From assembly GCF_011006175.1 (NCBI RefSeq), contig NZ_CP048795.1:1356491-1420490 (forward strand): a stretch of DNA of 64,000 bases, in the 5' to 3' direction. The notes under the pieces are model-generated. The model ran no database searches, was not told the origin of the DNA, and saw nothing but the letters and a program-made list of their open reading frames with translations. The stretch is from Hydrogenobacter sp. T-8. Its GTDB lineage: Bacteria; Aquificota; Aquificia; Aquificales; Aquificaceae. The position numbers and the translations under genes are program-made. Below, one piece after another: positions 1 through 64,000 of this stretch (position 1 is its first letter; each line of letters begins with the position of its first letter).

Positions 1-645
1 CTTACCCAACAGCTTTGCAGATACAAGTGTAGTCCCTGTGCCACAAAAGGGGTCTATGACTACACCGTATCTGTCTTCAAGAATAGAGTAGATTATCCTT
101 GTAGGAAGCTCTATGGGAAAAACCGCAGGATGGTCCTTGTGTCCTTGTTCTGGTCTTATGTCCCATATGGATGTGAGCTTTGCATGACTTGGACTTAGCT
201 CCTTAGGTTTACCCTTTACAAGCCAATATATCCTCTCTTCAACCTGCCAAAACCTCCACCCTCTGATGTTCCCTGCTATCTTCCTGTTCCATATAATCTC
301 CTGCCATATATTCCACTTGGTTTTTGTAAGCCACTCAAGAGGATGTATCATCTTTCCGTTTTCGTATCTAACCTTGTGGTTGTAGAAAAAACTGCCACCC
401 TCCTTTATCACCCTGTAGAGTTCATCTAAAACGTCTATCTGCCATCTTTGATAGTCCTCTTCCTTCATAGCGTCTCTGTAAGTTTTGTATATCACTTTTG
501 GCACAAGCCAACCGCCATGTTTTTCCTTTTTGTTATAAGGCGGTGAAGTTATCCCAAGGTCTATGGAGCCAGAGGGTATGTCCCTAAGAACTTCTAAAAC
601 ATCTCCGCATATAACTCTGTTGAGAAACTCTTCTATGCTATGCAT
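1..645 (-). CDS. site-specific DNA methyltransferase (beta-type, partial)
   Basis: The frame reads from an ATG at 645 to the window edge without a stop, so the C-terminus is missing (215 residues visible). Near the N-terminus is a TSPPYN catalytic motif (motif IV), and about residue 197 is DPFCGTGTT, the SAM-binding motif I with a P-loop-like turn. Motif IV before motif I is the order of the beta class of amino-methyltransferases; SPPY is usual for N4-cytosine enzymes, though some N6-adenine enzymes have it. It probably methylates a specific DNA site. It starts 8 bases after the nth stop, at the tail of the dnaX-nth operon. No restriction endonuclease is visible; one could lie outside the window. 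Family call is firm, target unknown. Confidence 0.85.
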   Translation of the reverse strand, partial: MHSIEEFLNRVICGDVLEVLRDIPSGSIDLGITSPPYNKKEKHGGWLVPKVIYKTYRDAMKEEDYQRWQIDVLDELYRVIKEGGSFFYNHKVRYENGKMIHPLEWLTKTKWNIWQEIIWNRKIAGNIRGWRFWQVEERIYWLVKGKPKELSPSHAKLTSIWDIRPEQGHKDHPAVFPIELPTRIIYSILEDRYGVVIDPFCGTGTTLVSAKLLGK

Positions 646-653
646 TGCACTTT

Positions 654-1307
654 TTATTTACCAAGACTACTATAGTAATCACACCACTTGCTTATTGGAC
701 ATTCTCCGCACTTTGGCTTTATGGGTTTGCATATGGTTTGACCAAAGGCTACCAAAAGTCTGTTGTAGTCTCTCCAATACTCTCTTGGCAGTATTTCCAT
801 CAAAGCCTCTTCTGTCTCTTCTGGAGTTTTTGTCTTCACAAGCCCCCACCTGTTGCTTATGCGATGCACATGCACGTCTACCGCTATGGCTGGCTTTCCA
901 AAACCTTCAGAAATCACAATGTTTGCTACCTTTCTTCCCACGCCCTTTAGCTTTAAAAGGTTTTCAAGATTGTCTGGAACTTTACCATTAAAGTCTTCTA
1001 CAAGCTGTTTTGCAAGCTCCTTTAATTGTCTTGCCTTGTTTCTATAAAAGCCTACGGGGTATATGAGTTTTTCAAGCTCCTCTTGGTCTATCTCCAAAAG
1101 GTCTTGTGGGTCTTTGACCCTTTGTAAAAATCTTTTGCAGACCTCTGCGGTTGTTTCGTCTCTTGTCCTTGTGGAAAGGAGAGCACAAAGAAGTGCACTA
1201 AGAGGGTCTTTCCTCTTTTGTGCTATGAGTTTTACTATTGGTGCATGCCACTTTGGAAACTCCCTTTTCATTATCTCAAGCACTTCAGGAAGGTCTTCCC
1301 TGGTCAT
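654..1307 (-). CDS. nth: endonuclease III, base-excision repair glycosylase/AP lyase
   Basis: This 217-residue protein has the length and layout of endonuclease III. The helix-hairpin-helix LKGVGRKVAN carries the catalytic lysine, VDVHVHR carries the catalytic aspartate, and the C-terminus has the four cysteines of the [4Fe-4S] loop in the spacing C-x6-C-x2-C-x5-C. It removes oxidised pyrimidines from DNA and nicks the abasic site. The start ATG overlaps the stop of the upstream transporter by 4 bases, so translation is probably coupled. It is the fourth gene of a minus-strand operon that begins with dnaX. Confidence 0.95.
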   Translation of the reverse strand: MTREDLPEVLEIMKREFPKWHAPIVKLIAQKRKDPLSALLCALLSTRTRDETTAEVCKRFLQRVKDPQDLLEIDQEELEKLIYPVGFYRNKARQLKELAKQLVEDFNGKVPDNLENLLKLKGVGRKVANIVISEGFGKPAIAVDVHVHRISNRWGLVKTKTPEETEEALMEILPREYWRDYNRLLVAFGQTICKPIKPKCGECPISKWCDYYSSLGK

Positions 1308-2449
1308 TGGGCTTTATATTTTACGACAGCAAGAAGAAGTCCAATAGCTAAAAGATGTAGCCCTACAGAGTAAACTATGAGAAAAAGGAGAGAATACTGG
1401 TAAAGCAGACCCATTAGAGCACCACCTAAGAAGGCAGAAAGCCCCATAAAGAAGTGGAAAAGACCATAAGCCCTTCCTCTTGCGTCTTCTGAGGAGAGCT
1501 TGGCAACCGCAGACCTCATTATAGATTCTTGAACTCCAAGGCTTATACCCCAGAAGACCACCGCCAAAAGTGGCTGGCTTATAAGAAGTAGAAAGAGGGT
1601 AGAAAACATACCAATAGAAAGTCCAGCAATCAAAGACATAAAGCCAACCCTATCGTAAAGAACACCAAAAAGAAGTGCGGACAGGGCATCCACTCCCATA
1701 GCAAGTGCAAAGAAGAGGGCTACCTGCCAACCCTCAAAGTTTAGTTTTTGAGTTAGATGAAAACCCATAAGTGGAAACTGCAAAAAGCCAAGAGAAACAA
1801 GGCAGGAAGCAATAAGATATAGATAGAAGGCTTTGCCAAGAGAAGCCTCTGACCCTCGTCTTTCCTTCTGCAAGTCTTTTACTTCCAAGCCTTTTGCCTG
1901 CAAGAGAAAGAGCATGGCAAAGACCGCAGGCACAAAAAGCAGTGCAAAGGCAAGCCTATAACCAAAACCAAGATAAAGCACGAGGGCGACCACAGAAGGA
2001 CCAAGAACCGCACCAATCTGGTCAAGAAACTCATGAAGACCGAAACCTTTTCCATGACCCACTACCTGAGTAGCCTTTGAAAGAAGTGTATCCCTTGAAG
2101 GAGTTCTTAGTCCCTTTCCCGTCCTCTCAAGAAGCAAAAGAAGGCTTGCGGTCTGCCAACTGCCTGCAAGAGAGAGAAGAGGAACCGCAAAAAGGTTTAG
2201 GGCATACCCACTTAGGGTAAAAGCCCAGTAGCTCCTTAGTTTATCAGAAAGAAAGCCAGAGAGAAGCCTAACCCAGTATCCCAGAAGCTCTGCCAGACCA
2301 GACACAAGGCTAACCCAAAGGGCGGAAGCTCCGAGAAAGGCGAGGTAAGGACCTATAATACCCTTTGCACCCTCGTAGGTAAAGTCCGCAAAGAGACTAA
2401 CTACCCCCATAAGGACTATAAACCTGTATGCTCTTTTTTTATCCCACAT
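1304..2449 (-). CDS. MFS family transporter
   Basis: The 381-residue protein is almost entirely hydrophobic and contains about 11-12 membrane segments in two halves, separated by a charged central loop near residues 190-205 (rich in K, E and R). A short basic stretch (RTGKGLRTPSRD) after the fourth segment matches the conserved loop of a group of major facilitator transporters. The substrate cannot be told from sequence. The gene overlaps its upstream neighbour by 11 bases and nth by 4, so it belongs to the dnaX operon, but no functional link to DNA repair is evident. Confidence 0.85.
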   Translation of the reverse strand: MWDKKRAYRFIVLMGVVSLFADFTYEGAKGIIGPYLAFLGASALWVSLVSGLAELLGYWVRLLSGFLSDKLRSYWAFTLSGYALNLFAVPLLSLAGSWQTASLLLLLERTGKGLRTPSRDTLLSKATQVVGHGKGFGLHEFLDQIGAVLGPSVVALVLYLGFGYRLAFALLFVPAVFAMLFLLQAKGLEVKDLQKERRGSEASLGKAFYLYLIASCLVSLGFLQFPLMGFHLTQKLNFEGWQVALFFALAMGVDALSALLFGVLYDRVGFMSLIAGLSIGMFSTLFLLLISQPLLAVVFWGISLGVQESIMRSAVAKLSSEDARGRAYGLFHFFMGLSAFLGGALMGLLYQYSLLFLIVYSVGLHLLAIGLLLAVVKYKAQ

Positions 2450-2690
2450 CTATGCTCTCTACCTCACCCACAAGATTAAGCTCGGGAAGGAAAGACCTGA
2501 CCCCTTCAAGAACCTCCAAAAGTCCAGAAAAGGTGTCTGGCGTGGCTATAAGATAAACCTCCTCTGAGGATTTTTCCCTTGTCCTTACTATGGCATATCT
2601 GCCAGACCCGTCTATGAGGGCTGTAAAAAGACCTATCTTCTCCTTAGGAACTTTTACCAGAAGAACCCTTGCCTTTACCTCTTTGCTCAT
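2439..2690 (-). CDS. small DUF4911-like protein
   Basis: An 83-residue soluble protein with a predicted alternating strand/helix pattern, resembling the DUF4911 family of short bacterial proteins of unknown function. It opens with a lysine-rich segment followed by a VLLVKVP strand and contains a YAIVRTRE strand typical of small ferredoxin-like folds. The start overlaps the dnaX reading frame by 47 bases and the stop overlaps the transporter start by 11, which suggests tight translational coupling. A later start is possible but no better start codon with a ribosome site is seen. Function unknown; the family assignment is from memory of the pattern. Confidence 0.6.
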   Translation of the reverse strand: MSKEVKARVLLVKVPKEKIGLFTALIDGSGRYAIVRTREKSSEEVYLIATPDTFSGLLEVLEGVRSFLPELNLVGEVESIDVG

Positions 2691-4107
2691 GGCTAACTAT
2701 CTTTGCACCAAATATGTCCTTTACCTTCTCCACAAAGGGTGGCAGACCGCCTTCCTCTTCCTTTTCCTCTACCACGAAGTCAATCTTAGGGTTCAAAGCC
2801 TTTATCTTTTGCATATTCTGTTCTATTAGGTCTCCCTTTCTTACAAAAAAGACAAACTTGTCTTCCTTGACCTCATACTTTGACCTTTTGAGTGCCTCCA
2901 TTAAAAGGATGTCCAGCTTACCCTCAAGAGGTTTAAAAGGGTCTTCTTGCTCTGCTTCTTGTTTAGTTTGCTCCTTTTGTGTAGGTTCTACAGGTCTTTC
3001 AGAGGACATATACCTTATAAGCTCTCCAATGGGAAGAATGTCTCTGATTATCTGGGTCTTTATTATGGCAAGCTCACAGGCTCTGAGAAAGTCCCTGCTC
3101 CTTGCGTCAAGCCTTGCGGTGTTAACTACCTTTTCTAAATAGAGCAGTGCATTTAATGGAGTGTCCGCAAAACTCTTATGAAACTCCTCTACCCTCATAA
3201 CCTTTTCTGGGTTCTTTAGGCTTTTGTAGAGCATTAGGTTTCTTATTTCCTCTTCAAGAGAGTCCCAAAATCTTGTGAGATTAAAACCTCTCTGGCTTAT
3301 ATCTCTTATAAAGGCAAGGGCTTGGTCTGTTTCAGAGTTTAAGAGGAGTTTAAGAAAATCCCTTACCCTCTCTTGAGATACTATACCCAAAAACTCTTCA
3401 AGGGTTTCAGACTTTACCTTACCCTCACCGTAGGTGCTTGCTTGGTCAAGCAAAGAAACCGCATCCCTCATACCACCATCGCTGAGCCTTGCTATAGTTA
3501 TAAGAGCTTTTTCTTCACACTCAACACCTTCTCTTTCGCATATAGCCTTTAGATATTCCGCTATCTCCTCTTCCCTTAGTTTTGTGAAGATTATCCTTTG
3601 GCATCTTGAGAGTATGGTGGGCATTATCTTTTCATATTCTGTGGTGCAAAGCACAAAGATGGTCTTTGGTGGAGGTTCTTCAAGGGTCTTTAAAAGGGCA
3701 TTAAAAGCCTCTCTTGTAAGCATATGGGCTTCGTCAAGGATGTAAACCTTGTATTTACCCTTTATGGGTGCATAAGAGACTGCATCCCTTATGGCTCTTA
3801 TATCGTCTATACCCCTGTTGGAAGCAGCGTCTATCTCAATAAGGTCTGGAAAGTTCCCCTTGTCTATGGAAAGGCAGTTTTCACACCTTCCGCAGGGTTC
3901 GCCCTCCTCTGGCTGGAGACAGTTTACCGCCTTTGTTAGTATCCTTGCAAGGGTGGTCTTCCCCGTTCCTCTTGGACCCGCAAAGAGGTAAGCATGGGAA
4001 AGCTTGTTAAGCCTTACCGCATTTCTCAGCACACGCACTGCTACATCCTGACCTACCACCTCGGAGAACCTCTTTGGTCTATACTTCCTTGCAAAGGGAA
4101 CATACAT
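2644..4107 (-). CDS. dnaX: DNA polymerase III subunit tau (clamp-loader ATPase)
   Basis: The protein begins MYVPFARKYRPKRF, the usual DnaX N-terminus; a longer frame to 4278 runs into the clpC promoter and is rejected. It has Walker A GPRGTGKT at residues 44-51, a four-cysteine zinc module (C..CGRCENC), DEAH-type Walker B (LDEAHML) and the sensor/SRC motif around ILSRCQRI. The 487 residues include a charged C-terminal region as in tau. I saw no A-run long enough to act as the frameshift site that makes gamma in some bacteria. It loads the beta clamp at the replication fork. First gene of a five-gene minus-strand operon, transcribed away from clpC. Confidence 0.95.
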   Translation of the reverse strand: MYVPFARKYRPKRFSEVVGQDVAVRVLRNAVRLNKLSHAYLFAGPRGTGKTTLARILTKAVNCLQPEEGEPCGRCENCLSIDKGNFPDLIEIDAASNRGIDDIRAIRDAVSYAPIKGKYKVYILDEAHMLTREAFNALLKTLEEPPPKTIFVLCTTEYEKIMPTILSRCQRIIFTKLREEEIAEYLKAICEREGVECEEKALITIARLSDGGMRDAVSLLDQASTYGEGKVKSETLEEFLGIVSQERVRDFLKLLLNSETDQALAFIRDISQRGFNLTRFWDSLEEEIRNLMLYKSLKNPEKVMRVEEFHKSFADTPLNALLYLEKVVNTARLDARSRDFLRACELAIIKTQIIRDILPIGELIRYMSSERPVEPTQKEQTKQEAEQEDPFKPLEGKLDILLMEALKRSKYEVKEDKFVFFVRKGDLIEQNMQKIKALNPKIDFVVEEKEEEGGLPPFVEKVKDIFGAKIVSHEQRGKGKGSSGKSS

Positions 4108-4117
4108 GCTGTTAAAT

Positions 4118-4125
4118 AGTATAAT
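4118..4125. promoter_or_regulatory. overlapping divergent -10 elements, dnaX/clpC
   Basis: The octamer AGTATAAT gives TATACT on the minus strand, 10 bases before the dnaX ATG, and TATAAT on the plus strand. No good -35 is seen for either. dnaX has no Shine-Dalgarno sequence and would be nearly leaderless from here. For clpC this would leave a leader of about 50 bases. Confidence 0.5.
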
Positions 4126-4130
4126 CCTTA

Positions 4131-4158
4131 TTGCAAAACTTTTTTCCTTCGTTATCTT
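4131..4158 (+). promoter_or_regulatory. candidate sigma-70-type promoter of clpC
   Basis: TTGCAA (4131-4136) is followed after 16 bases by TATCTT (4153-4158), a reasonable -35/-10 pair. It lies 24 bases before the clpC ATG. The GAGGTG Shine-Dalgarno sequence at 4171-4176 sits 6 bases before that start, so clpC has a conventional leader. Confidence 0.4.
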
Positions 4159-4182
4159 TATCCTATAAGAGAGGTGTGAGAG

Positions 4183-6618
4183 ATGTTTGAGAAATTTACC
4201 GAGAAGGCAAGACAGGTAATCCTCCAAGCAAGGGAGGAAGCCATAGAACTTGGGCATACATACCTTGGCAGTGAGCATATACTGTTAGCCCTTATAAGGG
4301 AGGAAGACCTTCCCTCCCTCGTGCTTACACGCTTTGGGCTGACCCAGGAGAAGGTGCGTAAAGCCATAATGGGTCAGATAACCCGCGGGAGCCACTCGGG
4401 TGAGATACTTTTTGCACCAGACGCCAAAAGGGTCCTTGAGTTTGCGGTGGAAGAGGCGCGCATACTGCACCACCAGTTTGTGGGACCCGAGCACCTGCTT
4501 ATAGGCATCGTCAGAGAAAAGACGGGCTTGGGTGGAAGGATACTCAGAGGCTTTGGTCTTGATGAGTATTCTGTCAGAAGGGAGGTCCTGCAAATTCTTG
4601 GGGAGCTTCCTCCTCAAGAGACCACCAAGTATGCACCCACTCCAAACCTTGACAGGTTCTCAAGAGACCTCACGCAGATGGCAAGGGAAGGTAAGTTAGA
4701 CCCTGTCATAGGAAGGGAGAAGGAAATAGAAAGGGTCATACAGATACTGGTCAGAAGAAGAAAGAACAATCCTGTCCTCCTTGGCGACCCCGGTGTTGGT
4801 AAAACCGCCATAGTGGAAGGTCTTGCACAAAGAATAGCCTACAAACAGGTGCCAGACCCCCTTCTCAACAAAAGGGTCGTAGCCCTTGACCTTGCAGCCT
4901 TGGTGGCTGGGACAAAGTATAGAGGTCAATTTGAAGAGAGGCTCAAAAATATCCTCAAGGAGCTTGAAAAGGCACCTAACGTGATACTCTTTATTGATGA
5001 GATACACACCCTTGTGGGAGCAGGTTCCGCAGAGGGTTCCATAGATGCCAGCAACATGCTAAAGCCAGCCTTGGCAAGGGGTGAAATACAGGTTATAGGT
5101 GCCACAACCCTTGACGAATACAGGAAATACATAGAAAAAGATGGTGCTTTAGAAAGAAGGTTCCAACCCATCATAGTGGACCAGCCATCGCAAGAGGACA
5201 CCATAAGGATACTCTATGGGCTTAAAGCCAAGTTTGAGGAGTTCCACAATGTGGAATACAAGCCAGAAGCCATAGAGAAGGCGGTTGTGCTTTCTGAAAG
5301 ATACATAACAGAAAGAAACCTGCCAGACAAAGCCATAGATGTAATAGACGAAGCTGGCTCTCTGGTAAAACTCAGGGCATACCAGCTACCACCTGAACTA
5401 AAGGAGATAGAAGAGAAGATAAGGGAAATAGAAGAGAAGAAAGAAGAGGCCGCAAACCAGCAAGACTACGAAAAGGCAGCGAGACTAAGGGATGAGGAGC
5501 TAAGGCTAAGGGCTAAGCTGGAGAGCCTCAAAGCCAAGTGGAGACAGGAGATGTCCGCCAACAGACCAAAGGTAACAGAAGAGGATGTGGCCGAGGTGGT
5601 GGCAAGGTGGACAGGCATACCTGTCAAAAGGATACACGAAAACGATATGGAAAAGCTCCTACACATTGAGGAAGAGCTTCACAAGAGGGTTATAGGGCAA
5701 GATGATGCCATAAAGGCTATAGCCAAAGCCATAAGAAGGTCAAGGGTGGGACTAAAGGGTAGGCACAGGCCCATAGGCGTTTTCCTTTTCCTCGGACCAA
5801 CAGGCGTGGGAAAGACCGAAACCGCAAAAGCCCTTGCGGAGTATCTCTTTGGCTCTGAGGAAGCACTCATTAGGTTTGATATGTCTGAGTATATGGAAAA
5901 GCATACTGTCTCAAGGCTTGTGGGTGCACCTCCGGGATATGTGGGTTACGAGGAGGGTGGACAGCTCACAGAAAAGGTCAGAAGAAGACCCTACTCAGTG
6001 CTACTCTTTGACGAGATAGAAAAGGCTCACCCAGATGTGTTTAATATCTTCCTCCAGATATTTGATGACGGAAGGCTCACCGATGCCATGGGAAGAACGG
6101 TGGACTTTTCCAACACCATAATCATAATGACCTCCAACCTGGGTGCAAGGCTAATAGCCCATGGCTCTCAGATGGGCTTTGAGAAGAAGTTCGGCATGAT
6201 AGACTACGAGCAGATGAAAAAGAATGTGCTTGACCAAGTCAAGAGGACCTTCAGTCCAGAGTTCCTCAACAGGCTTGACGAGATAATAGTATACAGACCC
6301 CTTGAGAAGGAAGATGTGGTAAAGATACTGGAGCTACAGCTTGAACAGATCAACAAAAGCCTGCAGGAGTGGAATGTGAAGGTCAAGCTCCACAAGAGCT
6401 TCATAGACTGGATAATAGACAAGGAATACAAGCCCGAGTATGGTGCAAGAAGCCTAAAGAGGGCCCTTCAGCACCACGTGGAAGACTTGCTGGCAGAAGA
6501 GCTTCTCAAGGGAAGCCTCGCAGATGTGGAAGTGGTAGAGATAAAGGTCAAGGATGACAAGCCTTACATAAAGCCTGTGAAAAAGAAGGAGAAGCTGGAA
6601 GCCATCTTCAACCAGTGA
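4183..6618 (+). CDS. clpC: ATP-dependent Clp protease ATPase ClpC
   Basis: The 811-residue protein has the full ClpC layout: a double Clp N domain (1-145), the first AAA+ module with GDPGVGKT at 201-208, a middle region with a UVR-like coiled segment ([12 protein letters not shown]), the second AAA+ module with GPTGVGKT near residue 537, and a C-terminal ClpB-D2-type domain. It unfolds substrates for the ClpP peptidase. A GAGGTG ribosome site lies 6 bases upstream of the ATG. The last 11 bases overlap the convergent smc gene. The presence of the UVR-like middle region favours ClpC over ClpA. Confidence 0.95.
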
Positions 6619-9600
6619 GAAGCTGGGCTGGGTTTTCTAGGGCAAAGACCTTGGATACCCCGCCCCTTCCGCTAACGCCTATGACCTTGTCTGCAAAACT
6701 TGCGAGGACTTCCCTCAACGTGACCACTATAAACTGAGCTTTTTTTGACCTCTCCTTTATAAGCTCTCCCACCCTTCTGGCGTTTGCTTCATCAAGGTGT
6801 GCATCCACTTCGTCAAAGTAATAGAAGGGTGATGGTCTGTAGTCTTGTATGGCGAAGATAAGAGAAATAGCAGCAAGTGTCTTTTCACCACCAGATATGG
6901 CTTCTAAGTATTGCACCTCCTTTCCTCTTGGCTTTACCACCAAGCTCACACCACCAGAAAATGGGTCATCCTCTCTCTCAAGCACCATGTATGCCCTTCC
7001 ACCAGGAGAAAGCTCAGAGAAAATGTGCCTAAGGTTTCTATCCACTGCCTGAAAGGTTTCCATAAAGGCTCTTAGCTTTTTTGTCTCTATTTCCTGTATG
7101 AGTTCTTTTATAGACTCCTTTTCCTCTTTTAGCTTTTTGTATCTTTCCTGATAGTCTGTGTATCTCTCTTCATATTCCCTGTATTCCTCCTCCGCCTTGA
7201 AGTTCACACCGCCGATAGAAGAAAGTTCCTTCAGTATTCTTGAAAGCTCTTCTTTGAGTTTACCAAACCCCTCCTTTACCTCCACCACATCCCCCTCATA
7301 GTGGAGGTCTCTCAATTTGCTGAGGCTCTCTTCGTATCTCTCTTCAAGTTTTGCCCTTTCAAGCCCAAGTCTATGAAGCTCTTCTCTTATGGTCTCTTCG
7401 TGAAACTTCAACTTTCCAAGTTCTGACTGAAGGATTCTTTGCTCTTCTTCCAGTTTGTCCTTCTTTCTGTATAGTTCGTAAGCCTGCATATTGACCTGCT
7501 TTAGTTCTTCTTCTATCTCTTCTCTCTTTCTGTGTAGTCCTTCCAGCTCTTGGTTTAGTTTTTTAATCTCCTCCTGGGCACTGTCAATAAAGGCGAGTTT
7601 TCTGCCTATTTCCTTCTGTAAGCTCTCTCTTTCCATCTGTAGCTCTTTTAGTTTTAGCTGTTTTAGGTGTATGGACTCTTTTAGCCTTTCTATCTTTTGC
7701 TTTTGTTTTTCATATTCCCGTCTTAGGTCTTCCACTCCAGACTCCTTGTAATGGGTCAGAACCGACTGCCTCTTTATGTTGAGGTTTTCCAGCTTTTCCT
7801 CAAGATAAGCTATTTCTTCTTTTAAAGCCTGTGCTTTCCTTTTGGTCTCTTGCGACTCTTGTTCCAATATCTGAAGGTATTCTTCCGCCTTGCGAAGTTT
7901 CTCTTCTATATCTTTAAGTCTCTCATAGCCAGCTTTATCGGACTCTTCCACTTCCTCAAGCCTTCTTTTAAGGATGGCTATGATGCTTTCCTTTTCAAGA
8001 AGCTCATCCCTGAGAGCTTTTAGGAGCTTTTCCTCCCTTTGTTCCTCTTCCTTCAATTTCTGTTCAAGCTCCAAAAGTCTGTTTAGCTCCTCAAGATAAA
8101 AGGCTCTTCCAAGTTCACCCCTTTCTTCGCTATGCCCCCCACTTATGACGCCACTTTTCTCAAAAAGCTCTCCATCAAGGGTGACCATCCTATATGCATT
8201 CCCAAGGGACCTCGCAGTCTCAAAGCTGTCCACAAGGAGCGTGTCTCCAAAGATAAACCTTACTGCCCTTTCAAACCTTCTGTCGTATTCTAAGAGGTTC
8301 ACCACAAAGTCTATAACACCCCTTTGTCTTGGTGGATAAGGTGGCAGGTTCGTTTCCCTTATCCTGTTCAAGGGTATAAAGTTTAGCCTTCCCCATTTTA
8401 GCTCCTTGAGCCTCTGTATGCACCTTTTTGCTACCTCTTCATCTTGAACCACCACATAGGAGAGCCTTCCACCCCCTGCGGTCTCAACCGCTCTGAGGTA
8501 TTCAAGGTCTTTAACTCTTATAAGGCTTGAAGCTCTGCCGTAAACTCCTTCTATGCCCTCAAAGGGTAGGTCTTCTGGTGGCATGCTTGCCAGCCTACCC
8601 TTAAGCATGGATACCTCCTTAATGATTTCTTCTCTTTCTTGTCTTATTTTCCTGAGCCTTTCCTCTTGGCTTTGGTATTTATCCTTCTTTGCCCTTATGG
8701 ACTTCTCTTCCTCCTTTAACATCTTCTGGTAGTTTTCCCTCTTCAGAAGGGACTCGCCCATGCTTGCCTTTATTTTTTTCTCCTCCTCCCTTAACCTTTC
8801 CATATCTTCTCTAACTTTCTCCTTTTTAAGCTCCAGCTCTTTCAGTTTCAGTTCCATCCTTGAAAGCTCTTTCCTTGCCTCCGCCAAAGTATTAGAAAGC
8901 TCTTTTAGTTTCTCCTCTGTCCTTTCCATCTCCTCAAGGGAAACCTTTAGGCTCTCCTCCCTTTCTTTTATACTCTTCCAAAGAAGGTTTGTAGCCTCTT
9001 CCAAGCCCAAGAGTTCCATCTCCTGCCCCTCAATCTCTCTCAGAAGCTCTTCTTCTTCCCTTTTTAGAGACTCCCTCTGGGATTCAAGAGAGCCTATCTG
9101 TTCCTGTGTATAGAAGACTTCCTTCTCAAGGTTTTCAGTTTTCTTTTTATGTTTTTCTATCTCTTGGCTGAGGACTTCAATAGACTGCGACAGCCTGCCA
9201 ACCCTTTCTCTATAAGGAAAGAGACTCTCGCTTACGCTCTTTAGCTCCTCTTCTAAAAGGGTGAGCTTTTCTTCGTATTCTTTAAGCATCCCTTTGAGTT
9301 TTCCAAGCTCTTCCTCCTTCTGAGCCATAACTTGGGACACCTGCTGCAGTGATTTTTGAAGGTCATAGGCGGTCTTTAGATTGAGCTTTATCTCTAAAAT
9401 TCTTCTCTTTTCTTCTAAGTCTCTGTATAGGTTTAGCCTCTTTAGCTCCTCTTTGAGCTTTTCCATCTGCACTTCCATCTCATCCATAAGAAGCCTAAGC
9501 TCCCTTAGTTTTAGCTCCACCTCTCCAAGGTCCGCAAGAGCCTTTTGCTTTTTCTCCTCATACTCTTCTATACCCGCTATCTCCTCAAGGAGCTTTCTCC

Positions 9601-10069
9601 TCTCCACAGGCGTCATCTTCAAAAACCTTACTATGTCTCCTTGAAGCACCACATTGTAGGCGTTTTCGTATATGCCAGCCTTAGAGAGAAAGTCCATCAA
9701 ATCCCTTTCCCTTACCACCGCACCGTTTATTCTAAAGACCGTTCTCCCATCCTGATAGACTTTCCTTGAGATAACTATATCTTCTTCCTGAAGAGGGAAA
9801 AGCCCGTAGTTTTTAAAATGCACCTCCACATAGGCGTAATCCGCTCTGTCGGAGTTTTTTGAGTATATAAGGTAAGAGAGGTTTTTTGCCCTAAGGGTCT
9901 TTGCAGTAGCTATGCCAAGGCAAAAGGATATGGCATCACCTATATTAGACTTGCCCGCACCATTTGGACCAACAATACCTATGAAGCCCTGACCTAAGGG
10001 TATCTCTACCCTCTCTTTTCCGTAAGATTTAAACCCCTCTAAGGTTATTTTTTCTATCCAAGCCTTCAC
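6608..10069 (-). CDS. smc: chromosome segregation protein SMC
   Basis: At 1153 residues this has normal SMC length. Walker A GPNGAGKS is at 34-41. Two very long E/K/L-rich coiled coils flank a hinge at roughly 500-660 that contains the AETAGGGRLSYVVV-type glycine region. The C-terminal head carries the signature SGGEK near 1059 and Walker B YYFDEVD at about 1083-1089. It condenses and helps segregate the chromosome with ScpA/ScpB, which are not in the window. The start is GTG at 10069; a TATACT -10 element lies 8 bases before it and there is no Shine-Dalgarno sequence, so the mRNA is probably leaderless. Confidence 0.95.
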   Translation of the reverse strand: MKAWIEKITLEGFKSYGKERVEIPLGQGFIGIVGPNGAGKSNIGDAISFCLGIATAKTLRAKNLSYLIYSKNSDRADYAYVEVHFKNYGLFPLQEEDIVISRKVYQDGRTVFRINGAVVRERDLMDFLSKAGIYENAYNVVLQGDIVRFLKMTPVERRKLLEEIAGIEEYEEKKQKALADLGEVELKLRELRLLMDEMEVQMEKLKEELKRLNLYRDLEEKRRILEIKLNLKTAYDLQKSLQQVSQVMAQKEEELGKLKGMLKEYEEKLTLLEEELKSVSESLFPYRERVGRLSQSIEVLSQEIEKHKKKTENLEKEVFYTQEQIGSLESQRESLKREEEELLREIEGQEMELLGLEEATNLLWKSIKEREESLKVSLEEMERTEEKLKELSNTLAEARKELSRMELKLKELELKKEKVREDMERLREEEKKIKASMGESLLKRENYQKMLKEEEKSIRAKKDKYQSQEERLRKIRQEREEIIKEVSMLKGRLASMPPEDLPFEGIEGVYGRASSLIRVKDLEYLRAVETAGGGRLSYVVVQDEEVAKRCIQRLKELKWGRLNFIPLNRIRETNLPPYPPRQRGVIDFVVNLLEYDRRFERAVRFIFGDTLLVDSFETARSLGNAYRMVTLDGELFEKSGVISGGHSEERGELGRAFYLEELNRLLELEQKLKEEEQREEKLLKALRDELLEKESIIAILKRRLEEVEESDKAGYERLKDIEEKLRKAEEYLQILEQESQETKRKAQALKEEIAYLEEKLENLNIKRQSVLTHYKESGVEDLRREYEKQKQKIERLKESIHLKQLKLKELQMERESLQKEIGRKLAFIDSAQEEIKKLNQELEGLHRKREEIEEELKQVNMQAYELYRKKDKLEEEQRILQSELGKLKFHEETIREELHRLGLERAKLEERYEESLSKLRDLHYEGDVVEVKEGFGKLKEELSRILKELSSIGGVNFKAEEEYREYEERYTDYQERYKKLKEEKESIKELIQEIETKKLRAFMETFQAVDRNLRHIFSELSPGGRAYMVLEREDDPFSGGVSLVVKPRGKEVQYLEAISGGEKTLAAISLIFAIQDYRPSPFYYFDEVDAHLDEANARRVGELIKERSKKAQFIVVTLREVLASFADKVIGVSGRGGVSKVFALENPAQLLTG

Positions 10070-10077
10070 AGTTTAAT

Positions 10078-10085
10078 AGTATAAT
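10078..10085. promoter_or_regulatory. overlapping divergent -10 elements, smc/diguanylate cyclase
   Basis: The same octamer AGTATAAT as in the dnaX/clpC gap. TATACT on the minus strand stands 8 bases before the smc GTG; TATAAT on the plus strand stands 5 bases before ATG 10091 and 11 before ATG 10097. The whole gap between the two start codons is 21 bases. Confidence 0.55.
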
Positions 10086-10090
10086 TTAAT

Positions 10091-11314
10091 ATGGCAATGA
10101 ATAGATATACAAAAACTGTAGAAAGGGATAGGTTGGAGGAATTGAAAGGAGGGCTTTTAAAAATACTAAAGAGATTCCTAACAGAGGAGTCCTATAAAGT
10201 CATTGAACTCAAACACTTAGATGGTTTTTTGAAACTCTTAACATGCGAGGACTTTGATAGGAAAAGTTTTAGGAGGCTGAGGGCTATATCAAAGTTCCTT
10301 ATAGGCTTGCGTATTCCAGAAACAGCCTTAATACAAGCCTATAAGCTTATAAAGAACTACGCACTTTTAGAGGGGGACGATAAACTTATGTCAAAGATAG
10401 AATTTATATTCAAAAACCTATATAAACCTTATTTAATTTTGCATAAACTGGAAAGACTACAAGATGTTCACTTTCATTTAGAGGGTGACCTGTTATACCA
10501 AATGAATAAGTTAAAAGAAATCTACCTTAAAGAGCACAAAAGGCTAATTGGTAATATATTCAGCGATGACAGGGTTTTAAACTTAGATTCAGAAGCGGAC
10601 TCACTGCTTTCTTCACTGGAAGCTTACTTTAAGGATAGTAAAGTTTATAGCAGACTTTTAAGCTTACACGAGCTTTATAAAAGAACTCTTACATCTATTG
10701 CGGTTGTTGAAAGCGACTTTATAAGCCTGTATACACTTACAAAAGATGTAGAGCTTATATTTAAGGATATAATAAACCTTATAGATGAGGCTATAATAAG
10801 TCTTCTTTCAGAGACCGCCTTCTTAGACGTGCTTACAGGGGTGTATAGTAGAAACTACCTTCAGCTGATTCTTGGAAAGGAAATAAGCTTTTGCAAAAGA
10901 CATAACATACCAATCTCGGTTATACTTTTGGATGTGGATGATTTCAAATTAATAAATGACAAATACGGTCATGACGTGGGTGACCTTGTGCTTAGATTCT
11001 TAGGAGAGTCCATAAAACGCATAATTAGGTCTTCAGATATACCAGTAAGGTATGGAGGTGAGGAGTTCCTCATACTACTGCCCTTTACTTCTTTAGAAGG
11101 AGCCTATACAGCAGGTGAAAAAATAAGGGCTTATTTTGAAAGAAACATCTTCACACACAATTCTTCATCTATAACTATAACCATAAGTGCGGGTGTTGCC
11201 CAAATAAAAAATTTTGAAAATCCATGGCAGGATATTAAAAGAGCAGACAAGGCTTTGTATATGGCTAAGTCTCTTGGTAAAAATAGGGTAATGATCGCAA
11301 GCGATGATATCTGA
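10091..11314 (+). CDS. diguanylate cyclase (GGDEF)
   Basis: A 407-residue soluble protein. Residues 1-235 are helical and unlike any sensor domain I recognise; 240-407 form a GGDEF domain with active-site GGEEF at 322-326 and an inhibitory-site RSSD at 313-316, five residues before it, so it should make cyclic di-GMP and be product-inhibited. Two in-frame starts exist, 10091 and 10097. Because the -10 hexamer ends at 10085, a normal transcript would begin near 10092, which favours ATG 10097. The gene heads a plus-strand run that includes infC, a second cyclase and radA. The input signal is unknown. Confidence 0.88.
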   Translation: MAMNRYTKTVERDRLEELKGGLLKILKRFLTEESYKVIELKHLDGFLKLLTCEDFDRKSFRRLRAISKFLIGLRIPETALIQAYKLIKNYALLEGDDKLMSKIEFIFKNLYKPYLILHKLERLQDVHFHLEGDLLYQMNKLKEIYLKEHKRLIGNIFSDDRVLNLDSEADSLLSSLEAYFKDSKVYSRLLSLHELYKRTLTSIAVVESDFISLYTLTKDVELIFKDIINLIDEAIISLLSETAFLDVLTGVYSRNYLQLILGKEISFCKRHNIPISVILLDVDDFKLINDKYGHDVGDLVLRFLGESIKRIIRSSDIPVRYGGEEFLILLPFTSLEGAYTAGEKIRAYFERNIFTHNSSSITITISAGVAQIKNFENPWQDIKRADKALYMAKSLGKNRVMIASDDI

Positions 11315-11729
11315 GCTTTTCCTATGTATTTATGCAGGCTCTCTTTTCTGTATGGTTTTTTTGGTTGCACCAACACTCCTAAGGACCAGCGAGAATAAAA
11401 ACCTTTTAGGAAGCCTATACGGAAGGGTGCTTTGGAGGTTTTACAAGGTTGCTTTTTTTATGCTTTTGTTTTATCTTATCTTAGGTAATGCAAAACTTGA
11501 TGCTATACTTCTTATGCTGGGTCTTGGGTTGAACGTGGGGACTTCATACTGGCTGAAAAACTACAAGAGAAGCTTAGGGAACATAGACCTTCTTGATTAC
11601 GATGAACCCAGAAGGGTAATCTTTAGAAGGGTTTCCATGCTTTCAACCTTTATTCTTCTTACTAACTTCTTGCTTTCTATGTATGTGCTTATAAAACACC
11701 TAAAAGGAGGTTCACTTGCAGGAGTATAG
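11304..11729 (+). CDS. small DUF4149-like membrane protein
   Basis: A 141-residue protein with four predicted membrane helices, beginning MISELFLCIYAGSLFCMVFL, which resembles the DUF4149 family of inner-membrane proteins of unknown function. A polar loop with the sequence DYDEPRR lies before the last helix. The start overlaps the upstream cyclase by 11 bases and its end overlaps infC by 14, so the three genes are likely cotranscribed. Nothing in it indicates a catalytic role. Confidence 0.65.
   Translation: MISELFLCIYAGSLFCMVFLVAPTLLRTSENKNLLGSLYGRVLWRFYKVAFFMLLFYLILGNAKLDAILLMLGLGLNVGTSYWLKNYKRSLGNIDLLDYDEPRRVIFRRVSMLSTFILLTNFLLSMYVLIKHLKGGSLAGV
11705..11710 (+). promoter_or_regulatory. 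strong Shine-Dalgarno before the TTG start of infC
   Basis: AGGAGG lies 5 bases before the TTG codon at 11716. It fixes this TTG as the infC start. Unusual start codons are a known feature of infC, allowing IF3 to repress its own translation. Confidence 0.7.
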
Positions 11730-12231
11730 AGTTAACAGACAGATAAAAGCTAAGGAGGTAAGGTTAATAGACGAAAACGGAAAGCAGGTGGGCATAGTTC
11801 CACTGCAGGAGGCTCTTAGAATAGCCAGTGAAAAGGGTCTTGACTTAGTAGAAGTAGCACCTCAGGCAAACCCTCCCGTTTGCAAGATACTGGATTATGG
11901 TAAGTTTCTCTATGAGCTAAAAAAGAAGGAAAAGGAGGCAAAGAAAAAACAAAGAGAGCATGCTATTGAAGTAAAGGATATGATGCTTTCGGTAAGAATT
12001 GACGAGCACGACCTTAAGGTAAAGCTAAAGCACATGAGAGAGTTTCTCATGGATGGAGACAAGGTAAGGGTAAGGATTCGCTTTAGAGGAAGAGAACATC
12101 TCCACCCAGAGCTTGGTGATAAGTTAGCAAACAGGATAGTGGAAGAGTTATCCGATGTGGGACAACTTGAATCTCCAATAAAGAAAGAAGGAAACTTTTT
12201 GATCTTTGCCCTACTTCCTAAGAAGAAATAA
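11716..12231 (+). CDS. infC: translation initiation factor IF-3
   Basis: The 171-residue product has the two IF3 domains: an N-terminal domain beginning YRVNRQI and containing VAPQANPPVCKILDYGK, a lysine-rich linker, and a C-terminal domain with FRGREHLHPELG. It binds the 30S subunit and checks initiation codons. The gene starts with TTG behind a strong AGGAGG, consistent with the family's autoregulation through a non-AUG start. It is not next to rpmI/rplT here, the usual partners in many bacteria; instead it sits between a membrane protein and a diguanylate cyclase. Confidence 0.95.
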   Translation: MQEYRVNRQIKAKEVRLIDENGKQVGIVPLQEALRIASEKGLDLVEVAPQANPPVCKILDYGKFLYELKKKEKEAKKKQREHAIEVKDMMLSVRIDEHDLKVKLKHMREFLMDGDKVRVRIRFRGREHLHPELGDKLANRIVEELSDVGQLESPIKKEGNFLIFALLPKKK

Positions 12232-12243
12232 AATTCTAATATT

Positions 12244-14727
12244 ATGCTAAGCCTGAGGGTAGGTGAGCTTGTTAAAGGTGAAGAACCGCTTATCTCTTAC
12301 GAGTGCAGTCTAAGGGAAGCCTTCGAGAAAATGAGAGAAAAGGGAAGGGGTTATATACTCCTTATGAGAGAAAAATATCCAGCAGGTATACTAACAGAAA
12401 GAGACCTTATTAGACTTATTGAGCAAGGTGTCTCCTTTGAAGAAAGAGCCATAGATTATGCCTCAAAAAGACTAATTCATGTTAGAGATTACAGAGACCT
12501 ATATTATGCCCTTAGCCTTATGGTAGAAAACAACATAAGAAGGTTAGTGGTTGTAGATAAGGATGGTAACTTTCTTGGAACCCTTACCATGGAAGAGGTT
12601 TTGGCTCAAGCGGAGGAAGATATATTTAAAAAGAAGCTTAAGGTCAGAGAAATACTCTTGGACAAGGAATTTGTCTGGGTTTCTGCGAAAACAACCCTTT
12701 CTGAGTGTTTAAGGCTTATGAAGGAAAAAAATATCGGTGCCCTACCGGTGCTAAAAGAGGGTATGCCTGTAGGCATAATAACGGAGAGAGATATAGTTAA
12801 GCTCTTTGATAGGATCAACCTATCAGACCCTGTGGAGCTTTATATGAGCAAGCCAGTTATAACCATAAATGAGGACGCTCTGGCGGAATTAGCCCTAAGG
12901 ATTATGGAGGAAAATAGGATAAGAAGGCTTGTGGTTGTGGACGATAAAGGTTTTGCGGTAGGTATAATAAGCAACAGAGATATTGCGAAAAACGCTTACG
13001 AAAGCTATTGGAAGTTCCTTGAGACCAAATTAAGGCATGCAAAAGATGTGCTTAATCTCCTACCCGAACCCACCTTTGAAGTGCTTGACCTATTCTCAAG
13101 CCAAGTTATTGTGTGGATGAATGCAAAGGCTATAGAACTCTTTGGTAGCCTTATAGACCATGATATAACAGAGGTAATTCCAGCAAAGGACTGGTCCTAT
13201 ATATACTCAACACTTTTAAAAGATAGAAGGGTTGAGAGACAGAGGTTTAATATTGGGGACAAAACCTATGAACTATCCGCCAGTTATCTCTTTGTGGAGA
13301 CAGAGAAGGTCAAAGGAAGAATAAAGCTGATGCTCAGAGACATCACTCAGGACCTGCACTCACAGAGAATAATGGAGAGGGAGTTAAGTAACTATATGAG
13401 GATTATGAACTCTACAGAAGATATGATAATCGTATACGAATCGGATAGTGGAAAAATAAAGTTTGTAAACAGGGCGGCGATAAGAAAGCTCGGCTATACG
13501 GAGGAAGAGCTCAAAAACATGACCATATTTCAGATAGTGGATGCAGACCCTGAGTTTATAAGGCAAAACATACAAAGAATTGTAAGAAAAGATGAGGTCA
13601 TAAGAGGTAGGAGGTTTTACAAGGACAGCTATGGGAACAGACTACCAGTGGATATAACTGCCACAAAGGTGCATATGAATAGCGTTCCATACATACTTAT
13701 AGTGGCGAGAGATATATCGGATAGACTAAAATTAGAAGAGGAGATAGAGAGAAAAACAAGGGAGCTTGAAAACCTACACGATTTTATCCTTAACCTAAAC
13801 AGATGTAGCTCAGAGGGCGAAGCTTACAATCTTTTGGCACATATGCTTGTAAAAGTTGCTGGGGTGGATGCCCTTGCAATATACAGAATAAACCCATCTT
13901 TGAATAAGGTCGTTGACAAACTATTTTATGGAAGTATGGAATACGCAGAATGTCTTGAGGAAGGTGAAGAGCCTTCTGCGTGTAAGGTTTTCCAAAGTGC
14001 CCAGCCTTTTCTTGTTAGAGATAAAAAAGCCTATTCATGTCCTCTTTTCAAGTCCGAATATGGCTCTTATATGTGTATGTCTGTAGTATCTGGAGGAAAA
14101 ACCATTGCACTGCTAAGTATGGTATCTCAGAAGGAAGACTTTTTTGATAGAGAGAAACTGGACTTTATAGAAAACATAGTTAACACCTTTGCACCCTTTT
14201 TGTCTAACCTAAGACTTATAGAGATAAACAAAGAGCTATCCATAAGAGACCCTCTCACAAACCTCTATAACAGAAGATTCATTACAGAGTTCTTGCATAA
14301 AAAGATAGAAGAGGCAAAAAGGACTAAGTCCCAGTTTGCTTTACTGCTTTTGGACCTTGACCACTTTAAAAAGATAAACGACACTTATGGACATCAATTC
14401 GGCGACCTGTGTCTAAAAGTTCTTTCTGACGTTCTAAGAGACACAGTCAGAAGCATGGATATAATAGGAAGATGGGGAGGCGAAGAGTTTGTGGTTATTT
14501 TGCCAAATACTGGAAGGCTAGAAGCGGTTGAAGTTGCAAACAGGATAAGGGAAGGTTTGAAGAAAAAGCTCCTCTACTCGGATAAGGGTATACCAGTAAG
14601 CATGACCGCAAGCATTGGTGTTGCAGTTTTTCCAGAGGATGGAGAGACTGTGGATGACCTTTTCAAGGTGGCGGATGATAAGCTGTATCTCGCAAAAAGT
14701 GAAGGAAGGGACATGGTAATTCCATGA
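12244..14727 (+). CDS. multi-sensor diguanylate cyclase: CBS x4, PAS x2, GAF, GGDEF
   Basis: An 827-residue soluble protein. Residues 1-245 hold four CBS motifs (two Bateman pairs, each with ILTERD/IITERD or TMEEV-type loops), which usually bind adenine nucleotides. Two PAS-like domains follow (about 265-365 and 380-490), then a GAF-like domain (about 505-655) with clustered cysteines, and a GGDEF domain with GGEEF at 745-749 and the inhibitory-site RSMD at 736-739. It probably couples energy state or redox to cyclic di-GMP synthesis. TAAAAT stands 9 bases before the ATG and no Shine-Dalgarno sequence is seen. Its stop overlaps the radA start (ATGA). Individual signals are inferred, not shown. 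Confidence 0.88.
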   Translation: MLSLRVGELVKGEEPLISYECSLREAFEKMREKGRGYILLMREKYPAGILTERDLIRLIEQGVSFEERAIDYASKRLIHVRDYRDLYYALSLMVENNIRRLVVVDKDGNFLGTLTMEEVLAQAEEDIFKKKLKVREILLDKEFVWVSAKTTLSECLRLMKEKNIGALPVLKEGMPVGIITERDIVKLFDRINLSDPVELYMSKPVITINEDALAELALRIMEENRIRRLVVVDDKGFAVGIISNRDIAKNAYESYWKFLETKLRHAKDVLNLLPEPTFEVLDLFSSQVIVWMNAKAIELFGSLIDHDITEVIPAKDWSYIYSTLLKDRRVERQRFNIGDKTYELSASYLFVETEKVKGRIKLMLRDITQDLHSQRIMERELSNYMRIMNSTEDMIIVYESDSGKIKFVNRAAIRKLGYTEEELKNMTIFQIVDADPEFIRQNIQRIVRKDEVIRGRRFYKDSYGNRLPVDITATKVHMNSVPYILIVARDISDRLKLEEEIERKTRELENLHDFILNLNRCSSEGEAYNLLAHMLVKVAGVDALAIYRINPSLNKVVDKLFYGSMEYAECLEEGEEPSACKVFQSAQPFLVRDKKAYSCPLFKSEYGSYMCMSVVSGGKTIALLSMVSQKEDFFDREKLDFIENIVNTFAPFLSNLRLIEINKELSIRDPLTNLYNRRFITEFLHKKIEEAKRTKSQFALLLLDLDHFKKINDTYGHQFGDLCLKVLSDVLRDTVRSMDIIGRWGGEEFVVILPNTGRLEAVEVANRIREGLKKKLLYSDKGIPVSMTASIGVAVFPEDGETVDDLFKVADDKLYLAKSEGRDMVIP

Positions 14728-16058
14728 AAAAGGAAAAGACCTATTTTGTGTGTCAAGAATGCGGATACTCAAGCCCGAAGTGGCTGGGTAGATGTCCCTC
14801 CTGCGGTGCCTGGAACTCTATGGTGGAAGAGAAGGAAATAAGGTATCTCTCTGGAAAGGTAGAAGCAAGGGCTACGCCGAAACCTCTCCATCTTTGGGAA
14901 GAGCAAAGGGCTATAAGGCTCAGCACAGGTTTTGAAAGTCTTGACTATGCTCTTGGTGGCGGGATAGTTAAAGGACAAGTTTTGCTCCTTGCAGGCGAGC
15001 CGGGCATAGGCAAGTCTACCCTTTTACTCCAGGTATGCGAAAGATTTTCAAAGCTATATGGACCTGTTTTATATGTTTCTGGAGAAGAATCTCCATCGCA
15101 GATAGCCCTCAGAGCAAAAAGGCTAAGAGTGGGTTCAGAAAGCCTTTTAGTGTTTCCAGAAACTAACCTTGAGGAGATATTGCAGACCCTGAGGGAAGAA
15201 ATACCTTCTCTCCTTGTGGTGGACTCGGTGCAAACCCTTTATAGCTCAAGCCTTGAGTCTTCGCCTGGCTCTGTCGCACAAGTAAGAGAATGCACCTTTA
15301 GGCTCTCCGAAGTTTGTAAGGAGCTAAACATTCCCGTTTTTTTGGTGGGTCAGGTCAACAAAGAAGGCGTGCTTGCGGGTCCAAAGGTGCTGGAGCATAT
15401 TGTGGACACGGTTCTTTATTTTGAGGGGGAGAGGTTTAACTTCTACAGGGTGGTCAAGACGGTTAAAAACCGCTTTGGTGAGTCTGGGAACATGGCGGTC
15501 TTTAGGATGACAGGACAGGGGCTTGAGGAGGTTCAAGAGCCTTCCGCCTTTTTCCTGCAAGAGAGGGTTGGCTCTCCTGGGAGCGTGGTTTTTCCTCACA
15601 CAGAAGGTAGCAAGCCAGTGCTTTTGGAGGTGCAAGCCCTAACCATACATGCACTATACACCACCCCTCAGAGAAAGACTCAAGGCTTTGACCCAAACCG
15701 CTTAGCTCTTATACTTGCAGTGCTTGAAAAGGAAGCAAAGGTCTTTACAAGAGACAGGGATGTGTTTGTAAACATAGTGGGTGGTGTAAGGGTGGAAGAG
15801 CCAGCCATAGACTTGGCGGTTGCCCTTGCAGTGGTAAGCTCCGTAAAGGATAAACCTGTTGGTGATGTGCTTATTTTTGGTGAGCTTGGTCTCTCTGGGG
15901 AGGTGAGGTCTGTCCACTTTGCACAGGAAAGGCTAAAGGAAGGTCTTCGCTTTGGCTTTAAGAGGGCTATAGTTCCAGAGGGTTGCAAGGTAGAATTAGA
16001 GGATTTAGAAGTCTTTGGCGTAAGACATATTAGAGAAGCCATTGAGCTTATAATCTAA
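14724..16058 (+). CDS. radA: DNA repair protein RadA
   Basis: The 444-residue protein has the three RadA parts. An N-terminal zinc finger has C-x2-C and CPSC. The RecA-like ATPase has Walker A GEPGIGKS and the RadA-specific KNRFG motif (VKNRFGESG). The C-terminus is a Lon-protease-like domain without the protease function. RadA drives branch migration during recombination repair. It is translationally coupled to the preceding cyclase through an ATGA overlap. A promoter-like TATAAT for the downstream response regulator lies inside its last codons. Confidence 0.95.
   Translation: MKKEKTYFVCQECGYSSPKWLGRCPSCGAWNSMVEEKEIRYLSGKVEARATPKPLHLWEEQRAIRLSTGFESLDYALGGGIVKGQVLLLAGEPGIGKSTLLLQVCERFSKLYGPVLYVSGEESPSQIALRAKRLRVGSESLLVFPETNLEEILQTLREEIPSLLVVDSVQTLYSSSLESSPGSVAQVRECTFRLSEVCKELNIPVFLVGQVNKEGVLAGPKVLEHIVDTVLYFEGERFNFYRVVKTVKNRFGESGNMAVFRMTGQGLEEVQEPSAFFLQERVGSPGSVVFPHTEGSKPVLLEVQALTIHALYTTPQRKTQGFDPNRLALILAVLEKEAKVFTRDRDVFVNIVGGVRVEEPAIDLAVALAVVSSVKDKPVGDVLIFGELGLSGEVRSVHFAQERLKEGLRFGFKRAIVPEGCKVELEDLEVFGVRHIREAIELII
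16049..16054 (+). promoter_or_regulatory. -10 element for response regulator at 16062
   Basis: TATAAT lies within the last codons of radA and 7 bases before the GTG start at 16062. No Shine-Dalgarno sequence precedes the GTG, so a leaderless transcript is likely. Confidence 0.4.
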
Positions 16059-16061
16059 AAT

Positions 16062-16709
16062 GTGAAGGTGCTACTTGTGGAAGATGACAGGCTTTTGGGG
16101 GAGTCTCTTAAGGAGTATTTGGAGTCAGAAGGCTTTTTGGTGGACTGGATATACGATAGTAGGGAGTTTTTTGACCTTCTTGAGGTTTCTATATATGACG
16201 CCATTGTGCTTGACCTTATGATGCCTCATATAAGCGGTGAGGAACTTCTAAGAGAGCTAAGAGAAAAGGGAGACACCACCCCTGTGCTTATACTTACTGC
16301 AAAGGGCAGGATTGAGGACAAAGAAAAGTGCTTTTCTCTCGGTGCGGATGATTATCTTACAAAGCCCTTTGAACCAAAGGAGCTACTACTTAGGCTCAAA
16401 GCCTTATACAGAAGAACCGTCAGACAAGAAAGGCTAAGGCTAAAAAACGTGGAGGTTGACCTAAGGGCTGGTAGGGTATGGGTTGAAGGTAGGGAGATAA
16501 GGCTAAGTAAAAAGGAGTGGCTACTGTTTAAGCATCTGGTAGAAAACAGGGATAGGTTTGTCTCCACAGAGGAGCTACTCAACTATGTGTGGGGAGATGA
16601 GCCAGTGGGGGACGAGGTGGTGAGGGCTCACATAAAGAACCTCAGAAGGCTCTTGCCAGAGGGCTTTATAGTCTCTCAAAAGGGGAGGGGCTATAGAGTT
16701 GAGGCTTGA
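16062..16709 (+). CDS. OmpR-family response regulator
   Basis: A 215-residue regulator starting at GTG. The receiver domain has the acidic pair EDD at 7-9, the phospho-acceptor D51 in VLDLMMP, the conserved threonine in LTAKG and the lysine in TKPF. The C-terminal half is a winged-helix DNA-binding domain ending in GRGYRVEA. It is presumably phosphorylated by the kinase whose frame overlaps its last 11 bases. Target genes are unknown. The promoter-like TATAAT 7 bases before the start would separate it from radA transcription. Confidence 0.92.
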   Translation: MKVLLVEDDRLLGESLKEYLESEGFLVDWIYDSREFFDLLEVSIYDAIVLDLMMPHISGEELLRELREKGDTTPVLILTAKGRIEDKEKCFSLGADDYLTKPFEPKELLLRLKALYRRTVRQERLRLKNVEVDLRAGRVWVEGREIRLSKKEWLLFKHLVENRDRFVSTEELLNYVWGDEPVGDEVVRAHIKNLRRLLPEGFIVSQKGRGYRVEA

Positions 16710-17676
16710 GAAATTCCTGCTTTATCTTTCTCTCTTTACGCTTTTGGTGGCTGGTTTTGGACTTATAAACCTTGTAGTGTTTCTTGAAATTAAAAGGCTC
16801 ATTGAGGAGAACTCCTACAGGCTTGCCTATCAGCACTTTTTAACCCATCTCCAAAACCCACACCATATAGGAGACAAAGACTTTGTTATAAACCCACCTG
16901 CAGTTGAAGGATACAGGATATATGTCTTTGAAGCTCCGGAAAACCCATTAAAGAGCGTAAGGGTAGGTATAAGGGAAGAGTTTCTTAGGGAAAGGAAGGA
17001 CAGCATAATGAAAAGACTTCTGGTGGCGGAATTTTTCCTAATTTTTATGCTCGTTTTTCTCTATCAGAGGATTATTGAAGAGTATTTTTCAAGGCTAAAG
17101 GGAAAGGAGGAATGGATAAAGTCCCTTATGCTATCTCTTACCCATAGACTTGGAAACTTTATAGCCACACAAAAAGTCCTTTTGGCTATGTTAAAAAAAT
17201 CCTATCCTCAAGATGAAAAGATAAAGAGGTTGGAAAAAAGTCTCCACAAGGTTCAAAGGGAGTTAAGCCTGTTTATAAACCCAGTTAAGGAAGGGAGAGA
17301 AAACAAGAGAGAGAATATCCAGTTGGAAGACTTGATAAGAGAAACCCTTAGCTTTTTTGAAGAGGAGCTAAAGGCTAAAAGGCTCATATTGAGAACCGAA
17401 AGGCTATTTGTATACATGAACAAGGAGGACCTTGAGGATGTGCTTTACAACCTTATAGGCAATGCCATAAGGCACTCAAGAGAACTTATCCACATAAAGG
17501 TCTGTGCGAAAAAAGGGCTTTTGGTGATAAGGAATGACCTTGGTGGTGAGGTAAAGCACGGTATGGGATTGGGTGTAGAACTTACACGCATGGTCTTAAG
17601 GAGATACAACTTTGGCTTACAGATAAGCCTAAAAAGGCACTATACCGCCTTTGTGCTTTTTAAAAGGCAGGGCTAA
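16699..17676 (+). CDS. sensor histidine kinase, degenerate ATP-binding region
   Basis: This 325-residue kinase starts at TTG, overlapping the regulator by 11 bases. Two membrane helices (about 8-30 and 106-123) enclose a short periplasmic loop of about 75 residues. The dimerisation helix carries H149 in SLTHRLGNF. The catalytic domain has an N box (NLIGNAIRHS) and a G2-type motif (GMGLGVEL), but the usual DxGxG G1 box is replaced by IRNDLGGEV. It should phosphorylate the neighbouring regulator, though with a shortened ATP lid. The last 17 bases overlap the convergent hisS. Confidence 0.85.
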   Translation: MRLEKFLLYLSLFTLLVAGFGLINLVVFLEIKRLIEENSYRLAYQHFLTHLQNPHHIGDKDFVINPPAVEGYRIYVFEAPENPLKSVRVGIREEFLRERKDSIMKRLLVAEFFLIFMLVFLYQRIIEEYFSRLKGKEEWIKSLMLSLTHRLGNFIATQKVLLAMLKKSYPQDEKIKRLEKSLHKVQRELSLFINPVKEGRENKRENIQLEDLIRETLSFFEEELKAKRLILRTERLFVYMNKEDLEDVLYNLIGNAIRHSRELIHIKVCAKKGLLVIRNDLGGEVKHGMGLGVELTRMVLRRYNFGLQISLKRHYTAFVLFKRQG

Positions 17677-18874
17677 ACTCTACCCTTGTTTGAATTCCAG
17701 AATTAAGGTCCTTGAGGGTATAAAAGCCACCAGCCATCTCCTCTTCTCCCACTATAACTGCGTAGTCCGCCCTTATCTTGTTGGCAAGCTCAAGCTGTTT
17801 TTTGAGACCGCCTCTTTTGTAAGAGACCTCAACCCTTTTACCCTCTGCCCTGAGAGCCTTTGCTACCTGCAAGGCATAGGGTAGAACATCACCAAAGGGT
17901 ATGACCAAGTATAGTGGGTCTTCTGGAGGAAGGTTTTTCACAAGCATGGAAAGCCTCTCTAAACCCACTGCAAAGCCTATGGCTGGGGTGGGAGGTCCAC
18001 CCATCTCCTCCACAAGGTAGTCATACCTACCACCTGCTATCACGGTAATATCAAGCTCCTCAGAGACCGCCTCAAAAACCGTCTTTGTGTAGTAGTCAAG
18101 TCCTCTCACAAGGTTTGGATTTTCTCTGTAGGGTATAGACATGGCATTTAAATATTCCTTTAGCTTTGAGTAGTGCTCTCTACACTCCTCGCACAAAAAG
18201 TCCACCATTTTAGGAGCATCCTTGACCGCAGACTTACAGGTTGGCACCTTGCAGTCTAAGACCCTAAGAGGGTTTCTGTCCTTTCTGTCAAGGCAGACCT
18301 CACAGAGATGTTCCTCCACACCCGTAAGATAGGCACTCAAAGCATCTCTATAGGCAGGTCTGCAAACCTTACATCCTATGGAGTTTATCTCTATAACCAC
18401 CTTAACGCCAAGTTCAGAAAGTATCTCATAGACAAGACCTATAAGCTCCGCATCCACCACAGGCTCAAGGCTTCCGAAGACCTCCGCACCCAGTTGATGA
18501 AACTGTCTGTATCTGCCAGCCTGTGGACGCTCGTAGCGAAACATGGGACCCTCATAGAAAAGTTTCACATAAGGCTTTAAGGCATATAGCCTGTTTTGAA
18601 CATATGCTCTGACCGCACCCGCAGTGCCCTCAGGTCTAAGAGCAAGCCATCTACCCTTTCTATCCTGAAAGGTAAACATCTCCTTTTGGACTATGTCCGT
18701 TGCCTCTCCTATGCTCCTTTGGAATACCTCCGCATATTCCACCGCAGGAAGCACCATTTCCTCAAAGTTATAGAGCCTTAGCTTTTCCCTTATGAGGTTA
18801 GAAATATACCTGAACCTTTTTAGGTCTTCTCCATAAATATCGTGAAAGCCTCTTACACTTTGAAACTCAGGCAT
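17660..18874 (-). CDS. hisS: histidyl-tRNA synthetase
   Basis: The 404-residue class II synthetase has motif 1 in the N-terminal region, motif 2 (FRYERPQAGRYRQF) with the adjacent HQLGAE, the HisRS-specific LVRGLDYYT peptide and motif 3 (AIGFAVGLERL). The C-terminal 90 residues form the anticodon-binding domain. It charges tRNA-His. The ATG at 18874 has TATAAT 8 bases upstream on the minus strand and no Shine-Dalgarno sequence. A middle cysteine-rich segment (C..C, C..C near 185-235) could hold a metal, as seen in some HisRS. Confidence 0.95.
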   Translation of the reverse strand: MPEFQSVRGFHDIYGEDLKRFRYISNLIREKLRLYNFEEMVLPAVEYAEVFQRSIGEATDIVQKEMFTFQDRKGRWLALRPEGTAGAVRAYVQNRLYALKPYVKLFYEGPMFRYERPQAGRYRQFHQLGAEVFGSLEPVVDAELIGLVYEILSELGVKVVIEINSIGCKVCRPAYRDALSAYLTGVEEHLCEVCLDRKDRNPLRVLDCKVPTCKSAVKDAPKMVDFLCEECREHYSKLKEYLNAMSIPYRENPNLVRGLDYYTKTVFEAVSEELDITVIAGGRYDYLVEEMGGPPTPAIGFAVGLERLSMLVKNLPPEDPLYLVIPFGDVLPYALQVAKALRAEGKRVEVSYKRGGLKKQLELANKIRADYAVIVGEEEMAGGFYTLKDLNSGIQTRVEFSPAF

Positions 18875-18882
18875 AGAGAATA

Positions 18883-18888
18883 ATTATA
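18883..18888 (-). promoter_or_regulatory. -10 element of hisS
   Basis: ATTATA on the plus strand reads TATAAT on the minus strand, 8 bases before the hisS ATG. No -35 or Shine-Dalgarno sequence is seen. Confidence 0.45.
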
Positions 18889-18898
18889 GTCCTCTGAG

Positions 18899-18926
18899 TT
18901 GACACTTTCCCAATTCTGCATAGAAT
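18899..18926 (+). promoter_or_regulatory. sigma-70-type promoter of the hemA operon
   Basis: A perfect TTGACA (18899-18904) is followed after 16 bases by TAGAAT (18921-18926). It is 17 bases before the ATG at 18944, which also has an AAGGA ribosome site. This is one of the two best -35/-10 pairs in the window. Confidence 0.7.
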
Positions 18927-18943
18927 ATAAGTAAGGATTTACT

Positions 18944-19390
18944 ATGAAAGAGCTTGTGCTTTTCCTCCACCTTGTCCTTGCCTCCCTATGGGTGGGAGGC
19001 ATGCTATTTCTTGTTTTTGTTCTTGCCCCCTTTGTAAGAAAACTGCCAATTAGAGACCAAGCCTTTCAGGAAGTGGGGAAACGCTTTAGCCTCTATGGAA
19101 CCCTTGGTTCACTCTCTTTACTTTTCTTGACAGGGCTTTTGAACATACACTACATAGTTGGTTTTTCAAGCCTCCTTGACCTCTCAAATCCTTATACTAA
19201 AACCCTTATGCATAAATTGGGTGTTTTTATATTAGTAGTCTTTGTTTCTCTGGTTCATGACCTTTACTTTGGACCGAAGTCTGTAAATTCATCCCTTCAT
19301 AGAAATATGGCAAGGATTCTTGGATTTTTGAACTTGCTCCTTAGTCTTTTAATCGTCTATCTTGCGGTAAAACTTAGGTTTGGAGGTTAG
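18944..19390 (+). CDS. CopD/HemJ-like small membrane protein
   Basis: A 148-residue protein with four or five membrane helices. The first helix has LHLVLASLWVGGM, and a later helix starts with a histidine and lysine (MHKLGVF) and ends HDLYFGP. This pattern is shared by the CopD and HemJ (UPF0093) group of membrane proteins. HemJ oxidises protoporphyrinogen; CopD is linked to copper import. The gene is first in an operon that contains hemA, which makes a heme-related role worth testing, but the sequence alone does not decide it. A paralogue lies at 58849. Confidence 0.65.
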   Translation: MKELVLFLHLVLASLWVGGMLFLVFVLAPFVRKLPIRDQAFQEVGKRFSLYGTLGSLSLLFLTGLLNIHYIVGFSSLLDLSNPYTKTLMHKLGVFILVVFVSLVHDLYFGPKSVNSSLHRNMARILGFLNLLLSLLIVYLAVKLRFGG

Positions 19391-19393
19391 AAA

Positions 19394-19696
19394 ATGGCAA
19401 AAATCTTAAAGGCAGAGGGTAGTTTTTCAGATTTTATGCCAGTGAAAAAAGCTATTCATGTAGAGGAAGGCTTAAGGTGTATCGCCTTTTATCTGAAGGC
19501 TGGTCAGAAGATAAACTTACACACATCCCCCCACAGGGTTATAACCATCGTCCTACATGGTGAAGGGGACTTTTTTGTGGGTTCAGAAGAAAACAGGGAA
19601 AGGCTAAGGGCGGGCGAAGCCCTTCTCTACGAACCCAACGAGCCCCATGGTTTTCAAGCGGTAGAGGACATGGCGGTCATGGCTATTGTAGTGTGA
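19394..19696 (+). CDS. small cupin-fold protein
   Basis: A 100-residue single-domain cupin. The first cupin motif is around INLHTSPHRVITIVLHGEGDF and the second around LLYEPNEPHGFQA, supplying histidines for a metal site (H in LHTSPH and in EPHGF). Substrate is unknown. GGAGG lies 7 bases before the ATG, overlapping the end of the preceding gene, so it is translated as part of the hemA operon. Confidence 0.8.
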   Translation: MAKILKAEGSFSDFMPVKKAIHVEEGLRCIAFYLKAGQKINLHTSPHRVITIVLHGEGDFFVGSEENRERLRAGEALLYEPNEPHGFQAVEDMAVMAIVV

Positions 19697-19710
19697 TATA
19701 TTTATATGTG

Positions 19711-20937
19711 ATGTATCGCATATTTGTATGGGGCGTAAACTTCAAAACCGCCCCAGTAGAACAGAGGGAGCTTTTGGCTTGTAGCAGGGAGGATGCTTAC
19801 TATCTTTTACCACCCCTTAAGACCGTAAAGGGTATAAGAGAGATAATGCTTCTTTCTACCTGTAATAGGGTGGAGGTTTACACTGTTGCGGAAGACTACG
19901 AGCCTATGAACAGGCTTATTCTTGAGCTTCTTCAGCTCAAAGGTGTGGACACAAGACTTAGGAAAAACTCTTTCTTTTTAGAGGACGGTCTTGCAGTTGC
20001 CCATATCTTTAAGGTTGCAAGTGGGCTTGAGTCCATGGTGGTGGGAGAAACGCAGATAGTAAACCAGTTTAAGGAAGCATACAGAATAGCAAAGGAACTC
20101 CAATGCACTGGCAAGGTTCTCAATAGACTATACGAGAAGGCTCTCAGAACTGCCAAGAGGGTGCGCACAGAAACAGGCATAAGTAGGAATGCGGTGTCGG
20201 TGAGCTATGTGGCTGTAGAGCTTGCCAAGAGAATATTCGGAAGCCTTGCAAAGACAAAGGTTCTCCTTGTGGGTGCTGGTGAAATGGCTGAGCTTTCTGC
20301 GAAATATCTTAAAAAACTTCAGGCACACCTTTTTATAACCAACAGAACATACGAAAGAGCGGTGGAATTAGCAAAAGAGCTTCAAGGGCACGTGCTTAGG
20401 TTTGAAGAGCTTTCTGAACATCTTCATGAATTTGATATAGTGATAGTCTCTACAGGGAGCAAGAGGTTTATCATAGACACTCCTATGGTCAAAAAGGCGA
20501 TAAAGAAAAGAAACTACAAACCTATCTTTTTCATAGATATATCTGTTCCCAGAAATGTGGACCCTGAGGTGAATGAGGTTGACGAGGTGTTTCTCTACGA
20601 TATAGATGACCTACAAGAGGTTGCGGAGAAGAACCTAAAGGAGAGGTTAAAGGAAAAGGAAAAGGGAGAGATAATAGTATGGGACGAGGTGAGTAAGTTC
20701 ATGAAGTGGTTGGAGTTTCTCAAGGTTGAAAGATACATAGTAAGCATAAAAAGGGCGTGGAGAGACGTGGAAGAAAGAGAACCAATGGTCAGAAGGCTCA
20801 TTCACATTGCGGTGGAAGAGATAAGAAAAGACCCTTCCCTTGCGGAGAAGTTGGTTAAAATATTCTTGCAGGAGGTGGAAGATGCAGACACAGAGCGAAG
20901 GCTACCCCATGTCTATAACAGAGCTTATGGAACTTGA
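19711..20937 (+). CDS. hemA: glutamyl-tRNA reductase
   Basis: The protein has the reductase features: catalytic cysteine in LSTCNRVEVY, the GLESMVVGETQIVNQ motif, an NADPH-binding fold with VGAGEMAEL and a C-terminal helical dimerisation domain. It makes glutamate-1-semialdehyde, the first step of tetrapyrrole synthesis by the C5 route. The partner aminotransferase hemL is at 60902. A GTG at 19693 extends the frame by six residues, but the ATG at 19711 matches the family's N-terminus (MYRIFVWGVNFKTAP). The last 56 bases overlap the downstream Lrp-type gene. Confidence 0.95.
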   Translation: MYRIFVWGVNFKTAPVEQRELLACSREDAYYLLPPLKTVKGIREIMLLSTCNRVEVYTVAEDYEPMNRLILELLQLKGVDTRLRKNSFFLEDGLAVAHIFKVASGLESMVVGETQIVNQFKEAYRIAKELQCTGKVLNRLYEKALRTAKRVRTETGISRNAVSVSYVAVELAKRIFGSLAKTKVLLVGAGEMAELSAKYLKKLQAHLFITNRTYERAVELAKELQGHVLRFEELSEHLHEFDIVIVSTGSKRFIIDTPMVKKAIKKRNYKPIFFIDISVPRNVDPEVNEVDEVFLYDIDDLQEVAEKNLKERLKEKEKGEIIVWDEVSKFMKWLEFLKVERYIVSIKRAWRDVEEREPMVRRLIHIAVEEIRKDPSLAEKLVKIFLQEVEDADTERRLPHVYNRAYGT

Positions 20938-21177
20938 GAGCGAATATTCCATAAAGGCTTACGTGCTTATAAAAGCAGACCCAAGAGAAATTCCTTCCAT
21001 AATGCTTGCTTTGTCAACCTTTGAAGGCATAAAAACTGCGGATGTAGTAACAGGTCCCTATGACATAATCGTCTTTGCAGAGGTAAGGAATCAGGATGAA
21101 CTCGGTAGGCTCGTAATAAGCAAAATACATTCCTTGGAGGGAGTAAAGGAAGCCCTTACCTGTGTGGTGGTAAGGAT

Positions 21178-21181
<4 letters not shown>
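20882..21181 (+). CDS. stand-alone Lrp/AsnC ligand-binding (RAM) domain protein
   Basis: About 99 residues: a short tail, then the alpha-beta sandwich of the Lrp/AsnC effector domain (AYVLIKADPREI ... VTGPYDIIVFAEV ... ALTCVVV). It lacks the DNA-binding helix-turn-helix. The start at 20882 is chosen because AGGAGGTGG precedes it by a few bases; a longer frame to 20840 only reads the hemA end. Such proteins bind amino acids or act with full Lrp regulators. It overlaps hemA by 56 bases and the next small ORF by 4, so it is cotranslated in the operon. Confidence 0.85.
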
Positions 21182-23040
<1,859 letters not shown>

Positions 23041-23075
23041 GGCAACCACCTCCTTTAAGGTTCTTCTATTAAATT

Positions 23076-23103
23076 ATTTTAGTCCTTTGTTATAAAATGT
23101 CAA
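23076..23103 (-). promoter_or_regulatory. sigma-70-type promoter of hsp20
   Basis: On the minus strand a perfect TTGACA (23103-23098) is followed after 16 bases by TAAAAT (23081-23076), giving a leader of about 30 bases with a strong Shine-Dalgarno sequence. No CIRCE-type inverted repeat is seen next to it. Confidence 0.75.
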
Positions 23104-23163
23104 GGGATCCATGAACAAAACACCAAACTTTTAGTCAAACTTGGTTTATACTTAGTTCCAGTC

Positions 23164-23330
23164 TGTTATACAAAAGCCCAAAGCTATAAGCCAAGGGCTA
23201 TCCCGGCAGAGCTCCGTTCCGTCAGGACATGGCAGACCATATAGCAAGCGGATGAACGGAAAGGTTCCGAAGTTGGTTGGATAGACAAGTGTGTATAAGC
23301 ATAGCAAGTGGAACGGATAGATACCTCCTC
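23164..23330 (+). ncRNA. candidate structured RNA or 5' leader upstream of the dsrE-like gene
   Basis: The 338-base gap between hsp20 and the dsrE-like gene has no convincing ORF but several pairing elements. An AGCCC/GGGCT hairpin lies at 23175-23199 with an inner GCT/AGC. TCCGTTCC (23213-23220) pairs perfectly with GGAACGGA (23310-23317). Between them are ATGG/CCAT (23229-23240) and CGGAA-AGG-TTCCG (23257-23269). The motif ATAGCAAG followed by GGA occurs twice (about 23241 and 23301). TGTTATAC at 23164-23171 could be an extended -10 giving a transcript from about 23178. It could be a free RNA or a riboswitch-like leader; I do not recognise the family, and strand is inferred. Confidence 0.5.
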
Positions 23331-23371
23331 TATAATGCTATAATTCTATAAGAACATTCTTAATAGGAGGT
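23323..23371 (+). promoter_or_regulatory. anti-Shine-Dalgarno/Shine-Dalgarno pair before the dsrE-like gene
   Basis: ACCTCCT (23323-23329) is perfectly complementary to AGGAGGT (23365-23371), the ribosome site of the gene at 23379. If both are on one transcript they would form a 7-bp stem that hides the ribosome site. Three TATAA-like elements between them (from 23331) might instead be promoters that exclude the anti-Shine-Dalgarno from the mRNA. Confidence 0.45.
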
Positions 23372-23378
23372 TTAGACA

Positions 23379-23753
23379 ATGGAGCAAAAAGCACCAGACC
23401 TCGTGATAATCCTGCTAACAGGAAAGGAAAACGCCAAAAGGCTACCATCTGCTTTCTTCCTTGCATCCACTGCTGCTGCAGAGGATATGAATGTGGTGGT
23501 ATACTTCACGGGTCCAGCTACTGAGCTTCTCAAAAAGGGTGTTGCGGACAGCATCTATCCAATGGAAGGCGGACAGCCACTTTCTTACTTTATTAAGCTC
23601 GCCCTTGACAACGGTGTGCAGATGGTTGCATGCAAACAGTCCCTTGACCTCAACGGTATGAAAGAGGAAGACTTAGCTTACAATTTCCCAGTGATGACAC
23701 CCACTCAAGCACTTCCTACCCTTGGAATGGCTGGAAGAGTTCTAACTTGGTAG
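23379..23753 (+). CDS. DsrE/DsrF-like family protein
   Basis: A 124-residue single-domain protein of the DsrE fold: strand APDLVIILLTG, an alanine-rich helix, strand MNVVVYFTGPA and the strand VQMVACKQSLDLNG, whose cysteine matches the conserved position in DsrE/F-like proteins. Relatives move sulfur or act in redox reactions; members of this group are common in sulfur-metabolising thermophiles. The AGGAGG ribosome site stands 8 bases before the ATG. It is a single gene behind the candidate structured leader, converging on the glycosyltransferase gene. Confidence 0.85.
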   Translation: MEQKAPDLVIILLTGKENAKRLPSAFFLASTAAAEDMNVVVYFTGPATELLKKGVADSIYPMEGGQPLSYFIKLALDNGVQMVACKQSLDLNGMKEEDLAYNFPVMTPTQALPTLGMAGRVLTW

Positions 23754-23769
23754 TTAAAATACGGGGTAT

Positions 23770-23782
23770 GGGCTTTTAGCCC
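23770..23782. terminator. weak hairpin between convergent genes
   Basis: GGGCT-TTT-AGCCC forms a 5-bp stem at the junction of the dsrE-like gene and the glycosyltransferase, covering the latter's last codons. No U-run follows in either direction, so termination is possible but not supported by a full intrinsic terminator. Confidence 0.25.
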
Positions 23783-24714
23783 TGCCCTTCTAAAAGTCTT
23801 TTGGCTACCGCAAAAACCTCCTCTGGTGCTATATCGAGGCACGGGTATGGGTATTCTCCCAATCTACAGCTTCCCTTTCCATGAAGGTCGCAAGGCTGAC
23901 AATATAGACCTTTGAAAAGGTATACTCCTTCTTGAGGTTCAAGAGCAAAGCCTAAGGTGGGATGTGTTCCGCCATATATCTGAATAGCCTTTGCCCCTAC
24001 CGCCCTTGCCAAGTGTAGCAGTCCCGAGTCGTTGCCTATAAAGAGAGAGGCACCCTTTATTATGCCAGCCACATCCAAGAGAGAAAGCTCCCCGCATAGA
24101 TTAATACCCTGCCAGCTTTTAGTAAGCTCTTTGTCCTTTTTGTCTCCCACAAGAACCACCTTGTAGCCCTCCCTAAGGAGAAGCTCTATTAACCCTTCAA
24201 AGCGTGGATAACGCTTTTTCTCATACCTTGCACCCGGAGCTATGCATACATAGTCTCCAAGTTTTTCTTTCCAAGCCTTTAACCTCTCCTCAGAGATTAG
24301 TATCTTTGGTCTTCCTTCCCTGTAGCCTATGCTTTCAAGGTAGGCTTTTACCACGCTGTAGGGTTTTCTCATACTTTTAAAATACACAGAAAGCCTTCGC
24401 CTAAGGGATTGCTTGTTGTAGCTCTTCCACTTTCCACCAAGCCTTATCCTCAAGAGTAATGTTTTCAAATTTTTATGCATGTCAAGGTATAGATCAAAGC
24501 CCTTTAGCCTTTGAAGAGTGTCCTTTCTAAAGAGCTCTTGCTTTTTTACTTGAAAAACCTCAAGCCTTGGGTCTTCTAAGAAGACTTCACCAAAGGGTTC
24601 AAGGGTCAAAAGATATGGCTTATATCCCAGTTCAAGCAAAGGGTCTACAAGGCAAGAGGTCAGCACCACATCACCCAGGGAAGATAGTCTTACTATGAGA
24701 GCTCTCTTATCCAC
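23776..24714 (-). CDS. glycosyltransferase family 9 (heptosyltransferase-like)
   Basis: The 312-residue protein starts ALIVRLSSLGDVVLTSCL, the typical GT9 acceptor-side N-terminus, and has the C-terminal nucleotide-sugar region GNDSGLLHLARAVGAK followed by IYGGTHPTLGF. Cysteine-rich SCRLG and CQPCDLHGKGSC peptides near the C-terminus occur in heptosyltransferases of this kind. It probably adds a heptose or related sugar to lipopolysaccharide core at the inner membrane. The start overlaps moaD by 8 bases in the purH operon. Confidence 0.88.
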   Translation of the reverse strand: MDKRALIVRLSSLGDVVLTSCLVDPLLELGYKPYLLTLEPFGEVFLEDPRLEVFQVKKQELFRKDTLQRLKGFDLYLDMHKNLKTLLLRIRLGGKWKSYNKQSLRRRLSVYFKSMRKPYSVVKAYLESIGYREGRPKILISEERLKAWKEKLGDYVCIAPGARYEKKRYPRFEGLIELLLREGYKVVLVGDKKDKELTKSWQGINLCGELSLLDVAGIIKGASLFIGNDSGLLHLARAVGAKAIQIYGGTHPTLGFALEPQEGVYLFKGLYCQPCDLHGKGSCRLGEYPYPCLDIAPEEVFAVAKRLLEGQG

Positions 24715-24940
24715 CGCTCACTGGAGGTATGACCGCCACCACTTCCTCTCCCTTTAGCTCGTAGTCTTCACCCACATACTCGTAATTGACCGCAAACCTT
24801 GAGACCTTTATGATATCCTCAAGCTCAGGATATTTTTCAATCAAGAACCTACGGAGTTCCGACACCTTCCCACTAAACTCAATTTCTTCAAACTCAGCCT
24901 TGAGCCTCTCCTTAAGTATAGAAAAGTAAAGAAGTTTCAT
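24707..24940 (-). CDS. moaD: MoaD/ThiS-family sulfur carrier, molybdopterin synthase small subunit
   Basis: A 77-residue ubiquitin-fold protein beginning MKLLYFSILKE and ending in PPVSGG. The terminal Gly-Gly is the site of adenylation and thiocarboxylation in MoaD. It would pass sulfur to precursor Z in molybdenum cofactor synthesis together with MoaE. No other mo-gene is nearby; the neighbours are a Uma2-type gene (4-base overlap) and a glycosyltransferase (8-base overlap). A ThiS-like or other sulfur-carrier role cannot be excluded. Confidence 0.82.
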   Translation of the reverse strand: MKLLYFSILKERLKAEFEEIEFSGKVSELRRFLIEKYPELEDIIKVSRFAVNYEYVGEDYELKGEEVVAVIPPVSGG

Positions 24941-25467
24941 TCCTCAAGCACCTCAGAGAGTTTTATTTTAAGCTCTGGCAAAAGCTCAAACTCCTCGTCA
25001 AAAGAATAAACTTCCACAATGCCTTTTTTATGCAAAAACGCTTTTCTTAGTCTTGGGTCTACGAGCAAAACCCTTTCCACGCCAAAGTCCAAAAGCTCTT
25101 GCACCTTCTCCTCCATTTCTGTGTAGGTATTTGAAGGTGAGAGTATCTCTATCACAAGGTCTGGAGGCACTTCAAGAGCCTTGCCTTTGAGTTTTGGTAG
25201 CTTTTCCTTGCTTATATATACCACGTCAAGCCCTCTAAGTGTTAAAGGCTCTTTTTTAAGCAATATGCCCACTTCACCTACAAGCACATAGCCCTTCTTT
25301 CTCAGCTTACTTTTAAGGTAGTAGGAAAAATCAGCTTCATAAGACCCATGAACATCACCTATTGGAGCCATTTCTACCACCTCACCGTTGACTATTTCAT
25401 AAAGCCCTTCTGGAAGAGTTCCCTTCAGCACATCTTCGTAGGTATATACCCTCTCCTTTACCTGCAT
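24937..25467 (-). CDS. Uma2-family (DUF820) restriction-endonuclease-like protein
   Basis: A 176-residue protein with the Uma2/DUF820 pattern: YEIVNGEVVEMAP at the N-terminus, then a core with LDVVYIS and PDLVIEILSPSNT, the PD-(D/E)xK-like active-site strand and helix, followed by KVQELLDFGVERVLLVDP. The family is a distant relative of restriction endonucleases, abundant in cyanobacteria, with unclear function. It lies between purH (10-base gap) and moaD (overlap) and is probably cotranscribed with them. Confidence 0.85.
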   Translation of the reverse strand: MQVKERVYTYEDVLKGTLPEGLYEIVNGEVVEMAPIGDVHGSYEADFSYYLKSKLRKKGYVLVGEVGILLKKEPLTLRGLDVVYISKEKLPKLKGKALEVPPDLVIEILSPSNTYTEMEEKVQELLDFGVERVLLVDPRLRKAFLHKKGIVEVYSFDEEFELLPELKIKLSEVLEE

Positions 25468-25477
25468 GAGTTTAAAT

Positions 25478-26995
25478 TTAGTGTCTAAAGTGCCTTGTGC
25501 CAGTAAAGACCATAGCCATGTTGTGCTGGTTTACCGCCTCTATTACTTCCTTGTCTCTTATAGACCCTCCAGGTTGAATTATGGCAGTTATACCTGCAGA
25601 ATGAGCTATATCCACGCTGTCTCTAAAGGGTAAAAAGGCTTCAGAGGCAAGAACACTTCCTCTTAGCTCAAAACCAAACCTCTGGGCTTTTGCTATGGCA
25701 CATCTTAAACTATCCACCCTTGAAGTATTTCCAGAGCCTATGGCTAAGGTTTTTCCTTCCTTTGCTATAACTATAGCGTTAGACTTTACATACTTGCAAA
25801 CCTTCCACGCAAAGAGCATGTCTTCCTTCTCGGTTTCTGTGGGCTCTCTTTCCGAAACCACTTCAAATCTCTCATAATCAAGACTGTCCTCTTCCTGCAG
25901 AAGAAAACCACCGCTTATCTTTTTTATGTCAAAGGAGTGGGAAAAACCAAAGACCTGTATTAGCCTTAGGTTTTTCTTCTTTGAGAAAACCTCAAGGGCT
26001 TCCTCGGAAAACTCTGGAGCTATAATCACCTCAAGGAAAACTTCTGTGAGTCTTTGGGCTAAGTCCTTGTCTACCTTGTCGTTAAAGGCTACTATGCCTC
26101 CAAAGGAAGACTCGGGGTCTGAAGAAAAGGCTCTCTCGTAGGCTTCAAGCAGGCTGTTGCCTAAGGCTACACCGCAGGGGTTGTTGTGCTTTACTATCAC
26201 GCATGCAGGCTTTGAAAACTCACTTACAAGCCTAAAGGCAGAGTCGCTGTCAAGGTAATTGTTAAAGGACATTTCCTTTCCCTGCAAAACCTTAGAACGG
26301 GCAATACCAAGCTCCTCAAGGGGATTGAGATAAAGCCAACCCTTTTGATGAGGGTTTTCTCCGTATCTTAGCTGGCTTGCTAACCTCATGGGTATGGCGG
26401 AGTATGTAACTTCTGTTTGCACCTCAAACATATTTGCCAAGGCTTTTGATATAAGAGCATCGTAGTAAGCGGTAAGGGAAAAAGCCTTTACCGCAAGGGC
26501 TTTTCTCTCTTCAAGGGTTAGACCACCTTCTTTTATTCTCTCCGCTACCCATCCGTAGTCCTCAGGGTCTACCACTACCGCAACTCTGTAGAAGTTTTTA
26601 GCGGAAGCTCTGATAAGAGTTGGTCCACCTATGTCTATAAACTCCATAAGCTCCTGCTCTGTTAGGTCTTCTTTTAGTTTCTCTTCAAAGGGATATAGGT
26701 TAACCACCACAAGGTCTATGGGCTGTATGCCAAGGTTCTTTATTTCTTCTTTGTCCTTTTCTACCCAATCTCTGTAGAGAATACCGCCATGCACCGCAGG
26801 ATGCAAGGTCTTTACCCTACCGTCCAATATCTCGGGAAAGCCTGTGAGCTCTTCCACCAGCTTTACCTTATAGCCAAGGCTTTGGATAAACTTTGCAGTG
26901 CCACCAGTGGATATGACCTCAAAACCCTTCTCATAGATAGCCTGCAGAAGTTTTTCAAGACCTTCTTTGTAGTATACAGAAATAAGTGCCCTCAT
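25478..26995 (-). CDS. purH: bifunctional AICAR transformylase / IMP cyclohydrolase
   Basis: The 505-residue protein carries both purine enzymes. The N-terminal cyclohydrolase (about 1-195) has ISTGGTAKFI and GRVKTLHPAVHGGIL. The C-terminal transformylase has the KHNNPCGVA motif with the catalytic lysine and histidine and ends with MVFTGTRHFRH. It performs the last two steps to IMP. TAAAAT stands 9 bases before the ATG on the minus strand and there is no Shine-Dalgarno sequence. It leads the operon purH-Uma2-moaD-GT9. Confidence 0.95.
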   Translation of the reverse strand: MRALISVYYKEGLEKLLQAIYEKGFEVISTGGTAKFIQSLGYKVKLVEELTGFPEILDGRVKTLHPAVHGGILYRDWVEKDKEEIKNLGIQPIDLVVVNLYPFEEKLKEDLTEQELMEFIDIGGPTLIRASAKNFYRVAVVVDPEDYGWVAERIKEGGLTLEERKALAVKAFSLTAYYDALISKALANMFEVQTEVTYSAIPMRLASQLRYGENPHQKGWLYLNPLEELGIARSKVLQGKEMSFNNYLDSDSAFRLVSEFSKPACVIVKHNNPCGVALGNSLLEAYERAFSSDPESSFGGIVAFNDKVDKDLAQRLTEVFLEVIIAPEFSEEALEVFSKKKNLRLIQVFGFSHSFDIKKISGGFLLQEEDSLDYERFEVVSEREPTETEKEDMLFAWKVCKYVKSNAIVIAKEGKTLAIGSGNTSRVDSLRCAIAKAQRFGFELRGSVLASEAFLPFRDSVDIAHSAGITAIIQPGGSIRDKEVIEAVNQHNMAMVFTGTRHFRH

Positions 26996-27004
26996 GGAAT
27001 TAAG

Positions 27005-27010
27005 ATTTTA
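27005..27010 (-). promoter_or_regulatory. -10 element of purH
   Basis: TAAAAT on the minus strand, 9 bases before the purH ATG. No -35 consensus or ribosome site is seen. Confidence 0.35.
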
Positions 27011-27026
27011 ACACCTTCTAAGGATA

Positions 27027-27055
27027 TTGGCACAAAGCCAGTTTATGCATATTCT
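27027..27055 (+). promoter_or_regulatory. promoter of the radical SAM gene, leaderless arrangement
   Basis: TTGGCA (27027-27032), a 17-base spacer and TATTCT (27050-27055) make a good sigma-70-type promoter. The ATG at 27063 is only 7 bases after the -10, so transcription should begin at or next to the start codon. Confidence 0.6.
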
Positions 27056-27062
27056 ATAAAGT

Positions 27063-28172
27063 ATGGAACTCCATCAAAAAATAAGGCTTATGTCAAGGCT
27101 TGCCAGCTTTGAGAGGGATGGGGATTATAACTTTGAAAGTTGTGTCTTTTACGCTTCCACACCCAAAGGTAAAGTGCCTATCCTCAAGCTCATGCAAACA
27201 ACCATGTGCGATAAAAACTGCATGTATTGTGCCTTTAGAAGAGACAGGGACGAAACAATAAGGATAGCACTAAAGCCTGAAGAAATAGCAAAGGGGTTTA
27301 TGGAACTATACAAGGCGGGAAAGGTAAGCGGGCTTTTTCTTTCCTCGGGCATTTTCGGAAATCCAGACTTTACCATGGAAAGAATGATAGATACCGCAAA
27401 GATACTTAGAGAGAAATATGAATTCAAAGGCTACATACACCTTAAACTCATGCCCGGGGCTTCTTTGCAAAGCGTGGAAGAGGCAGTTAAAGTGGCAAGT
27501 AGAGTCTCCATAAACCTTGAGACCTCAAAGGAAAAGAGACTCAAAGACATAGCAAAGGGTAAAAGCATACTTCAGGATATGCTTCCCAAAATAGAGTATG
27601 TGGATAGGCTTATAAGAGGTCAAAAGGGTAAAAGTCAGATAAGTCAGATGATGGTAGGCGTTGGAGATGAAAAGGATGAGGAGATAATAAAAGCGGTAGA
27701 TTATCTAAACAAACGCTTTAGACTGGGCAGGATATACTTTAGTGCCTTTTTCCCCGTGAAAAACACCCCGCTTGAAAATAGACCACCGGAGAACCCAAAG
27801 AGAGAGCACAGGCTTTATCAGGTTGATTTTCTTATAAGAGAGTATGGCTTTTCTTTTGAAGAGTTAAAACCAGTACTAATAGATGGCAATCTCCCTCTTG
27901 ACAAAGACCCAAAAACTGCATGGGCGGAGGCAAACATGCACCTTTTCCCAGTGGAAATAAACACCGCAGACTACGAAATGCTTATAAAAGTCCCTGGCAT
28001 AGGAAAGGAGACCGCAAAGGAGATATTAAGGAGAAGGAGAGAAAAGAATCTAAGTTCAATTCAAGATTTGAAAGGTATTAGAAACCTAAATAAGATACTA
28101 AATTATGTAGTCATAAATGGAAGATATTTTTGGCAAAATTCTTCATCTTTCCCATCTATTACACAGCTTTAA
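27063..28172 (+). CDS. radical SAM protein with C-terminal helix-hairpin-helix (DNA modification/repair type)
   Basis: A 369-residue protein. The radical SAM cluster motif is CDKNCMYC (C-x3-C-x2-C) near residue 49. A TIM-barrel half follows, and the C-terminus has a helix-hairpin-helix (LIKVPGIGKETAKEILRRR). This combination matches the putative DNA modification/repair radical SAM family (TIGR03916), which usually sits beside a DUF4130 uracil-glycosylase-like partner; no such partner is in the window. It may act on DNA bases. The mRNA looks leaderless. Its last 30 bases overlap the convergent hydrogenase-like small subunit gene. Confidence 0.85.
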   Translation: MELHQKIRLMSRLASFERDGDYNFESCVFYASTPKGKVPILKLMQTTMCDKNCMYCAFRRDRDETIRIALKPEEIAKGFMELYKAGKVSGLFLSSGIFGNPDFTMERMIDTAKILREKYEFKGYIHLKLMPGASLQSVEEAVKVASRVSINLETSKEKRLKDIAKGKSILQDMLPKIEYVDRLIRGQKGKSQISQMMVGVGDEKDEEIIKAVDYLNKRFRLGRIYFSAFFPVKNTPLENRPPENPKREHRLYQVDFLIREYGFSFEELKPVLIDGNLPLDKDPKTAWAEANMHLFPVEINTADYEMLIKVPGIGKETAKEILRRRREKNLSSIQDLKGIRNLNKILNYVVINGRYFWQNSSSFPSITQL

Positions 28173-28643
28173 AAATCCCTCTATTATATGCCTTGGCTCT
28201 GGTGGACATCCAGGTATGTGAAGATGAACTGGTATATGCTTCCCTACTGGACCCTCCACCGCATAGGAATCTTTGAAATAACTACAATCCTTGGTGCAGT
28301 CTCCTAGGGTTACAATAAATTTTGGGTTTGGTGCGTTTTCATATGCCTTTATCATGGGGACGAGCATGTTCCTTGTTACACAACCAGTTATTAAAAGCAC
28401 ATCCGCATGTTTCGGAGAGGCGACAAACTTTATGCCAAACCTTTCTATATCGTAGTATGGATTGTTGAGATTAGCAACCTCCACCTCACAAGCATTACAG
28501 GAGCCAGTATCCACTTCACGGACGAACAGACTGCCACCAAAAACCTTATCTATTGCCTCACGCAGTTCACACAATAACTCTTTGTGTTCTGGCATTATTT
28601 CTTCGGTTTTCAAACGAAAGGCTCTCTTCATAAGAAAAAGCAT
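28143..28643 (-). CDS. Ehr/Hyf-type complex small (NuoB/HyfI-like) Fe-S subunit
   Basis: The 166-residue protein aligns with HycG/HyfI and complex I NuoB. All four ligands of the proximal [4Fe-4S] cluster are present: CNAC supplies two (C-x2-C, as in hydrogenases), then TGCVTR, LGDC and PGCPP. It would carry electrons to or from the large subunit's active site. The ATG at 28643 has an AGGAGG ribosome site that overlaps the stop of the large subunit gene, so the two are a tight pair. Its end overlaps the radical SAM gene by 30 bases. Confidence 0.9.
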   Translation of the reverse strand: MLFLMKRAFRLKTEEIMPEHKELLCELREAIDKVFGGSLFVREVDTGSCNACEVEVANLNNPYYDIERFGIKFVASPKHADVLLITGCVTRNMLVPMIKAYENAPNPKFIVTLGDCTKDCSYFKDSYAVEGPVGKHIPVHLHIPGCPPEPRHIIEGFLKLCNRWER

Positions 28644-28655
28644 AGCTTTCCTCCT

Positions 28656-30143
28656 TTAAAGGTCATTCCCTGCATAAGAAAGGTTCATACTTTTGTTAAC
28701 AAGCGGGAAATCCGCTATTATATCTCCAAGAACTGCATACTGTATTGCTGGCCAGTTTCTAAAGGATGGGTCTACATACTTTAATCTGTATATTTTTCCA
28801 TCCTTATCAAACATCACAAAGAAAAAGGCATTGCCTCTGGGTGTTTCTGCGTTCCCAATATTCCAAGAGTAGGGTTCAGGTTTTTGCATCTTGTTTGCTT
28901 TTTCTGTATGCTCTGGCAAATTCTTGAGAAAAAGTTTTATAAGTCTTATGGACTCATAAATTTCCCTCGTTCTTACAAGAAACCTTGCCATAACATCCCC
29001 TTCTTCAAAAGTATGAAGGTTTACATCCTTGTATGCTAAATATGGAAGCTCTACGCGCGTATCCCTTTCAAGACCAGAAGCTCTGGCACAAACACCGCAA
29101 AGAGACAACTCCATAGCTGTATTTTTGAAAACTCGCCCTGTAGTTTCAAACCTATCCCTTACAGAAGGGGTTTCCAGGGCAAATTCCTCTACCTGTCTTA
29201 TCTCCTCCTCTATAACTCCAAGTAAGTCAATCAAATCCCTTTCCCTATTCCTATTAAAGTCAACCTTCACAGTTCCGAGTTCACACACATCAAACATAAA
29301 CCTGTGACCTGTAAGACTCTTATTAAACCTCATAAGTTTCTCTTGTAATGAAAAAAGGTGCTGAGCGACCAGTGGAAAAGCTATGTCCATGAACAGCCAA
29401 CCTATATCTCTAACGTGGTTCCAAACCCTTTCAAGCTCTCCAAGTATAGACCTTATAACCTTCACCCTTTCAGAAGGTTCAAGTCCAAGAAGTGGTTCAA
29501 CCGCGTTAAGGTATGCTATAGATATATTAACCGCATTATCTCCGGAAATCCTGTTTACAATCTTAAGCACCTGTTTGGGGTCCTTCCCTTCACACAGCTT
29601 TTCTATTCCCCTATGCTTCCAGAAGTGCCTTATCTCCAATTGAAGTATGGCTTCGCCAGCAAGGGAAAACCTAAAATGACCGGGCTCTATTATGCCTGCA
29701 TGTATTGGACCCACAAGTATCTCATTAACTCCATCTCCCATAACCTTTTTATAGGTATAATGACCATAAACCTTAAATTCTGGCTTTTCTCCTTTATAGT
29801 CCTTTCTAAGGGGGTGTATGGCTGGGTCCCAGTTTTCTGGATATAGCATAAGCCTTCTACTATCGGGATGTCCTTCGGGCAAAAGCCCAAACATATCCCT
29901 TATTTCCTTCTCGTAGTTCTTTGAGGATGGACAAAGGGAAACTATAGAGGGAAATTTATCCTCAGTCCTTAGGATGAATACCCTTACACTTCCCTTCTTC
30001 ATAAAGAAATACCTAACCGCAAATCCTCTCCCCAACTCTCTCTCATCACTTCCTACCATACCAAACAGATAGAATCCTTCCCTGATAGCGTCTCTAACCC
30101 TGCTGTAAAGGTTACTACCTTCTACCTCTTCTTCAATGAACAC
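28656..30143 (-). CDS. hydrogenase-related large subunit (HycE/HyfG-like) without Ni-binding cysteines
   Basis: A 495-residue fusion of a NuoC-like domain (about 1-118) and a NuoD/HycE-like domain. The family's nickel ligands come from RxCGxC and DPCxxC. Here the first is R-I-S-G-D-N (198-203) and the second D-P-S-F-R-N (458-463): all four cysteines are replaced by Ser, Asn, Ser and Asn. The segment HAGIIEPGHFRF and the peptide KHRGIEKLCEG are otherwise Hyc-like. It therefore cannot bind a NiFe centre in the usual way and fits the energy-converting-hydrogenase-related (Ehr) type. The start is GTG, 7 bases after a TATAAT. The reaction is unknown. Confidence 0.9.
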   Translation of the reverse strand: MFIEEEVEGSNLYSRVRDAIREGFYLFGMVGSDERELGRGFAVRYFFMKKGSVRVFILRTEDKFPSIVSLCPSSKNYEKEIRDMFGLLPEGHPDSRRLMLYPENWDPAIHPLRKDYKGEKPEFKVYGHYTYKKVMGDGVNEILVGPIHAGIIEPGHFRFSLAGEAILQLEIRHFWKHRGIEKLCEGKDPKQVLKIVNRISGDNAVNISIAYLNAVEPLLGLEPSERVKVIRSILGELERVWNHVRDIGWLFMDIAFPLVAQHLFSLQEKLMRFNKSLTGHRFMFDVCELGTVKVDFNRNRERDLIDLLGVIEEEIRQVEEFALETPSVRDRFETTGRVFKNTAMELSLCGVCARASGLERDTRVELPYLAYKDVNLHTFEEGDVMARFLVRTREIYESIRLIKLFLKNLPEHTEKANKMQKPEPYSWNIGNAETPRGNAFFFVMFDKDGKIYRLKYVDPSFRNWPAIQYAVLGDIIADFPLVNKSMNLSYAGNDL

Positions 30144-30150
30144 AATTAGA

Positions 30151-30156
30151 ATTATA
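30151..30156 (-). promoter_or_regulatory. extended -10 for the large/small subunit operon
   Basis: On the minus strand TGTTATAAT (TG, one base, TATAAT) stands 7 bases before the GTG start of the large subunit. No Shine-Dalgarno sequence is present. Confidence 0.5.
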
Positions 30157-30168
30157 ACACTTGTTCTG

Positions 30169-30177
30169 TGGTATAAT
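30169..30177 (+). promoter_or_regulatory. extended -10 for the membrane-subunit operon
   Basis: TGGTATAAT (TG, one base, TATAAT) ends 10 bases before ATG 30188. The upstream in-frame TTG 30161 and ATG 30176 lie before or inside this element, so ATG 30188 is the likely start. Confidence 0.5.
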
Positions 30178-30187
30178 GATTATTATC

Positions 30188-32044
30188 ATGTCCGAAGGTT
30201 CAAGTAGTGGAAGCCTAAGCGTTTTCAAACACGCACCACTTGTTGCCTCATCTTTTATAGCCTTATCCCTTTTGCTTTTACCAAGGGAGTTCACAGTTCA
30301 GCTGGGCTTTTTTGAGGCATACTTCAAACTTGACGCTCTATCTATATTTTTTTCTTCTCTTCTTGCTTTTGTATCTTTTTATGTTTCTATATACACCATT
30401 GGATATGTTAGTGAGTTAAAGGGAAAAGCTCATCTTGTCTTAATCCTTACAGGGGTATTTATACTTTCCATGTTTTTCACTATTATAAGCAACGATCTAA
30501 TTAGCTTTCTCTTCTTTTGGGAGATAATGTCTCTATCTTCTTTTTATCTCGTTATTAGTGATGAGGGGAAAGAAAGCTCAAAGGTAGGATTTATATACCT
30601 TTTAATGACCCATCTGGGAACAGCGTTTATAATTCTTTCTTTTCTTCTTTTATACATAAAAACCTCATCCATGAGTTTTGATAGTTTTCGTGGTTCTGCA
30701 GACCTCTACATTGTATTGTTAGCACTTTTAGGTTTTTCTGTGAAGGCTGGAATAGTTCCTTTTCATGTATGGCTACCCTATGCACACCCTGTAGCACCTT
30801 CTAATGTCTCAGCCCTTATGTCTGGGGTGATGCTAAACACAGCTATCTATGGTATGATGAGGTTTCTTTTTGAATTTTCCTCTTCAAACTTTCTCTTTAC
30901 AAGTCTGCTACTTATCGTTTTCGGTTGTCTCTCTCTTGTGTATGGTGCCATTTACTCTCTTACTGAGTCAAGCGTTAAAAAGTTTCTTGCATACTCTAGC
31001 ATAGAAAACATGGGCTTGTTAGTTATTGGTATGGGTTTGGCTAATCTTGGTCTTTACAAAGAAATTCTGCCCATATACTCTACATCTAAAGCCTTTGTAT
31101 TGCTACATACCTTAAACCACTCTCTTCTAAAAAGCTCTCTCTTTATGGGTGCAGGGGTTATGGTCAAGATGACCCATGAATATAGTATGAACAGGCTTGG
31201 TGGCCTTTCAAAGGCAAGCCCATTGCTCTTTTACCTCATGTTAGTATCTTCTGTCTTTATTTCCGCTCTTCCTCCTTCTAATGTCTTTTTCAGCGAACTG
31301 CTCCTTTACAAAACCCTTTTCTTAGCTCTAAATATCAAAGGTGACCCTTCGTCCTACATACTGATACTTGTGCTTACTCTACTTGCACTGTCTGGCGTTT
31401 TCGTAGGTGCTACCTTTGTAAAGTTTATTGGGGTGGTTTTCTTAGGAAAGTCCAGGGGTGCAAAGGTCTCCAACAAACCAAGCGTAGCTGAACTCTTTGG
31501 AATAGCATTACCAGTCGCCCTTTCTGTTTCAATAGGCATTTATCCATATCCTTTGCTTAGTATCCTTTCTAACATATATTCCCTTTCCCTTCCAGACCTT
31601 AACTACTTACCCTTTAATCTCTTATTCGTGTCCTTTATTCTTTTACTTGTTATTTTCCTCGCCATGAGAAAAAACAGGGCACGCATTTACGAAACATGGA
31701 TTTGTGGACTTGATGAAGAAAATCCATCCGCACAAGCTACTACCCTTTCCCAAACCTATAGCATAAGGAGACTTTTTTCTATGTTTTACTCCACTGTATC
31801 TGAGATAAATTTTGATGCGGAGATAAAAAAGTATTTCAGAAGCAGTATTTTATACAAAGAAGAATTAAAAGATATTTTTGAAGAGAAGATATATAAAAGA
31901 CTTGCTGGTTATATACTTGCCGTCTCAGACCAAATTAGGAAAATACTCCAGACTGGAAATATAAATCTTTACATAAGCTATATATTCCTTACACTTCTTC
32001 TCTGTTTTCTTATTTACATAGTGCTAACAGGAGAAAAACCATGA
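30188..32044 (+). CDS. Ehr/Hyf-type complex antiporter-like subunit (HyfB/NuoL-like)
   Basis: The protein has about 618 residues from ATG 30188, with some 14-16 membrane helices. Pump-type residues are visible: a lysine in the discontinuous-helix region GFSVKAGIVPFHVWLPYAHPVAPS and a further lysine in HSLLKSSLF. A soluble C-terminal extension with charged residues (about 510-600) ends in another hydrophobic helix. It should translocate protons or sodium in the membrane arm. It is the first gene of a four-gene plus-strand operon divergent from the large subunit; its stop overlaps the next gene by 4 bases. Confidence 0.9.
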   Translation: MSEGSSSGSLSVFKHAPLVASSFIALSLLLLPREFTVQLGFFEAYFKLDALSIFFSSLLAFVSFYVSIYTIGYVSELKGKAHLVLILTGVFILSMFFTIISNDLISFLFFWEIMSLSSFYLVISDEGKESSKVGFIYLLMTHLGTAFIILSFLLLYIKTSSMSFDSFRGSADLYIVLLALLGFSVKAGIVPFHVWLPYAHPVAPSNVSALMSGVMLNTAIYGMMRFLFEFSSSNFLFTSLLLIVFGCLSLVYGAIYSLTESSVKKFLAYSSIENMGLLVIGMGLANLGLYKEILPIYSTSKAFVLLHTLNHSLLKSSLFMGAGVMVKMTHEYSMNRLGGLSKASPLLFYLMLVSSVFISALPPSNVFFSELLLYKTLFLALNIKGDPSSYILILVLTLLALSGVFVGATFVKFIGVVFLGKSRGAKVSNKPSVAELFGIALPVALSVSIGIYPYPLLSILSNIYSLSLPDLNYLPFNLLFVSFILLLVIFLAMRKNRARIYETWICGLDEENPSAQATTLSQTYSIRRLFSMFYSTVSEINFDAEIKKYFRSSILYKEELKDIFEEKIYKRLAGYILAVSDQIRKILQTGNINLYISYIFLTLLLCFLIYIVLTGEKP

Positions 32045-32988
32045 ATTTACTTCTTGGTATCATACAGGCTCTTATGGTGCTTATGTTAGCCCCATTCTTT
32101 GCAGGTTTTATTCACAAGCTAAAGCAAAGAATAAGAGGTCAAAAGGGCATAAGCGTCTTTCAACTTTACAGAAACCTCTATAAACTCCACAAGAAAGAAA
32201 TAGTCCTTTCAAAGGACACAAGTTTAGTCTCAAGACTTGCTCCATATTTCTACTTTTTGCCTCATGCTCTACTATGCTTTATGCTTCCCTTTTTCTATGA
32301 AAGCCCTTTACTTGGAAACTCTTCAAACCCTGTTGTTCTTCTATACCTTCTGTCTCTATCTATATTCTTCATGACCCTTTATGCCCTTGATCAGGCAAGC
32401 TCCTTTGGAGCTCTTGGGTCAAGCAGAGAATGGTTTATAAGCAGTCTATCAGAACCAAGCGCGATTTTGCTTTTGTTTTCTCTTTGCATATACACTGGAG
32501 AATTCAATCTAAGCCATGCCTTTTTAACACTAAGCAATGAGCTTCGCTCCTTCTTCTCTGAGCACCCAAGCCGTTTTTCAATAAGCATCCCATTCCTCCT
32601 TTTGTTTACCCTACTAATACTCACGCTTGCTGAGAACGCACGCATACCTTTTGATAATCCAGAAACCCACTTAGAGCTTACCATGGTCCACGAAGCCAAC
32701 ATACTGGAGGCAAGCGGTCCACATCTGCTACTCTTTGAATATGGCTCTTATCTAAGACTTACCCTGTTTCTAAGCATCATGTCCATACTTATCTTTCCCT
32801 TTATAGGTGATTCTACTTTCTATCCTTTGGCTTTTGCCCTTTATCTGTTAAAGATGCTGTTTCTTTGTATACTCATCGCCTTTGTAGAATCTTTCAATGC
32901 GAAGATGAGGCTATTTAGAATTCCAAACGTCCTATCTTTTGCTTTTGTCCTTTCCTTACTTACACTTATACTTTCTATGGAGGCTTAA
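32041..32988 (+). CDS. Ehr/Hyf-type complex NuoH-like subunit (HyfC-like)
   Basis: A 315-residue membrane protein with about eight helices. The loop RIRGQKGISVFQLYRN and the segment ENARIPFDNPETHLELTMVHE are the signatures of the HyfC/HycD/NuoH subunit, which connects the soluble module with the membrane pumps; the acidic residues of the latter loop are conserved. Translation is coupled to the preceding gene (ATGA). It ends two bases before the GTG start of the next subunit. Confidence 0.9.
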   Translation: MNLLLGIIQALMVLMLAPFFAGFIHKLKQRIRGQKGISVFQLYRNLYKLHKKEIVLSKDTSLVSRLAPYFYFLPHALLCFMLPFFYESPLLGNSSNPVVLLYLLSLSIFFMTLYALDQASSFGALGSSREWFISSLSEPSAILLLFSLCIYTGEFNLSHAFLTLSNELRSFFSEHPSRFSISIPFLLLFTLLILTLAENARIPFDNPETHLELTMVHEANILEASGPHLLLFEYGSYLRLTLFLSIMSILIFPFIGDSTFYPLAFALYLLKMLFLCILIAFVESFNAKMRLFRIPNVLSFAFVLSLLTLILSMEA

Positions 32989-32989
32989 G

Positions 32990-33634
32990 GTGGAAAAGTT
33001 AGCGAGTTTTTTTGCTCTTATGGTTTTGGTATCAGCGGTTTTGAATGTTGCATCTCCCTTTTTAAAATTTGCCATAAGACTAAACATGCTACAATCATGG
33101 ATGCTTGCCTTCTATATACTTGTGGTTGCTATAAGCTCGGGTGTCTTCCATCTTTACCTTTCCTTCTTGGCTACTTTAGTTTTTAAGGGCATACTTATAC
33201 CTATTTTGCTCTTTAGAGTTCTTAAAAGAACTGGTAGGGAAAGGGAACTTGATATGGTCATAAGCATACCATCTGCGGTAGTGATATCTGGTATTCTCAT
33301 AATCATATCCGCCATACTTCTTACAAAGTTCGGTGGTCTTGAATTTCTCTTTGGCAGGTTTGTTTTTGTGTCTTCACTATCAACCTTCTTCATAGGTGGT
33401 ATGCTTCTTGTTATAAGAAAAATCCTCTTTTCCCAAATACTTGGGCTTTTAATAATGGAGAACGCCATATTCCTCGCTGCAAATAGTGCAGTTACAGGAA
33501 TGCCTTTGGTGGTAGAGCTTGGTATACTTTTTGACATACTTGTAAGTATACTTATAGCTTCTGTTTTACTGCTTCGCATAATGAAAAACTTTGAAGATAT
33601 TAGAGTTGATGACCTGGAGGTGTTGAAAGAATGA
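32990..33634 (+). CDS. Ehr/Hyf-type complex HyfE-like membrane subunit
   Basis: The 214-residue protein has about seven helices and matches HyfE, the subunit whose C-terminal half resembles NuoK. The glutamate in LLIMENAIFLAA is the NuoK-type membrane residue. The start is taken as GTG 32990 because GGAGG stands 7 bases before it; an ATG at 32939 lies inside the preceding gene and has no ribosome site. It overlaps the next gene by 4 bases. Confidence 0.85.
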   Translation: MEKLASFFALMVLVSAVLNVASPFLKFAIRLNMLQSWMLAFYILVVAISSGVFHLYLSFLATLVFKGILIPILLFRVLKRTGRERELDMVISIPSAVVISGILIIISAILLTKFGGLEFLFGRFVFVSSLSTFFIGGMLLVIRKILFSQILGLLIMENAIFLAANSAVTGMPLVVELGILFDILVSILIASVLLLRIMKNFEDIRVDDLEVLKE

Positions 33635-35064
33635 TTTCAATACTCTTTTTACTACCCGCATTAGGTCTTCTTCTTTCACTTTTGGTAGATGTTCTTATCA
33701 TGTCCTATCTACAGCTTCTTATATCTCTTAGTTTGTTCCTTTCAAGCCTTTACATTTTCTTTCATAAGGAATATTCTACGCATTTATACAATCTCTTTTT
33801 TGTGGACCCTGTGAATTCTTTTCTTCTTTTGACTGTTGCCCTGCTTGAGCTTTTTGTAGTCTTTTACTCCTTTGGCTACATAAGAACAGAAATATCTCAA
33901 GGAATGTCTAAAAGACGTTTTAAGTATTACTATTTTTGGAAAAATGGCTTTATCTTTAGCATGATACTTTCCATACTTTCCAACAATCTTGGCGTGTATT
34001 GGGTTGGATTGGAAGCTACCACCCTAACAACAGCCTTTCTTATAGCCTTCTACAGAAGTAAAGAATCCTACGAGGCTTCATGGAAGTATGTAATAATGTG
34101 TTCTATTGGTATCACATTAGGTCTTTTTGCTATTGTATTACTTTATTATTCAACCGCGCACATATACGGTGAAAGTCTAAAAGCTCTTTCTTTCCTTGAT
34201 ATAATGGTTTCAGTTCAAAAACTTGACAAAGATATACTTTTCCTTTCTTTTATACTTGCCCTTGTAGGCTTTGGCACAAAGGTAGGCTTTGCACCTATGC
34301 ATAACTGGCTTCCCGATGCACACTCTCAGGCACCAAGCCCTATCAGTGTTCTTCTCTCTGGCGTTCTCCTAAACACCGCTTTACTTGGTGTTTTAAGGTT
34401 TTATCAGATAAATGAAAAGGCTGGCGTAGGCTATGCAAGGGACTTTATGATATTCTTTGGTTTTCTTACCCTTTTCCTTGCAAGTTTGATTATGCTAAGG
34501 CAAGGAGAATATAAAAGGCTTTTTGCTTATTCTTCTATGGAAAACATGGGTCTTATAGCTCTTGGCTTTGGTGTAGGTGGCTATGGTGCTTTTGGTGCGT
34601 TTTTTCACATACTTTTTCATGCTATAGCAAAAGGCGTGCTTTTTATGACTTCTGGAAATATACTTTCTGTGTTGCACGAAAGGAGAATTGAAAAGATAAA
34701 TGGACTTTTTAAAGATATGAAAACTACCTCCTTTGTAATGCTTTTAGGCTTAGCCAGTATATCTGGATTACCGCCTTTTTCTACCTTTTTTAGCAAGATT
34801 TACATAATAATTGGTGTTATTCAAAAGAGCCACTTTCTTGGTATTTTAGTTTTGTTTTCTCTTGCGGTAGCCTTTTCTGGAATTTTCTGGCAGATTTTAC
34901 CTATGCTTTCTGGAATTAGTAAAGGAGAAAGAGAAAAAGTTTTACACCCATTTATGATAATAATACCAACATTAATGTTGCTTATATTGATAGCTCTCAC
35001 TTTCTATACGCCAGAGACTTTAACTCAAATTATAAAAATGGCGGTCAACGAGTTATATGGATAG
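33631..35064 (+). CDS. Ehr/Hyf-type complex second antiporter-like subunit (HyfF/NuoN-like)
   Basis: The 477-residue protein has about 14 helices. It carries a GTKVGFAPMHNWLPDAHSQAPSPIS lysine/histidine loop, an acidic residue in GLEATTLTTAF and a later lysine in HAIAKGVLFM, as in HyfF and NuoM/N. It would be the second ion pump of the complex. It ends in a 12-base overlap with the convergent lysA. The operon holds no HyfD and no ferredoxin-like HyfA/HyfH subunit. Confidence 0.9.
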   Translation: MISILFLLPALGLLLSLLVDVLIMSYLQLLISLSLFLSSLYIFFHKEYSTHLYNLFFVDPVNSFLLLTVALLELFVVFYSFGYIRTEISQGMSKRRFKYYYFWKNGFIFSMILSILSNNLGVYWVGLEATTLTTAFLIAFYRSKESYEASWKYVIMCSIGITLGLFAIVLLYYSTAHIYGESLKALSFLDIMVSVQKLDKDILFLSFILALVGFGTKVGFAPMHNWLPDAHSQAPSPISVLLSGVLLNTALLGVLRFYQINEKAGVGYARDFMIFFGFLTLFLASLIMLRQGEYKRLFAYSSMENMGLIALGFGVGGYGAFGAFFHILFHAIAKGVLFMTSGNILSVLHERRIEKINGLFKDMKTTSFVMLLGLASISGLPPFSTFFSKIYIIIGVIQKSHFLGILVLFSLAVAFSGIFWQILPMLSGISKGEREKVLHPFMIIIPTLMLLILIALTFYTPETLTQIIKMAVNELYG

Positions 35065-36303
35065 GAAAGTTATATATTGATAATCTTCTCTTTGCCTTAT
35101 GACCCTGTATTTACCTTTCTCCACAAGCACCTCGCAAGCTCTTGGTCTCACATTGTAGTGAGAGGACATGGCAAAGCCATAAGCACCTGCGGAAAGAACA
35201 GCTAAATATTCACCCCTTTCTACCGCCTGAAGCTCTCTATCCAAGGCAAGAAAGTCTCCTGTTTCACATATTGGACCCACCACATCGGTCTTTATATAGG
35301 GTCTATCCTTTCTTTCCACTGGAACTATGTGATGGTAGGCTTCATACATGGCTGGTCTCACAAGGTCGTTCATACCCGCATCCACTATCACAAAGTGCTT
35401 ATGTCCTTTGTCTTTGATAAACTGAACCTGCGTTAAGAGTATGCCTGCGTTTCCTACCACAGACCTTCCTGGCTCAAGAATAATTTTAGCCTTTACCTCC
35501 TTGACTACTGGAAGTATGGCTTCTGCAAGGTCAGAGGGTTCTGGATTTGACTGCTCTGGCTTATACTTTATCCCAAGCCCGCCACCAACGTCAAGGTATT
35601 GGATATCAAAACCCTCTTTAATAAGCTCATAATACAGCTCCACCACCTTCTGAGACGCTTCAATGTAAGGGGAAACATCCAATATCTGAGAGCCTATATG
35701 ACAGTGAATACCAACCACTTGCAGGTTTTTCAATTTTCTGGCATGTTCGTATTCCTTTTTTGCGGTCTTTATATCCACTCCAAACTTACTCTTTTTCATC
35801 CCAGTGGATATATAGGGATGCGTCTTTGGGTCCACATCTGGGTTCACCCTTATGGCTATGCGAGCCTTTTTACCAAGTTTTCCAGCAAGCTCGTCAAGCA
35901 CCTCAAGCTCCATAAGAGATTCCACATTAAACATAAGAATGTCTGAGCTTATGGCATACTCCAGCTCCTTGACCGTTTTCCCTACGCCTGCGTACACTAT
36001 CTTTGAAGGTTCTATTCCTGCCTTTAGGCTTATAAAGAGCTCACCACCAGAAACAATGTCCGCACCAGCACCCTCTTCCTTGACTAAGGCAACTATGTGA
36101 GGGTTAAAGTTTGCCTTTACCGCATAGCATATAAGTGCTTCAGGGAAGGCTTCTCTGTATGCCTTTATTCTGTCTCTGATGTAGCTACCGCTGTAGACAT
36201 AAAGTGGAGTGCCAAACTTTTCTGCAAGAGCCTTCAGAGAAACACCTTCCAAGTAAAGTTCTTCGCCCTTGTATTCAAGATATGGGTTGTATTCTTTCAG
36301 CAT
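35053..36303 (-). CDS. lysA: diaminopimelate decarboxylase
   Basis: A 416-residue fold-type III PLP enzyme. Lysine in YAVKANFNPHIV forms the Schiff base; HCHIGSQ and GGGLGI bind the cofactor, and PICETGDF contains the catalytic cysteine and the glutamate. It makes lysine from meso-diaminopimelate. The ATG at 36303 has TATAAT 8 bases upstream and lacks a Shine-Dalgarno sequence. Monocistronic; it converges on the membrane-complex operon. Confidence 0.95.
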   Translation of the reverse strand: MLKEYNPYLEYKGEELYLEGVSLKALAEKFGTPLYVYSGSYIRDRIKAYREAFPEALICYAVKANFNPHIVALVKEEGAGADIVSGGELFISLKAGIEPSKIVYAGVGKTVKELEYAISSDILMFNVESLMELEVLDELAGKLGKKARIAIRVNPDVDPKTHPYISTGMKKSKFGVDIKTAKKEYEHARKLKNLQVVGIHCHIGSQILDVSPYIEASQKVVELYYELIKEGFDIQYLDVGGGLGIKYKPEQSNPEPSDLAEAILPVVKEVKAKIILEPGRSVVGNAGILLTQVQFIKDKGHKHFVIVDAGMNDLVRPAMYEAYHHIVPVERKDRPYIKTDVVGPICETGDFLALDRELQAVERGEYLAVLSAGAYGFAMSSHYNVRPRACEVLVEKGKYRVIRQREDYQYITFLSI

Positions 36304-36311
36304 GGATGAGT

Positions 36312-36317
36312 ATTATA
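36312..36317 (-). promoter_or_regulatory. -10 element of lysA
   Basis: TATAAT on the minus strand, 8 bases before the ATG and preceded by TGGGT. The same TGGG(A/T)TATAAT arrangement occurs before asd and gmk. Confidence 0.45.
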
Positions 36318-36383
36318 ACCCAGAAGGTGAAAGACTTGCATCTATAGAAAAAATACATAACTTAAAAACAAGGAGGTGGAGCA

Positions 36384-36809
36384 ATGAGCGTAAAAAACTT
36401 TGCAAGAAAAGAGGTTATTACACTTAAGCCTGATAATACAGTTTATGATGCGGTCAGGCTTATGAAGGAAAAAAACGTAGGAAGTGTGGTTATAGTGGAT
36501 GATGAGAACAAACCCATCGGCATAATAACGGACAGGGATGTGGTCGTAAGAGTTGTCTATAATGAACTTGATGTAAAAAATACGCTCCTTGAGAAAGTTA
36601 TGACGAGAGGGCTTTCTGTTTTAGACGAAAATATGGGTCTTTTTGAAGCTCTTAGGTTTATGAAGGATGAAGGCGTAAGGAGGTATCCAGTGGTGGACTC
36701 TGAAGGAAAACTGACAGGCTTCTTTTCATTGGATGATGTGCTTTTCCTGCTTGGTAAGGAACTCGCAGCTGTCGCAGACATAATAGCCAAGGAAAGCCCA
36801 AACCTTTAG
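36384..36809 (+). CDS. two-CBS-domain protein
   Basis: The 141-residue protein is one Bateman module with no other domain. Each CBS motif ends with a conserved turn: PIGIITDRDVVV and LTGFFSLDDVL. Such proteins bind AMP, ATP or similar ligands and regulate other proteins. AGGAGGTGG precedes the ATG by 5 bases. It is a single gene converging on pgsA (4-base overlap) and probably has a conventional leader of unknown length. Partner protein unknown. Confidence 0.88.
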   Translation: MSVKNFARKEVITLKPDNTVYDAVRLMKEKNVGSVVIVDDENKPIGIITDRDVVVRVVYNELDVKNTLLEKVMTRGLSVLDENMGLFEALRFMKDEGVRRYPVVDSEGKLTGFFSLDDVLFLLGKELAAVADIIAKESPNL

Positions 36810-37306
36810 ACCTTTCTCTCAAAAACAGCATATTTGATCGCATAGTCGTACATGGAGAGGTACGCTAATAGCACGGAAATCCACAAAAGCACGCTAATGT
36901 AAGCCAGCTCAAAACACAGGGCTATAAGGGTTATAAACTCAAAAAAAGCCTTTGCCTTTCCAAGATAGGATGCGGGCATGGCATAACCCTTTTCTACAGA
37001 AACGCTCCTCAAAAAGGACACAGAAAGCTCTCTTATAAGAATCAGCACAAAGGGTAAAAGTCCAACTTCATTGGCGTATAGAAAATACGAAAGCACACCA
37101 AGGACGAATATCTTATCTACAAGCGGGTCAAGGAGAACTCCCAGTTTGCTCACCTGATTGGTTTTTCTTGCTATTCCTCCGTCCAACCAGTCAGAAACCC
37201 CAGCAACTATAACAAGAGCTCCTGCAAGGTTTTTTTGCTCCTCTTGTAGAAAGTAAAGCGTTGGAAAAAGGAGAAAAAATCTAAAAAGCGTTATAGCGAT
37301 TGGCAT
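36806..37306 (-). CDS. pgsA: CDP-diacylglycerol-glycerol-3-phosphate 3-phosphatidyltransferase
   Basis: A 166-residue membrane enzyme with about four to five helices. The CDP-alcohol phosphotransferase motif D-x2-DG-x2-AR-x8-G-x3-D-x3-D is complete (DWLDGGIAR ... GVLLDPLVDK). It makes phosphatidylglycerol-phosphate for membrane lipids. TAAAAT lies 6 bases before the ATG, at the stop of the lipoate-ligase-like gene, and there is no Shine-Dalgarno sequence, so the gene could be read both from that neighbour and from its own start. Confidence 0.92.
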   Translation of the reverse strand: MPIAITLFRFFLLFPTLYFLQEEQKNLAGALVIVAGVSDWLDGGIARKTNQVSKLGVLLDPLVDKIFVLGVLSYFLYANEVGLLPFVLILIRELSVSFLRSVSVEKGYAMPASYLGKAKAFFEFITLIALCFELAYISVLLWISVLLAYLSMYDYAIKYAVFERKV

Positions 37307-37310
37307 GTCT

Positions 37311-37946
37311 CTATTTTACAACATCTTTCATAAGGTAAACCAGAGCATAGGATGGTATATTTAACTCCTTGAAGGTTATTATCCTCTCTTTTATAGTGCC
37401 TGTGGGAATACCCGTAAGTTTTTCAAACTCTTGATAGTCAAATTCAATAAAGAGGCTTCCGTGTATAAGAAAAGCATCCTTTAGGACTCTCATGGCACAG
37501 GCGAGTATTTTCTTGCCTCTGTAGGTTATCTCCCCAAGGGTTGGATAAAAGTAGCAGAAAAAGTCCTCATAGCCTCCCCTGTATCTGCTCATTTCAAATT
37601 CAGCGTTTAACTCCTTAAGACTTTCTAAGATAAGACCCATGAAGTTTTTATAGACCTTTGCAAAGCTCCAGCCCCAATCCTTTCTAAGTCCTGCGTATGA
37701 AAAGGACAAATCCCAACCATGAAGGAGAGCACCTCCACCTGTAGGTCTCTTTACAACTGGGAGAAGTATGTCAGGTTCTTTTTGTGAGTATCCTATGCTT
37801 ATGGTCGGTTCTTGCCATCGGTAAAGTCTAAAAAGAGGTTTTCCTGTCTTTTCCACGAGGAGAAGGTTTTCCCAATCCTTTTGCATGTTTTCTACACCGC
37901 TGAAGGCTTCAACATAAGATAAATCATAGGTTTTTACTTCGTTCAT
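37311..37946 (-). CDS. lipoate-protein ligase A / octanoyltransferase-like protein
   Basis: About 211 residues from the ATG at 37946 (a further upstream start would run into the divergent gene). The BPL/LplA/LipB motif RPTGGGALLHGWDLSFSY is clear, and the second lysine motif appears as RGKKILACAMRV ... HGSLF. In LplA the corresponding stretch has GSA or similar; here it is ACA, with a cysteine. It probably transfers lipoyl or octanoyl groups to 2-oxoacid dehydrogenase or glycine-cleavage proteins. LplA, LipM and LipL roles cannot be separated from sequence alone. Confidence 0.85.
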   Translation of the reverse strand: MNEVKTYDLSYVEAFSGVENMQKDWENLLLVEKTGKPLFRLYRWQEPTISIGYSQKEPDILLPVVKRPTGGGALLHGWDLSFSYAGLRKDWGWSFAKVYKNFMGLILESLKELNAEFEMSRYRGGYEDFFCYFYPTLGEITYRGKKILACAMRVLKDAFLIHGSLFIEFDYQEFEKLTGIPTGTIKERIITFKELNIPSYALVYLMKDVVK

Positions 37947-37952
37947 GGTTAA

Positions 37953-37959
37953 TATTTTA
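37953..37959. promoter_or_regulatory. overlapping divergent -10 elements, lipoate-ligase-like/AAA gene
   Basis: TATTTTA reads TATTTT on the plus strand, 6 bases before ATG 37965, and TAAAAT on the minus strand, 7 bases before ATG 37946. The start codons are only 18 bases apart, so both -10 elements must share these bases if transcripts start here. Confidence 0.45.
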
Positions 37960-37964
37960 AAGTT

Positions 37965-40772
37965 ATGCGTTTTGTTCAAAGGCTGTTGGGTAGAAGAGAG
38001 AAGGAAGAGGAAAAGATCTTCAGACTTACCACCCCTAAGGGTGAGCTTACGCTAAAGCCCGAGGATTTCCTTGAAAAAGACCCAGATGCACGCATAGAGG
38101 AGTTTTGGGTGGATACCATGGATGTATCCGAGGACGGGTATTGGCTTCTTGTGGGCAGAAGGCACGGGCTTTTACAGCTCTACGATTGGAGGGGCAAAAT
38201 TCATAGACTACCCTCAAGACCACCCGCACAGGTGATTACGGATATCCTATTTAGAGGAAGGTATCTCGCCCTTATAACGCCACCCTATTTGGTTGTTTAT
38301 CTTCTTGAAGATATTAAAAACCCCCAAACATGGAAGAGCTTTAGGACAACACAAGAAGGTATAAGGGCATCTGTGGGGCTTGACCTTCAGGGAAATCTTC
38401 TTGCCTACGGCGTTGTGGGAGAGAGGGTTTATGTGATAGATATCTCTGGGGGCTTCGGGTCAGAGGGCTTGGACTTTAGAAGCACCTTCTCCTACTCAGA
38501 AGCCCAGATAGGAGAGCTAAGGTCTTTGAAGTTTATAGGAACTGGTAAGCTCCTTTTGTCTGGCACAAGAGGCGTAGCTCTCTATGACCTTAGTGGAAAG
38601 CTACTCAGAAGGCTTGACCATGCCTCGGGTAGGGCGGTTCTTCCCCTAAGGGACAAGCTGATCCTTGCAGAGGGAAACAACATCTATGTCTACGATCCAC
38701 AACTTGAAGGACCCCTTCATAGCACTACAACACCCATAAACATCTCTCAGATAGACCTGTCGCCAGATGGTGAGTTTATCTTCCTTGCGGATGCGGAAGA
38801 AAACAGAATGGGGCTTGTTTATCTTCCTAATCTTGAGTTTCTCCATGGTTTTGAGGGCTTTGGTTATTCTGTGGTAAGGGTCTCTCCAGATGGAAGCATA
38901 TACACCTGCACCTATAGAGAGGAAGATGACAAGAGACTTTATAGCCTTAGAGCTATAACCACCAACCTTACAGACTTTATATACAACAAAGATAGACAGT
39001 CCCAGATTATAAAAAGGGCGGAGGAGGAGCTGAAAGCTCTGAAAAACAAGCTCAAAAGGGTAAGCACTCTTTCAGACCCTCAAGAATTTGAAGAATACAG
39101 AAGGCTCCTCTCCATGGATTCACCAATAAGAAGACTCAGAGAGGTAATATTTGAAGCACAAACCCTTATAGAGGAAGCAAAGTTTAACACCTTTGTGAAA
39201 AGTTTAGAGGACAGGATAAAAGAAGGCAAGGCGGATGCGGGAGACCTTAGAGACTTAGAGTCAAGGATAAAAGTGGAAGAAGGTGAGAGGGTGGAGAGAC
39301 TAAAGGCTCTTAAAGAAAGCCTTGAAACCTATTTTCAGAAAGCTCTACAGGAACATTTAGAAAGGGTAAGAAATGCGGTCAGTGAAGTTGAGAGTAGTGA
39401 CCTAAGAGACTTTGAAGCCCTTGAGGAGGTAAAAAGGGCAAGAGAGTTTATAAACAAACTACCCAGTCACCTAAGCCAGCAGGCACAGGCTCAACTTCTT
39501 AAGGTTTTTCATGAAAAGCTACTTCAAGACAGGCTCAGCAGATATAGGATAAGGTTTGAAGACTCAAGGGTAATCTTTGGGTCCGAAGACTTTCCAAAGT
39601 TTTCTGGTGAGAGAAGGAGGTTAAAGTGGAGAATAAGGGTTGAAGAAAGACTGCCCTTGCAGGACAAGATATTTGCTAGAATAGCCTTTGAAAGAGAAGA
39701 CGGCGTGCTGGTTGAACCTAAAAGATATCCAAACCTTATCCCCCAGGAGGAGTTAAAGACATTGCCCTTGTGGGTTAGGAGATATCTCAGACACCTAAAC
39801 GGTCTGTTTTCCTCTGAACCTTCAAGACTTCCCCTCTTTGTTTCCTACGAGGAGACTCCATGGTTTGTAAGAAATTTAGAGAGGTTTGCATCCTTGGTAA
39901 AGGAACAGCTCATGTATTCTGAGGGTATTCTTATACTTGAAGGAGATGCAGGTGTAGGAAAGAACTTCCTTGTAGAGGTTTTTTCCGCTCTCACCAACAG
40001 ACCCCTGTATATCATACCCTGCAACTCCAAAATGGAAAAGGAAGACATTACCTTTGTATACGAGTTTGACCCAAGGAGGGGGACAAAGAGGACATACTCG
40101 GACCTTGTAAAGGCACTTCAGACCCCAGGTGCGGTCATATACTTTGACGAGATAAACACCTTGCCTGCTGGAATGGTAAAGCTTTTTAACCCCCTCTTTG
40201 ACTACAGAAGATACCTTACACTGCCCACAGGTGAGGTCATAAAGGCACATAGGGAGGTGGTGCTCATAGGTGGTATGAACCCTCAGAATTATCTGGGAGT
40301 TTCAGAGCTTCCACAAGACATAAAGTCAAGGGCGGATATTATCTTTGTAGACTACCCGCCCTTTGAAGATGAGAAGGGTATATACCACCCCGACGAGGCA
40401 ATAATACTCAAAGACCATGTGCGAGAGCTCTCGTTCCTTACCCTTGAAGAGTTTATCTACCTCTGGCATTCGGTTGTAAACGGTCTGAAGACCGAACCTC
40501 TTGAAGGTCAAGAAAGACTTGAAAAAAGCGTATGGAAGGTCTTTGAGCTTCTCAAAATAGCTAACGCCATAAGAAAGGCTTATAGAGCATACCAGACTCA
40601 GCAATCTGAAGAGCCTGTAGATTTCGTCTTCTCTATAAGGGATACCATAAGATGTGCCAGAAGGCTTGACAAGTATCCCAGTGTGAAAAGTTTGGTGTTA
40701 GAAACCATACTACCGAAGGTGGGGTCTCCTCTTGAGAAGGAGATAATAAAGAGCATCGTGGAAAGGTTATAA
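37965..40772 (+). CDS. beta-propeller/coiled-coil/MoxR-type AAA ATPase fusion
   Basis: A 935-residue soluble protein without a signal peptide. Residues about 40-330 show repeated strands of a WD40-like propeller (for example LSPDGEFIFLADAEEN, VSPDGSIYTC). Residues about 335-545 are helical and charged. The C-terminal region (about 630-935) is an AAA module of the MoxR/AAA_5 type: Walker A GDAGVGKN (660-667), Walker B VIYFDEIN (near 722-729), sensor-1 GGMNPQN and arginine-bearing LPQDIKSRADIIF. The Thr/Ser normally ending Walker A is an asparagine. MoxR proteins usually remodel partners, often with VWA proteins; none is adjacent. Function unknown. Confidence 0.8.
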   Translation: MRFVQRLLGRREKEEEKIFRLTTPKGELTLKPEDFLEKDPDARIEEFWVDTMDVSEDGYWLLVGRRHGLLQLYDWRGKIHRLPSRPPAQVITDILFRGRYLALITPPYLVVYLLEDIKNPQTWKSFRTTQEGIRASVGLDLQGNLLAYGVVGERVYVIDISGGFGSEGLDFRSTFSYSEAQIGELRSLKFIGTGKLLLSGTRGVALYDLSGKLLRRLDHASGRAVLPLRDKLILAEGNNIYVYDPQLEGPLHSTTTPINISQIDLSPDGEFIFLADAEENRMGLVYLPNLEFLHGFEGFGYSVVRVSPDGSIYTCTYREEDDKRLYSLRAITTNLTDFIYNKDRQSQIIKRAEEELKALKNKLKRVSTLSDPQEFEEYRRLLSMDSPIRRLREVIFEAQTLIEEAKFNTFVKSLEDRIKEGKADAGDLRDLESRIKVEEGERVERLKALKESLETYFQKALQEHLERVRNAVSEVESSDLRDFEALEEVKRAREFINKLPSHLSQQAQAQLLKVFHEKLLQDRLSRYRIRFEDSRVIFGSEDFPKFSGERRRLKWRIRVEERLPLQDKIFARIAFEREDGVLVEPKRYPNLIPQEELKTLPLWVRRYLRHLNGLFSSEPSRLPLFVSYEETPWFVRNLERFASLVKEQLMYSEGILILEGDAGVGKNFLVEVFSALTNRPLYIIPCNSKMEKEDITFVYEFDPRRGTKRTYSDLVKALQTPGAVIYFDEINTLPAGMVKLFNPLFDYRRYLTLPTGEVIKAHREVVLIGGMNPQNYLGVSELPQDIKSRADIIFVDYPPFEDEKGIYHPDEAIILKDHVRELSFLTLEEFIYLWHSVVNGLKTEPLEGQERLEKSVWKVFELLKIANAIRKAYRAYQTQQSEEPVDFVFSIRDTIRCARRLDKYPSVKSLVLETILPKVGSPLEKEIIKSIVERL

Positions 40773-40773
40773 T
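40768..40773 (+). promoter_or_regulatory. -10 element of the RNase G operon
   Basis: TATAAT overlaps the stop of the AAA gene and stands 7 bases before ATG 40781. No Shine-Dalgarno sequence is present, so the first gene of this long operon may be translated from a leaderless mRNA. Confidence 0.45.
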
Positions 40774-40780
40774 AGAGTTA

Positions 40781-42139
40781 ATGGCAAAGAGGCTGATAGT
40801 TTTGTCTTCAGATGAGTTGATACTATCCTTTCTCATAGACGGTGAAACCACTTACAGGATAAGCGCTGAACCAATGGGAGGGCAAAGGCTATTAGATAGC
40901 ATATTCAAGGGTAGGGTCAAAAGGCTTGCAAAGGGTATGGACGGTGTGTTTGTAGACATAGGTATCGGTAGAGATGCCTTTTTGCCTCTAAAGGGTGAGA
41001 GTTATAAAGTGGGAGACAGTGTGATAGTGCAGGTATTAAGGGAACCAGAGGGTGAAAAAGGAGCAAAGCTCACCACCAGCATAAAGTTTGTGGGCAAATA
41101 TCTCGTATACTTTCCTAAGGGAAAGGATATAAGATGTTCCAGCAAAGTGCACGTGGAAAAGAGGGAAAGCCTATGCAAACTCTTAGAGGGGGATATAGGG
41201 GAAGAGGGTGTAATAATTAGGAGTTCCGCAGTTCATGCAGACCCAGAGGCTATAAGGAATGAACTACATAAGCTCAGAGATCAATGGCAATGGGTTCAAA
41301 GGAAGGCAAAAGCCCTCAAGAAACCTCAAATTATCCTTGAAGAATACCCAAGCTACATAAGGCTCATAAGAGACTATTGGCAAGAGATAGAAGAGGTGGT
41401 ATCTGACAACACTGTAGTATGGAACAACATAGCCTCTTTCCTTGAAGAGTTTGAGCCGAGCCTTCTTAGAAAGAACCTCTACCTAAAAGACCCCTCCAGT
41501 TATGTGCATAGATACAAACTTTACGAAGTCCTTAAAGGCGTTTTTAACAAGGTATTATGGCTAAAAAGCGGTGGCTACATAGTTATAGAGGAAACAGAAG
41601 CCTTCACCATAATAGATGTAAACAGCGGAGACCCTTTAGGGTCATGCCATGAGGAAAATGCGCTAAAGACAAACCTTGAGGCTGTAAAGGAAATAGTCAG
41701 ACAGATAATACTAAGAGACATAGGTGGTATAATTCTTGTAGACTTTATAGATATGAAAAAGCAGGAGAACAGAAACCTTATAATAAACAGCATGCTGTCA
41801 GCCTTTGGTGAAGAAGCCTGTGGGGTTAACATCTACGGTTTTACTAAGCTGGGTATTTTAGAGATGTCAAGGAGGAAAACTGGCAGAAGCGTAACCAAAA
41901 TGCTATCGGAACCATGCCCCATATGCTCTGGTAAGGGTCATATAAAGAGCTCCTCTCTTTTCTTCCTTGAACTTGATAAGGATATTCCCCTATACCATCA
42001 AAGCTCCGTTGAACTACAAGTGCACCCCCTTAGATACGAAAGCGTGAACAAAAGATTGCGAGCAAGAGGGTTCACAAACGTGCAACTGAGCATAAGCGAG
42101 GATATTAACATAAACAGCTACAGCTTAAGCCATGCGTAG
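40781..42139 (+). CDS. rng: ribonuclease G/E family endoribonuclease
   Basis: The 452-residue protein has the RNase G layout: an S1-like RNA-binding segment (FKGRVKRLAKGMDGVFVDIGIGRDAFL), the catalytic motifs DVNSGD and IILVDFIDM with their metal-binding aspartates, and the zinc-link CPIC. It lacks the long C-terminal scaffold of RNase E. It processes rRNA and mRNA in the cytoplasm. Its end overlaps the BamD-like gene by 8 bases. Confidence 0.92.
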   Translation: MAKRLIVLSSDELILSFLIDGETTYRISAEPMGGQRLLDSIFKGRVKRLAKGMDGVFVDIGIGRDAFLPLKGESYKVGDSVIVQVLREPEGEKGAKLTTSIKFVGKYLVYFPKGKDIRCSSKVHVEKRESLCKLLEGDIGEEGVIIRSSAVHADPEAIRNELHKLRDQWQWVQRKAKALKKPQIILEEYPSYIRLIRDYWQEIEEVVSDNTVVWNNIASFLEEFEPSLLRKNLYLKDPSSYVHRYKLYEVLKGVFNKVLWLKSGGYIVIEETEAFTIIDVNSGDPLGSCHEENALKTNLEAVKEIVRQIILRDIGGIILVDFIDMKKQENRNLIINSMLSAFGEEACGVNIYGFTKLGILEMSRRKTGRSVTKMLSEPCPICSGKGHIKSSSLFFLELDKDIPLYHQSSVELQVHPLRYESVNKRLRARGFTNVQLSISEDININSYSLSHA

Positions 42140-43025
42140 ACTCTTAGTGCTTTTACTCATATTCTTAGTGGGTTGTGCCAAGATGACAGAAGAAAAAAGG
42201 GCGAGGCTTGCAACAGAAAACTACTCTCAGGGCATGTCCGCCTACGCAAGAAAAGACTACAAAGAATCCATAAGCAAGCTCTCAGAGGCTCTGAAATACT
42301 TAGAAAACCTAACTCCAGAACAGATAAAGTCCGCCAAATATACCATAGGTGAAAGCTACTATTTGAGAAAGGATTACATAAATGCCATAGTTTACCTTGA
42401 GGACTATCTCTTTTACTATCCAGAAAGCCCCGAGGCGGAAAAGGTTTACTTCATGGTGGTAGACAGCTACATGAAGGTGGCACCAGACGCCTATAGAGAC
42501 CAAAGCTACACACTAAAAGCCATAGACAAAGCAAAAGAGTTTCTCAGCAAGTATCCAAACAGCCCGTACACAGATAGGGTCATGGAGCTTATAGACAATG
42601 CTCAAACAAAAATAGCAAGACACGAATACCTAATAGGCAGGTTTTATGAAGACTTTGGTTACTACTACTCCGCCTCTTTAAGATACAGAAATCTTCTTGT
42701 AAACTACCCTGAGCAAGTTTCAGAAGCGGAGGTCCTATACAGGTATATAAAGTCCTTACTGCGTGTGAAAGATCAAGCAAAGAGACAGGAGGCAAAATAT
42801 AAAAAATGGATAGAATCTGCGGAGAAGGAACTAAGGACTGCCAAGTCTGAAGAGGATAGAAGGGCTATCCAAAACAGAATTGACTTCTTGAATAGAGAAA
42901 TAGAAAGGTGGAAAAACCTTGCAGAGATGAGTAGACAGGAAGGCTTAAAACTGCTTGAAACATACGCACAGGTATATGGAGAGAACGTCTATTATAGAGA
43001 ACTAAAAAGGTATGCAGGACAGTAG
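42132..43025 (+). CDS. BamD-like outer membrane lipoprotein
   Basis: A 297-residue lipoprotein: a hydrophobic signal ending in the lipobox LVGC, then about five tetratricopeptide-type helical repeats, with the first pairs containing YARKDYKESISKLSEA and YLRKDYINAIVYLEDYL. A lysine/glutamate-rich helical tail follows. BamD assists insertion of outer-membrane beta-barrels with BamA. The protein is longer than E. coli BamD, chiefly by the tail. A related lipoprotein (for example a CpoB-type TPR protein) is possible. Part of the rng-rsmG operon. Confidence 0.78.
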   Translation: MRRLLVLLLIFLVGCAKMTEEKRARLATENYSQGMSAYARKDYKESISKLSEALKYLENLTPEQIKSAKYTIGESYYLRKDYINAIVYLEDYLFYYPESPEAEKVYFMVVDSYMKVAPDAYRDQSYTLKAIDKAKEFLSKYPNSPYTDRVMELIDNAQTKIARHEYLIGRFYEDFGYYYSASLRYRNLLVNYPEQVSEAEVLYRYIKSLLRVKDQAKRQEAKYKKWIESAEKELRTAKSEEDRRAIQNRIDFLNREIERWKNLAEMSRQEGLKLLETYAQVYGENVYYRELKRYAGQ

Positions 43026-43353
43026 GGAACTTTTAAAGACTATTAAGAATCTATTAGAGGAAAAAAAGGCGGAGGATGTGGTAGTATTGGATGTTTCGAA
43101 ACAAACGAACATAGCGGATTACTTTGTAATAGCCACCGCTAACTCTGTGGTGCATGCAAGAGCACTCCTGAAACACCTAAATGAAGAGCTTGAAAAGGTA
43201 GGTATAAAGCCAGACCATGTGGAAGGAGTTGAAGAAGCTAACTGGATACTTGTTGACCTTATTGATATAATAGTTCATATATTCCAGAAGGAATGGAGAG
43301 AATACTATGACCTTGAATGGCTCTACTCTAATGCGGAGAGGGTAAGTTTATGA
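43012..43353 (+). CDS. rsfS: ribosomal silencing factor RsfS
   Basis: The 113-residue protein has the RsfS (Iojap) fold: VVVLDVSKQTNIADYFVIATANS at the N-terminal strand, the middle EGVEEANWILVDLIDIIVHIF and the acid-rich REYYDLEWLY end. It binds ribosomal protein L14 and blocks subunit joining when cells starve. The gene overlaps its upstream neighbour by 14 bases and shares its stop with the next start (ATGA). Confidence 0.93.
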   Translation: MQDSRELLKTIKNLLEEKKAEDVVVLDVSKQTNIADYFVIATANSVVHARALLKHLNEELEKVGIKPDHVEGVEEANWILVDLIDIIVHIFQKEWREYYDLEWLYSNAERVSL

Positions 43354-44489
43354 GCGTAATAAAACTCCTCCTTCTTATAGCCTTTCTTACAGCTTTCCTC
43401 CTTTTTATAGCTCAGAACTCTGGATATGTGGAAGTCCGTTTTTTCTATATAACCTACAACATACCTTTGTTTGTGCTTCTGCTTTTCAGTTTTGCCCTTG
43501 GTTTTTTACTTCCCTCTATCTACCTTCTTTTGAAAGAGACAATGCTAAAGAGAAGACTTCATGGACTGGAGGAGGGTCTCAGAGAACTTTCAAGGGGATA
43601 TCTGGGCAGGGCGGAGCGACTGCTTCTTTCTGTAGGAAGGTTTGTTGAGCCAGCAAGGTCGCTTGTTGCAGAGGTAGTCCACAGACAAGGAAGACTTGAG
43701 GAGCTTAAGAATTTCAACAGCACAGCCTCAGCCATTGTGGGTGAGATCATGCTAAAGGAAGGAAACCTGCAGGAAGCGGAGGGGAAGTTCAATCATGCAC
43801 TCTTACAAGATGGGGAAAACCTTAGGGCGATTAAAGGGCTAAGAGATGTATATGCCCTCTTAGATGACTGGGAAATGTCCTTGGGGTATCAAGAAAAAGC
43901 CCTTCAGCTATGCGAGAAGTGGGAGAGGGAAAAGCAAAAGGGCATTAAGGCGGAGATAATGGCCATGGTCTACCTTAAAAAGGGAGAGGAAAGGCTTATA
44001 GAAAAAGCCTTTGACTTAAACCCGTCGCCTTTTGTTTACTCAGTTTACATAAAACACCTTCTTTCTCAAGATAGGATAAAAGATGCCAGAAAAGTTTGGG
44101 AAAAGGCTGTATCTGTGGGATATCAGGAAGAAGTGCTTTGGAACCTTCTGGAAGATGAAAAGGCTCTTACGAAACTGCTTGACGCCATAGAAGCAAGGGC
44201 GGAATCCACAGACCCCGATGTCCTTTGTATGGTATACCTTCGCCTCAATCTACTCAGTAAGGCAAAGGTCTTGGAGGAAAAGCTCACAACCCCCTTTAAA
44301 GCTCTTCTTTACAGCTCCCAATCCCACAGAGAACAGGACAGGTACTGCCTGCTTGGAATAAAGGAGCTCCTCAAACCCTTTGTCTGTTCCTGCGGAAAGG
44401 CTTATAATACATACAAGCCCTTATGCATAGAGTGCATAAGGTGGGGAGAAATTAAGCTCAGGAGGGAAATAGATGTTGGTAGACCTTGA
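43350..44489 (+). CDS. LapA-LapB-like fusion protein
   Basis: A 379-residue inner-membrane protein. Residues 1-65 form a LapA-type domain: two helices around AQNSGYVEVRFFYITYN, then LLLFSFALGFLLPS. A cytoplasmic TPR region (about 70-345) follows, and the C-terminus has a rubredoxin-like metal site, CSCGKAY with LCIEC (C-x-C and C-x2-C). In E. coli LapA and LapB (YciM) are separate adjacent genes that tune lipopolysaccharide synthesis through FtsH and LpxC. Here the N-terminal LapA helices and LapB body are in one chain. The order of domains supports the fusion; the function is inferred. Confidence 0.78.
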   Translation: MSVIKLLLLIAFLTAFLLFIAQNSGYVEVRFFYITYNIPLFVLLLFSFALGFLLPSIYLLLKETMLKRRLHGLEEGLRELSRGYLGRAERLLLSVGRFVEPARSLVAEVVHRQGRLEELKNFNSTASAIVGEIMLKEGNLQEAEGKFNHALLQDGENLRAIKGLRDVYALLDDWEMSLGYQEKALQLCEKWEREKQKGIKAEIMAMVYLKKGEERLIEKAFDLNPSPFVYSVYIKHLLSQDRIKDARKVWEKAVSVGYQEEVLWNLLEDEKALTKLLDAIEARAESTDPDVLCMVYLRLNLLSKAKVLEEKLTTPFKALLYSSQSHREQDRYCLLGIKELLKPFVCSCGKAYNTYKPLCIECIRWGEIKLRREIDVGRP

Positions 44490-45045
44490 AAGAAAGATCA
44501 TAAGGCTAAAGGTGGTTTATTACGGTATAGGTCAATCTGGCAAAACAACAAACCTTGAAAAGCTCTCAGAAATGGAAGGTCTTAGTCTAATGAAGATAGA
44601 CACCCAAGAAGAGAAAACCCTTGTCTTTGACTTTGCCACAAAGAAGGTAAAGGTTGGAGAGCTTACCCTTTCCTTCGCACTATACACAGTGCCTGGTCAA
44701 GACATATATAAAGATATAAGGCTTACTGTTCTCAGGGGTGTTGATGGAGTGGTGTTTGTTGTGGACTCACAAAAGGAAAGGCTAAAGGAAAACATAAACT
44801 TTTACAGTCTTCTGAAGGCAGATCTGCTTCGCATTGGTAAAGACCCATCAAGTGTTCCAGTGGTAATGCAGTATAACAAGCTTGACCTACCAAACGCAAT
44901 GGACTACAGGGAGATGGAAAAGGTTATAAATCTCGAAAACTACCCTTCTGTTTGTGCAAGTGCCATAAGGGGCGAAGGGGTGTTAGAGACCTTTAAGGTT
45001 CTTGAAGACTATCTCATATCAAAGGTAGAAAGGATGTTATTATGA
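44473..45045 (+). CDS. MglA-type small Ras-like GTPase
   Basis: A 190-residue GTPase with G1 GIGQSGKTT, G3 TVPGQD, G4 NKLD and a G5-like SAIRG. The TVPGQ in place of DxxG and the DGVVFVVDSQKE stretch are typical of the MglA group, which sets cell polarity and motility in Myxococcus with MglB. No MglB/roadblock-domain protein is encoded nearby. Instead, the next gene encodes a triple DUF4388-like protein, followed by a two-component pair. AGGAGG precedes the ATG. Confidence 0.88.
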   Translation: MLVDLERKIIRLKVVYYGIGQSGKTTNLEKLSEMEGLSLMKIDTQEEKTLVFDFATKKVKVGELTLSFALYTVPGQDIYKDIRLTVLRGVDGVVFVVDSQKERLKENINFYSLLKADLLRIGKDPSSVPVVMQYNKLDLPNAMDYREMEKVINLENYPSVCASAIRGEGVLETFKVLEDYLISKVERMLL

Positions 45046-46445
45046 TTTCTGGATATTTAAGTTCAAAGCAAGACCTGGTAGACCTTCTAAACGGTTGTCT
45101 TTTTAACAGAGTGGGCACTCTTGACCTTTTTCTTGGTGTAAAGGTAGTATCCTTGTATACTGAAAGGGGACTAATAAAGGGCTTTAAGCTCGGTGATAGT
45201 GATGAGATAAACACTGAAAACAAGAGGTCCATGCTTTTATACCATCTTTCCGAACTTATGGAAAACCCAGAAGCCTTTTTTACCTTCAAAGAAGGAAAGA
45301 GGGAAAAAATCCTTGAACTTGAAGACCCCATATCAGTAGAAGAGCTTGTGCTTCAGCTTCAGCTGGTTCATAGTGAATTGAAATCTTTAATGGAAAGGGT
45401 TATAACCCCCATGGCTGTGGTCAAAGTTATAAAAAATTTTGAAGAAGCCAGCTTTTATGACAGCAAAAGTGTATATCAGATACTTGTCAGCTCAAAGAAT
45501 AGTCTTGTTGAAGAAATAAGAAGGTTAAAATCCCTTTTTTCCAGTGGCTATTTGGATATAAATCAGTTTTATAATCCCGAATTTCTGAAAGAGGAGATAA
45601 AGTTAGAATACCTTATGAAGGGAGTTGAAGCTGATAGAGTTAACCTTATAACACTTTTAGAAAGTTTTCATTTTAGCAAGTTTAGTGGAATTATTCAGAT
45701 AATGGGTGGTGATTTTGAGTTTGAACTCTATTACAAAAAGGGTAGGTTATCCGCAATCTACCCATATAATTCGGAAATCTTTGACTTTTTCCTCACGCCA
45801 AAGAAAAATTCTGTGTTAAATGTAATAGATATAGGTGGGGATGCCATTGACCTGCTTATGTTAAAACATTCTGAAGAAAAGGTAGTAAGCGGCTTACCTG
45901 GGTCCTTTCTGGAATTGGGTAAGATACTCATAGGCATGGGCACGGAAGGAAGAACAGGCATGATAACCACATACTCAGAAGGCTCAAAAACTTACATAAT
46001 ATACAAGGAAGGGCTACTTCTTGGTGTCGTAGAAGATAGTAAAGAGGGCTTAAAACTGGTTAAAAGCCTGCCGGTTGAAGAAATAGCGTGGATGGATATA
46101 GTCCTATACCAACCGATGGAAAACATAAGAGATGTTATACATCAATTCTTACTTAATGCCATATACAGTATACTCCTCAAACATGCAGGACATCTAAACC
46201 ATATAATACTGGCTCAGCTTGCATCTTCAGATGTTTTGAAGTACCATGAGGGAGTAATAGTTTATAGAAGAATGCCCAGAGGTGAGGAAGGAGTGTTTAG
46301 CTTTCTTCAATTTCTCCTTGACCTCAGCTACAGCGTGCTCGGTAATGAAAGATTAGAAAGAGAGTTAGAAATAGCCTTACAACCCTATAGGGATATATTA
46401 AAAATTCTCAAGGTAGAAGAGTATCTAATGCTTCCTGAGGCATGA
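45042..46445 (+). CDS. triple DUF4388 (PATAN)-like protein, partner of the MglA-type GTPase
   Basis: A 467-residue soluble protein that I do not recognise as a characterised family. Three stretches look like DUF4388/PATAN units: about 8-95 (DLVDLLNGCLFNRVGTLDLF ... ERGLIKGFKL), about 200-255 (LITLLESFHFSKFSGIIQIM ... KKGRLSAIYP) and about 305-375 (LELGKILIGMGTEGRTGMI ... KEGLLLGVVE). In cyanobacteria PATAN domains occur in regulators of motility and heterocysts. It is coupled to the GTPase by an ATGA overlap and overlaps the response regulator start, so the four genes form a signalling module. The role of the protein is inferred from neighbours. Confidence 0.62.
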   Translation: MISGYLSSKQDLVDLLNGCLFNRVGTLDLFLGVKVVSLYTERGLIKGFKLGDSDEINTENKRSMLLYHLSELMENPEAFFTFKEGKREKILELEDPISVEELVLQLQLVHSELKSLMERVITPMAVVKVIKNFEEASFYDSKSVYQILVSSKNSLVEEIRRLKSLFSSGYLDINQFYNPEFLKEEIKLEYLMKGVEADRVNLITLLESFHFSKFSGIIQIMGGDFEFELYYKKGRLSAIYPYNSEIFDFFLTPKKNSVLNVIDIGGDAIDLLMLKHSEEKVVSGLPGSFLELGKILIGMGTEGRTGMITTYSEGSKTYIIYKEGLLLGVVEDSKEGLKLVKSLPVEEIAWMDIVLYQPMENIRDVIHQFLLNAIYSILLKHAGHLNHIILAQLASSDVLKYHEGVIVYRRMPRGEEGVFSFLQFLLDLSYSVLGNERLERELEIALQPYRDILKILKVEEYLMLPEA

Positions 46446-47122
46446 GGGTTTTGCTTGTTGAAGATGACCAGCATCTTGGTAGACTTCTTCTGGATGGACT
46501 GAGCCATGAAGGGTATGAGATTGATTGGGTAAGAGACGGCTATTCCGCAGTAAACCGCATATTGGAAGAAGACTATGACCTTGTGCTTCTTGATATTATG
46601 CTTCCTAAAATGGATGGGATAAAGGTCTGTAAAAGGATAAGGGAGGTTAAGGACATACCCATAATTATGCTGACCGCTAAGGGACAGATCGAGGATAAGG
46701 TGGAGGGGCTTTCTGCGGGAGCGGACGACTACATAACAAAACCCTTTTCCTTTAAAGAGCTTCTGGCAAGAATTGGTGCTGTCCTTAGAAGATATAAAAA
46801 GGAGGGACCTGACACTCTGAGGGTGGGCGAGTTGGAGCTTAGATTAAAGTCCTTTGAGGTATACTACAGGGGCAAAAAGATACCAATGACCCAAAGGGAG
46901 TTCAAACTTCTAAGGTTCCTTGCGGAAAGGGTAAACACCGCAGTAAGCAGAGAGGAGATATACTTGAAGGTCTGGGGCTACTCTTATGGAGAGGGCTCAA
47001 ACGTGGTGGACGTGTATATAAAAAACATAAGGACAAAGTTGGAGGATAAGGACCACAGGCTAATAAGGACGGTTAGGGGCTATGGCTATATGATGGCGCA
47101 AGAGGATGTCAGTAAGGGTTAA
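46442..47122 (+). CDS. OmpR-family response regulator
   Basis: A 226-residue regulator: receiver domain with acidic EDD at 7-9, phospho-acceptor D51 in LLDIMLP, LTAKG and TKPF, followed by a winged helix ending RTVRGYGYMMA. It is coupled to the PATAN-like gene by ATGA and overlaps the kinase by 17 bases. Probably controls transcription in response to the kinase; targets unknown. Confidence 0.93.
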   Translation: MRVLLVEDDQHLGRLLLDGLSHEGYEIDWVRDGYSAVNRILEEDYDLVLLDIMLPKMDGIKVCKRIREVKDIPIIMLTAKGQIEDKVEGLSAGADDYITKPFSFKELLARIGAVLRRYKKEGPDTLRVGELELRLKSFEVYYRGKKIPMTQREFKLLRFLAERVNTAVSREEIYLKVWGYSYGEGSNVVDVYIKNIRTKLEDKDHRLIRTVRGYGYMMAQEDVSKG

Positions 47123-48419
47123 GGCTATACTACTTTTTCTTAGCCTATACTTAGGCAGTGTAGCCTTGTTGTCCTTTTTTAGTCTAATGGTCATAAGGTC
47201 AACCCTTTATAAGTATACGCTTCATTATATGGAGTATCAGGTAAATCCTCTTCTGGATTTTTATAAAAACTATTACAAAAATCCAAACTATTATGCAAAG
47301 TTGCTGGCAGAAGATGTGGTTTCAAGGGAAATAGCCAGTATCCTTGTGGATGAAAAGGGCAAAGTGGTAAAAAGGGAGAGCTTTCTTGATGGAGAAATGC
47401 CAGAAGTGAAAGTTCAAGATATACAAAACATGATAAAAGTGCAAAAAGGAATAGGTAATGACTACGCTTTTATGGTAAAAAGAGTAGGAGATTACCACCT
47501 TATACTCCTTGGAAAACTGGATAGCATAAGAGATGTGGAAAGACAGATAATATTCTTCACCGCCTTGGTCTTAGTTGCTGTTTCATTACCCGCCTCTCTT
47601 CTTGCCTTTTACTTTATAAACCTACTGTTAAAGCCCTTAGCATATCTTACAGAAGTCTCAAGACGCCTGTCAAGGGGAGAGCTTGATGTGGAAATAAGAA
47701 AAAGCGATAGCAAGGATGAGTTTGGTCTTCTTGAAGAAGCCTATGCAAGCATGGTAGAAAGGCTCAAAAGTATAATTCTATGGCAGAGGGAATTTATAAG
47801 AAACGTAGCTCACTCACTAAAGACCCCCCTTACCTACATAAAGGGGCAGGCGGAGCTTCTGCAGAGGAACAAGTATACAGAAGAGGAGCTAAAGGAGGTG
47901 TATCGTAGCATACAGCTTCAGGCGGAAAAGATGGGAAAGCTTATAAACCAGTTAACTACGATAATGAGGCTTGAGTCTCAAGTTCCTCTAAAGGTGGAAG
48001 AGGTTAGTCTAAACCAGGTCTTTGCAGAGCTTGAAGAGGAATACGAGTTTATAAGATCAAGCAGACGGTTTATCGTAGAGTATCTTGATGAGGATGTGGT
48101 GCTATATATGGACAAGGAATACTTCAAGATGGCTCTTAGAAACCTAATAGAAAACGCATATAAATACACAGAAGAAGGTCAAGAAATAAGGCTCTATTTT
48201 AGGGATGGCTGTGTGGCGGTTGAAGACAGGGGTATAGGCATGGAGCATCCAGAAAAAGCTGGAGAGCTCTTTTATAGGGAGGCCACAGACAAAGAAGGTT
48301 CAGGTCTTGGACTTTCCATAGTTAAACTCATAGCCCAAAGAAGCGGTATGAGTATGAAAGTAGAAAGCCAAAAGGGGGTTGGCACAAGAGTGAGCCTGTG
48401 CTATAATTTTAAATTATGA
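47106..48419 (+). CDS. sensor histidine kinase with HAMP domain
   Basis: A 437-residue kinase with two membrane helices (about 7-31 and 149-175) around a 115-residue periplasmic sensor, a HAMP linker (about 177-225), H236 in VAHSLKTPLTY, and a full ATP-binding domain: NLIENAYKY, VEDRGIGM and GSGLGLSIVK. It should phosphorylate the regulator just upstream. The stop overlaps the SCO gene start by four bases (ATGA), and a promoter-like TATAAT lies inside its end. Confidence 0.93.
   Translation: MSVRVKAILLFLSLYLGSVALLSFFSLMVIRSTLYKYTLHYMEYQVNPLLDFYKNYYKNPNYYAKLLAEDVVSREIASILVDEKGKVVKRESFLDGEMPEVKVQDIQNMIKVQKGIGNDYAFMVKRVGDYHLILLGKLDSIRDVERQIIFFTALVLVAVSLPASLLAFYFINLLLKPLAYLTEVSRRLSRGELDVEIRKSDSKDEFGLLEEAYASMVERLKSIILWQREFIRNVAHSLKTPLTYIKGQAELLQRNKYTEEELKEVYRSIQLQAEKMGKLINQLTTIMRLESQVPLKVEEVSLNQVFAELEEEYEFIRSSRRFIVEYLDEDVVLYMDKEYFKMALRNLIENAYKYTEEGQEIRLYFRDGCVAVEDRGIGMEHPEKAGELFYREATDKEGSGLGLSIVKLIAQRSGMSMKVESQKGVGTRVSLCYNFKL
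48399..48407 (+). promoter_or_regulatory. extended -10 for the SCO gene
   Basis: TGCTATAAT (TG, one base, TATAAT) lies in the last kinase codons and ends 8 bases before ATG 48416. No Shine-Dalgarno sequence is seen. Confidence 0.4.
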
Positions 48420-49003
48420 GAAAATTAACAACTCTTATAGTTCTACTGCTTTTGTTTGCCACATCTTGCAAGAGACAGCATGAATTTTACGGACACCTAT
48501 ACGACCAACCTGCATACAACTTTGAGCTTACAGACCATGAGGGAAAAAGGGTAAAGCTCTCTGATTTTACAAACCAGAAAAAGATAGTGCTACTCTTCTT
48601 CGGATACACCCACTGCCCTGATGTCTGCCCTATGGCACTTGAAACCATGGCAAAAGTTATGAAAAATCTCACCCCCGAGGAGGCAAAAAGAGTCCAGGTG
48701 CTTTTCATAAGCGTGGACCCAGAAAGGGATACATCTGAAGTGTTAAAGGGTTACGTTCCTTATTTCAATCCCACCTTCATAGGACTGACTGGGAATGAAA
48801 AGGAAATAGAAAAGACCGCAAAGGAATACAAAGCCTATTACAAGAAGGTAGAGGGTGAATCTGCTGGTGGATACCTTATAGACCACACTGCAACCATATA
48901 CTTGGTCACACCTGACATGAAAATTAAGCTACTTTATACACCTGCAAAGCAAGAGCCAAAAAAGATGGCGGAGGATATAAAATTCCTGCTGGAGAACTCA
49001 TAG
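48416..49003 (+). CDS. SCO1/SenC-family copper chaperone lipoprotein
   Basis: The 195-residue product has a lipobox (LLFATSC), a thioredoxin-like fold and the copper site CPDVCP plus the histidine in DHTATIY. SCO proteins insert CuA into cytochrome oxidase or act in thiol redox. It faces the periplasm, tethered to a membrane. Adjacent two-component genes might regulate it. Its stop overlaps the apparent ATA start of rsmG (ATAG). Confidence 0.92.
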   Translation: MRKLTTLIVLLLLFATSCKRQHEFYGHLYDQPAYNFELTDHEGKRVKLSDFTNQKKIVLLFFGYTHCPDVCPMALETMAKVMKNLTPEEAKRVQVLFISVDPERDTSEVLKGYVPYFNPTFIGLTGNEKEIEKTAKEYKAYYKKVEGESAGGYLIDHTATIYLVTPDMKIKLLYTPAKQEPKKMAEDIKFLLENS

Positions 49004-49581
49004 TAGAACTCTTTTACAGGAACGGTTTTGAACTCTCCAAGGAACAAGTAGAAAAATTTGAGATTTATCTACAGGAGCTAAAAAGATGGAACAGGGTCCA
49101 TAACCTTACCGCTATAGAGGACGAAAAAGAAATAGTCCTAAGACATTTTGTGGATTCGCTGACCGTTAGCTTGTGTTTAAGAGAAAAAGCTATACAGATA
49201 GATGGTCTTTCTGTGTGTGATGTGGGGAGTGGAGCTGGTTTTCCGGGAGTGCCTCTTAAGATATACTACGGGGACAGTATAAACCTAACTTTGATTGAGG
49301 CTGTGGCAAAGAAATGTTCCTTTTTAGAGTATCTCAAGACAAAACTCGGAATTGAATACAAAGTATTATGTAAGGAGGCCCAGAAGGTTCAAGAGAACTT
49401 TGACCTTGTGGTTAGCAGAGCCCTTGGAAAAACTGAAAAGATACTACCTCTGCTCCAAAGGCTATCCAATAGATACATAGTGATTATGAGGGGAGCGGAA
49501 CCTCTTGAAGGATACGACCACTGCAGGATAGAGCTTACAGACATTAAGAGCTACATCCTTTTTCTCGCAAAAACCAGATAG
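49000..49581 (+). CDS. rsmG: 16S rRNA (guanine527-N7)-methyltransferase, non-canonical start
   Basis: The frame contains WNRVHNLTAIEDEKEIVLRHFVDSLTV, the classic RsmG N-terminal part, and the SAM-binding motif CDVGSGAGFPGVPLKI. The only standard start codon in this frame is GTG 49150, which would remove the first helices and the RHFVDS region, so the real start is upstream. No ATG, GTG or TTG exists in frame there. ATA 49000 overlaps the SCO stop as ATAG, with GGAG five bases upstream; ATT 48982, with GGAGG upstream, is an alternative. It methylates G527 of 16S rRNA. The last 31 bases overlap trmI. Confidence 0.78.
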   Translation: MVELFYRNGFELSKEQVEKFEIYLQELKRWNRVHNLTAIEDEKEIVLRHFVDSLTVSLCLREKAIQIDGLSVCDVGSGAGFPGVPLKIYYGDSINLTLIEAVAKKCSFLEYLKTKLGIEYKVLCKEAQKVQENFDLVVSRALGKTEKILPLLQRLSNRYIVIMRGAEPLEGYDHCRIELTDIKSYILFLAKTR

Positions 49582-50291
49582 CCTGTATGGGCGGTCATAG
49601 TGTCCTGAGGTCTAAGGCGGTCTGGGTTAGGCTTGTAGGGTCTGTGAAGTATCTCCAAAACTTCCACATTGCAAAATAGGTTTTCCATTGACTTAAGGAG
49701 GTTGCTTACTTGGTTTGTTGTAGGAAGGATAGTGGCAAAGGGTGCACCAAACCTCAGGACTTTCCAAACCTTTTGTATATATAAGGTTGGTTCCTTCACA
49801 TCCACAAAGACCGCATCAAAGAAGTTTTCCTCAACATCTGCAGACATAAAGTCAAGGTTTTCAAGCTTCACATTCTTGCAAAGACCGAACTTTTCCCAAT
49901 TCTTTTTTGCAAGCTTATAAAACTCTTCCCTTACTTCATAAGCCCAGACCTCACCTACCAACTGAGAAAAAACCGCAGTGGATGCACCACTTCCTACACC
50001 AAACTCAAGAAGTCTTTTGTCCTTTGAAAGTCCAAGTTTAAAAGCTATATAAAAGCTGTCCTTTGGGTATACTATCTGAGTTTTTCTCTGAAAGCCGAGC
50101 AAGATCATTTCTTCGAGGGTGGGATTAAGGACATAAAAGCCGTTAATAAAACACCCAGGCTCTCTTCCCACTATGTCTTCAAACCTTATTACCCTTTCCT
50201 TGTAGTTTAGGCTAAAGTCCTTGGTTAGTGCCTTGAGATACCTTCTATCTTCGCAGACTAACAATATATAATCTCCTTCCCTAAAGTTCAT
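49551..50291 (-). CDS. trmI: tRNA (adenine58-N1)-methyltransferase
   Basis: A 246-residue SAM-dependent enzyme: an N-terminal beta domain, then LLEFGVGSGASTAVF (SAM motif), the YEVRE motif II and a C-terminal RLRPQDTMTAHTGYLVFARK. These are the TrmI features. In thermophiles m1A58 stabilises tRNA and supports growth at high temperature. It is coupled to the small exported protein gene upstream and converges on rsmG. Confidence 0.9.
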   Translation of the reverse strand: MNFREGDYILLVCEDRRYLKALTKDFSLNYKERVIRFEDIVGREPGCFINGFYVLNPTLEEMILLGFQRKTQIVYPKDSFYIAFKLGLSKDKRLLEFGVGSGASTAVFSQLVGEVWAYEVREEFYKLAKKNWEKFGLCKNVKLENLDFMSADVEENFFDAVFVDVKEPTLYIQKVWKVLRFGAPFATILPTTNQVSNLLKSMENLFCNVEVLEILHRPYKPNPDRLRPQDTMTAHTGYLVFARKRM

Positions 50292-50734
50292 CTTAGCTCC
50301 AGTATAGCCCTTCCAAGATTATAGGATGCAATAGAGTATTTTAGAGCATATTCGTAGTCTCCAACCCTGTAGTTTTCTCTTGCAACTTGGTAAAAAAGAA
50401 GCTGGTATGTGTATATCTGAGGATACTTCTTTGAGTATTTTGCGGTTTCGTTTAGAAGAAGGGAAGCCCTTCTTAGTCTTTTGCTGGCAACTACTCTGTC
50501 CTTTCCAAAGCTTTCTGGAAACTTTATGTTTTCAAGAGCCTGCAATATGTTGTCCGCGGACCTCCCTGCTTTTTTATCCCCCTTTTCACATGCTATGTTT
50601 ATAAATATCTCCGCTTCTCGCATCAAGTCTTCGTATATCATATCCTCCCTTAGGGCGAGGAATCTTACCCTAAGGAGCGAGCAGTCTTGAGCGTATGCAT
50701 GTAAAAAGATAGAAAAAAGCAGTAGCCAGAACAC
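50288..50734 (-). CDS. small exported helical protein, function unknown
   Basis: A 148-residue protein starting at GTG with a signal peptide (FWLLLFSIFLHAYA, cleavage after AYA likely). The mature part is helical and TPR-like: two pairs resembling AEIFINIACEKGDKKAG and YQVARENYRVGDYEYALKYS. Probably periplasmic. The TATAAT 9 bases before the start suggests a leaderless transcript. It precedes trmI in a two-gene operon. Family not recognised. Confidence 0.6.
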   Translation of the reverse strand: MFWLLLFSIFLHAYAQDCSLLRVRFLALREDMIYEDLMREAEIFINIACEKGDKKAGRSADNILQALENIKFPESFGKDRVVASKRLRRASLLLNETAKYSKKYPQIYTYQLLFYQVARENYRVGDYEYALKYSIASYNLGRAILELR

Positions 50735-50743
50735 AGTAGAGTT

Positions 50744-50751
50744 ATTATAAT
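50744..50751. promoter_or_regulatory. palindromic divergent -10, trmI operon/DUF503
   Basis: ATTATAAT is its own reverse complement and supplies TATAAT to both strands. It lies 9 bases before the minus-strand GTG at 50734 and 19 bases before ATG 50771. Confidence 0.5.
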
Positions 50752-50770
50752 ATTAGCAATTAGCCTTCGC

Positions 50771-51058
50771 ATGGTATTGGGTTTACTAAGAGTAGAGCTT
50801 TTCTTTCCCGAGAACGGGTCCCTTAAGGAGAAAAGGCACTACCTAAGGTCTATTAAGGACAAGGTGAGGTCTTCCTTTAATGTTTCTGTCTCTGAGGTAG
50901 ACTACCATGACCTGTGGCAGAGGTCAAGCCTTGCCTTTGCATGTGTTTCTCATGAAAAGTCAATAGCGGAAAACACCCTAAGCGGTGTGAAAAAGCTACT
51001 TGAAAGGCACTACCCAGAGTTTATACTTGAGCTTAAGAGCGAATACCTATTCCTCTAA
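50771..51058 (+). CDS. DUF503 family protein
   Basis: A 95-residue protein of the DUF503 (YlxP-like) family: MVLGLLRVELFFPENGSLKEKRH at the N-terminus is diagnostic, followed by the SEVDYHDLWQRS segment. The family is often found near rbfA and ribosome or RNA genes but its role is unclear. Single gene here, diverging from the trmI operon and overlapping the convergent MEMO gene by 4 bases. Confidence 0.85.
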   Translation: MVLGLLRVELFFPENGSLKEKRHYLRSIKDKVRSSFNVSVSEVDYHDLWQRSSLAFACVSHEKSIAENTLSGVKKLLERHYPEFILELKSEYLFL

Positions 51059-52167
51059 AAGCCTATGCTTGCGTAGGAAACTATAGAGTCTGTGGGATTT
51101 TCGTAGTAGAAGCTGTAATCAAAAAGCTCACCCTTCTCAAGCCCTGCCTTCTTTAACATATGGGAAAATACAAGGTTTGTATACTGACCGTCTATGCGTG
51201 TGGAGTTTTTAGTCTCTTGGAGCAGTTCAAAAGCATCATCTCCTTTGAGATTTTGTAAAAGTTCAAGGTATTTCCTGTCTCTAAAGGAAGGGTCATAACT
51301 TTGCATATCTCCGAACTTTTTCCCCACATGGCTTAGGTCAACGCTTGAAATTATAAGGGTGTGATGAAGTTCTTTGTCTATTACCTTTAAAAGGTTTTCC
51401 GCAAGGGTTTTTAGGAAGTCTTTATCTCCATAGGAAACTATAAGGGCTAACGCCTTTGACTCTGGAAGGAGCATTTTTGCATAAATTGAGACAAACTCTA
51501 TGGAATGTTCTTGTCTATAGGAAAAAAGGTCGTGAGTTATGTCAAAGCTGTAGAAGGATTGCAGTTTCTCAAGCAGGTCTTTTCTTGTTTCAAGTATGCC
51601 AAAGGGTGTTTCCATATGGAGAGGTAAGACAGAAAAGGGCATCTCATGCCAATAGTGGGAAACGCCTAATATTACCACAAGCCTTTTGTCCGCCTTGAGC
51701 CTTCCATAACCTTCCCAGTACGTTTTTCTTGCAACTCTTAAGTCCATATGAGGAACCATAAGCCCTAACAGGTCCCTCTTTTCTTTTTCCTCTCCCATGA
51801 GAAAGGCTTTGCAACTTTCCGCATCCTCAGGGTATACCTCACCCACATGGGACATGGGTCTTATGCCTTTGCAGAGCATTTCTTGACGCATGGAATTGAG
51901 AGTCTTTTGGAAATTCTCTCCCTCTAACAGAAGGGATTTTTCAAGAAGCTCAATAAACTCCCTGAGTTCTTGCTCTCTAAGGATTATGCCAGTCCTTTTA
52001 AAAAATTCAGCCCTTAGCTCCTCAAACTCTCTCGTTCCGTCCATAAGGGATAGAAGGAGGAGAGCATGGTAAGACACCAAAAGACCATCGGATATTCCCA
52101 TTGGGTCTTTGAGCCAGAAGGACTTGCCTTGAGGAATTACTTCAAGGGGTCTTATTTTTGGCTTCAT
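51055..52167 (-). CDS. MEMO-family protein (AmmeMemoRadiSam system protein B type)
   Basis: The 370-residue protein has a short N-terminal domain (about 1-120), possibly PqqD-like, and a MEMO domain with metal ligands in MVPHMDLRV, GVSHYWH, EHSIEF and SSVDLSHVG. MEMO is structurally related to extradiol dioxygenases. The other two parts of the AmmeMemoRadiSam set (AMMECR1 and the radical SAM protein) are not in the window. It overlaps the JAMM peptidase by 4 bases, so the two are cotranslated. Confidence 0.85.
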   Translation of the reverse strand: MKPKIRPLEVIPQGKSFWLKDPMGISDGLLVSYHALLLLSLMDGTREFEELRAEFFKRTGIILREQELREFIELLEKSLLLEGENFQKTLNSMRQEMLCKGIRPMSHVGEVYPEDAESCKAFLMGEEKEKRDLLGLMVPHMDLRVARKTYWEGYGRLKADKRLVVILGVSHYWHEMPFSVLPLHMETPFGILETRKDLLEKLQSFYSFDITHDLFSYRQEHSIEFVSIYAKMLLPESKALALIVSYGDKDFLKTLAENLLKVIDKELHHTLIISSVDLSHVGKKFGDMQSYDPSFRDRKYLELLQNLKGDDAFELLQETKNSTRIDGQYTNLVFSHMLKKAGLEKGELFDYSFYYENPTDSIVSYASIGF

Positions 52168-52580
52168 CCAAATATTAAAATCTCTTCCTCTCTAAACTTT
52201 TGGTCAACAAGCTCCCAGCTTCTGTAGGAGACCACCTTGCCTTTGCTTACAGAAAGTATTAGATAAGAAAAGCCTTCAAAAGCCCTCTCCTCATCAAATT
52301 GAGAAGGTCTATCTGGATGGTCGGGGTGGGAATGGTATACGCCTACTATCTCAAGTCCAAACTCTTTTGCCTTTTTCTCAGCCTTTAGGTAGTCTTCCGG
52401 TGCTATCTCGTAGCGGTCGTTCTTTCTATTAGGGTTTGCGTTAGGTGTCTCGTAAGCTCCGAAAACAGTCCTTACATTCCCTTCCACTTTTCCTAAAAGA
52501 AGACCACAGGTCTCGTAGGGATAATCCCTCTCTGCCTGTGCTATGGTCTTTTGAAGAGCAGATCCCTTGATCCTGAGCAT
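52164..52580 (-). CDS. JAMM/MPN+ family metallopeptidase
   Basis: A 138-residue peptidase with the JAMM zinc motif HSHPDHPDRPSQFD and the upstream glutamate in PYETCGLLLG. The ATG at 52580 is chosen because the longer frame (to 52670) reads through the asd stop. Bacterial relatives cut C-terminal extensions from ThiS/MoaD-like sulfur carriers; a MoaD protein is encoded at 24707, far away. It sits between asd and MEMO on the minus strand. Confidence 0.88.
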   Translation of the reverse strand: MLRIKGSALQKTIAQAERDYPYETCGLLLGKVEGNVRTVFGAYETPNANPNRKNDRYEIAPEDYLKAEKKAKEFGLEIVGVYHSHPDHPDRPSQFDEERAFEGFSYLILSVSKGKVVSYRSWELVDQKFREEEILIFG

Positions 52581-52582
52581 TT

Positions 52583-53599
52583 TTACACCATGGCATATTG
52601 TGTTAAAAGTTCTGCTATCTGCACTGCGTTGGTAGCCGCACCTTTGCGTATGTTGTCCGCCACTACCCACATGGAAAGCCCTGGCTCAAAGACCAGGTCT
52701 TTCCTTATCCTTCCTACAAAAACATCGTCTTTCCCTGCCACATCTACCGCGAGGGGATATTGACCCTCCGTAGGACTATCAACCACCACAACACCTTTGG
52801 CTTTCCTTAGGATTTCCCTTGCGGATTCTGGGGATAGTTCAGATTTGAGTTTTACGCTTACAGCCTCTGAATGTCCGTAGAGGACTGGCACTCTTACGCA
52901 GGTTGCGGAGACCCTTATATTGGGGTCGTGGAGTATCTTTCTGGTCTCGTTGAGCATCTTTAGCTCTTCCTTCGTGTATCCGTTTTCTGTAAAAATGTCT
53001 ATCTGTGGCACTACGTTGAAGGCTATTCTTTTTGGTAGTGCCTTTGCTGGTGGTATTTCTTTTCCTTCGCACCATGCCCTTGTTTGTTCTTGAAGCTCCA
53101 TTATAGCTTTTGCACCTGCTCCAGAGACAGACTGGTAGGTGGAAACAACAATCGCTTCTATCCCAACCGCATCGTATATGGGCTTTAGTGCTACAAGCAT
53201 CTGTATGGTAGAGCAGTTAGGGTTGGCTATTATACCCTTGTGGTCTTTGACATCTTCTGGGTTTACCTCTGGCACCACGAGGGGCACATCGGGTTCAAGC
53301 CTCCATGCGGAGGAGTTATCTATAACAACAGCACCGTCGGAAGCAAACTTTGGGGCGTATTCCTTGCTTATAGAAGAGCCTGCGGAAAAGAGTGCTATGT
53401 CTATACCTTTAAAGTCAGCAATTTTATTGAGTGCCTGAACTTTTAGCCTTTCGCCCCTAAAGGTAAGCTCAAGCCCTTCGGACCTTTCAGAGGCGAAAAG
53501 AAGTAGCTCATCCACGGGAAAGTTTCTCTCTTCCAAAACTCGGAGGAACGCCCTTCCAACTTCGCCTGTTGCACCAACTACCGCTACCTTGTAACCCAT
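52583..53599 (-). CDS. asd: aspartate-semialdehyde dehydrogenase
   Basis: The 338-residue enzyme begins YKVAVVGATGEVGRAF (NADP-binding) and has the catalytic cysteine in IANPNCSTIQM, plus the substrate histidine in VPVLYGHSEAV. It makes aspartate semialdehyde for lysine, threonine and methionine synthesis; lysA and thrC are also in the window. TATAAT lies 8 bases before the ATG, preceded by CTGGGA, with no Shine-Dalgarno sequence. Confidence 0.95.
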   Translation of the reverse strand: MGYKVAVVGATGEVGRAFLRVLEERNFPVDELLLFASERSEGLELTFRGERLKVQALNKIADFKGIDIALFSAGSSISKEYAPKFASDGAVVIDNSSAWRLEPDVPLVVPEVNPEDVKDHKGIIANPNCSTIQMLVALKPIYDAVGIEAIVVSTYQSVSGAGAKAIMELQEQTRAWCEGKEIPPAKALPKRIAFNVVPQIDIFTENGYTKEELKMLNETRKILHDPNIRVSATCVRVPVLYGHSEAVSVKLKSELSPESAREILRKAKGVVVVDSPTEGQYPLAVDVAGKDDVFVGRIRKDLVFEPGLSMWVVADNIRKGAATNAVQIAELLTQYAMV

Positions 53600-53607
53600 G
53601 AGTATAA

Positions 53608-53613
53608 ATTATA
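53608..53613 (-). promoter_or_regulatory. -10 element of the asd operon
   Basis: TATAAT on the minus strand, 8 bases before the asd ATG. The upstream bases read TGGGA, like the -10 contexts of lysA and gmk. Confidence 0.45.
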
Positions 53614-53619
53614 TCCCAG

Positions 53620-54264
53620 TTAGAAAGTGCTAACCTTAAACATTTTACAAGACCCTTCCATGATTATGCGGACCAAGGTAGTGTCGCCTATGTTCATCCT
53701 CTTTAGAAAAACCTCCCTTCTATACCTATGGGCGACTATTATTGTGTGGATGGCTTCAACTGTTTTGTCGATGAATTCGTTTACCACTATATAATCAAAA
53801 TGCCTCGCACAAGCTATCTCCTCCTCAGCTTTCTGAAGTCTTTGTTCTAAATTCTCCCTGCCATAGCCCCTGCTTAGGAGCCTTCTCTTTAACTCTTCAA
53901 GACTTGGTGGCATAAGAAAGATGAGCACGCTCTCTGGATAGACCTCTCTTATCTTGCTTGCACCTTGCACATCTATAACAAGAAGGGAGTCCACACCTTC
54001 TTGCTCGTTCTTAAGGACCTGGTCCTTGGGAGTTCCGTAGTAGTTCCCATAGACGTTGGCGTATTCAAGAAAATAGCCTTCTTCTGTTCTTCTTTCAAAC
54101 TCCGTCTTGTCCATGAATATATAATCCACACCGTGTTCTTCCCCTTCTCTTTTTGGTCTTGTGGTTGCTGTTATGATCCTTCTCACTCTTGGGCAAGTTT
54201 TGAGAAGTCTATCCGCCACTGTAGTCTTGCCTGCTCCAGAAGGTGCAGAAAGGACAAAGAGCAT
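53620..54264 (-). CDS. gmk: guanylate kinase
   Basis: About 214 residues from ATG 54264. The P-loop SAPSGAGKTT begins at residue 6, and the GMP-binding part has TTRPKREGEEHGVDYIF and the later ENLEQRLQKAEEE lid helix. The frame continues upstream to 54339 but there it reads the tRNA gene, so that extension is rejected. The C-terminal tail (about 20 residues) is slightly long. It phosphorylates GMP. The ATG lies 6 bases after a TATAAT. Confidence 0.93.
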   Translation of the reverse strand: MLFVLSAPSGAGKTTVADRLLKTCPRVRRIITATTRPKREGEEHGVDYIFMDKTEFERRTEEGYFLEYANVYGNYYGTPKDQVLKNEQEGVDSLLVIDVQGASKIREVYPESVLIFLMPPSLEELKRRLLSRGYGRENLEQRLQKAEEEIACARHFDYIVVNEFIDKTVEAIHTIIVAHRYRREVFLKRMNIGDTTLVRIIMEGSCKMFKVSTF

Positions 54265-54265
54265 G

Positions 54266-54277
54266 TTATAATTATAA
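54266..54277. promoter_or_regulatory. palindromic divergent -10, gmk/tRNA-Val
   Basis: TTATAATTATAA is a perfect palindrome. The minus-strand TATAAT is 6 bases before the gmk ATG. The plus-strand TATAAT (54267-54272), preceded by TG and one base, ends 9 bases before the mature tRNA 5' end, so the tRNA precursor would have a leader of only a few bases. Confidence 0.55.
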
Positions 54278-54281
54278 CCCA

Positions 54282-54357
54282 AGGCGCGTAGCTCAGCTGG
54301 CAGAGCGCTGGCCCGACACGCCAGAGGTCGGCGGTTCAAATCCGCCCGCGCCTACCA
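54282..54357 (+). tRNA. tRNA-Val (anticodon GAC)
   Basis: The 76 bases fold into a full cloverleaf: acceptor AGGCGCG with CGCGCCT, D-stem GCTC/GAGC, anticodon stem CTGGC/GCCAG, variable loop AGGTC, T-stem GGCGG/CCGCC and an encoded CCA. The anticodon loop is CCGACAC, so 34-36 are GAC (valine). Position 33 is C in place of the nearly universal U. The T-loop TTCAAAT is normal. The promoter-like palindrome just upstream gives almost no 5' leader, and the accA promoter starts directly after CCA. Confidence 0.93.
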
Positions 54358-54366
54358 TGGTATAAT
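54358..54366 (+). promoter_or_regulatory. extended -10 of accA, abutting the tRNA 3' end
   Basis: TGGTATAAT begins at the base after the tRNA CCA and ends 7 bases before ATG 54374. No Shine-Dalgarno sequence is present. Confidence 0.5.
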
Positions 54367-54373
54367 CTTCCCA

Positions 54374-55324
54374 ATGGTTCTGGACTTTGAGAAGGAACTT
54401 CAGGAGATCTACCAAAAGGCAGAACAACTCAAGAGGCTCTACAGCCTTGGAGACAAAGAGAGGGAAAAAGAGCTCAGAAAAGCTCAAAGGGAATTCTTAA
54501 AAAAGAGCAAAGAGATATATTCAAAACTTGACCCTTGGGAGAGGGTTCTCCTTGCAAGACATCCTCAAAGACCACACGCAGTTGACTACATAAACCTCAT
54601 ATTCAAAAACTTCATAGAGCTTCATGGAGATAGATGTTTTGGGGATGACAAGTCCATAGTGGCTGGCTTTGCTTACTTTGATACTTTCCCTGTGGCGGTG
54701 ATAGGTCAAGAAAAGGGTAGGACAACAAAGGAGAAGATGGAAAGGAACTTTGGCATGCCTCATCCAGAAGGATATAGAAAGGCTATAAGGATAGCAAAGT
54801 TGGCGGAAAAGTATGGTATGCCCGTTATAACGCTCATAGACACACCGGGTGCCTATCCGGGTATAGGTGCGGAAGAAAGGGGGCAGTCTGAAGCCATAGC
54901 CCAAAGTCTCTACACCTTTGGCTACTTAAAAGTTCCAAGTATTGCAGTGATAATAGGAGAGGGGGGGTCTGGTGGTGCCCTCGCCCTCGGAGTTGCCAAC
55001 AGAGTGCTTATGTTAGAAAACGCAATTTACTCCGTTATATCCCCCGAAGGCTGTGCGGCTATACTTTGGAAAGATCAGGGTAAGGTTAAAGAAGCCTCAA
55101 AAGCCCTTAAGCTCACAGCTCATGACCTTTTGAAGCTGGGGGTAGTAGACGTCATAGTGCCAGAGCCTCTTGGTTCAGCTCATTGGGACTACAAAAGGAG
55201 TGCAAGAATTTTAAAATACATGCTTAGAAAATGCTTAAAAGAACTTATATACATGAGCCCCGGAGAGGTCATACAAGATAGAATAAGGAAATTTGAGAAG
55301 ATGGGTGTCTTTGTGGAGCTATGA
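54374..55324 (+). CDS. accA: acetyl-CoA carboxylase carboxyltransferase subunit alpha
   Basis: The 316-residue subunit has the crotonase-like core with GDRCFGDDKSIVAG, VIGQEKGR, LIDTPGAYPGIGAEERGQ and GEGGSGGALA. It transfers carboxyl from biotin to acetyl-CoA together with AccD, the first step of fatty acid synthesis. Its own promoter-like TGGTATAAT lies between the tRNA and the start. It overlaps the next gene by 4 bases. Confidence 0.95.
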   Translation: MVLDFEKELQEIYQKAEQLKRLYSLGDKEREKELRKAQREFLKKSKEIYSKLDPWERVLLARHPQRPHAVDYINLIFKNFIELHGDRCFGDDKSIVAGFAYFDTFPVAVIGQEKGRTTKEKMERNFGMPHPEGYRKAIRIAKLAEKYGMPVITLIDTPGAYPGIGAEERGQSEAIAQSLYTFGYLKVPSIAVIIGEGGSGGALALGVANRVLMLENAIYSVISPEGCAAILWKDQGKVKEASKALKLTAHDLLKLGVVDVIVPEPLGSAHWDYKRSARILKYMLRKCLKELIYMSPGEVIQDRIRKFEKMGVFVEL

Positions 55325-57348
55325 GCCTTCTATGTGTTCACTGTCACTTCCATCAGCCTCCGAGGGAGAACCCCTACTTAGGTCTTATCACCTTAGAGCC
55401 TTCCGCCCAACCTTTTGAAAACTGGAATGAGAGAATATTCAGAGAGTCCTATCTTCCCAACCTCTACGCCCATTATAGGAAAGGGGGGAAGATCCTAAAG
55501 GTCGTCAACAACTATGAACATGTAAGTTTTAACTTCACCTTTACTCTTATCTCCTGGCTTTTCAGAGAGAAATACTGGTTTATTGACAGACTTAAAGGAG
55601 CAGGTAAAAATGCCATTGCTACGAGCTTTAACCACACCATACTACCCCTTGACCCAGAGGAAGACAGAGAGGTGCAAATAGTCTGGGGTATAAGGGCTTT
55701 TGAGAAGGTTTTTGGAAGAAAGCCTTTGGGCTTTTGGCTTCCAGAGCTTGCGGTAGATAGAAAAACCCTATCCCTTTTGGTAAAGCATGGCATAAAATAC
55801 GTTATACTTGCACCACATCAGGTCAAAACAAAGGGAAGCTACCTCAGACATAACCTTCCGGAAGGACATATAGACATCTTTGTCTATGATGGAGAGCTAT
55901 CTCATGGTATAGCCTTTGGAGACCTCATAAATCATATGGATGAGGTTATAAGAATAGCGAGTGCAAGAAAAGGTCTTACCCTTATTGCAGTAGATGGCGA
56001 GACCTTTGGTCATCACAAAAAATTCGGTGAGATGGGACTTGCCTATCTTGTGGAGAATTATCCAAACATGAAGACCATTGAAGAATTGTATAAGACCATG
56101 CATCCAGAGGGTGAAACGGAGATATGGGAGTTTACTTCTTGGAGCTGTGCTCACGGTATAGAAAGGTGGAGATCTGACTGCGGATGCACCACGGGAGGAC
56201 TGCATGGCTGGCATCAAAAGTGGAGAGGACCTATGAGGGAAGCCCTTGAGATGGTGAGGTCAGAAGTAAGGGAAAGACTATTTAGAGTTTTGGAAAAGTA
56301 TACAAAAGACCCACAGAGTGCCCTTTTTGACTTTGCGGATATACTGCTTGGAGGTTCAAAAGAGGAATATCTCCAGGACAAGGCAAAAAGATCTCTTAGC
56401 AAAGAGGAAAGAGTGGAGCTTTTTAAGCATCTATATGCTTACAAATACATAAGCTATGCCTTTTCTTCTGATGGTTGGTTCTTCGCTGATATCTCTGGTA
56501 TAGAGGCGGTAAAAAACCTACTCTTTGCAAAAAAAGCCATAGACCTTATTGGCAATGGAGAGCTTGAAGAAAGATTTCTTCGTGTGCTTTCTGAAGCTCC
56601 CAGCAATCTACAATCCTATGGCAGCGGTCTTGGAGTATGGCACAGCCTTGTTTTGCCTCAGAAGGTTTCGGAAAGGCAGGTTATAACCTCAATAACAGCT
56701 CTTGAGCTGTCGGACGTGATCCCTCAGGAGGGAACTCTTGGCAATTTCTACTACAGGGTGGAAGGCTTTGAACCCTGGAAAGTCTATCTCAAAGACATGG
56801 AAACAGAGGAAGAGTTTGAAGATATGGAAGAATTGAAGGAGTTTAATACCAACAATGTCCCTCAACCTCTTCTCAGTTGGCTACTGGACAAATGGGCTCT
56901 TGCATACCTTTCGGAGGCTGTGAATTTTACAGAAAACCACGAACTTCTACTTGAGGACCTGCTTGTCCACGCACGGGGCAAATACTTTGAAGCAGGAAAT
57001 CTAATAGAGAGCAATGTGGAAGCCTACCTCAGGCTAAAGCTTTATCTTCTTCTCAGAGAGCTTGCTCCAGTGAAAGAGATCAAAAGAGTGCTGGAAAAGG
57101 CGGACTACCTTAACCTTAACGTAAGGAATGTTTCTGTTAAGTTCTGGATGGAAAGATACATAAGCAAGAAGATACTAATGGGTATATCGGAAGAAGAGGC
57201 AAAGGAGATAGTGACATTTATCAAAGAATACAACACGGCGGTAGGAAGGTATGACCTTATGGTAAACCTGTGGGACCTTCAAAACTGGGCATGGGAAAAC
57301 AGAGAAAAGCTAAGCCCTGAAACCCTCAGCCTCTTAGAGTTTGCGTAA
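55321..57348 (+). CDS. GH57/DUF3536-like glycoside hydrolase-type protein
   Basis: A 675-residue protein. The N-terminus has VHCHFHQPPRENPYLG, WLPELAVDRKTL (candidate nucleophile glutamate) and VDGETFGHHKKFGE (candidate acid/base aspartate), all GH57-type motifs with a (beta/alpha)7 barrel; the C-terminal half is DUF3536-like and helical. GH57 enzymes act on alpha-glucans in thermophiles, such as branching enzyme, amylase or 4-alpha-glucanotransferase. The particular activity cannot be told. It is coupled to accA by an ATGA overlap. Confidence 0.82.
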   Translation: MSLLCVHCHFHQPPRENPYLGLITLEPSAQPFENWNERIFRESYLPNLYAHYRKGGKILKVVNNYEHVSFNFTFTLISWLFREKYWFIDRLKGAGKNAIATSFNHTILPLDPEEDREVQIVWGIRAFEKVFGRKPLGFWLPELAVDRKTLSLLVKHGIKYVILAPHQVKTKGSYLRHNLPEGHIDIFVYDGELSHGIAFGDLINHMDEVIRIASARKGLTLIAVDGETFGHHKKFGEMGLAYLVENYPNMKTIEELYKTMHPEGETEIWEFTSWSCAHGIERWRSDCGCTTGGLHGWHQKWRGPMREALEMVRSEVRERLFRVLEKYTKDPQSALFDFADILLGGSKEEYLQDKAKRSLSKEERVELFKHLYAYKYISYAFSSDGWFFADISGIEAVKNLLFAKKAIDLIGNGELEERFLRVLSEAPSNLQSYGSGLGVWHSLVLPQKVSERQVITSITALELSDVIPQEGTLGNFYYRVEGFEPWKVYLKDMETEEEFEDMEELKEFNTNNVPQPLLSWLLDKWALAYLSEAVNFTENHELLLEDLLVHARGKYFEAGNLIESNVEAYLRLKLYLLLRELAPVKEIKRVLEKADYLNLNVRNVSVKFWMERYISKKILMGISEEEAKEIVTFIKEYNTAVGRYDLMVNLWDLQNWAWENREKLSPETLSLLEFA

Positions 57349-57351
57349 AAT
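57346..57351 (+). promoter_or_regulatory. -10 element of pncB
   Basis: TAAAAT overlaps the stop of the preceding gene and lies 6 bases before ATG 57358, again with no Shine-Dalgarno sequence. Confidence 0.35.
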
Positions 57352-57357
57352 ACTACT

Positions 57358-58623
57358 ATGCCATCAAAGGCACTCTTCACGGACCTCTATGAGCTTACCA
57401 TGGCTCAGGCTTACCTTGAAGCCAATAAGGTAGGCAGGGCGGTCTTTAGCCTTTTTGTGAGAAAACTTCCAAAAAACAGAAACTTTCTTGTTTCCTGTGG
57501 GCTTGAACCTCTTATTGAAGCTCTTGGGGAGTTTAGGTTTGGTGATAAGGAGCTGAGGTATCTGAAGTCTCTGAATATGTTTAAGGACTGGTTTTTAGAT
57601 TATCTGGAGCAATATCAGTTTAGGGGAAACCTCTACGCTATAAGGGAGGGCATGATAGTCTTTCAGAATGAACCACTTGTTCAGATAGAAGGCTCTTTAC
57701 CAGAGGTGCAAATCCTTGAGACTCTTGTTATAAACATAGTGCATTACAATACGCTTATTGCCTCAAAATCCGCAAGGTGCTACTTGGTATCTAAGGATAG
57801 AGCTCTCGTGGACTTTGGCTTAAGGAGGGCACATGGGCTTGACGCAGGTCTCTATGGAGCAAGGGCTTGCTACATAACGGGCTTTGCGGGCACTTCAAAC
57901 CTCTATGCGGGAAGGAAATACGGAATTCCAGTCTTTGGCACTATGGCACACTCCTTTGTTATGGTCTTTGAGGAGGAGGAAGAAGCCTTTAAGGCTTTTG
58001 CAAGGAGCTTCCCAGACAGGACTGTATTCCTCATAGATACCTATGACACCTTTGAGGGGGCAAAGAAAGCTTTAAAGCTGATGAGGGAGGGTATAAAGGT
58101 TGTGGGAGTGAGAATTGACAGTGGAGACCTGCTTGAGGAGTGCATAAGGGTAAAGGACCTTTTCCAAAGGGAAGGCTTTGAGGATATAAAGATAGTAGTC
58201 AGTGGAGGGCTTGACGAAGAAGACCTGCATAGACTTTTATCTGGCGGTGCACCTGTGGATATCTTTGGCGTTGGCACTAAGGTTTTGACCTCTGCGGACG
58301 CTCCCTATCTTGATATAGCCTACAAGCTGGTGGAATACGAGGGAAAGCCAAAGTTTAAGCTAAGCCCTGGGAAGCAAACCTTTCCCTACAAGAGACAAGT
58401 TATAAGGCATTACGAAGATGGTCTTATGTGCTATGATGAGGTTATTCCCTACAGAGAGGGAGGGCTAGTGGAGGTCGTATACAAGGAGGGAAGTCTTATA
58501 AGACCCTTGCCCAGTCTAAAGGAGATAAGGGAAACCTTTTTAGATGAACTTTCCAAAATGCCTGCCTGGTTAAAGTCCTTAAACAAGGAAAAGGATTATA
58601 ATGTTTTATTAAAGGAGGTTTGA
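57358..58623 (+). CDS. pncB: nicotinate phosphoribosyltransferase
   Basis: The 421-residue protein starts ALFTDLYELTMAQAY and has FGLRRAHGLDAG, the histidine in GTMAHSFVM that is autophosphorylated in relatives, and the phosphate-binding VVSGGLDEEDL and GVGTKVLTS. It makes nicotinate mononucleotide for NAD salvage. It is followed within two bases by the rpoZ start, whose ribosome site overlaps its end. Confidence 0.93.
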   Translation: MPSKALFTDLYELTMAQAYLEANKVGRAVFSLFVRKLPKNRNFLVSCGLEPLIEALGEFRFGDKELRYLKSLNMFKDWFLDYLEQYQFRGNLYAIREGMIVFQNEPLVQIEGSLPEVQILETLVINIVHYNTLIASKSARCYLVSKDRALVDFGLRRAHGLDAGLYGARACYITGFAGTSNLYAGRKYGIPVFGTMAHSFVMVFEEEEEAFKAFARSFPDRTVFLIDTYDTFEGAKKALKLMREGIKVVGVRIDSGDLLEECIRVKDLFQREGFEDIKIVVSGGLDEEDLHRLLSGGAPVDIFGVGTKVLTSADAPYLDIAYKLVEYEGKPKFKLSPGKQTFPYKRQVIRHYEDGLMCYDEVIPYREGGLVEVVYKEGSLIRPLPSLKEIRETFLDELSKMPAWLKSLNKEKDYNVLLKEV

Positions 58624-58625
58624 GA

Positions 58626-58856
58626 ATGAGTAGAAGACCAAACATAGAGGAGGCGCTTAAAAAAGTGTCTTCAAGATATGAGCTTGTGCACGCTGCAACA
58701 AAGAGAGTAAGCCAGCTACTGGAAAGGGGTGAAGACATCTTTGTAAGGGATAAGACAAGAGGTGAGCTTATAAAGAAGACTTTCCAGGCTATAGAAGACA
58801 TAGCCCAGGGTAAGGTTCAGGTAGTAAGACTAAGGAGAAGCTCTGAAAATGATTAA
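58626..58856 (+). CDS. rpoZ: RNA polymerase omega subunit
   Basis: A 76-residue protein with the omega pattern RPNIEEALKKVSSRYELVHAATKRV. It binds the beta-prime subunit and assists RNA polymerase assembly. AAAGGAGG (58611-58618) precedes ATG 58626. The stop overlaps the next start within ATGATTAAG. Confidence 0.9.
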   Translation: MSRRPNIEEALKKVSSRYELVHAATKRVSQLLERGEDIFVRDKTRGELIKKTFQAIEDIAQGKVQVVRLRRSSEND

Positions 58857-59256
58857 GAGTTTGGAATTTCTTCACATTTTTTTTGCCATTGTATGGATAG
58901 GCGGAATGGTATACAGCCTGCTTTTTCTTAAACCATCCCTCAAGGAGCTTCCTAACGAGGATCAAAGACACAGGCTTCTTCGCTCGGTATTTTCAAAATT
59001 TTTCCCTGCGGTTTGGCTCTCTATACTTGTTTTGTTCATAACGGGCATGGGGCTATGGCATGGCTACAGGAGGGACTTCTCTGAAAATCCTCTCTTTCAT
59101 ACCAAGCTCTTCCTCTTTGCCCTCATGATCCTGGTGTTTACATACATCTACTTTTTCCTCTTTAGGAAGAACAAACTTTCACACATTCCCAACCTGATAT
59201 TGGTGAACCTCCTCTTTGGGATATTCATATTGCTTATAATCACTTACATAAGCTAG
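58849..59256 (+). CDS. CopD/HemJ-like small membrane protein
   Basis: A 135-residue protein with four membrane helices. The first has LHIFFAIVWIGGMVYSLLFL, and the third begins with PLFHTKLFLFALMIL, giving the same H...GG and H-K pattern as the gene at 18944. It is a paralogue of that hemA-linked protein and sits 1.6 kb from hemL. Whether it moves copper, handles heme precursors or something else is not known. It overlaps rpoZ by 8 bases. Confidence 0.62.
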   Translation: MIKSLEFLHIFFAIVWIGGMVYSLLFLKPSLKELPNEDQRHRLLRSVFSKFFPAVWLSILVLFITGMGLWHGYRRDFSENPLFHTKLFLFALMILVFTYIYFFLFRKNKLSHIPNLILVNLLFGIFILLIITYIS

Positions 59257-59257
59257 T

Positions 59258-60910
59258 ATGTTCCTACTACTGTTTTTAATTTTTCCTTTTCTTGTCTACG
59301 CACAGCTACCACCAGAGTATATACTTCTTATAAACTATATGGAGAAAAGGGATGCCTTGATTGGATACAGGATATTAAAGGATTATCCAGATGCGGTTTT
59401 TAAAGATGATTTAAGGCTTTTTCTCGCACAGGATGAGTTAAAGGCAGGGAAAACTCAATCCGCCAGCAGGCTTTTGATGGATATAAACCCAAGAAACCTT
59501 AGAGAGGACTTAAGGGGAGAATATGTCAAGCTATGGAAAGACCTTGGCTTAGACCCAAAGGTGGGTTTTTTAAGGTCTCCTGTGCTATTTAGAGAATTTA
59601 TACCTAAGATACAACTTAGTTCTGAGGAAGCTCTGTCCGCAGGGGAAGAACTTTTTAGAAGAAGGTATTACAGAGAAGTGGTTTCACTTCTTGAGGGCAT
59701 GGACTTTCAAAGGGTCTGTTACATGCTTGGCATGTCCTTGAGGTCTCTTAGAGAAAACGAAAGTGCTTTTGAGGTATTCCAAAGATGCGAAGACGATAGG
59801 GCGAGGGTTGAACTGGCTATAATGCAATACGAAAGAGGGCAAAGGGCAGAGGTTGAGGTAACCCTTTCATCTATCAGAGACAGGAATCTTCTTTCGGATG
59901 CCCTTTTTAGGCTTGGAAGACTAAACCTACATAGGGGAAGTTTTCAGGAAGCAATAAACTACCTTGTCCGCATGGAGCCCTCGTACAGAAGAGATTTTAA
60001 CCTTGGTTTATCCTACTACGCCATTGGAGATTATGCAAAAGCCCTTGAAAACTTTATAAACTCAACAAGGAACGCCCAGAGTAGGGATGAAGTATCCGCC
60101 GGCAATTTCTGGGCATATAAAAGTGCATTGCTCTTAGGGAGAGAAGACGCAGGAGAATACCTCATAAAGGCTTCCAACGGTGCCGGTTTTTATCATGCGG
60201 TTGCCAGCTCCCTGTTGGGTCTTCCAGTGGCAAGTAGGGCTATGAGGGTGGTTATGGAGGACGAAAGCTTTCCAAAAACCGCAAAGGTAATAAAAGCTAT
60301 ATGGGAAGCGGGTTTTCCTGAATATGCAAGGCTTGAGGCTCTTAAAAGGCTTAGGGATATAAGCTCTTCCGATATTATAGCCCTATCTCGTCTTGACCCT
60401 CACCTGGCGGTAAAACTTGCAGTTAGAAAATATGGCTACGGAAGTTTTGTATACAACGCGGTAGCCTTTCCCAAACCATATAGAGGCGTTGTGGGGAAAG
60501 CCTCTGAGAAATATTCCATAGATGTCGCTCTCATATATGCAGTAATGAGACAAGAAAGTCTCTTTGACCCCTATGCAGTGTCTGTAGCAAACGCCAGAGG
60601 GCTTATGCAACTTATAGACAGTACCGCACAGTATGTGGCAAGAAGAGAGGGAATAAAGATAAGAAACATCTATGACCCAGAGACCAACATTTTGCTCGGC
60701 ACAGCCTATTTAAGATACCTGCTGGATAGGTGGAATGGTGACATAGTGAAAGCCATCGCCAGCTATAACGCCGGACCTGCAAGGGTAAGCGGTTGGGTCC
60801 AACACGAAGACCAATACCTTTTTATAGAAACCATACCTCTCAGAGAAACAAGAGACTACGTCAAGAGGGTGCTTTATAACTACTATGTATACTCAGAAAT
60901 TTTAAAGTGA
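59258..60910 (+). CDS. soluble lytic murein transglycosylase
   Basis: A 550-residue periplasmic protein: signal peptide (FLLLFLIFPFLVYAQ), a helical superhelix with TPR-like repeats (about 30-400) and a C-terminal SLT domain with the catalytic glutamate in AVMRQESLFDPYA, followed by ARGLMQL and ASYNAGPARVSGW. It cuts peptidoglycan between MurNAc and GlcNAc and may act during growth. The end overlaps the convergent hemL by 9 bases. Confidence 0.93.
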   Translation: MFLLLFLIFPFLVYAQLPPEYILLINYMEKRDALIGYRILKDYPDAVFKDDLRLFLAQDELKAGKTQSASRLLMDINPRNLREDLRGEYVKLWKDLGLDPKVGFLRSPVLFREFIPKIQLSSEEALSAGEELFRRRYYREVVSLLEGMDFQRVCYMLGMSLRSLRENESAFEVFQRCEDDRARVELAIMQYERGQRAEVEVTLSSIRDRNLLSDALFRLGRLNLHRGSFQEAINYLVRMEPSYRRDFNLGLSYYAIGDYAKALENFINSTRNAQSRDEVSAGNFWAYKSALLLGREDAGEYLIKASNGAGFYHAVASSLLGLPVASRAMRVVMEDESFPKTAKVIKAIWEAGFPEYARLEALKRLRDISSSDIIALSRLDPHLAVKLAVRKYGYGSFVYNAVAFPKPYRGVVGKASEKYSIDVALIYAVMRQESLFDPYAVSVANARGLMQLIDSTAQYVARREGIKIRNIYDPETNILLGTAYLRYLLDRWNGDIVKAIASYNAGPARVSGWVQHEDQYLFIETIPLRETRDYVKRVLYNYYVYSEILK

Positions 60911-62176
60911 TGCCACCGCTTTGTCTATCTTCTCAAGGGCTAAGTGTATGTCTTCCTCCGTGTGTGCAGTGCTAAGAAACCATGCCTCAAACTGAGCAGG
61001 TGGGATGAGAACACCTTCTTTAAGCAAAGCTCTGAAGAACTTACCAAACAGTTCCCTATCTGACCTTTTGGCTGTCTCGTAGTCATAGACCTCTTCCTCT
61101 GTGAAAAAGACAGTAAACATAGAGGCTATCTGGTTTATCCTGTGGGGTATACCCTTTCTATGTAGTATTTCTGATATTCCAGAGGTAAGCATCTTTGTAA
61201 GACTTTCTAACTCTTTGTAGGGGTTTAGACTGAAAAGTTCACTTAGGGTTGCAATACCTGCTACCATGGAAAGGGGGTTGCCAGAAAGGGTTCCTGCCTG
61301 GTATACTGGACCCTCTGGTGCTACCTTTTGCATTATCTCTTTTCTTCCACCATAAGCTCCGAGGGGCATACCACCACCTAATATCTTCCCCATACAGGTA
61401 ATGTCTGGGTCTCTGCCAAAGAGCTCCTGTGCACCACCCTTTGAAAGCCTAAAGTTTGTTATCACTTCGTCGCATATGACTAAGGCACCGTATTCCCTTG
61501 TTATCTCTCTTATTTTCTCTAAGAAGCCCGGCTTTGGCAGAACCACCCCCATATTGCCTGCTACAGGCTCTACAATTACACAGGCTATGTCCTCTCCATA
61601 TTTTCTGAAGACCTCCTCAAGGGCTTGTGGGTCATTGTAAGGAATTACGAGGGTGAGGCTTGCTATCTCTTCTGGAACTCCTGGCGTCCCCGGTATACCA
61701 AGGGTGGCAATACCAGAGCCAGCACTCACCAAAAGGCTATCTCCATGTCCATGATAGCATCCATCAAATTTCACCACGTATTTTCTTCCCGTATATCCTC
61801 GTGCTAACCTTATGGCGGACATGGTAGCCTCTGTGCCAGAGGAAACAAATCTAACCATTTCCACCGAAGGCATTGCAGACACCACAAGCTCCGCAAGGGT
61901 TATCTCATGCTCGTTGGTTAGTCCATAAGAGAGACCTTTCTTAGCTTGCTCATACACTGCTTCCACCACTTTGGGATGGGAATGCCCAAGTATAAGAGGA
62001 CCCCAAGACATGAGAAAGTCAATGTATTCTTTGCCCTCCACATCCCAAAGCCTTGAGCCTTGAGCCCTTGAGACTATTATAGGCTCTCCACCTACAGCCT
62101 TAAAAGCTCTAACAGGAGAGCTAACACCCCCTGGCATAAGTGCCTTTGCCTTTTCAAAGAGCTCAATGTTCCTCAT
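60902..62176 (-). CDS. hemL: glutamate-1-semialdehyde 2,1-aminomutase
   Basis: The 424-residue PLP enzyme has KALMPGGVSSPVRAF at the start, the VSSGTEATMSAIRLAR cofactor peptide, FDGCYHGHGDSLL and the lysine in GKILGGGMPLGA that binds PLP. It follows hemA in the C5 pathway to 5-aminolevulinate. It overlaps the preceding coiled-coil gene by 14 bases. Confidence 0.95.
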   Translation of the reverse strand: MRNIELFEKAKALMPGGVSSPVRAFKAVGGEPIIVSRAQGSRLWDVEGKEYIDFLMSWGPLILGHSHPKVVEAVYEQAKKGLSYGLTNEHEITLAELVVSAMPSVEMVRFVSSGTEATMSAIRLARGYTGRKYVVKFDGCYHGHGDSLLVSAGSGIATLGIPGTPGVPEEIASLTLVIPYNDPQALEEVFRKYGEDIACVIVEPVAGNMGVVLPKPGFLEKIREITREYGALVICDEVITNFRLSKGGAQELFGRDPDITCMGKILGGGMPLGAYGGRKEIMQKVAPEGPVYQAGTLSGNPLSMVAGIATLSELFSLNPYKELESLTKMLTSGISEILHRKGIPHRINQIASMFTVFFTEEEVYDYETAKRSDRELFGKFFRALLKEGVLIPPAQFEAWFLSTAHTEEDIHLALEKIDKAVASL

Positions 62177-63056
62177 TTAGACCCTCCACATCTTCTGGGT
62201 AGGAATAAACCTCAAAGCCATACTCCTTTGCAAGGTTCATCGCCTTTGAGTCCACCATAGGGGATATAATCAAGACCCTATCTACCTCTTTGCCTTCTCT
62301 CTTTTTGTAAAACTCCACTTTTCTTTTCAAAACAAACACATCAGGCTTACTAATTGAAGACTTTATCTCCGCAATAAGGGTTTTACCATCCCTTATTATC
62401 AGGTCAAGCTCCACTTGGTCTGGTCTTCCAAAGACTTCTCCCTCTTGGTCGTAAGCTAAATACCTTTCCACCTTCACAGGAAAGTCTTCTTCAAGTATGC
62501 CTTTTATAGCCTCTCTAAAGGAGCTTTCCGCTCTTAGACCCCACCTTGCACCCAATGCTCCTATGCCTGTGTCGTATTTCCTATGGAGTTTCTTAATCTC
62601 TTCCATTAGCTCTCTGTTTATTTTCTGTTGCTCTTCCCATCTTCTTTGTTGCTCTTCCCATCTTCTGTTTTGTTCTTCCCATAGTTTCCTTTGCTCCTCC
62701 CATCTTCTATTTTGTTCTTCCCATCTTTTATTCTGCTCTTCCCATCTTCTTTCTTGCTCTTCCCATCTTCTGTTCTGCTCTTCCCATCTTCTATTTTGCT
62801 CTTCCCATCTCTTGTTCTGTTCTTGCCAGAGAGCGCTTTGTTCTTGCCATCTTCTTTCCTGCTCTTCTCTGAGTCTCACAAGCTCATCGCCTATTTTTAC
62901 CAATTGTCTGTATAGCTTCTCTATATTGTCTTCTGTTTTTTCCCTGTCCGCAAAGTAAGTGGAAAGCTCCTTAACTACGTATTCTCTGAGCTCGGGTTCT
63001 TGCAAAACCTTTCTCAAAAACCTTTTCGCCTTCTCTACAAAAACTCTTTTTGCCAT
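62163..63056 (-). CDS. DUF3782-like coiled-coil protein with PD-(D/E)xK nuclease-type domain
   Basis: The 297-residue protein has a basic helical N-terminus, then eleven successive heptads at residues 67-143 of the form xxxWEEQ or xxxWQEQ, then a nuclease-like domain with VELDLIIRDGKTLIAEIKSS, where the aspartate, glutamate and lysine fit a PD-(D/E)xK active site. This matches the DUF3782 type of proteins of unknown function in thermophiles. The tryptophan at each heptad is striking. The gene is upstream of hemL and overlaps it by 14 bases; it diverges from thrC. Confidence 0.78.
   Translation of the reverse strand: MAKRVFVEKAKRFLRKVLQEPELREYVVKELSTYFADREKTEDNIEKLYRQLVKIGDELVRLREEQERRWQEQSALWQEQNKRWEEQNRRWEEQNRRWEEQERRWEEQNKRWEEQNRRWEEQRKLWEEQNRRWEEQQRRWEEQQKINRELMEEIKKLHRKYDTGIGALGARWGLRAESSFREAIKGILEEDFPVKVERYLAYDQEGEVFGRPDQVELDLIIRDGKTLIAEIKSSISKPDVFVLKRKVEFYKKREGKEVDRVLIISPMVDSKAMNLAKEYGFEVYSYPEDVEGLNEEH
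62628..62858 (-). repeat. 11 tandem 21-base units encoding W-containing heptads
   Basis: Eleven contiguous 21-base units, each close to the reverse complement of TTGCTCTTCCCATCTTCT plus a variable codon, encode the repeating heptads of the coiled-coil gene. They are in frame, lack spacers and are not CRISPR. Confidence 0.9.
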
Positions 63057-63110
63057 GGCAAGACTTATATTATATTATCTTTACTTTTAGATTCCTCCGG
63101 AGGTAGCAAG

Positions 63111-64000
63111 ATGGCAAGTGTGCTTGGACTAAAGTGCAGAGAATGCGGAAGGGAGTACAGCTTAGAACCCATTCATGTGTGTGAGTATTGCTTTGGTCCC
63201 CTTGAGGTGGTTTATGACTACGATGAGATAAAGAAAAAGGTCAGCAGGGAAAAGATACAGGAGGGTCCAAAAAGCCTATGGAGGTACATTGACCTTCTGC
63301 CGGTAGAAGAGCCAAGGGTTGGTCTAAATGCAGGTTTTACGCCTCTCAAAAAGGCTGAAAACCTTGGTAAGATGCTTGGGCTTGAAAACCTCTACATAAA
63401 GGACGATTCTGTGAACCATCCCACGCTCTCTTTCAAAGACAGAGTGGTCTCCGTTGCCATATCAAAGGCAATAGAGTTTGGTTTTGACACCGCTGCGTGT
63501 GCTTCTACAGGAAACCTTGCAAACTCTGTGGCAAGCCACTCCGCTCAAGCTGGTCTTAATTGTTTTGTTTTCATACCTGCCAACCTTGAGTCCCAGAAGA
63601 TATACGGAAGTCTTGTTTTTGCTCCCACGGTGGTGGCAGTGGAGGGCACGTATGACGACGTAAACAGACTTTGCTCTGAAATTGCCAATGAGCTCCAATG
63701 GGCTTTTGTAAACATAAACATAAGACCCTTTTACGCGGAGGGTTCAAAAACCCTTGCCTTTGAGGTTGTAGAACAGCTTGGATGGAGAGCTCCAGACGCA
63801 GTGGTAGCCCCAGCAGCTTCTGGGTCCCTAATTACCAAGATATGGAAGGGTCTAAAAGAGCTCGTAAGGGTTGGTCTGATAGAGGAGATGAATACAAGGG
63901 TTTACGGTGCACAAGCGGAAGGGTGCTCTCCAATAGCTCAAGCGTGGAAAGAAGGAAGAGACTTTATAAAGCCTGTAAGACCCAATACCATAGCCAAGTC
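63111..64000 (+). CDS. thrC: threonine synthase (partial at window end)
   Basis: The first 296 residues are visible. An N-terminal zinc-ribbon-like segment (CRECGREY ... CEYCFG) is followed by the PLP-binding lysine in TLSFKDRVV and the phosphate/cofactor loop CASTGNLAN. This is a fold-type II PLP enzyme that forms threonine from O-phosphohomoserine. GGAGG lies 7 bases before the ATG. It diverges from the coiled-coil gene across 54 bases of AT-rich sequence with TATATTATATTATC, which could hold promoters for both. The C-terminus lies beyond the window. Confidence 0.93.
   Translation, partial: MASVLGLKCRECGREYSLEPIHVCEYCFGPLEVVYDYDEIKKKVSREKIQEGPKSLWRYIDLLPVEEPRVGLNAGFTPLKKAENLGKMLGLENLYIKDDSVNHPTLSFKDRVVSVAISKAIEFGFDTAACASTGNLANSVASHSAQAGLNCFVFIPANLESQKIYGSLVFAPTVVAVEGTYDDVNRLCSEIANELQWAFVNINIRPFYAEGSKTLAFEVVEQLGWRAPDAVVAPAASGSLITKIWKGLKELVRVGLIEEMNTRVYGAQAEGCSPIAQAWKEGRDFIKPVRPNTIAK

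Follow-up and report, generated by a model that had tools for sequence, protein, structure and literature searches.

A six-gene Ehr cluster of Hydrogenobacter sp. T-8: loss of redox parts in complex I relatives that may not run on electrons

The window analysed here, a stretch of 64,000 nucleotides of Hydrogenobacter sp. T-8 (contig NZ_CP048795.1), carries at 28143-35064 the six genes of an Ehr complex, arranged as two divergent units (Table 1). Pfam and NCBIfam identify their products as HyfB, HyfC/NuoH, HyfE, HyfF, a NuoC-D-like large subunit and a NuoB-like small subunit, which confirms the six-subunit Ehr proposed in the initial annotation; as also stated there, the cluster contains no ferredoxin-like subunit and no HyfD, and no gene of the HyfA, HyfD or HyfH type was found within it. 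Judged from its sequence, the cluster is a relative of complex I in which the electron-carrying parts have mostly been lost and the ion-moving parts retained. The channel residues of the HyfB-like subunit (E121, K195, K273, K324 and E379, numbered from the ORF start at 30161) and of the HyfF-like subunit (E128, K217, K334 and K364) are present, together with the acidic residues of the NuoH-like subunit (E130, E138, E198, D205, E212, E218, E223 and E233). The large-subunit gene starts with GTG and is nearly leaderless. The HyfB-like ORF opens at a TTG (30161), and the ATG at 30188 agrees with the promoter; the true start of the HyfE-like gene probably lies near 32990, since the related locus L035 starts at the equivalent of VEKLASFF.

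Table 1. Features of the Ehr gene cluster, with positions in the window.
Feature	Position	Strand	Evidence
Ehr small subunit, NuoB/HycG-like, 166 aa	28143..28643	-	PF01058, E 3.7e-26
Ehr large subunit, HycE/HyfG-like NuoC+NuoD fusion, 495 aa	28656..30143	-	PF00329 + PF00346
Extended -10 element TGTTATAAT, soluble-subunit unit	30151..30159	-	Exact match; layout also in L035
Extended -10 element TGGTATAAT, membrane-subunit unit	30169..30177	+	Exact match; layout also in L035
HyfB-like antiporter-like subunit	30188..32044	+	PF00361; NF005086 (hydrogenase 4 subunit B) top NCBIfam match, below cut-off
HyfC/NuoH-like subunit	32041..32988	+	PF00146; conservation
HyfE-like subunit	32939..33634 (ORF)	+	NF008556, E 2.1e-15, below cut-off
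HyfF-like antiporter-like subunit	33631..35064	+	PF00361; NF005044 (hydrogenase 4 subunit F) top match, below cut-off

The two units are preceded by adjacent extended -10 elements whose hexamers lie 15 bases apart, in line with the initial annotation. TGNTATAAT occurs 9 times in the 64-kb window against 2.06 expected, a count reached in 0 of 100 shuffles, and a -35-based scan returned no sigma-70 site in the divergent region, the expected outcome for extended -10 promoters. The layout recurs at L035, where the hexamers are weaker (TGGTACAAT on the minus and TGCTAAAAT on the plus strand) and separated by 14 bases. Among the 88 Ni-less loci sampled, only the window and L035 show this divergent arrangement, which distinguishes them from the Ehr complexes of Geobacter, Nitrospira, ammonia-oxidising archaea, Sulfobacillus and Patescibacteria, with which the window copy otherwise has in common a Ni-less HyfG-like large subunit and a HyfB/C/E/F-like arm.

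The small subunit is devoid of a ferredoxin domain and carries one [4Fe-4S] site, with all four proximal-cluster cysteines in the ligand columns (C49, C52, C116 and C146), as the initial annotation had noted; its AlphaFold2 model (pLDDT 93.1) gave MbhJ of MBH (6cfw_J) and HycG of FHL (7z0s_G) as top Foldseek matches. The large subunit has Ser200, Ser489 and Gly492 at three of the Ni-ligand cysteine sites, and the fourth is likewise occupied by another residue. The large subunit changes from hydrogenases to Ehr in only four columns (C200S, E487N, C489S and C492G), and the window copy has the Ehr state at each (S200, N487, S489, G492). Aligned with the two NuoCD proteins of the same genome, it shows Ile152 and Gly201 in the NuoD His and Tyr columns, which we take to be the quinone-binding residues of complex I.

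A large subunit of HyfG/NuoCD type that lacks the Ni-binding cysteines, encoded in one gene cluster together with a NuoB-like small subunit and a HyfB/C/E/F-like membrane arm, marks the complex as Ehr. In a tree built from 102 large subunits (each trimmed to its last 535 residues, from 103 loci minus L048, L049 and L054, whose large subunits are shorter than 400 aa, plus two E. coli rows), the window copy groups with Ni-less Ehr, outside the Ni-bearing sisters; the Ni-less group holds 87 rows with an SH-aLRT of 94 and is not starred. E. coli formate hydrogenlyase and hydrogenase 4 (HycB-G, HyfA-J) resemble the window complex in the small subunit, in the large-subunit fold (the best match being HycE, 7z0s_E, TM 0.94) and in the gene order B-C-E-F-G-(H)-I, whereas the window lacks HyfA, HyfD, HyfH and the Ni cysteines. 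It does not have the marks of a group-4 [NiFe] hydrogenase (FHL, Hyf, Ech): all four Ni ligands are absent, and a HycF/HyfH-type 2[4Fe-4S] subunit was found neither in the cluster nor by a motif scan of the genome and a scan of ten of its proteins. NuoB, NuoCD, NuoH and antiporter-like subunits are shared with respiratory complex I, but NuoI, E, F and G are missing from the cluster and the quinone columns are Ile and Gly. Mrp antiporters are seven- or six-subunit sets without a soluble arm, whereas the window encodes large and small soluble subunits, and its HyfB and HyfF score lower with Mrp models than with hydrogenase 4 models of NCBIfam. In the large subunit, 70 columns are conserved at 90% or more in cluster-bearing and cluster-free Ehr alike; the sister hydrogenases that still bear Ni, from Bacillota and Brocadia, have 65 of these in common with Ehr and differ in keeping the four Ni cysteines. 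In a comammox paper, Ehr is positioned close to group 4f.

The initial annotation regarded the six-gene set as unusually minimal. The same six genes are present in 65 of the 88 Ni-less loci, from many phyla, although the 80 named loci were taken as the best matches among 579, so that counts are biased by identity to the Aquificota query. This composition is the norm, and the portions of the literature available agree: in a Sulfobacillus paper, each Ni-less catalytic subunit is described as having six syntenic genes nearby, and a Geobacter paper names no ferredoxin among the Ehr subunits. A separate ferredoxin gene occurs in none of the 65 six-gene clusters; four raw motif matches proved to be two frame overlaps with subunits and two nearby opposite-strand genes.

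The annotation had further predicted an ion pump driven by electrons from a partner encoded elsewhere, perhaps an orphan polyferredoxin or NuoI. Neither turned up in the motif-based scan of the genome. Both NuoI genes (G000:C1:294145 and 304577) belong to runs of nuo genes. The complex I genes near 1.63 Mb comprise A, B, CD and H without an I gene, which, judged by eye, the run from NuoI to N near 294 kb can supply. Candidates were sought by the motif CxxCxxCxxxCP, which passes over ferredoxins of other pattern; of the dicluster proteins of this genome, ten were scanned, leaving aside the second ORF of L218, L219, L221, L222 and L224, and none resembled HycF/HyfH above cut-off. The other dicluster proteins are of DMSO-reductase-type beta, formate dehydrogenase beta, Sdh/Frd-type, HdrC-like, GlcF/LdhH-like and sulfite-reductase-type kinds. 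Nor does a redox protein recur beside Ehr among the families common to at least 4 loci: these resemble signalling kinases, short regulators, an ABC protein, a CBS protein, an ATPase, a transporter and F1-ATPase, all judged by eye except the F1-ATPase genes, which were checked against Pfam.

Comparison with relatives offers an explanation for the missing ferredoxin subunit. Among the Ni-bearing rows, 12 of 14 (including the 2 from E. coli) have a two-cluster ferredoxin domain, and 10 of the 12 sisters carry this HyfH-type domain as an N-terminal fusion to the small subunit. Of the 76 Ni-less rows in which the small subunit can be seen, by contrast, 4 retain two ferredoxin clusters, 11 retain one and 61 none; these states were assigned by motif. 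The absence of a ferredoxin subunit from Ehr would therefore reflect a domain that was fused and then reduced or lost. That it was cut out of a fusion is probable, because some ferredoxin-less small subunits retain the N-terminal membrane helix of the ferredoxin subunit: 21 of 61 score at least 8 bits against a profile of the HyfH-type N-terminus built from twelve sequences (L070 and L084 being read from an over-long start), compared with 0 of 1830 shuffles, 0 of 590 flanking ORFs and 1 of 380 other subunits. Unfused small subunits score low (HycG 0.6 bits, HyfI none, 12 other group-4 proteins at most 2.0 bits). The helix is seen in four Aquificota relatives (8.1 to 13.6 bits) and not at the N-terminus of the window protein (-1.5 bits). 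The FHL paper describes such a helix in HycF and reports it for every structure solved in the superfamily.

The proximal cluster has been lost as well in part of the family. Its ligands are complete in 52 of the 76 small subunits, partial in 2 and lost in 22, by the same motif-based assignment (L080 shows only two of the four ligand places); losses occur in Patescibacteria, methanogens and others, and in 13 of 15 further small subunits from archaeal genomes, while every Aquificota copy seen keeps all four. Asp, Thr or Asn stand in the lost places. Cluster-free and cluster-bearing small subunits differ at C49, C116, C146 and P62, with 29 columns remaining at 90% or more, and the rest of the large subunit and the Lys, Glu and His residues of the membrane subunits, including those of the ion channels, are retained in both. 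We favour at least two losses, because the replacements differ (xCDD and DTDN) and so does the gene order (small subunit first or last); the AU test gives no firm support (p 0.07, excluding rows without a visible small subunit and the long branches L101 and L201), and an earlier p of 1e-5 is invalid, such rows having been counted as cluster-bearing. The Ehr literature as far as accessible, apart from Marreiros 2013 and Coppi 2005, contains no mention of a fused-ferredoxin history or of cluster-free small subunits.

Our preferred reading, to which we give roughly an even chance, is that the window encodes a standard Ehr descended from a Ni-bearing group-4 (FHL/Hyf-like) hydrogenase and operating as an ion translocator that ordinary electron flow does not drive. 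We infer both the direction of change and its order, a stepwise removal of redox parts: the Ni-ligand cysteines would have been replaced first, the fused 2[4Fe-4S] domain then reduced and excised, several lineages keeping only its membrane helix, and the proximal cluster lost last in some lineages. The ion-translocating arm, the NuoH-like acid chain and the rest of the large-subunit core would have been kept throughout. The window copy would stand at the second stage, with a single cluster to which no wire leads and beyond which no acceptor can be recognised. On this reading the complex most probably acts as a proton or cation translocator, for example an antiporter or gradient-balancing device (ion and direction are again what we infer), in which the soluble arm would gate proton entry and the remaining cluster would be structural or regulatory. 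Somewhat more tentatively, Ehr as a whole would be related to complex I without being driven by electrons, with several lineages devoid of any recognisable redox site yet keeping all six subunits and intact ion channels, and the window copy half-dismantled. In line with a non-redox role, cluster-free Ehr genes lie directly behind those for F1-ATPase at four Patescibacteria-type loci.

Several observations count against a non-redox reading. Since 52 of 76 small subunits, those of all Aquificota seen among them, keep four ligands, the cluster must matter there, and 15 of 76 retain at least one ferredoxin cluster. In one Aquificota relative (G128, L049), a NIL-ferredoxin gene lies 126 bases ahead of the HyfB gene. 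The N-terminus of the window protein gives no relic-helix score, and the AU test is not firm on independent losses. The retained proximal ligands would suit a redox-driven pump in which the exposed proximal cluster takes electrons directly from a soluble ferredoxin or another carrier and hands them on to an acceptor in the large-subunit pocket. Coupling of formate dehydrogenase to Ehr has been proposed for Margulisbacteria and is suggested by Geobacter proteomics, where Ehr subunits rise with formate (both sources seen in part), and this genome encodes a formate dehydrogenase beta subunit. We nevertheless consider such a pump unlikely: Ni ligands and quinone residues are absent, the 65 complete clusters lack a ferredoxin gene, the families common to at least 4 loci include, judged by eye, no recurrent redox neighbour, and cluster-free relatives retain the whole complex. 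The expectation that electrons pass, drawn in the initial annotation from the conserved cysteines, is right about the cysteines and weakened by the rest; a hidden ferredoxin partner is not the best reading, given the stepwise losses across Ehr and the missing quinone His and Tyr. Less probable still is a redox-gated antiporter, whose single cluster would sense the redox state of a carrier and gate the channel without through-flow of electrons, cluster-free lineages having dropped this control. A lone cluster without an acceptor site, conserved in the lineages that retain it and dispensable in others, fits such a device, but the Ehr literature, in the parts seen, offers no known sensor of that make-up.

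In that literature the function of Ehr is unestablished or conjectural, although nitrifiers, methanogens, Aquificota and Patescibacteria all include organisms with the complex. Should some of its members be without any redox site, looking for an electron partner would be mistaken in their case, and Ehr would provide a natural test of whether a complex I-type ion arm works without electron transfer, a question central to the coupling debate. Single-cluster copies such as that of the window are where redox and non-redox views can be separated experimentally.

That the genes are a decaying relic with a vestigial cluster seems very improbable. Their patchy occurrence in Aquificota (15 of 136 genomes) and the broken cluster of G038, with its HyfC-like gene about 20 kb away, would agree with decay, but the 70 conserved large-subunit columns, the intact membrane residues and a gene order retained across phyla speak against it.

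Six genes at 28143-35064, recognised by ORF calling and Pfam/NCBIfam matching, form an energy-converting hydrogenase-related (Ehr) cluster that contains no ferredoxin gene and no HyfD, in agreement with the initial annotation. Its claim of divergent transcription from adjacent extended -10 elements holds as well: both elements are exact and point outward in opposite directions, and the message predicted from either is nearly leaderless (GTG of the large-subunit gene; ATG at 30188). The divergent layout recurs, with weaker hexamers, in the related locus L035, and among the 88 sampled loci without Ni-ligand cysteines (Ni-less) only these two are arranged S<L< B>H>E>F> (small, large, HyfB-, NuoH/HyfC-, HyfE- and HyfF-like; arrowheads give the strand), the orders B-H-E-F-L-S and S-B-H-E-F-L accounting for 36 and 19. 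A Radical SAM gene at 27063-28172 (rSAM_link_UDG type, below cut-off; helix-hairpin-helix tail) lies on the opposite strand and shares 30 bases with the terminal part of the small-subunit gene.

Features of the Ehr cluster and of related loci (L-numbers, sampled loci of relatives)
Feature	Coordinates	Strand	Remark
Small subunit	28143-28643	-	
Large subunit	28656-30143	-	GTG start at 30143
HyfB-, NuoH/HyfC-, HyfE-, HyfF-like genes, in that order	after large subunit	+	
Extended -10 element	30151-30159	-	exact
Extended -10 element	30169-30177	+	exact
F1-ATPase/Ehr junction	L085:1166-3726		
F1-ATPase/Ehr junction	L114:234-3725		
F1-ATPase/Ehr junction	L199:8819-16815		
F1-ATPase/Ehr junction	L080:1-2696		

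The ferredoxin is absent as described, but its absence, taken in the initial annotation as that of a partner perhaps encoded elsewhere, is better read as a stage in the stripping of redox components than as the lack of a partner. The dicluster proteins scanned in this genome for an orphan NuoI-like or polyferredoxin gene proved to be NuoI, reductase beta subunits and similar, and a separate ferredoxin gene occurs in 0 of 65 complete Ni-less clusters. Outside that set, a genome from another family of the class (G128) has a NIL-ferredoxin gene (L049:1163-1579) 126 bases before HyfB. In E. coli hyf, G, H and I are consecutive, H being the 2[4Fe-4S] subunit, and in 10 of 12 loci keeping the four Ni cysteines a two-cluster ferredoxin domain fronts the small subunit. 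The 76 Ni-less rows with a visible small subunit carry both clusters (4), only the second-cluster Cys set, CP...CxxCxxC (11), or none (61), with at least 9 changes on the tree, direction not counted. When this tree is rooted on E. coli HycE/HyfG, Ni-bearing rows lie outside the large Ni-less group (support 94, not starred), making loss the simpler direction; a Bacillota row (L091) lost part of the Ni site separately.

Many ferredoxin-less small subunits retain a HyfH/HycF-like beginning (Nitrospira MFRIIKKSLKTGVVTGQYP versus HycF MFTFIKKVIKTGTATSSYP). A profile built from HyfH/HycF-type N-termini scored 8 bits or more in 21 of 61 of them (27 to 33 in Nitrospira; 8.1 to 13.6 in the Aquificota relatives L043 to L046), compared with 0/1830 shuffles, 0/590 flanking ORFs and 1/380 other Ehr subunits. 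It did not match unfused small subunits (HycG 0.6, HyfI none, 12 other group 4 proteins at most 2.0), matched the NuoI genes of the window genome weakly (9.9 and 4.5), and gave -1.5, not scoring, for the window small subunit. Judging from sequence, we read the relic N-termini as probable leftovers of a fused ferredoxin domain excised from behind its membrane helix.

By motif, the proximal-cluster ligands (C49, C52, C116 and C146 in the window copy) are full in 52 of the 76 Ni-less rows, partial in 2 and lost in 22. Two groups and two long branches account for the losses: one group is rich in Patescibacteria (xCDD and similar), the other comprises methanogens, Altiarchaeales and Dehalococcoidales (DTDN). 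An AU test of single against several losses gave p 0.07. Ligands were also absent in 13 of 15 Ehr small subunits of a further archaeal survey. Small-subunit matches occur in 15 of 379 Patescibacteria genomes, and each of the seven Patescibacteria genomes of the first loci has one match; a Patescibacteria small subunit (L201:9156-9902) keeps a one-cluster ferredoxin domain and has lost its proximal ligands (DADN).

The window copy, with its ligands in place, might work as a redox pump that receives its electrons straight at the cluster, which we consider unlikely, or use the cluster for redox gating, which seems more improbable still. Its large subunit has Ile152 and Gly201 at the columns of the quinone-binding His and Tyr of NuoCD (alignment with two NuoCD of the same genome) and would offer no recognisable acceptor. 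AlphaFold2 models of the small and large subunits (pLDDT 93.1 and 92.4) place the latter closest to FHL HycE (TM 0.94). Cluster-free and cluster-bearing small subunits differ at C49, C116, C146 and P62 and share 29 columns at 90% or more; the large subunits share 70, of which 65 are also common to Ni hydrogenases, and only C200S, E487N, C489S and C492G accompany nickel loss. Channel residues of the antiporter-like subunits and acids of the NuoH-like subunit are retained across all three classes. We favour non-redox ion translocation for the window copy, with a probability of about 0.5. In four Patescibacteria-type loci the cluster-free Ehr lies directly behind codirectional F1-ATPase genes (Pfam-checked for L085, L114 and L199), suggesting a role in ion balance.

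As far as the accessible portions of the literature go, Ehr has been named in Geobacter, where it increases with formate (PMC7894505), placed near group 4f in comammox Nitrospira, its function being given as unknown (PMC10284858), and found not to rise in expression with H2 in Nitrospirales (PMC12342949). It is present in ammonia-oxidising archaea (PMC10432482), comprises six syntenic genes in Sulfobacillus (PMC4378227) and has a large subunit without metal cysteines in Patescibacteria (PMC7304191); an FDH-Ehr hypothesis has been put forward (PMC6349859). These same portions mention neither the fused-domain history nor cluster-free small subunits.

Strong large-subunit matches (E below 1e-60) were found in 15 of 136 Aquificota genomes, the window genome included; the next, near 1e-48, belong to complex I or are group-4 proteins of other kinds. 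All six genes form one cluster in 10 of the 14 other genomes, the remaining four showing contig-end cuts, a split across two contigs (G128) or a broken cluster (G038). The best 80 of 579 relatives from a scan of named genomes cover Nitrospira, ammonia-oxidising archaea, methanogens, Rokubacteria, Acidobacteria, Verrucomicrobia, Patescibacteria and Bacillota. G038 belongs to the window's own genus, and its large subunit groups with Nitrospirota in the large-subunit tree, which points to transfer. In its broken cluster (L047:8867-13873) HyfE is shortened beside an ORF that by eye is transposase-like, and the HyfC-like gene lies about 20 kb from the rest (G038:C1:180607-181491). Small genes that by eye are Uma2-like, including two near-copies, lie within both complex I gene runs of the window genome (L211:15908-18074 and L212:8601-9137), and a similar gene occurs at window positions 24937-25467.

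Follow-up and report, generated by a model that had tools for sequence, protein, structure and literature searches.

Energy-converting hydrogenase-related (Ehr) complexes, in which the CxxC motifs are lost, have already been described in Sulfobacillus, Nitrospira, ammonia-oxidising archaea, Margulisbacteria and Geobacter (PMC6349859 for Margulisbacteria; PMC12342949 for Nitrospira moscoviensis; PMC7894505 for Geobacter). According to HydDB, Ehr does not metabolise H2, and the HydDB classifier was trained to exclude the family (PMC5037454). Work on HycE of E. coli formate hydrogenlyase names C531 as a terminal nickel ligand, describes the canopy Asp, D529, as strictly conserved and sets out the residue roles, including that of the proton donor E193, together with the role of the quinone His of complex I (PMC9474812). 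Ehr stands between the hydrogenases and complex I, and the question of its substrate recurs in the nitrifier, Geobacter and Margulisbacteria papers. None of the Ehr papers retrieved describes a directly measured activity. Here we analyse an Ehr locus in a 64,000-nucleotide stretch of the Hydrogenobacter sp. T-8 genome (the window). By its sequence, the locus is a further member of this already described family, and its complex very probably neither makes nor uses hydrogen because all four nickel-holding cysteines of the large subunit have been lost.

Results

The window holds a complete six-gene Ehr set, with S and L on the minus strand and A-B-C-D diverging from them on the plus strand. The large subunit EhrL (28656..30143, minus strand) is an intact ORF of 495 aa with a GTG start and no internal stop, in which a NuoC-like 30 kDa domain is fused to a NuoD/HycE-like 49 kDa domain (PF00329, PF00346); the match to the NiFe-hydrogenase Pfam family is weak and confined to residues 178-244. 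HycE is both its best match among solved structures (7z0s_E, E=6.7e-67) and the best fold match of its AlphaFold model (pLDDT 81, TM 0.84), with complex I next. The small subunit EhrS (28143..28643, minus strand; 166 aa) is NuoB/HycG-like (PF01058, E=3.7e-26; HycG 7z0s_G, E=1.8e-35). On the plus strand lie the HyfB/NuoL-like antiporter subunit EhrA (30161..32044; NCBIfam hydrogenase 4 subunit B, E=5e-130), for which the start region makes ATG 30188 a more likely start than TTG 30161; the NuoH/HyfC-like EhrB, which links the pocket to the membrane (32041..32988; PF00146, E=3.3e-28); the HyfE/NuoK-like EhrC (32939..33634; NCBIfam hydrogenase 4 membrane subunit, E=2e-15); and the HyfF/NuoN-like antiporter subunit EhrD (33631..35064; NCBIfam hydrogenase 4 subunit F, E=1.6e-105). 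The pump residues of EhrA (E121, K195, K273, E379) and EhrD (E128, K217, K295) are conserved, and EhrB has the charged residues common to NuoH (E138, E198, R201, D205, E212, E223). To judge by these residues, the coupling channel of EhrB is intact and EhrA and EhrD are pump-competent antiporter-like subunits; with the antiporter Glu/Lys and the NuoH-type charges conserved, proton pumping by Ehr is plausible.

Across several phyla the commonest order in relatives is A-B-C-D-L-S on one strand. The L-S half is inverted, with divergent starts, in the window and in its nearest relative (L127), whose split cluster occupies 3650-10526. Another arrangement, with B-A inverted against C-D-L-S, was seen at 7352-14513 of L129 (G056), and a diverged cluster from the window's genus (L139, G038, 8869-13893) has S, L, D and C, A and B not being found there; it may be broken, with a transposase-like ORF at the expected A/B place. 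A second EhrD-like antiporter gene in the clusters L064, L089, L093, L096, L104, L109, L116 and L119 suggests variable pumping stoichiometry. The gene for a radical SAM and helix-hairpin-helix protein (27063-28172, plus strand) is convergent with ehrS and shares 30 bases with the ehrS 3′ end; L043 has a similar radical SAM ORF some 5 kb downstream of ehrS. In the genome of the window, regions L142 (G000:C1:295001-315000) and L143 also show a complex I locus in which the NuoK-L-M-N set is duplicated in tandem and, elsewhere, a further complex I locus that is partial. Annotation and Pfam found no NuoE/F/G/I electron-input module in the window.

An earlier note on this DNA had assigned EhrL to the Ehr family and named placement in a tree as a check. 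In a tree of 109 rows, 94 of them Ehr, including the N. defluvii and N. moscoviensis copies (direct homologues at 45% and 43% identity), Ehr forms a single clade (SH-aLRT 100) with HycE adjacent (97) and NuoD apart, which together with the six-gene content bears out that assignment; the position beside HycE involves long branches and is less certain. EhrL, to which a near relative is 71% identical, clusters with the copies of two other genera of Aquificaceae (99), and 12 MAG sequences, one labelled Deltaproteobacteria, come next (100). Relatives at 70% and 64% identity in two other genomes have the same motif residues, which rules out decay of the gene, as the earlier note had held, and likewise a frameshift or sequencing error. 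Among 136 Aquificota genomes, 15 have an Ehr-type protein, as counted from the large-subunit search and the alignment, and 11 further Aquificota matches are genuine group 4 enzymes by alignment of the nickel columns. The remaining Aquificota copies lie at other places in the tree, and one of them (L026) belongs to the same genus as the window, so transfer between lineages is likely. Hosts belong to Aquificota, Nitrospirota, Omnitrophota, Planctomycetota, Campylobacterota and other phyla, and include a Nitratiruptor MAG.

The four Cys ligands by which group 4 [NiFe] hydrogenases are recognised, carried by RxCGxC and DPCxxC, are all absent from EhrL. The earlier note had placed the first motif at RISGDN (residues 198-203; 29535..29552, minus strand), and the alignment agrees: S200 and N203 replace the first and second Cys. 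It had placed the second at DPSFRN (residues 458-463; 28755..28772, minus strand), a peptide correctly located but wrongly assigned. In alignments with HycE and group 4 enzymes and in the profile-profile alignment, DPSFRN is equivalent to the VPTFAN/AATYAN peptide, which nickel-binding hydrogenases also have and which is no nickel site; in genuine group 4 enzymes DPCxxC follows about 28 residues later. We therefore rejected DPSFRN as a nickel motif. The true second site is NLSYAGNDL (residues 487-495; 28659..28685, minus strand), with S489 and G492 in place of the third and fourth Cys. HycE DPCYSC aligns with NLSYAG, tails such as VPTFANIPVMRELFVGMEYADVPAVVISFDPCLSCTAR, taken from the large subunits of 11 genuine group 4 enzymes of other Aquificota, align to DPSFRNWPAIQYAVLGDIIADFPLVNKSMNLSYAGNDL of EhrL without a gap, and the profile-profile alignment sets VPTFANIP on DPSFRNWP and DPCLSC beyond S485-M486. 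In many but not all group 4 [NiFe] hydrogenases, a C-terminal extension is removed by an endopeptidase. The second site of EhrL is formed by its last nine residues, so that the protein ends where a mature hydrogenase ends, and the tail alignment shows no such extension. The replacement is thus Ser-Asn at the first site and Ser-Gly, at the very C-terminus, at the second; the claim that all four cysteines are absent stands, but not that Ser and Asn replace them throughout or that both ends follow one pattern. A reading of L028-L038 as half-degenerate enzymes, with CxxC at one end only, was rejected since their full ORFs carry DPCxxC.

We aligned 95 Ehr sequences with 13 hydrogenases and two NuoD proteins. 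Position 200 is Ser in 94 of the 95 Ehr sequences and Thr in one; position 203 is not conserved in the family (T 50, N 26, H 16, S 3). D202 is conserved in 94/95, and S489, G492 and D494 in 94/94 each. Such constancy of S200, S489 and G492 across many phyla excludes chance. Of each nickel pair, we take one Cys to be the terminal ligand on the basis of established [NiFe] structures; in the alignment both terminal ligands are replaced by Ser in Ehr, and the fourth Cys by Gly. In none of the 95 rows is there a nickel Cys ligand where the columns are filled, which agrees with the earlier reading that this is not a hydrogenase. That Ehr is an unusual hydrogenase that still functions is therefore extremely improbable, for all its overall similarity to HycE and its retention of the residues E153 and R436 described below; HydDB excludes it from the H2-metabolising enzymes (PMC5037454), and expression of the N. 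moscoviensis Ehr is not raised by H2 (PMC12342949).

The same columns bear on another reading, that the former NiFe cavity of EhrL accommodates some other metal with oxygen ligands, or another cofactor, by means of S200, D202, T/N/H203, S489 and D494. S200, D202, S489 and D494 are essentially invariant, and Ser at both terminal nickel positions is unexpected for a site that was simply abandoned. However, the invariance may reflect packing or hydrogen bonding, and no dedicated maturation gene lies beside the window's cluster or was recognised beside those of relatives; we regard this reading as distinctly unlikely.

EhrL retains five cysteines (71, 184, 287, 349, 352), and its sole CxxC is CGVC (residues 349-352; 29088..29099, minus strand), just before R354, the counterpart of HycE R395 in the proton path. 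C349 is found in 15 and C352 in 6 of the 95 Ehr sequences, and genuine hydrogenases have no Cys there. The CGVC/CGIC pair is limited to the window, two Aquificaceae relatives and the MAGs L049 and L050. We therefore rejected CGVC as displaced nickel ligands.

Part of the HycE proton machinery is kept. The proton-donor Glu (HycE E193) is E153, conserved in 94/94, in the beta1-beta2 loop GPIHAGIIEPGHF (residues 145-157; 29673..29711, minus strand) of the HycE and family alignments, and the canopy Arg (HycE R478) is R436. The canopy Asp (HycE D529) is replaced by N487 (N in 85 and S in 9 Ehr sequences). I152 occupies the place of the complex I quinone His, and G201 that of the complex I quinone Tyr. 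Because Tyr, His and canopy Asp are all missing, a complex-I-type quinone site in EhrL is not supported; the residues thus lend no backing to the quinone-like cavity put forward in the earlier note, and they argue against the simplest assumption about the substrate of Ehr. Other nickel-free members of the superfamily, such as complex I and F420H2 dehydrogenase, use quinone-like carriers, and for this reason quinone is still the leading guess for the carrier, at a little under even odds. Some Ehr-bearing bacteria are reported to have no quinone synthesis (PMC6349859), which counts against it.

EhrS has the hydrogenase-type (CxxC) cysteines 49, 52, 116 and 146, invariant in about 80 relatives, and is predicted to hold one [4Fe-4S] cluster. 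No ferredoxin-type subunit (HycF/NuoI) was found in or beside the window's cluster or near most related loci. In each of the eight Omnitrophota loci whose S gene is complete, EhrS has an N-terminal ferredoxin domain; homology to HycF, starting at residue 1, was seen in the one tested, L098 (E=3.8e-19), and six of the eight fusions contain the strict two-cluster motif. Outside these fusions the ferredoxin core is missing from EhrS, the window's included. Nitrospirota EhrS proteins start with MFRIIKKSLKTGVVTGQYP or similar, resembling the HycF start MFTFIKKVIKTGTATSSYP, and in a shuffle control 65 of 80 EhrS proteins, fusions included, gave p<0.01; the window's EhrS is too diverged to score (p=0.11), and L015 does score. 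The simplest reading is that EhrS arose as a HycF-HycG fusion that lost the cluster-binding ferredoxin core and kept the membrane anchor; an independent fusion in Omnitrophota is the alternative. A limited search of the literature did not find this fusion-loss origin, which is likely to be new.

There are two further readings. Ehr might drive reverse electron transfer to ferredoxin, at the expense of the proton-motive force, for the reductive TCA cycle. Its hosts include Aquificota, Nitrospira and the Nitratiruptor MAG, an energy-converting hydrogenase has been proposed as a ferredoxin reducer in Thermovibrio (PMC10052474), and the Omnitrophota EhrS has its two-cluster ferredoxin domain. However, the window's EhrS is without that domain, and with Ehr present in only 15 of the 136 Aquificota it is not required for the cycle; we consider this role unlikely. 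Ehr might instead reduce sulfane sulfur (polysulfide) as does Pyrococcus MBS, with the chemistry taking place at the proximal cluster. The structure of MBS, a relative whose function is not that of a hydrogenase, has been solved (PMC9474812), and MBS matches EhrL in sequence (6u8y_L, E=1e-19), but less well than do HycE, MbhL and bacterial complex I; the NuoI-like ferredoxin subunit, an MBS trait, is among the missing parts noted above, and Ehr is widespread in nitrifiers such as Nitrospira. Such a function is very improbable.

Across 14 Aquificota neighbourhoods, a constant extra gene beside Ehr was not found. The sister MAG group has a Mo-oxidoreductase upstream of Ehr, at a distance of 69-118 bp in four loci and of 1.8 kb in a fifth. 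Downstream of Ehr in L040 is a NuoEF and formate dehydrogenase pair with a bona fide Fdh-alpha (819 bits), and a similar pair, by sequence likeness, lies downstream in L043 as well. An own-genome orthologue of the L040-L045 Mo-oxidoreductase was rejected, the identity to other Mo-enzymes being only about 26%. Probable mercury-methylation genes also lie beside or near Ehr in MAGs (L044, 19589-20713; L045, 12124-13481; L046, 10275-10661): in L045, HgcB scores 115.6 bits, above the NCBIfam cut-off, and the motif NVWCAAGK, or the start of it, was read by eye in an HgcA-like ORF. Fdh-alpha occurs in 3 of 15 Aquificota with Ehr and 2 of 121 without (Fisher p=0.01, uncorrected for kinship), a co-occurrence that is suggestive only. 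Neither the window's genome nor most Ehr-bearing Aquificota have a cytosolic Fdh-alpha above cut-off; the window's genome has a selenocysteine-type FDH-N away from the Ehr locus. The Margulisbacteria paper proposed an FDH-Ehr complex (PMC6349859), and in Geobacter the abundance of Ehr is higher on formate (PMC7894505). We take formate dehydrogenase as a lead: it is the best-supported Ehr partner in the wider family, and none is linked to the locus here.

Discussion

The reading that we prefer, with a probability of roughly 0.55, is that Ehr here descends from a HycE-type enzyme, has no NiFe centre and works as a proton-pumping oxidoreductase on an organic carrier, possibly a quinone. The locus would encode a complete EhrABCDLS membrane oxidoreductase of the complex I and group 4 hydrogenase superfamily, whose formate-hydrogenlyase-like ancestor lost its NiFe centre. 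Because a ferredoxin-type subunit is absent, we infer that a soluble partner exchanges electrons directly with the EhrS cluster. In the EhrL/EhrS pocket, which is without metal in this reading, the electrons would react with the carrier, most likely a quinone held otherwise than in complex I, and E153 and R436 would serve for protons. This reaction would drive, or be driven by, proton translocation, with protons moving via EhrB to EhrA and EhrD.

A bolder reading joins two ideas: that the old NiFe cavity was rebuilt as an oxygen-ligated cofactor or substrate site (S200, S489, D202, D494), and that EhrS came from a HycF-HycG fusion by excision of the ferredoxin core, the complex being fed via the single cluster. 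We regard the combination as something of a long shot; were it true, the rebuilt cavity would bring the complex I superfamily a third chemistry, neither H2 nor quinone. The corrected replacement map (S200, T/N/H203, S489, G492 and canopy Asp to Asn) points experimenters to the residues for mutation.

Among known systems, the P. furiosus MBH and MBS are modular membrane oxidoreductases of the same superfamily; unlike EhrL, MBH keeps its cysteines, and MBS, which shows less similarity, includes a NuoI-like subunit. Ehr shares with complex I (NuoB/C/D/H/K/L/M/N) the fold, the coupling channel, the antiporter residues and the absence of nickel, but it has neither the NADH or NuoI modules nor the quinone Tyr/His, and complex I falls outside the Ehr clade. 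E. coli formate hydrogenlyase-1 (Hyd-3, HycE/HycG/HycF) is the closest solved structure (7z0s). Both have the 30 and 49 kDa domains fused in L, and EhrL keeps the proton-donor Glu and canopy Arg of HycE, whereas Ehr is without the NiFe ligands, HycF, HycB and a formate dehydrogenase in its cluster, and has the canopy Asp changed to Asn. The Ehr of Geobacter, Nitrospira, Sulfobacillus and ammonia-oxidising archaea has the same subunit set, CxxC loss and group 4-like phylogeny. The window's locus differs from these known Ehr in the inversion of S and L relative to A-D, with divergent starts, and in the CGVC of a small sub-clade.
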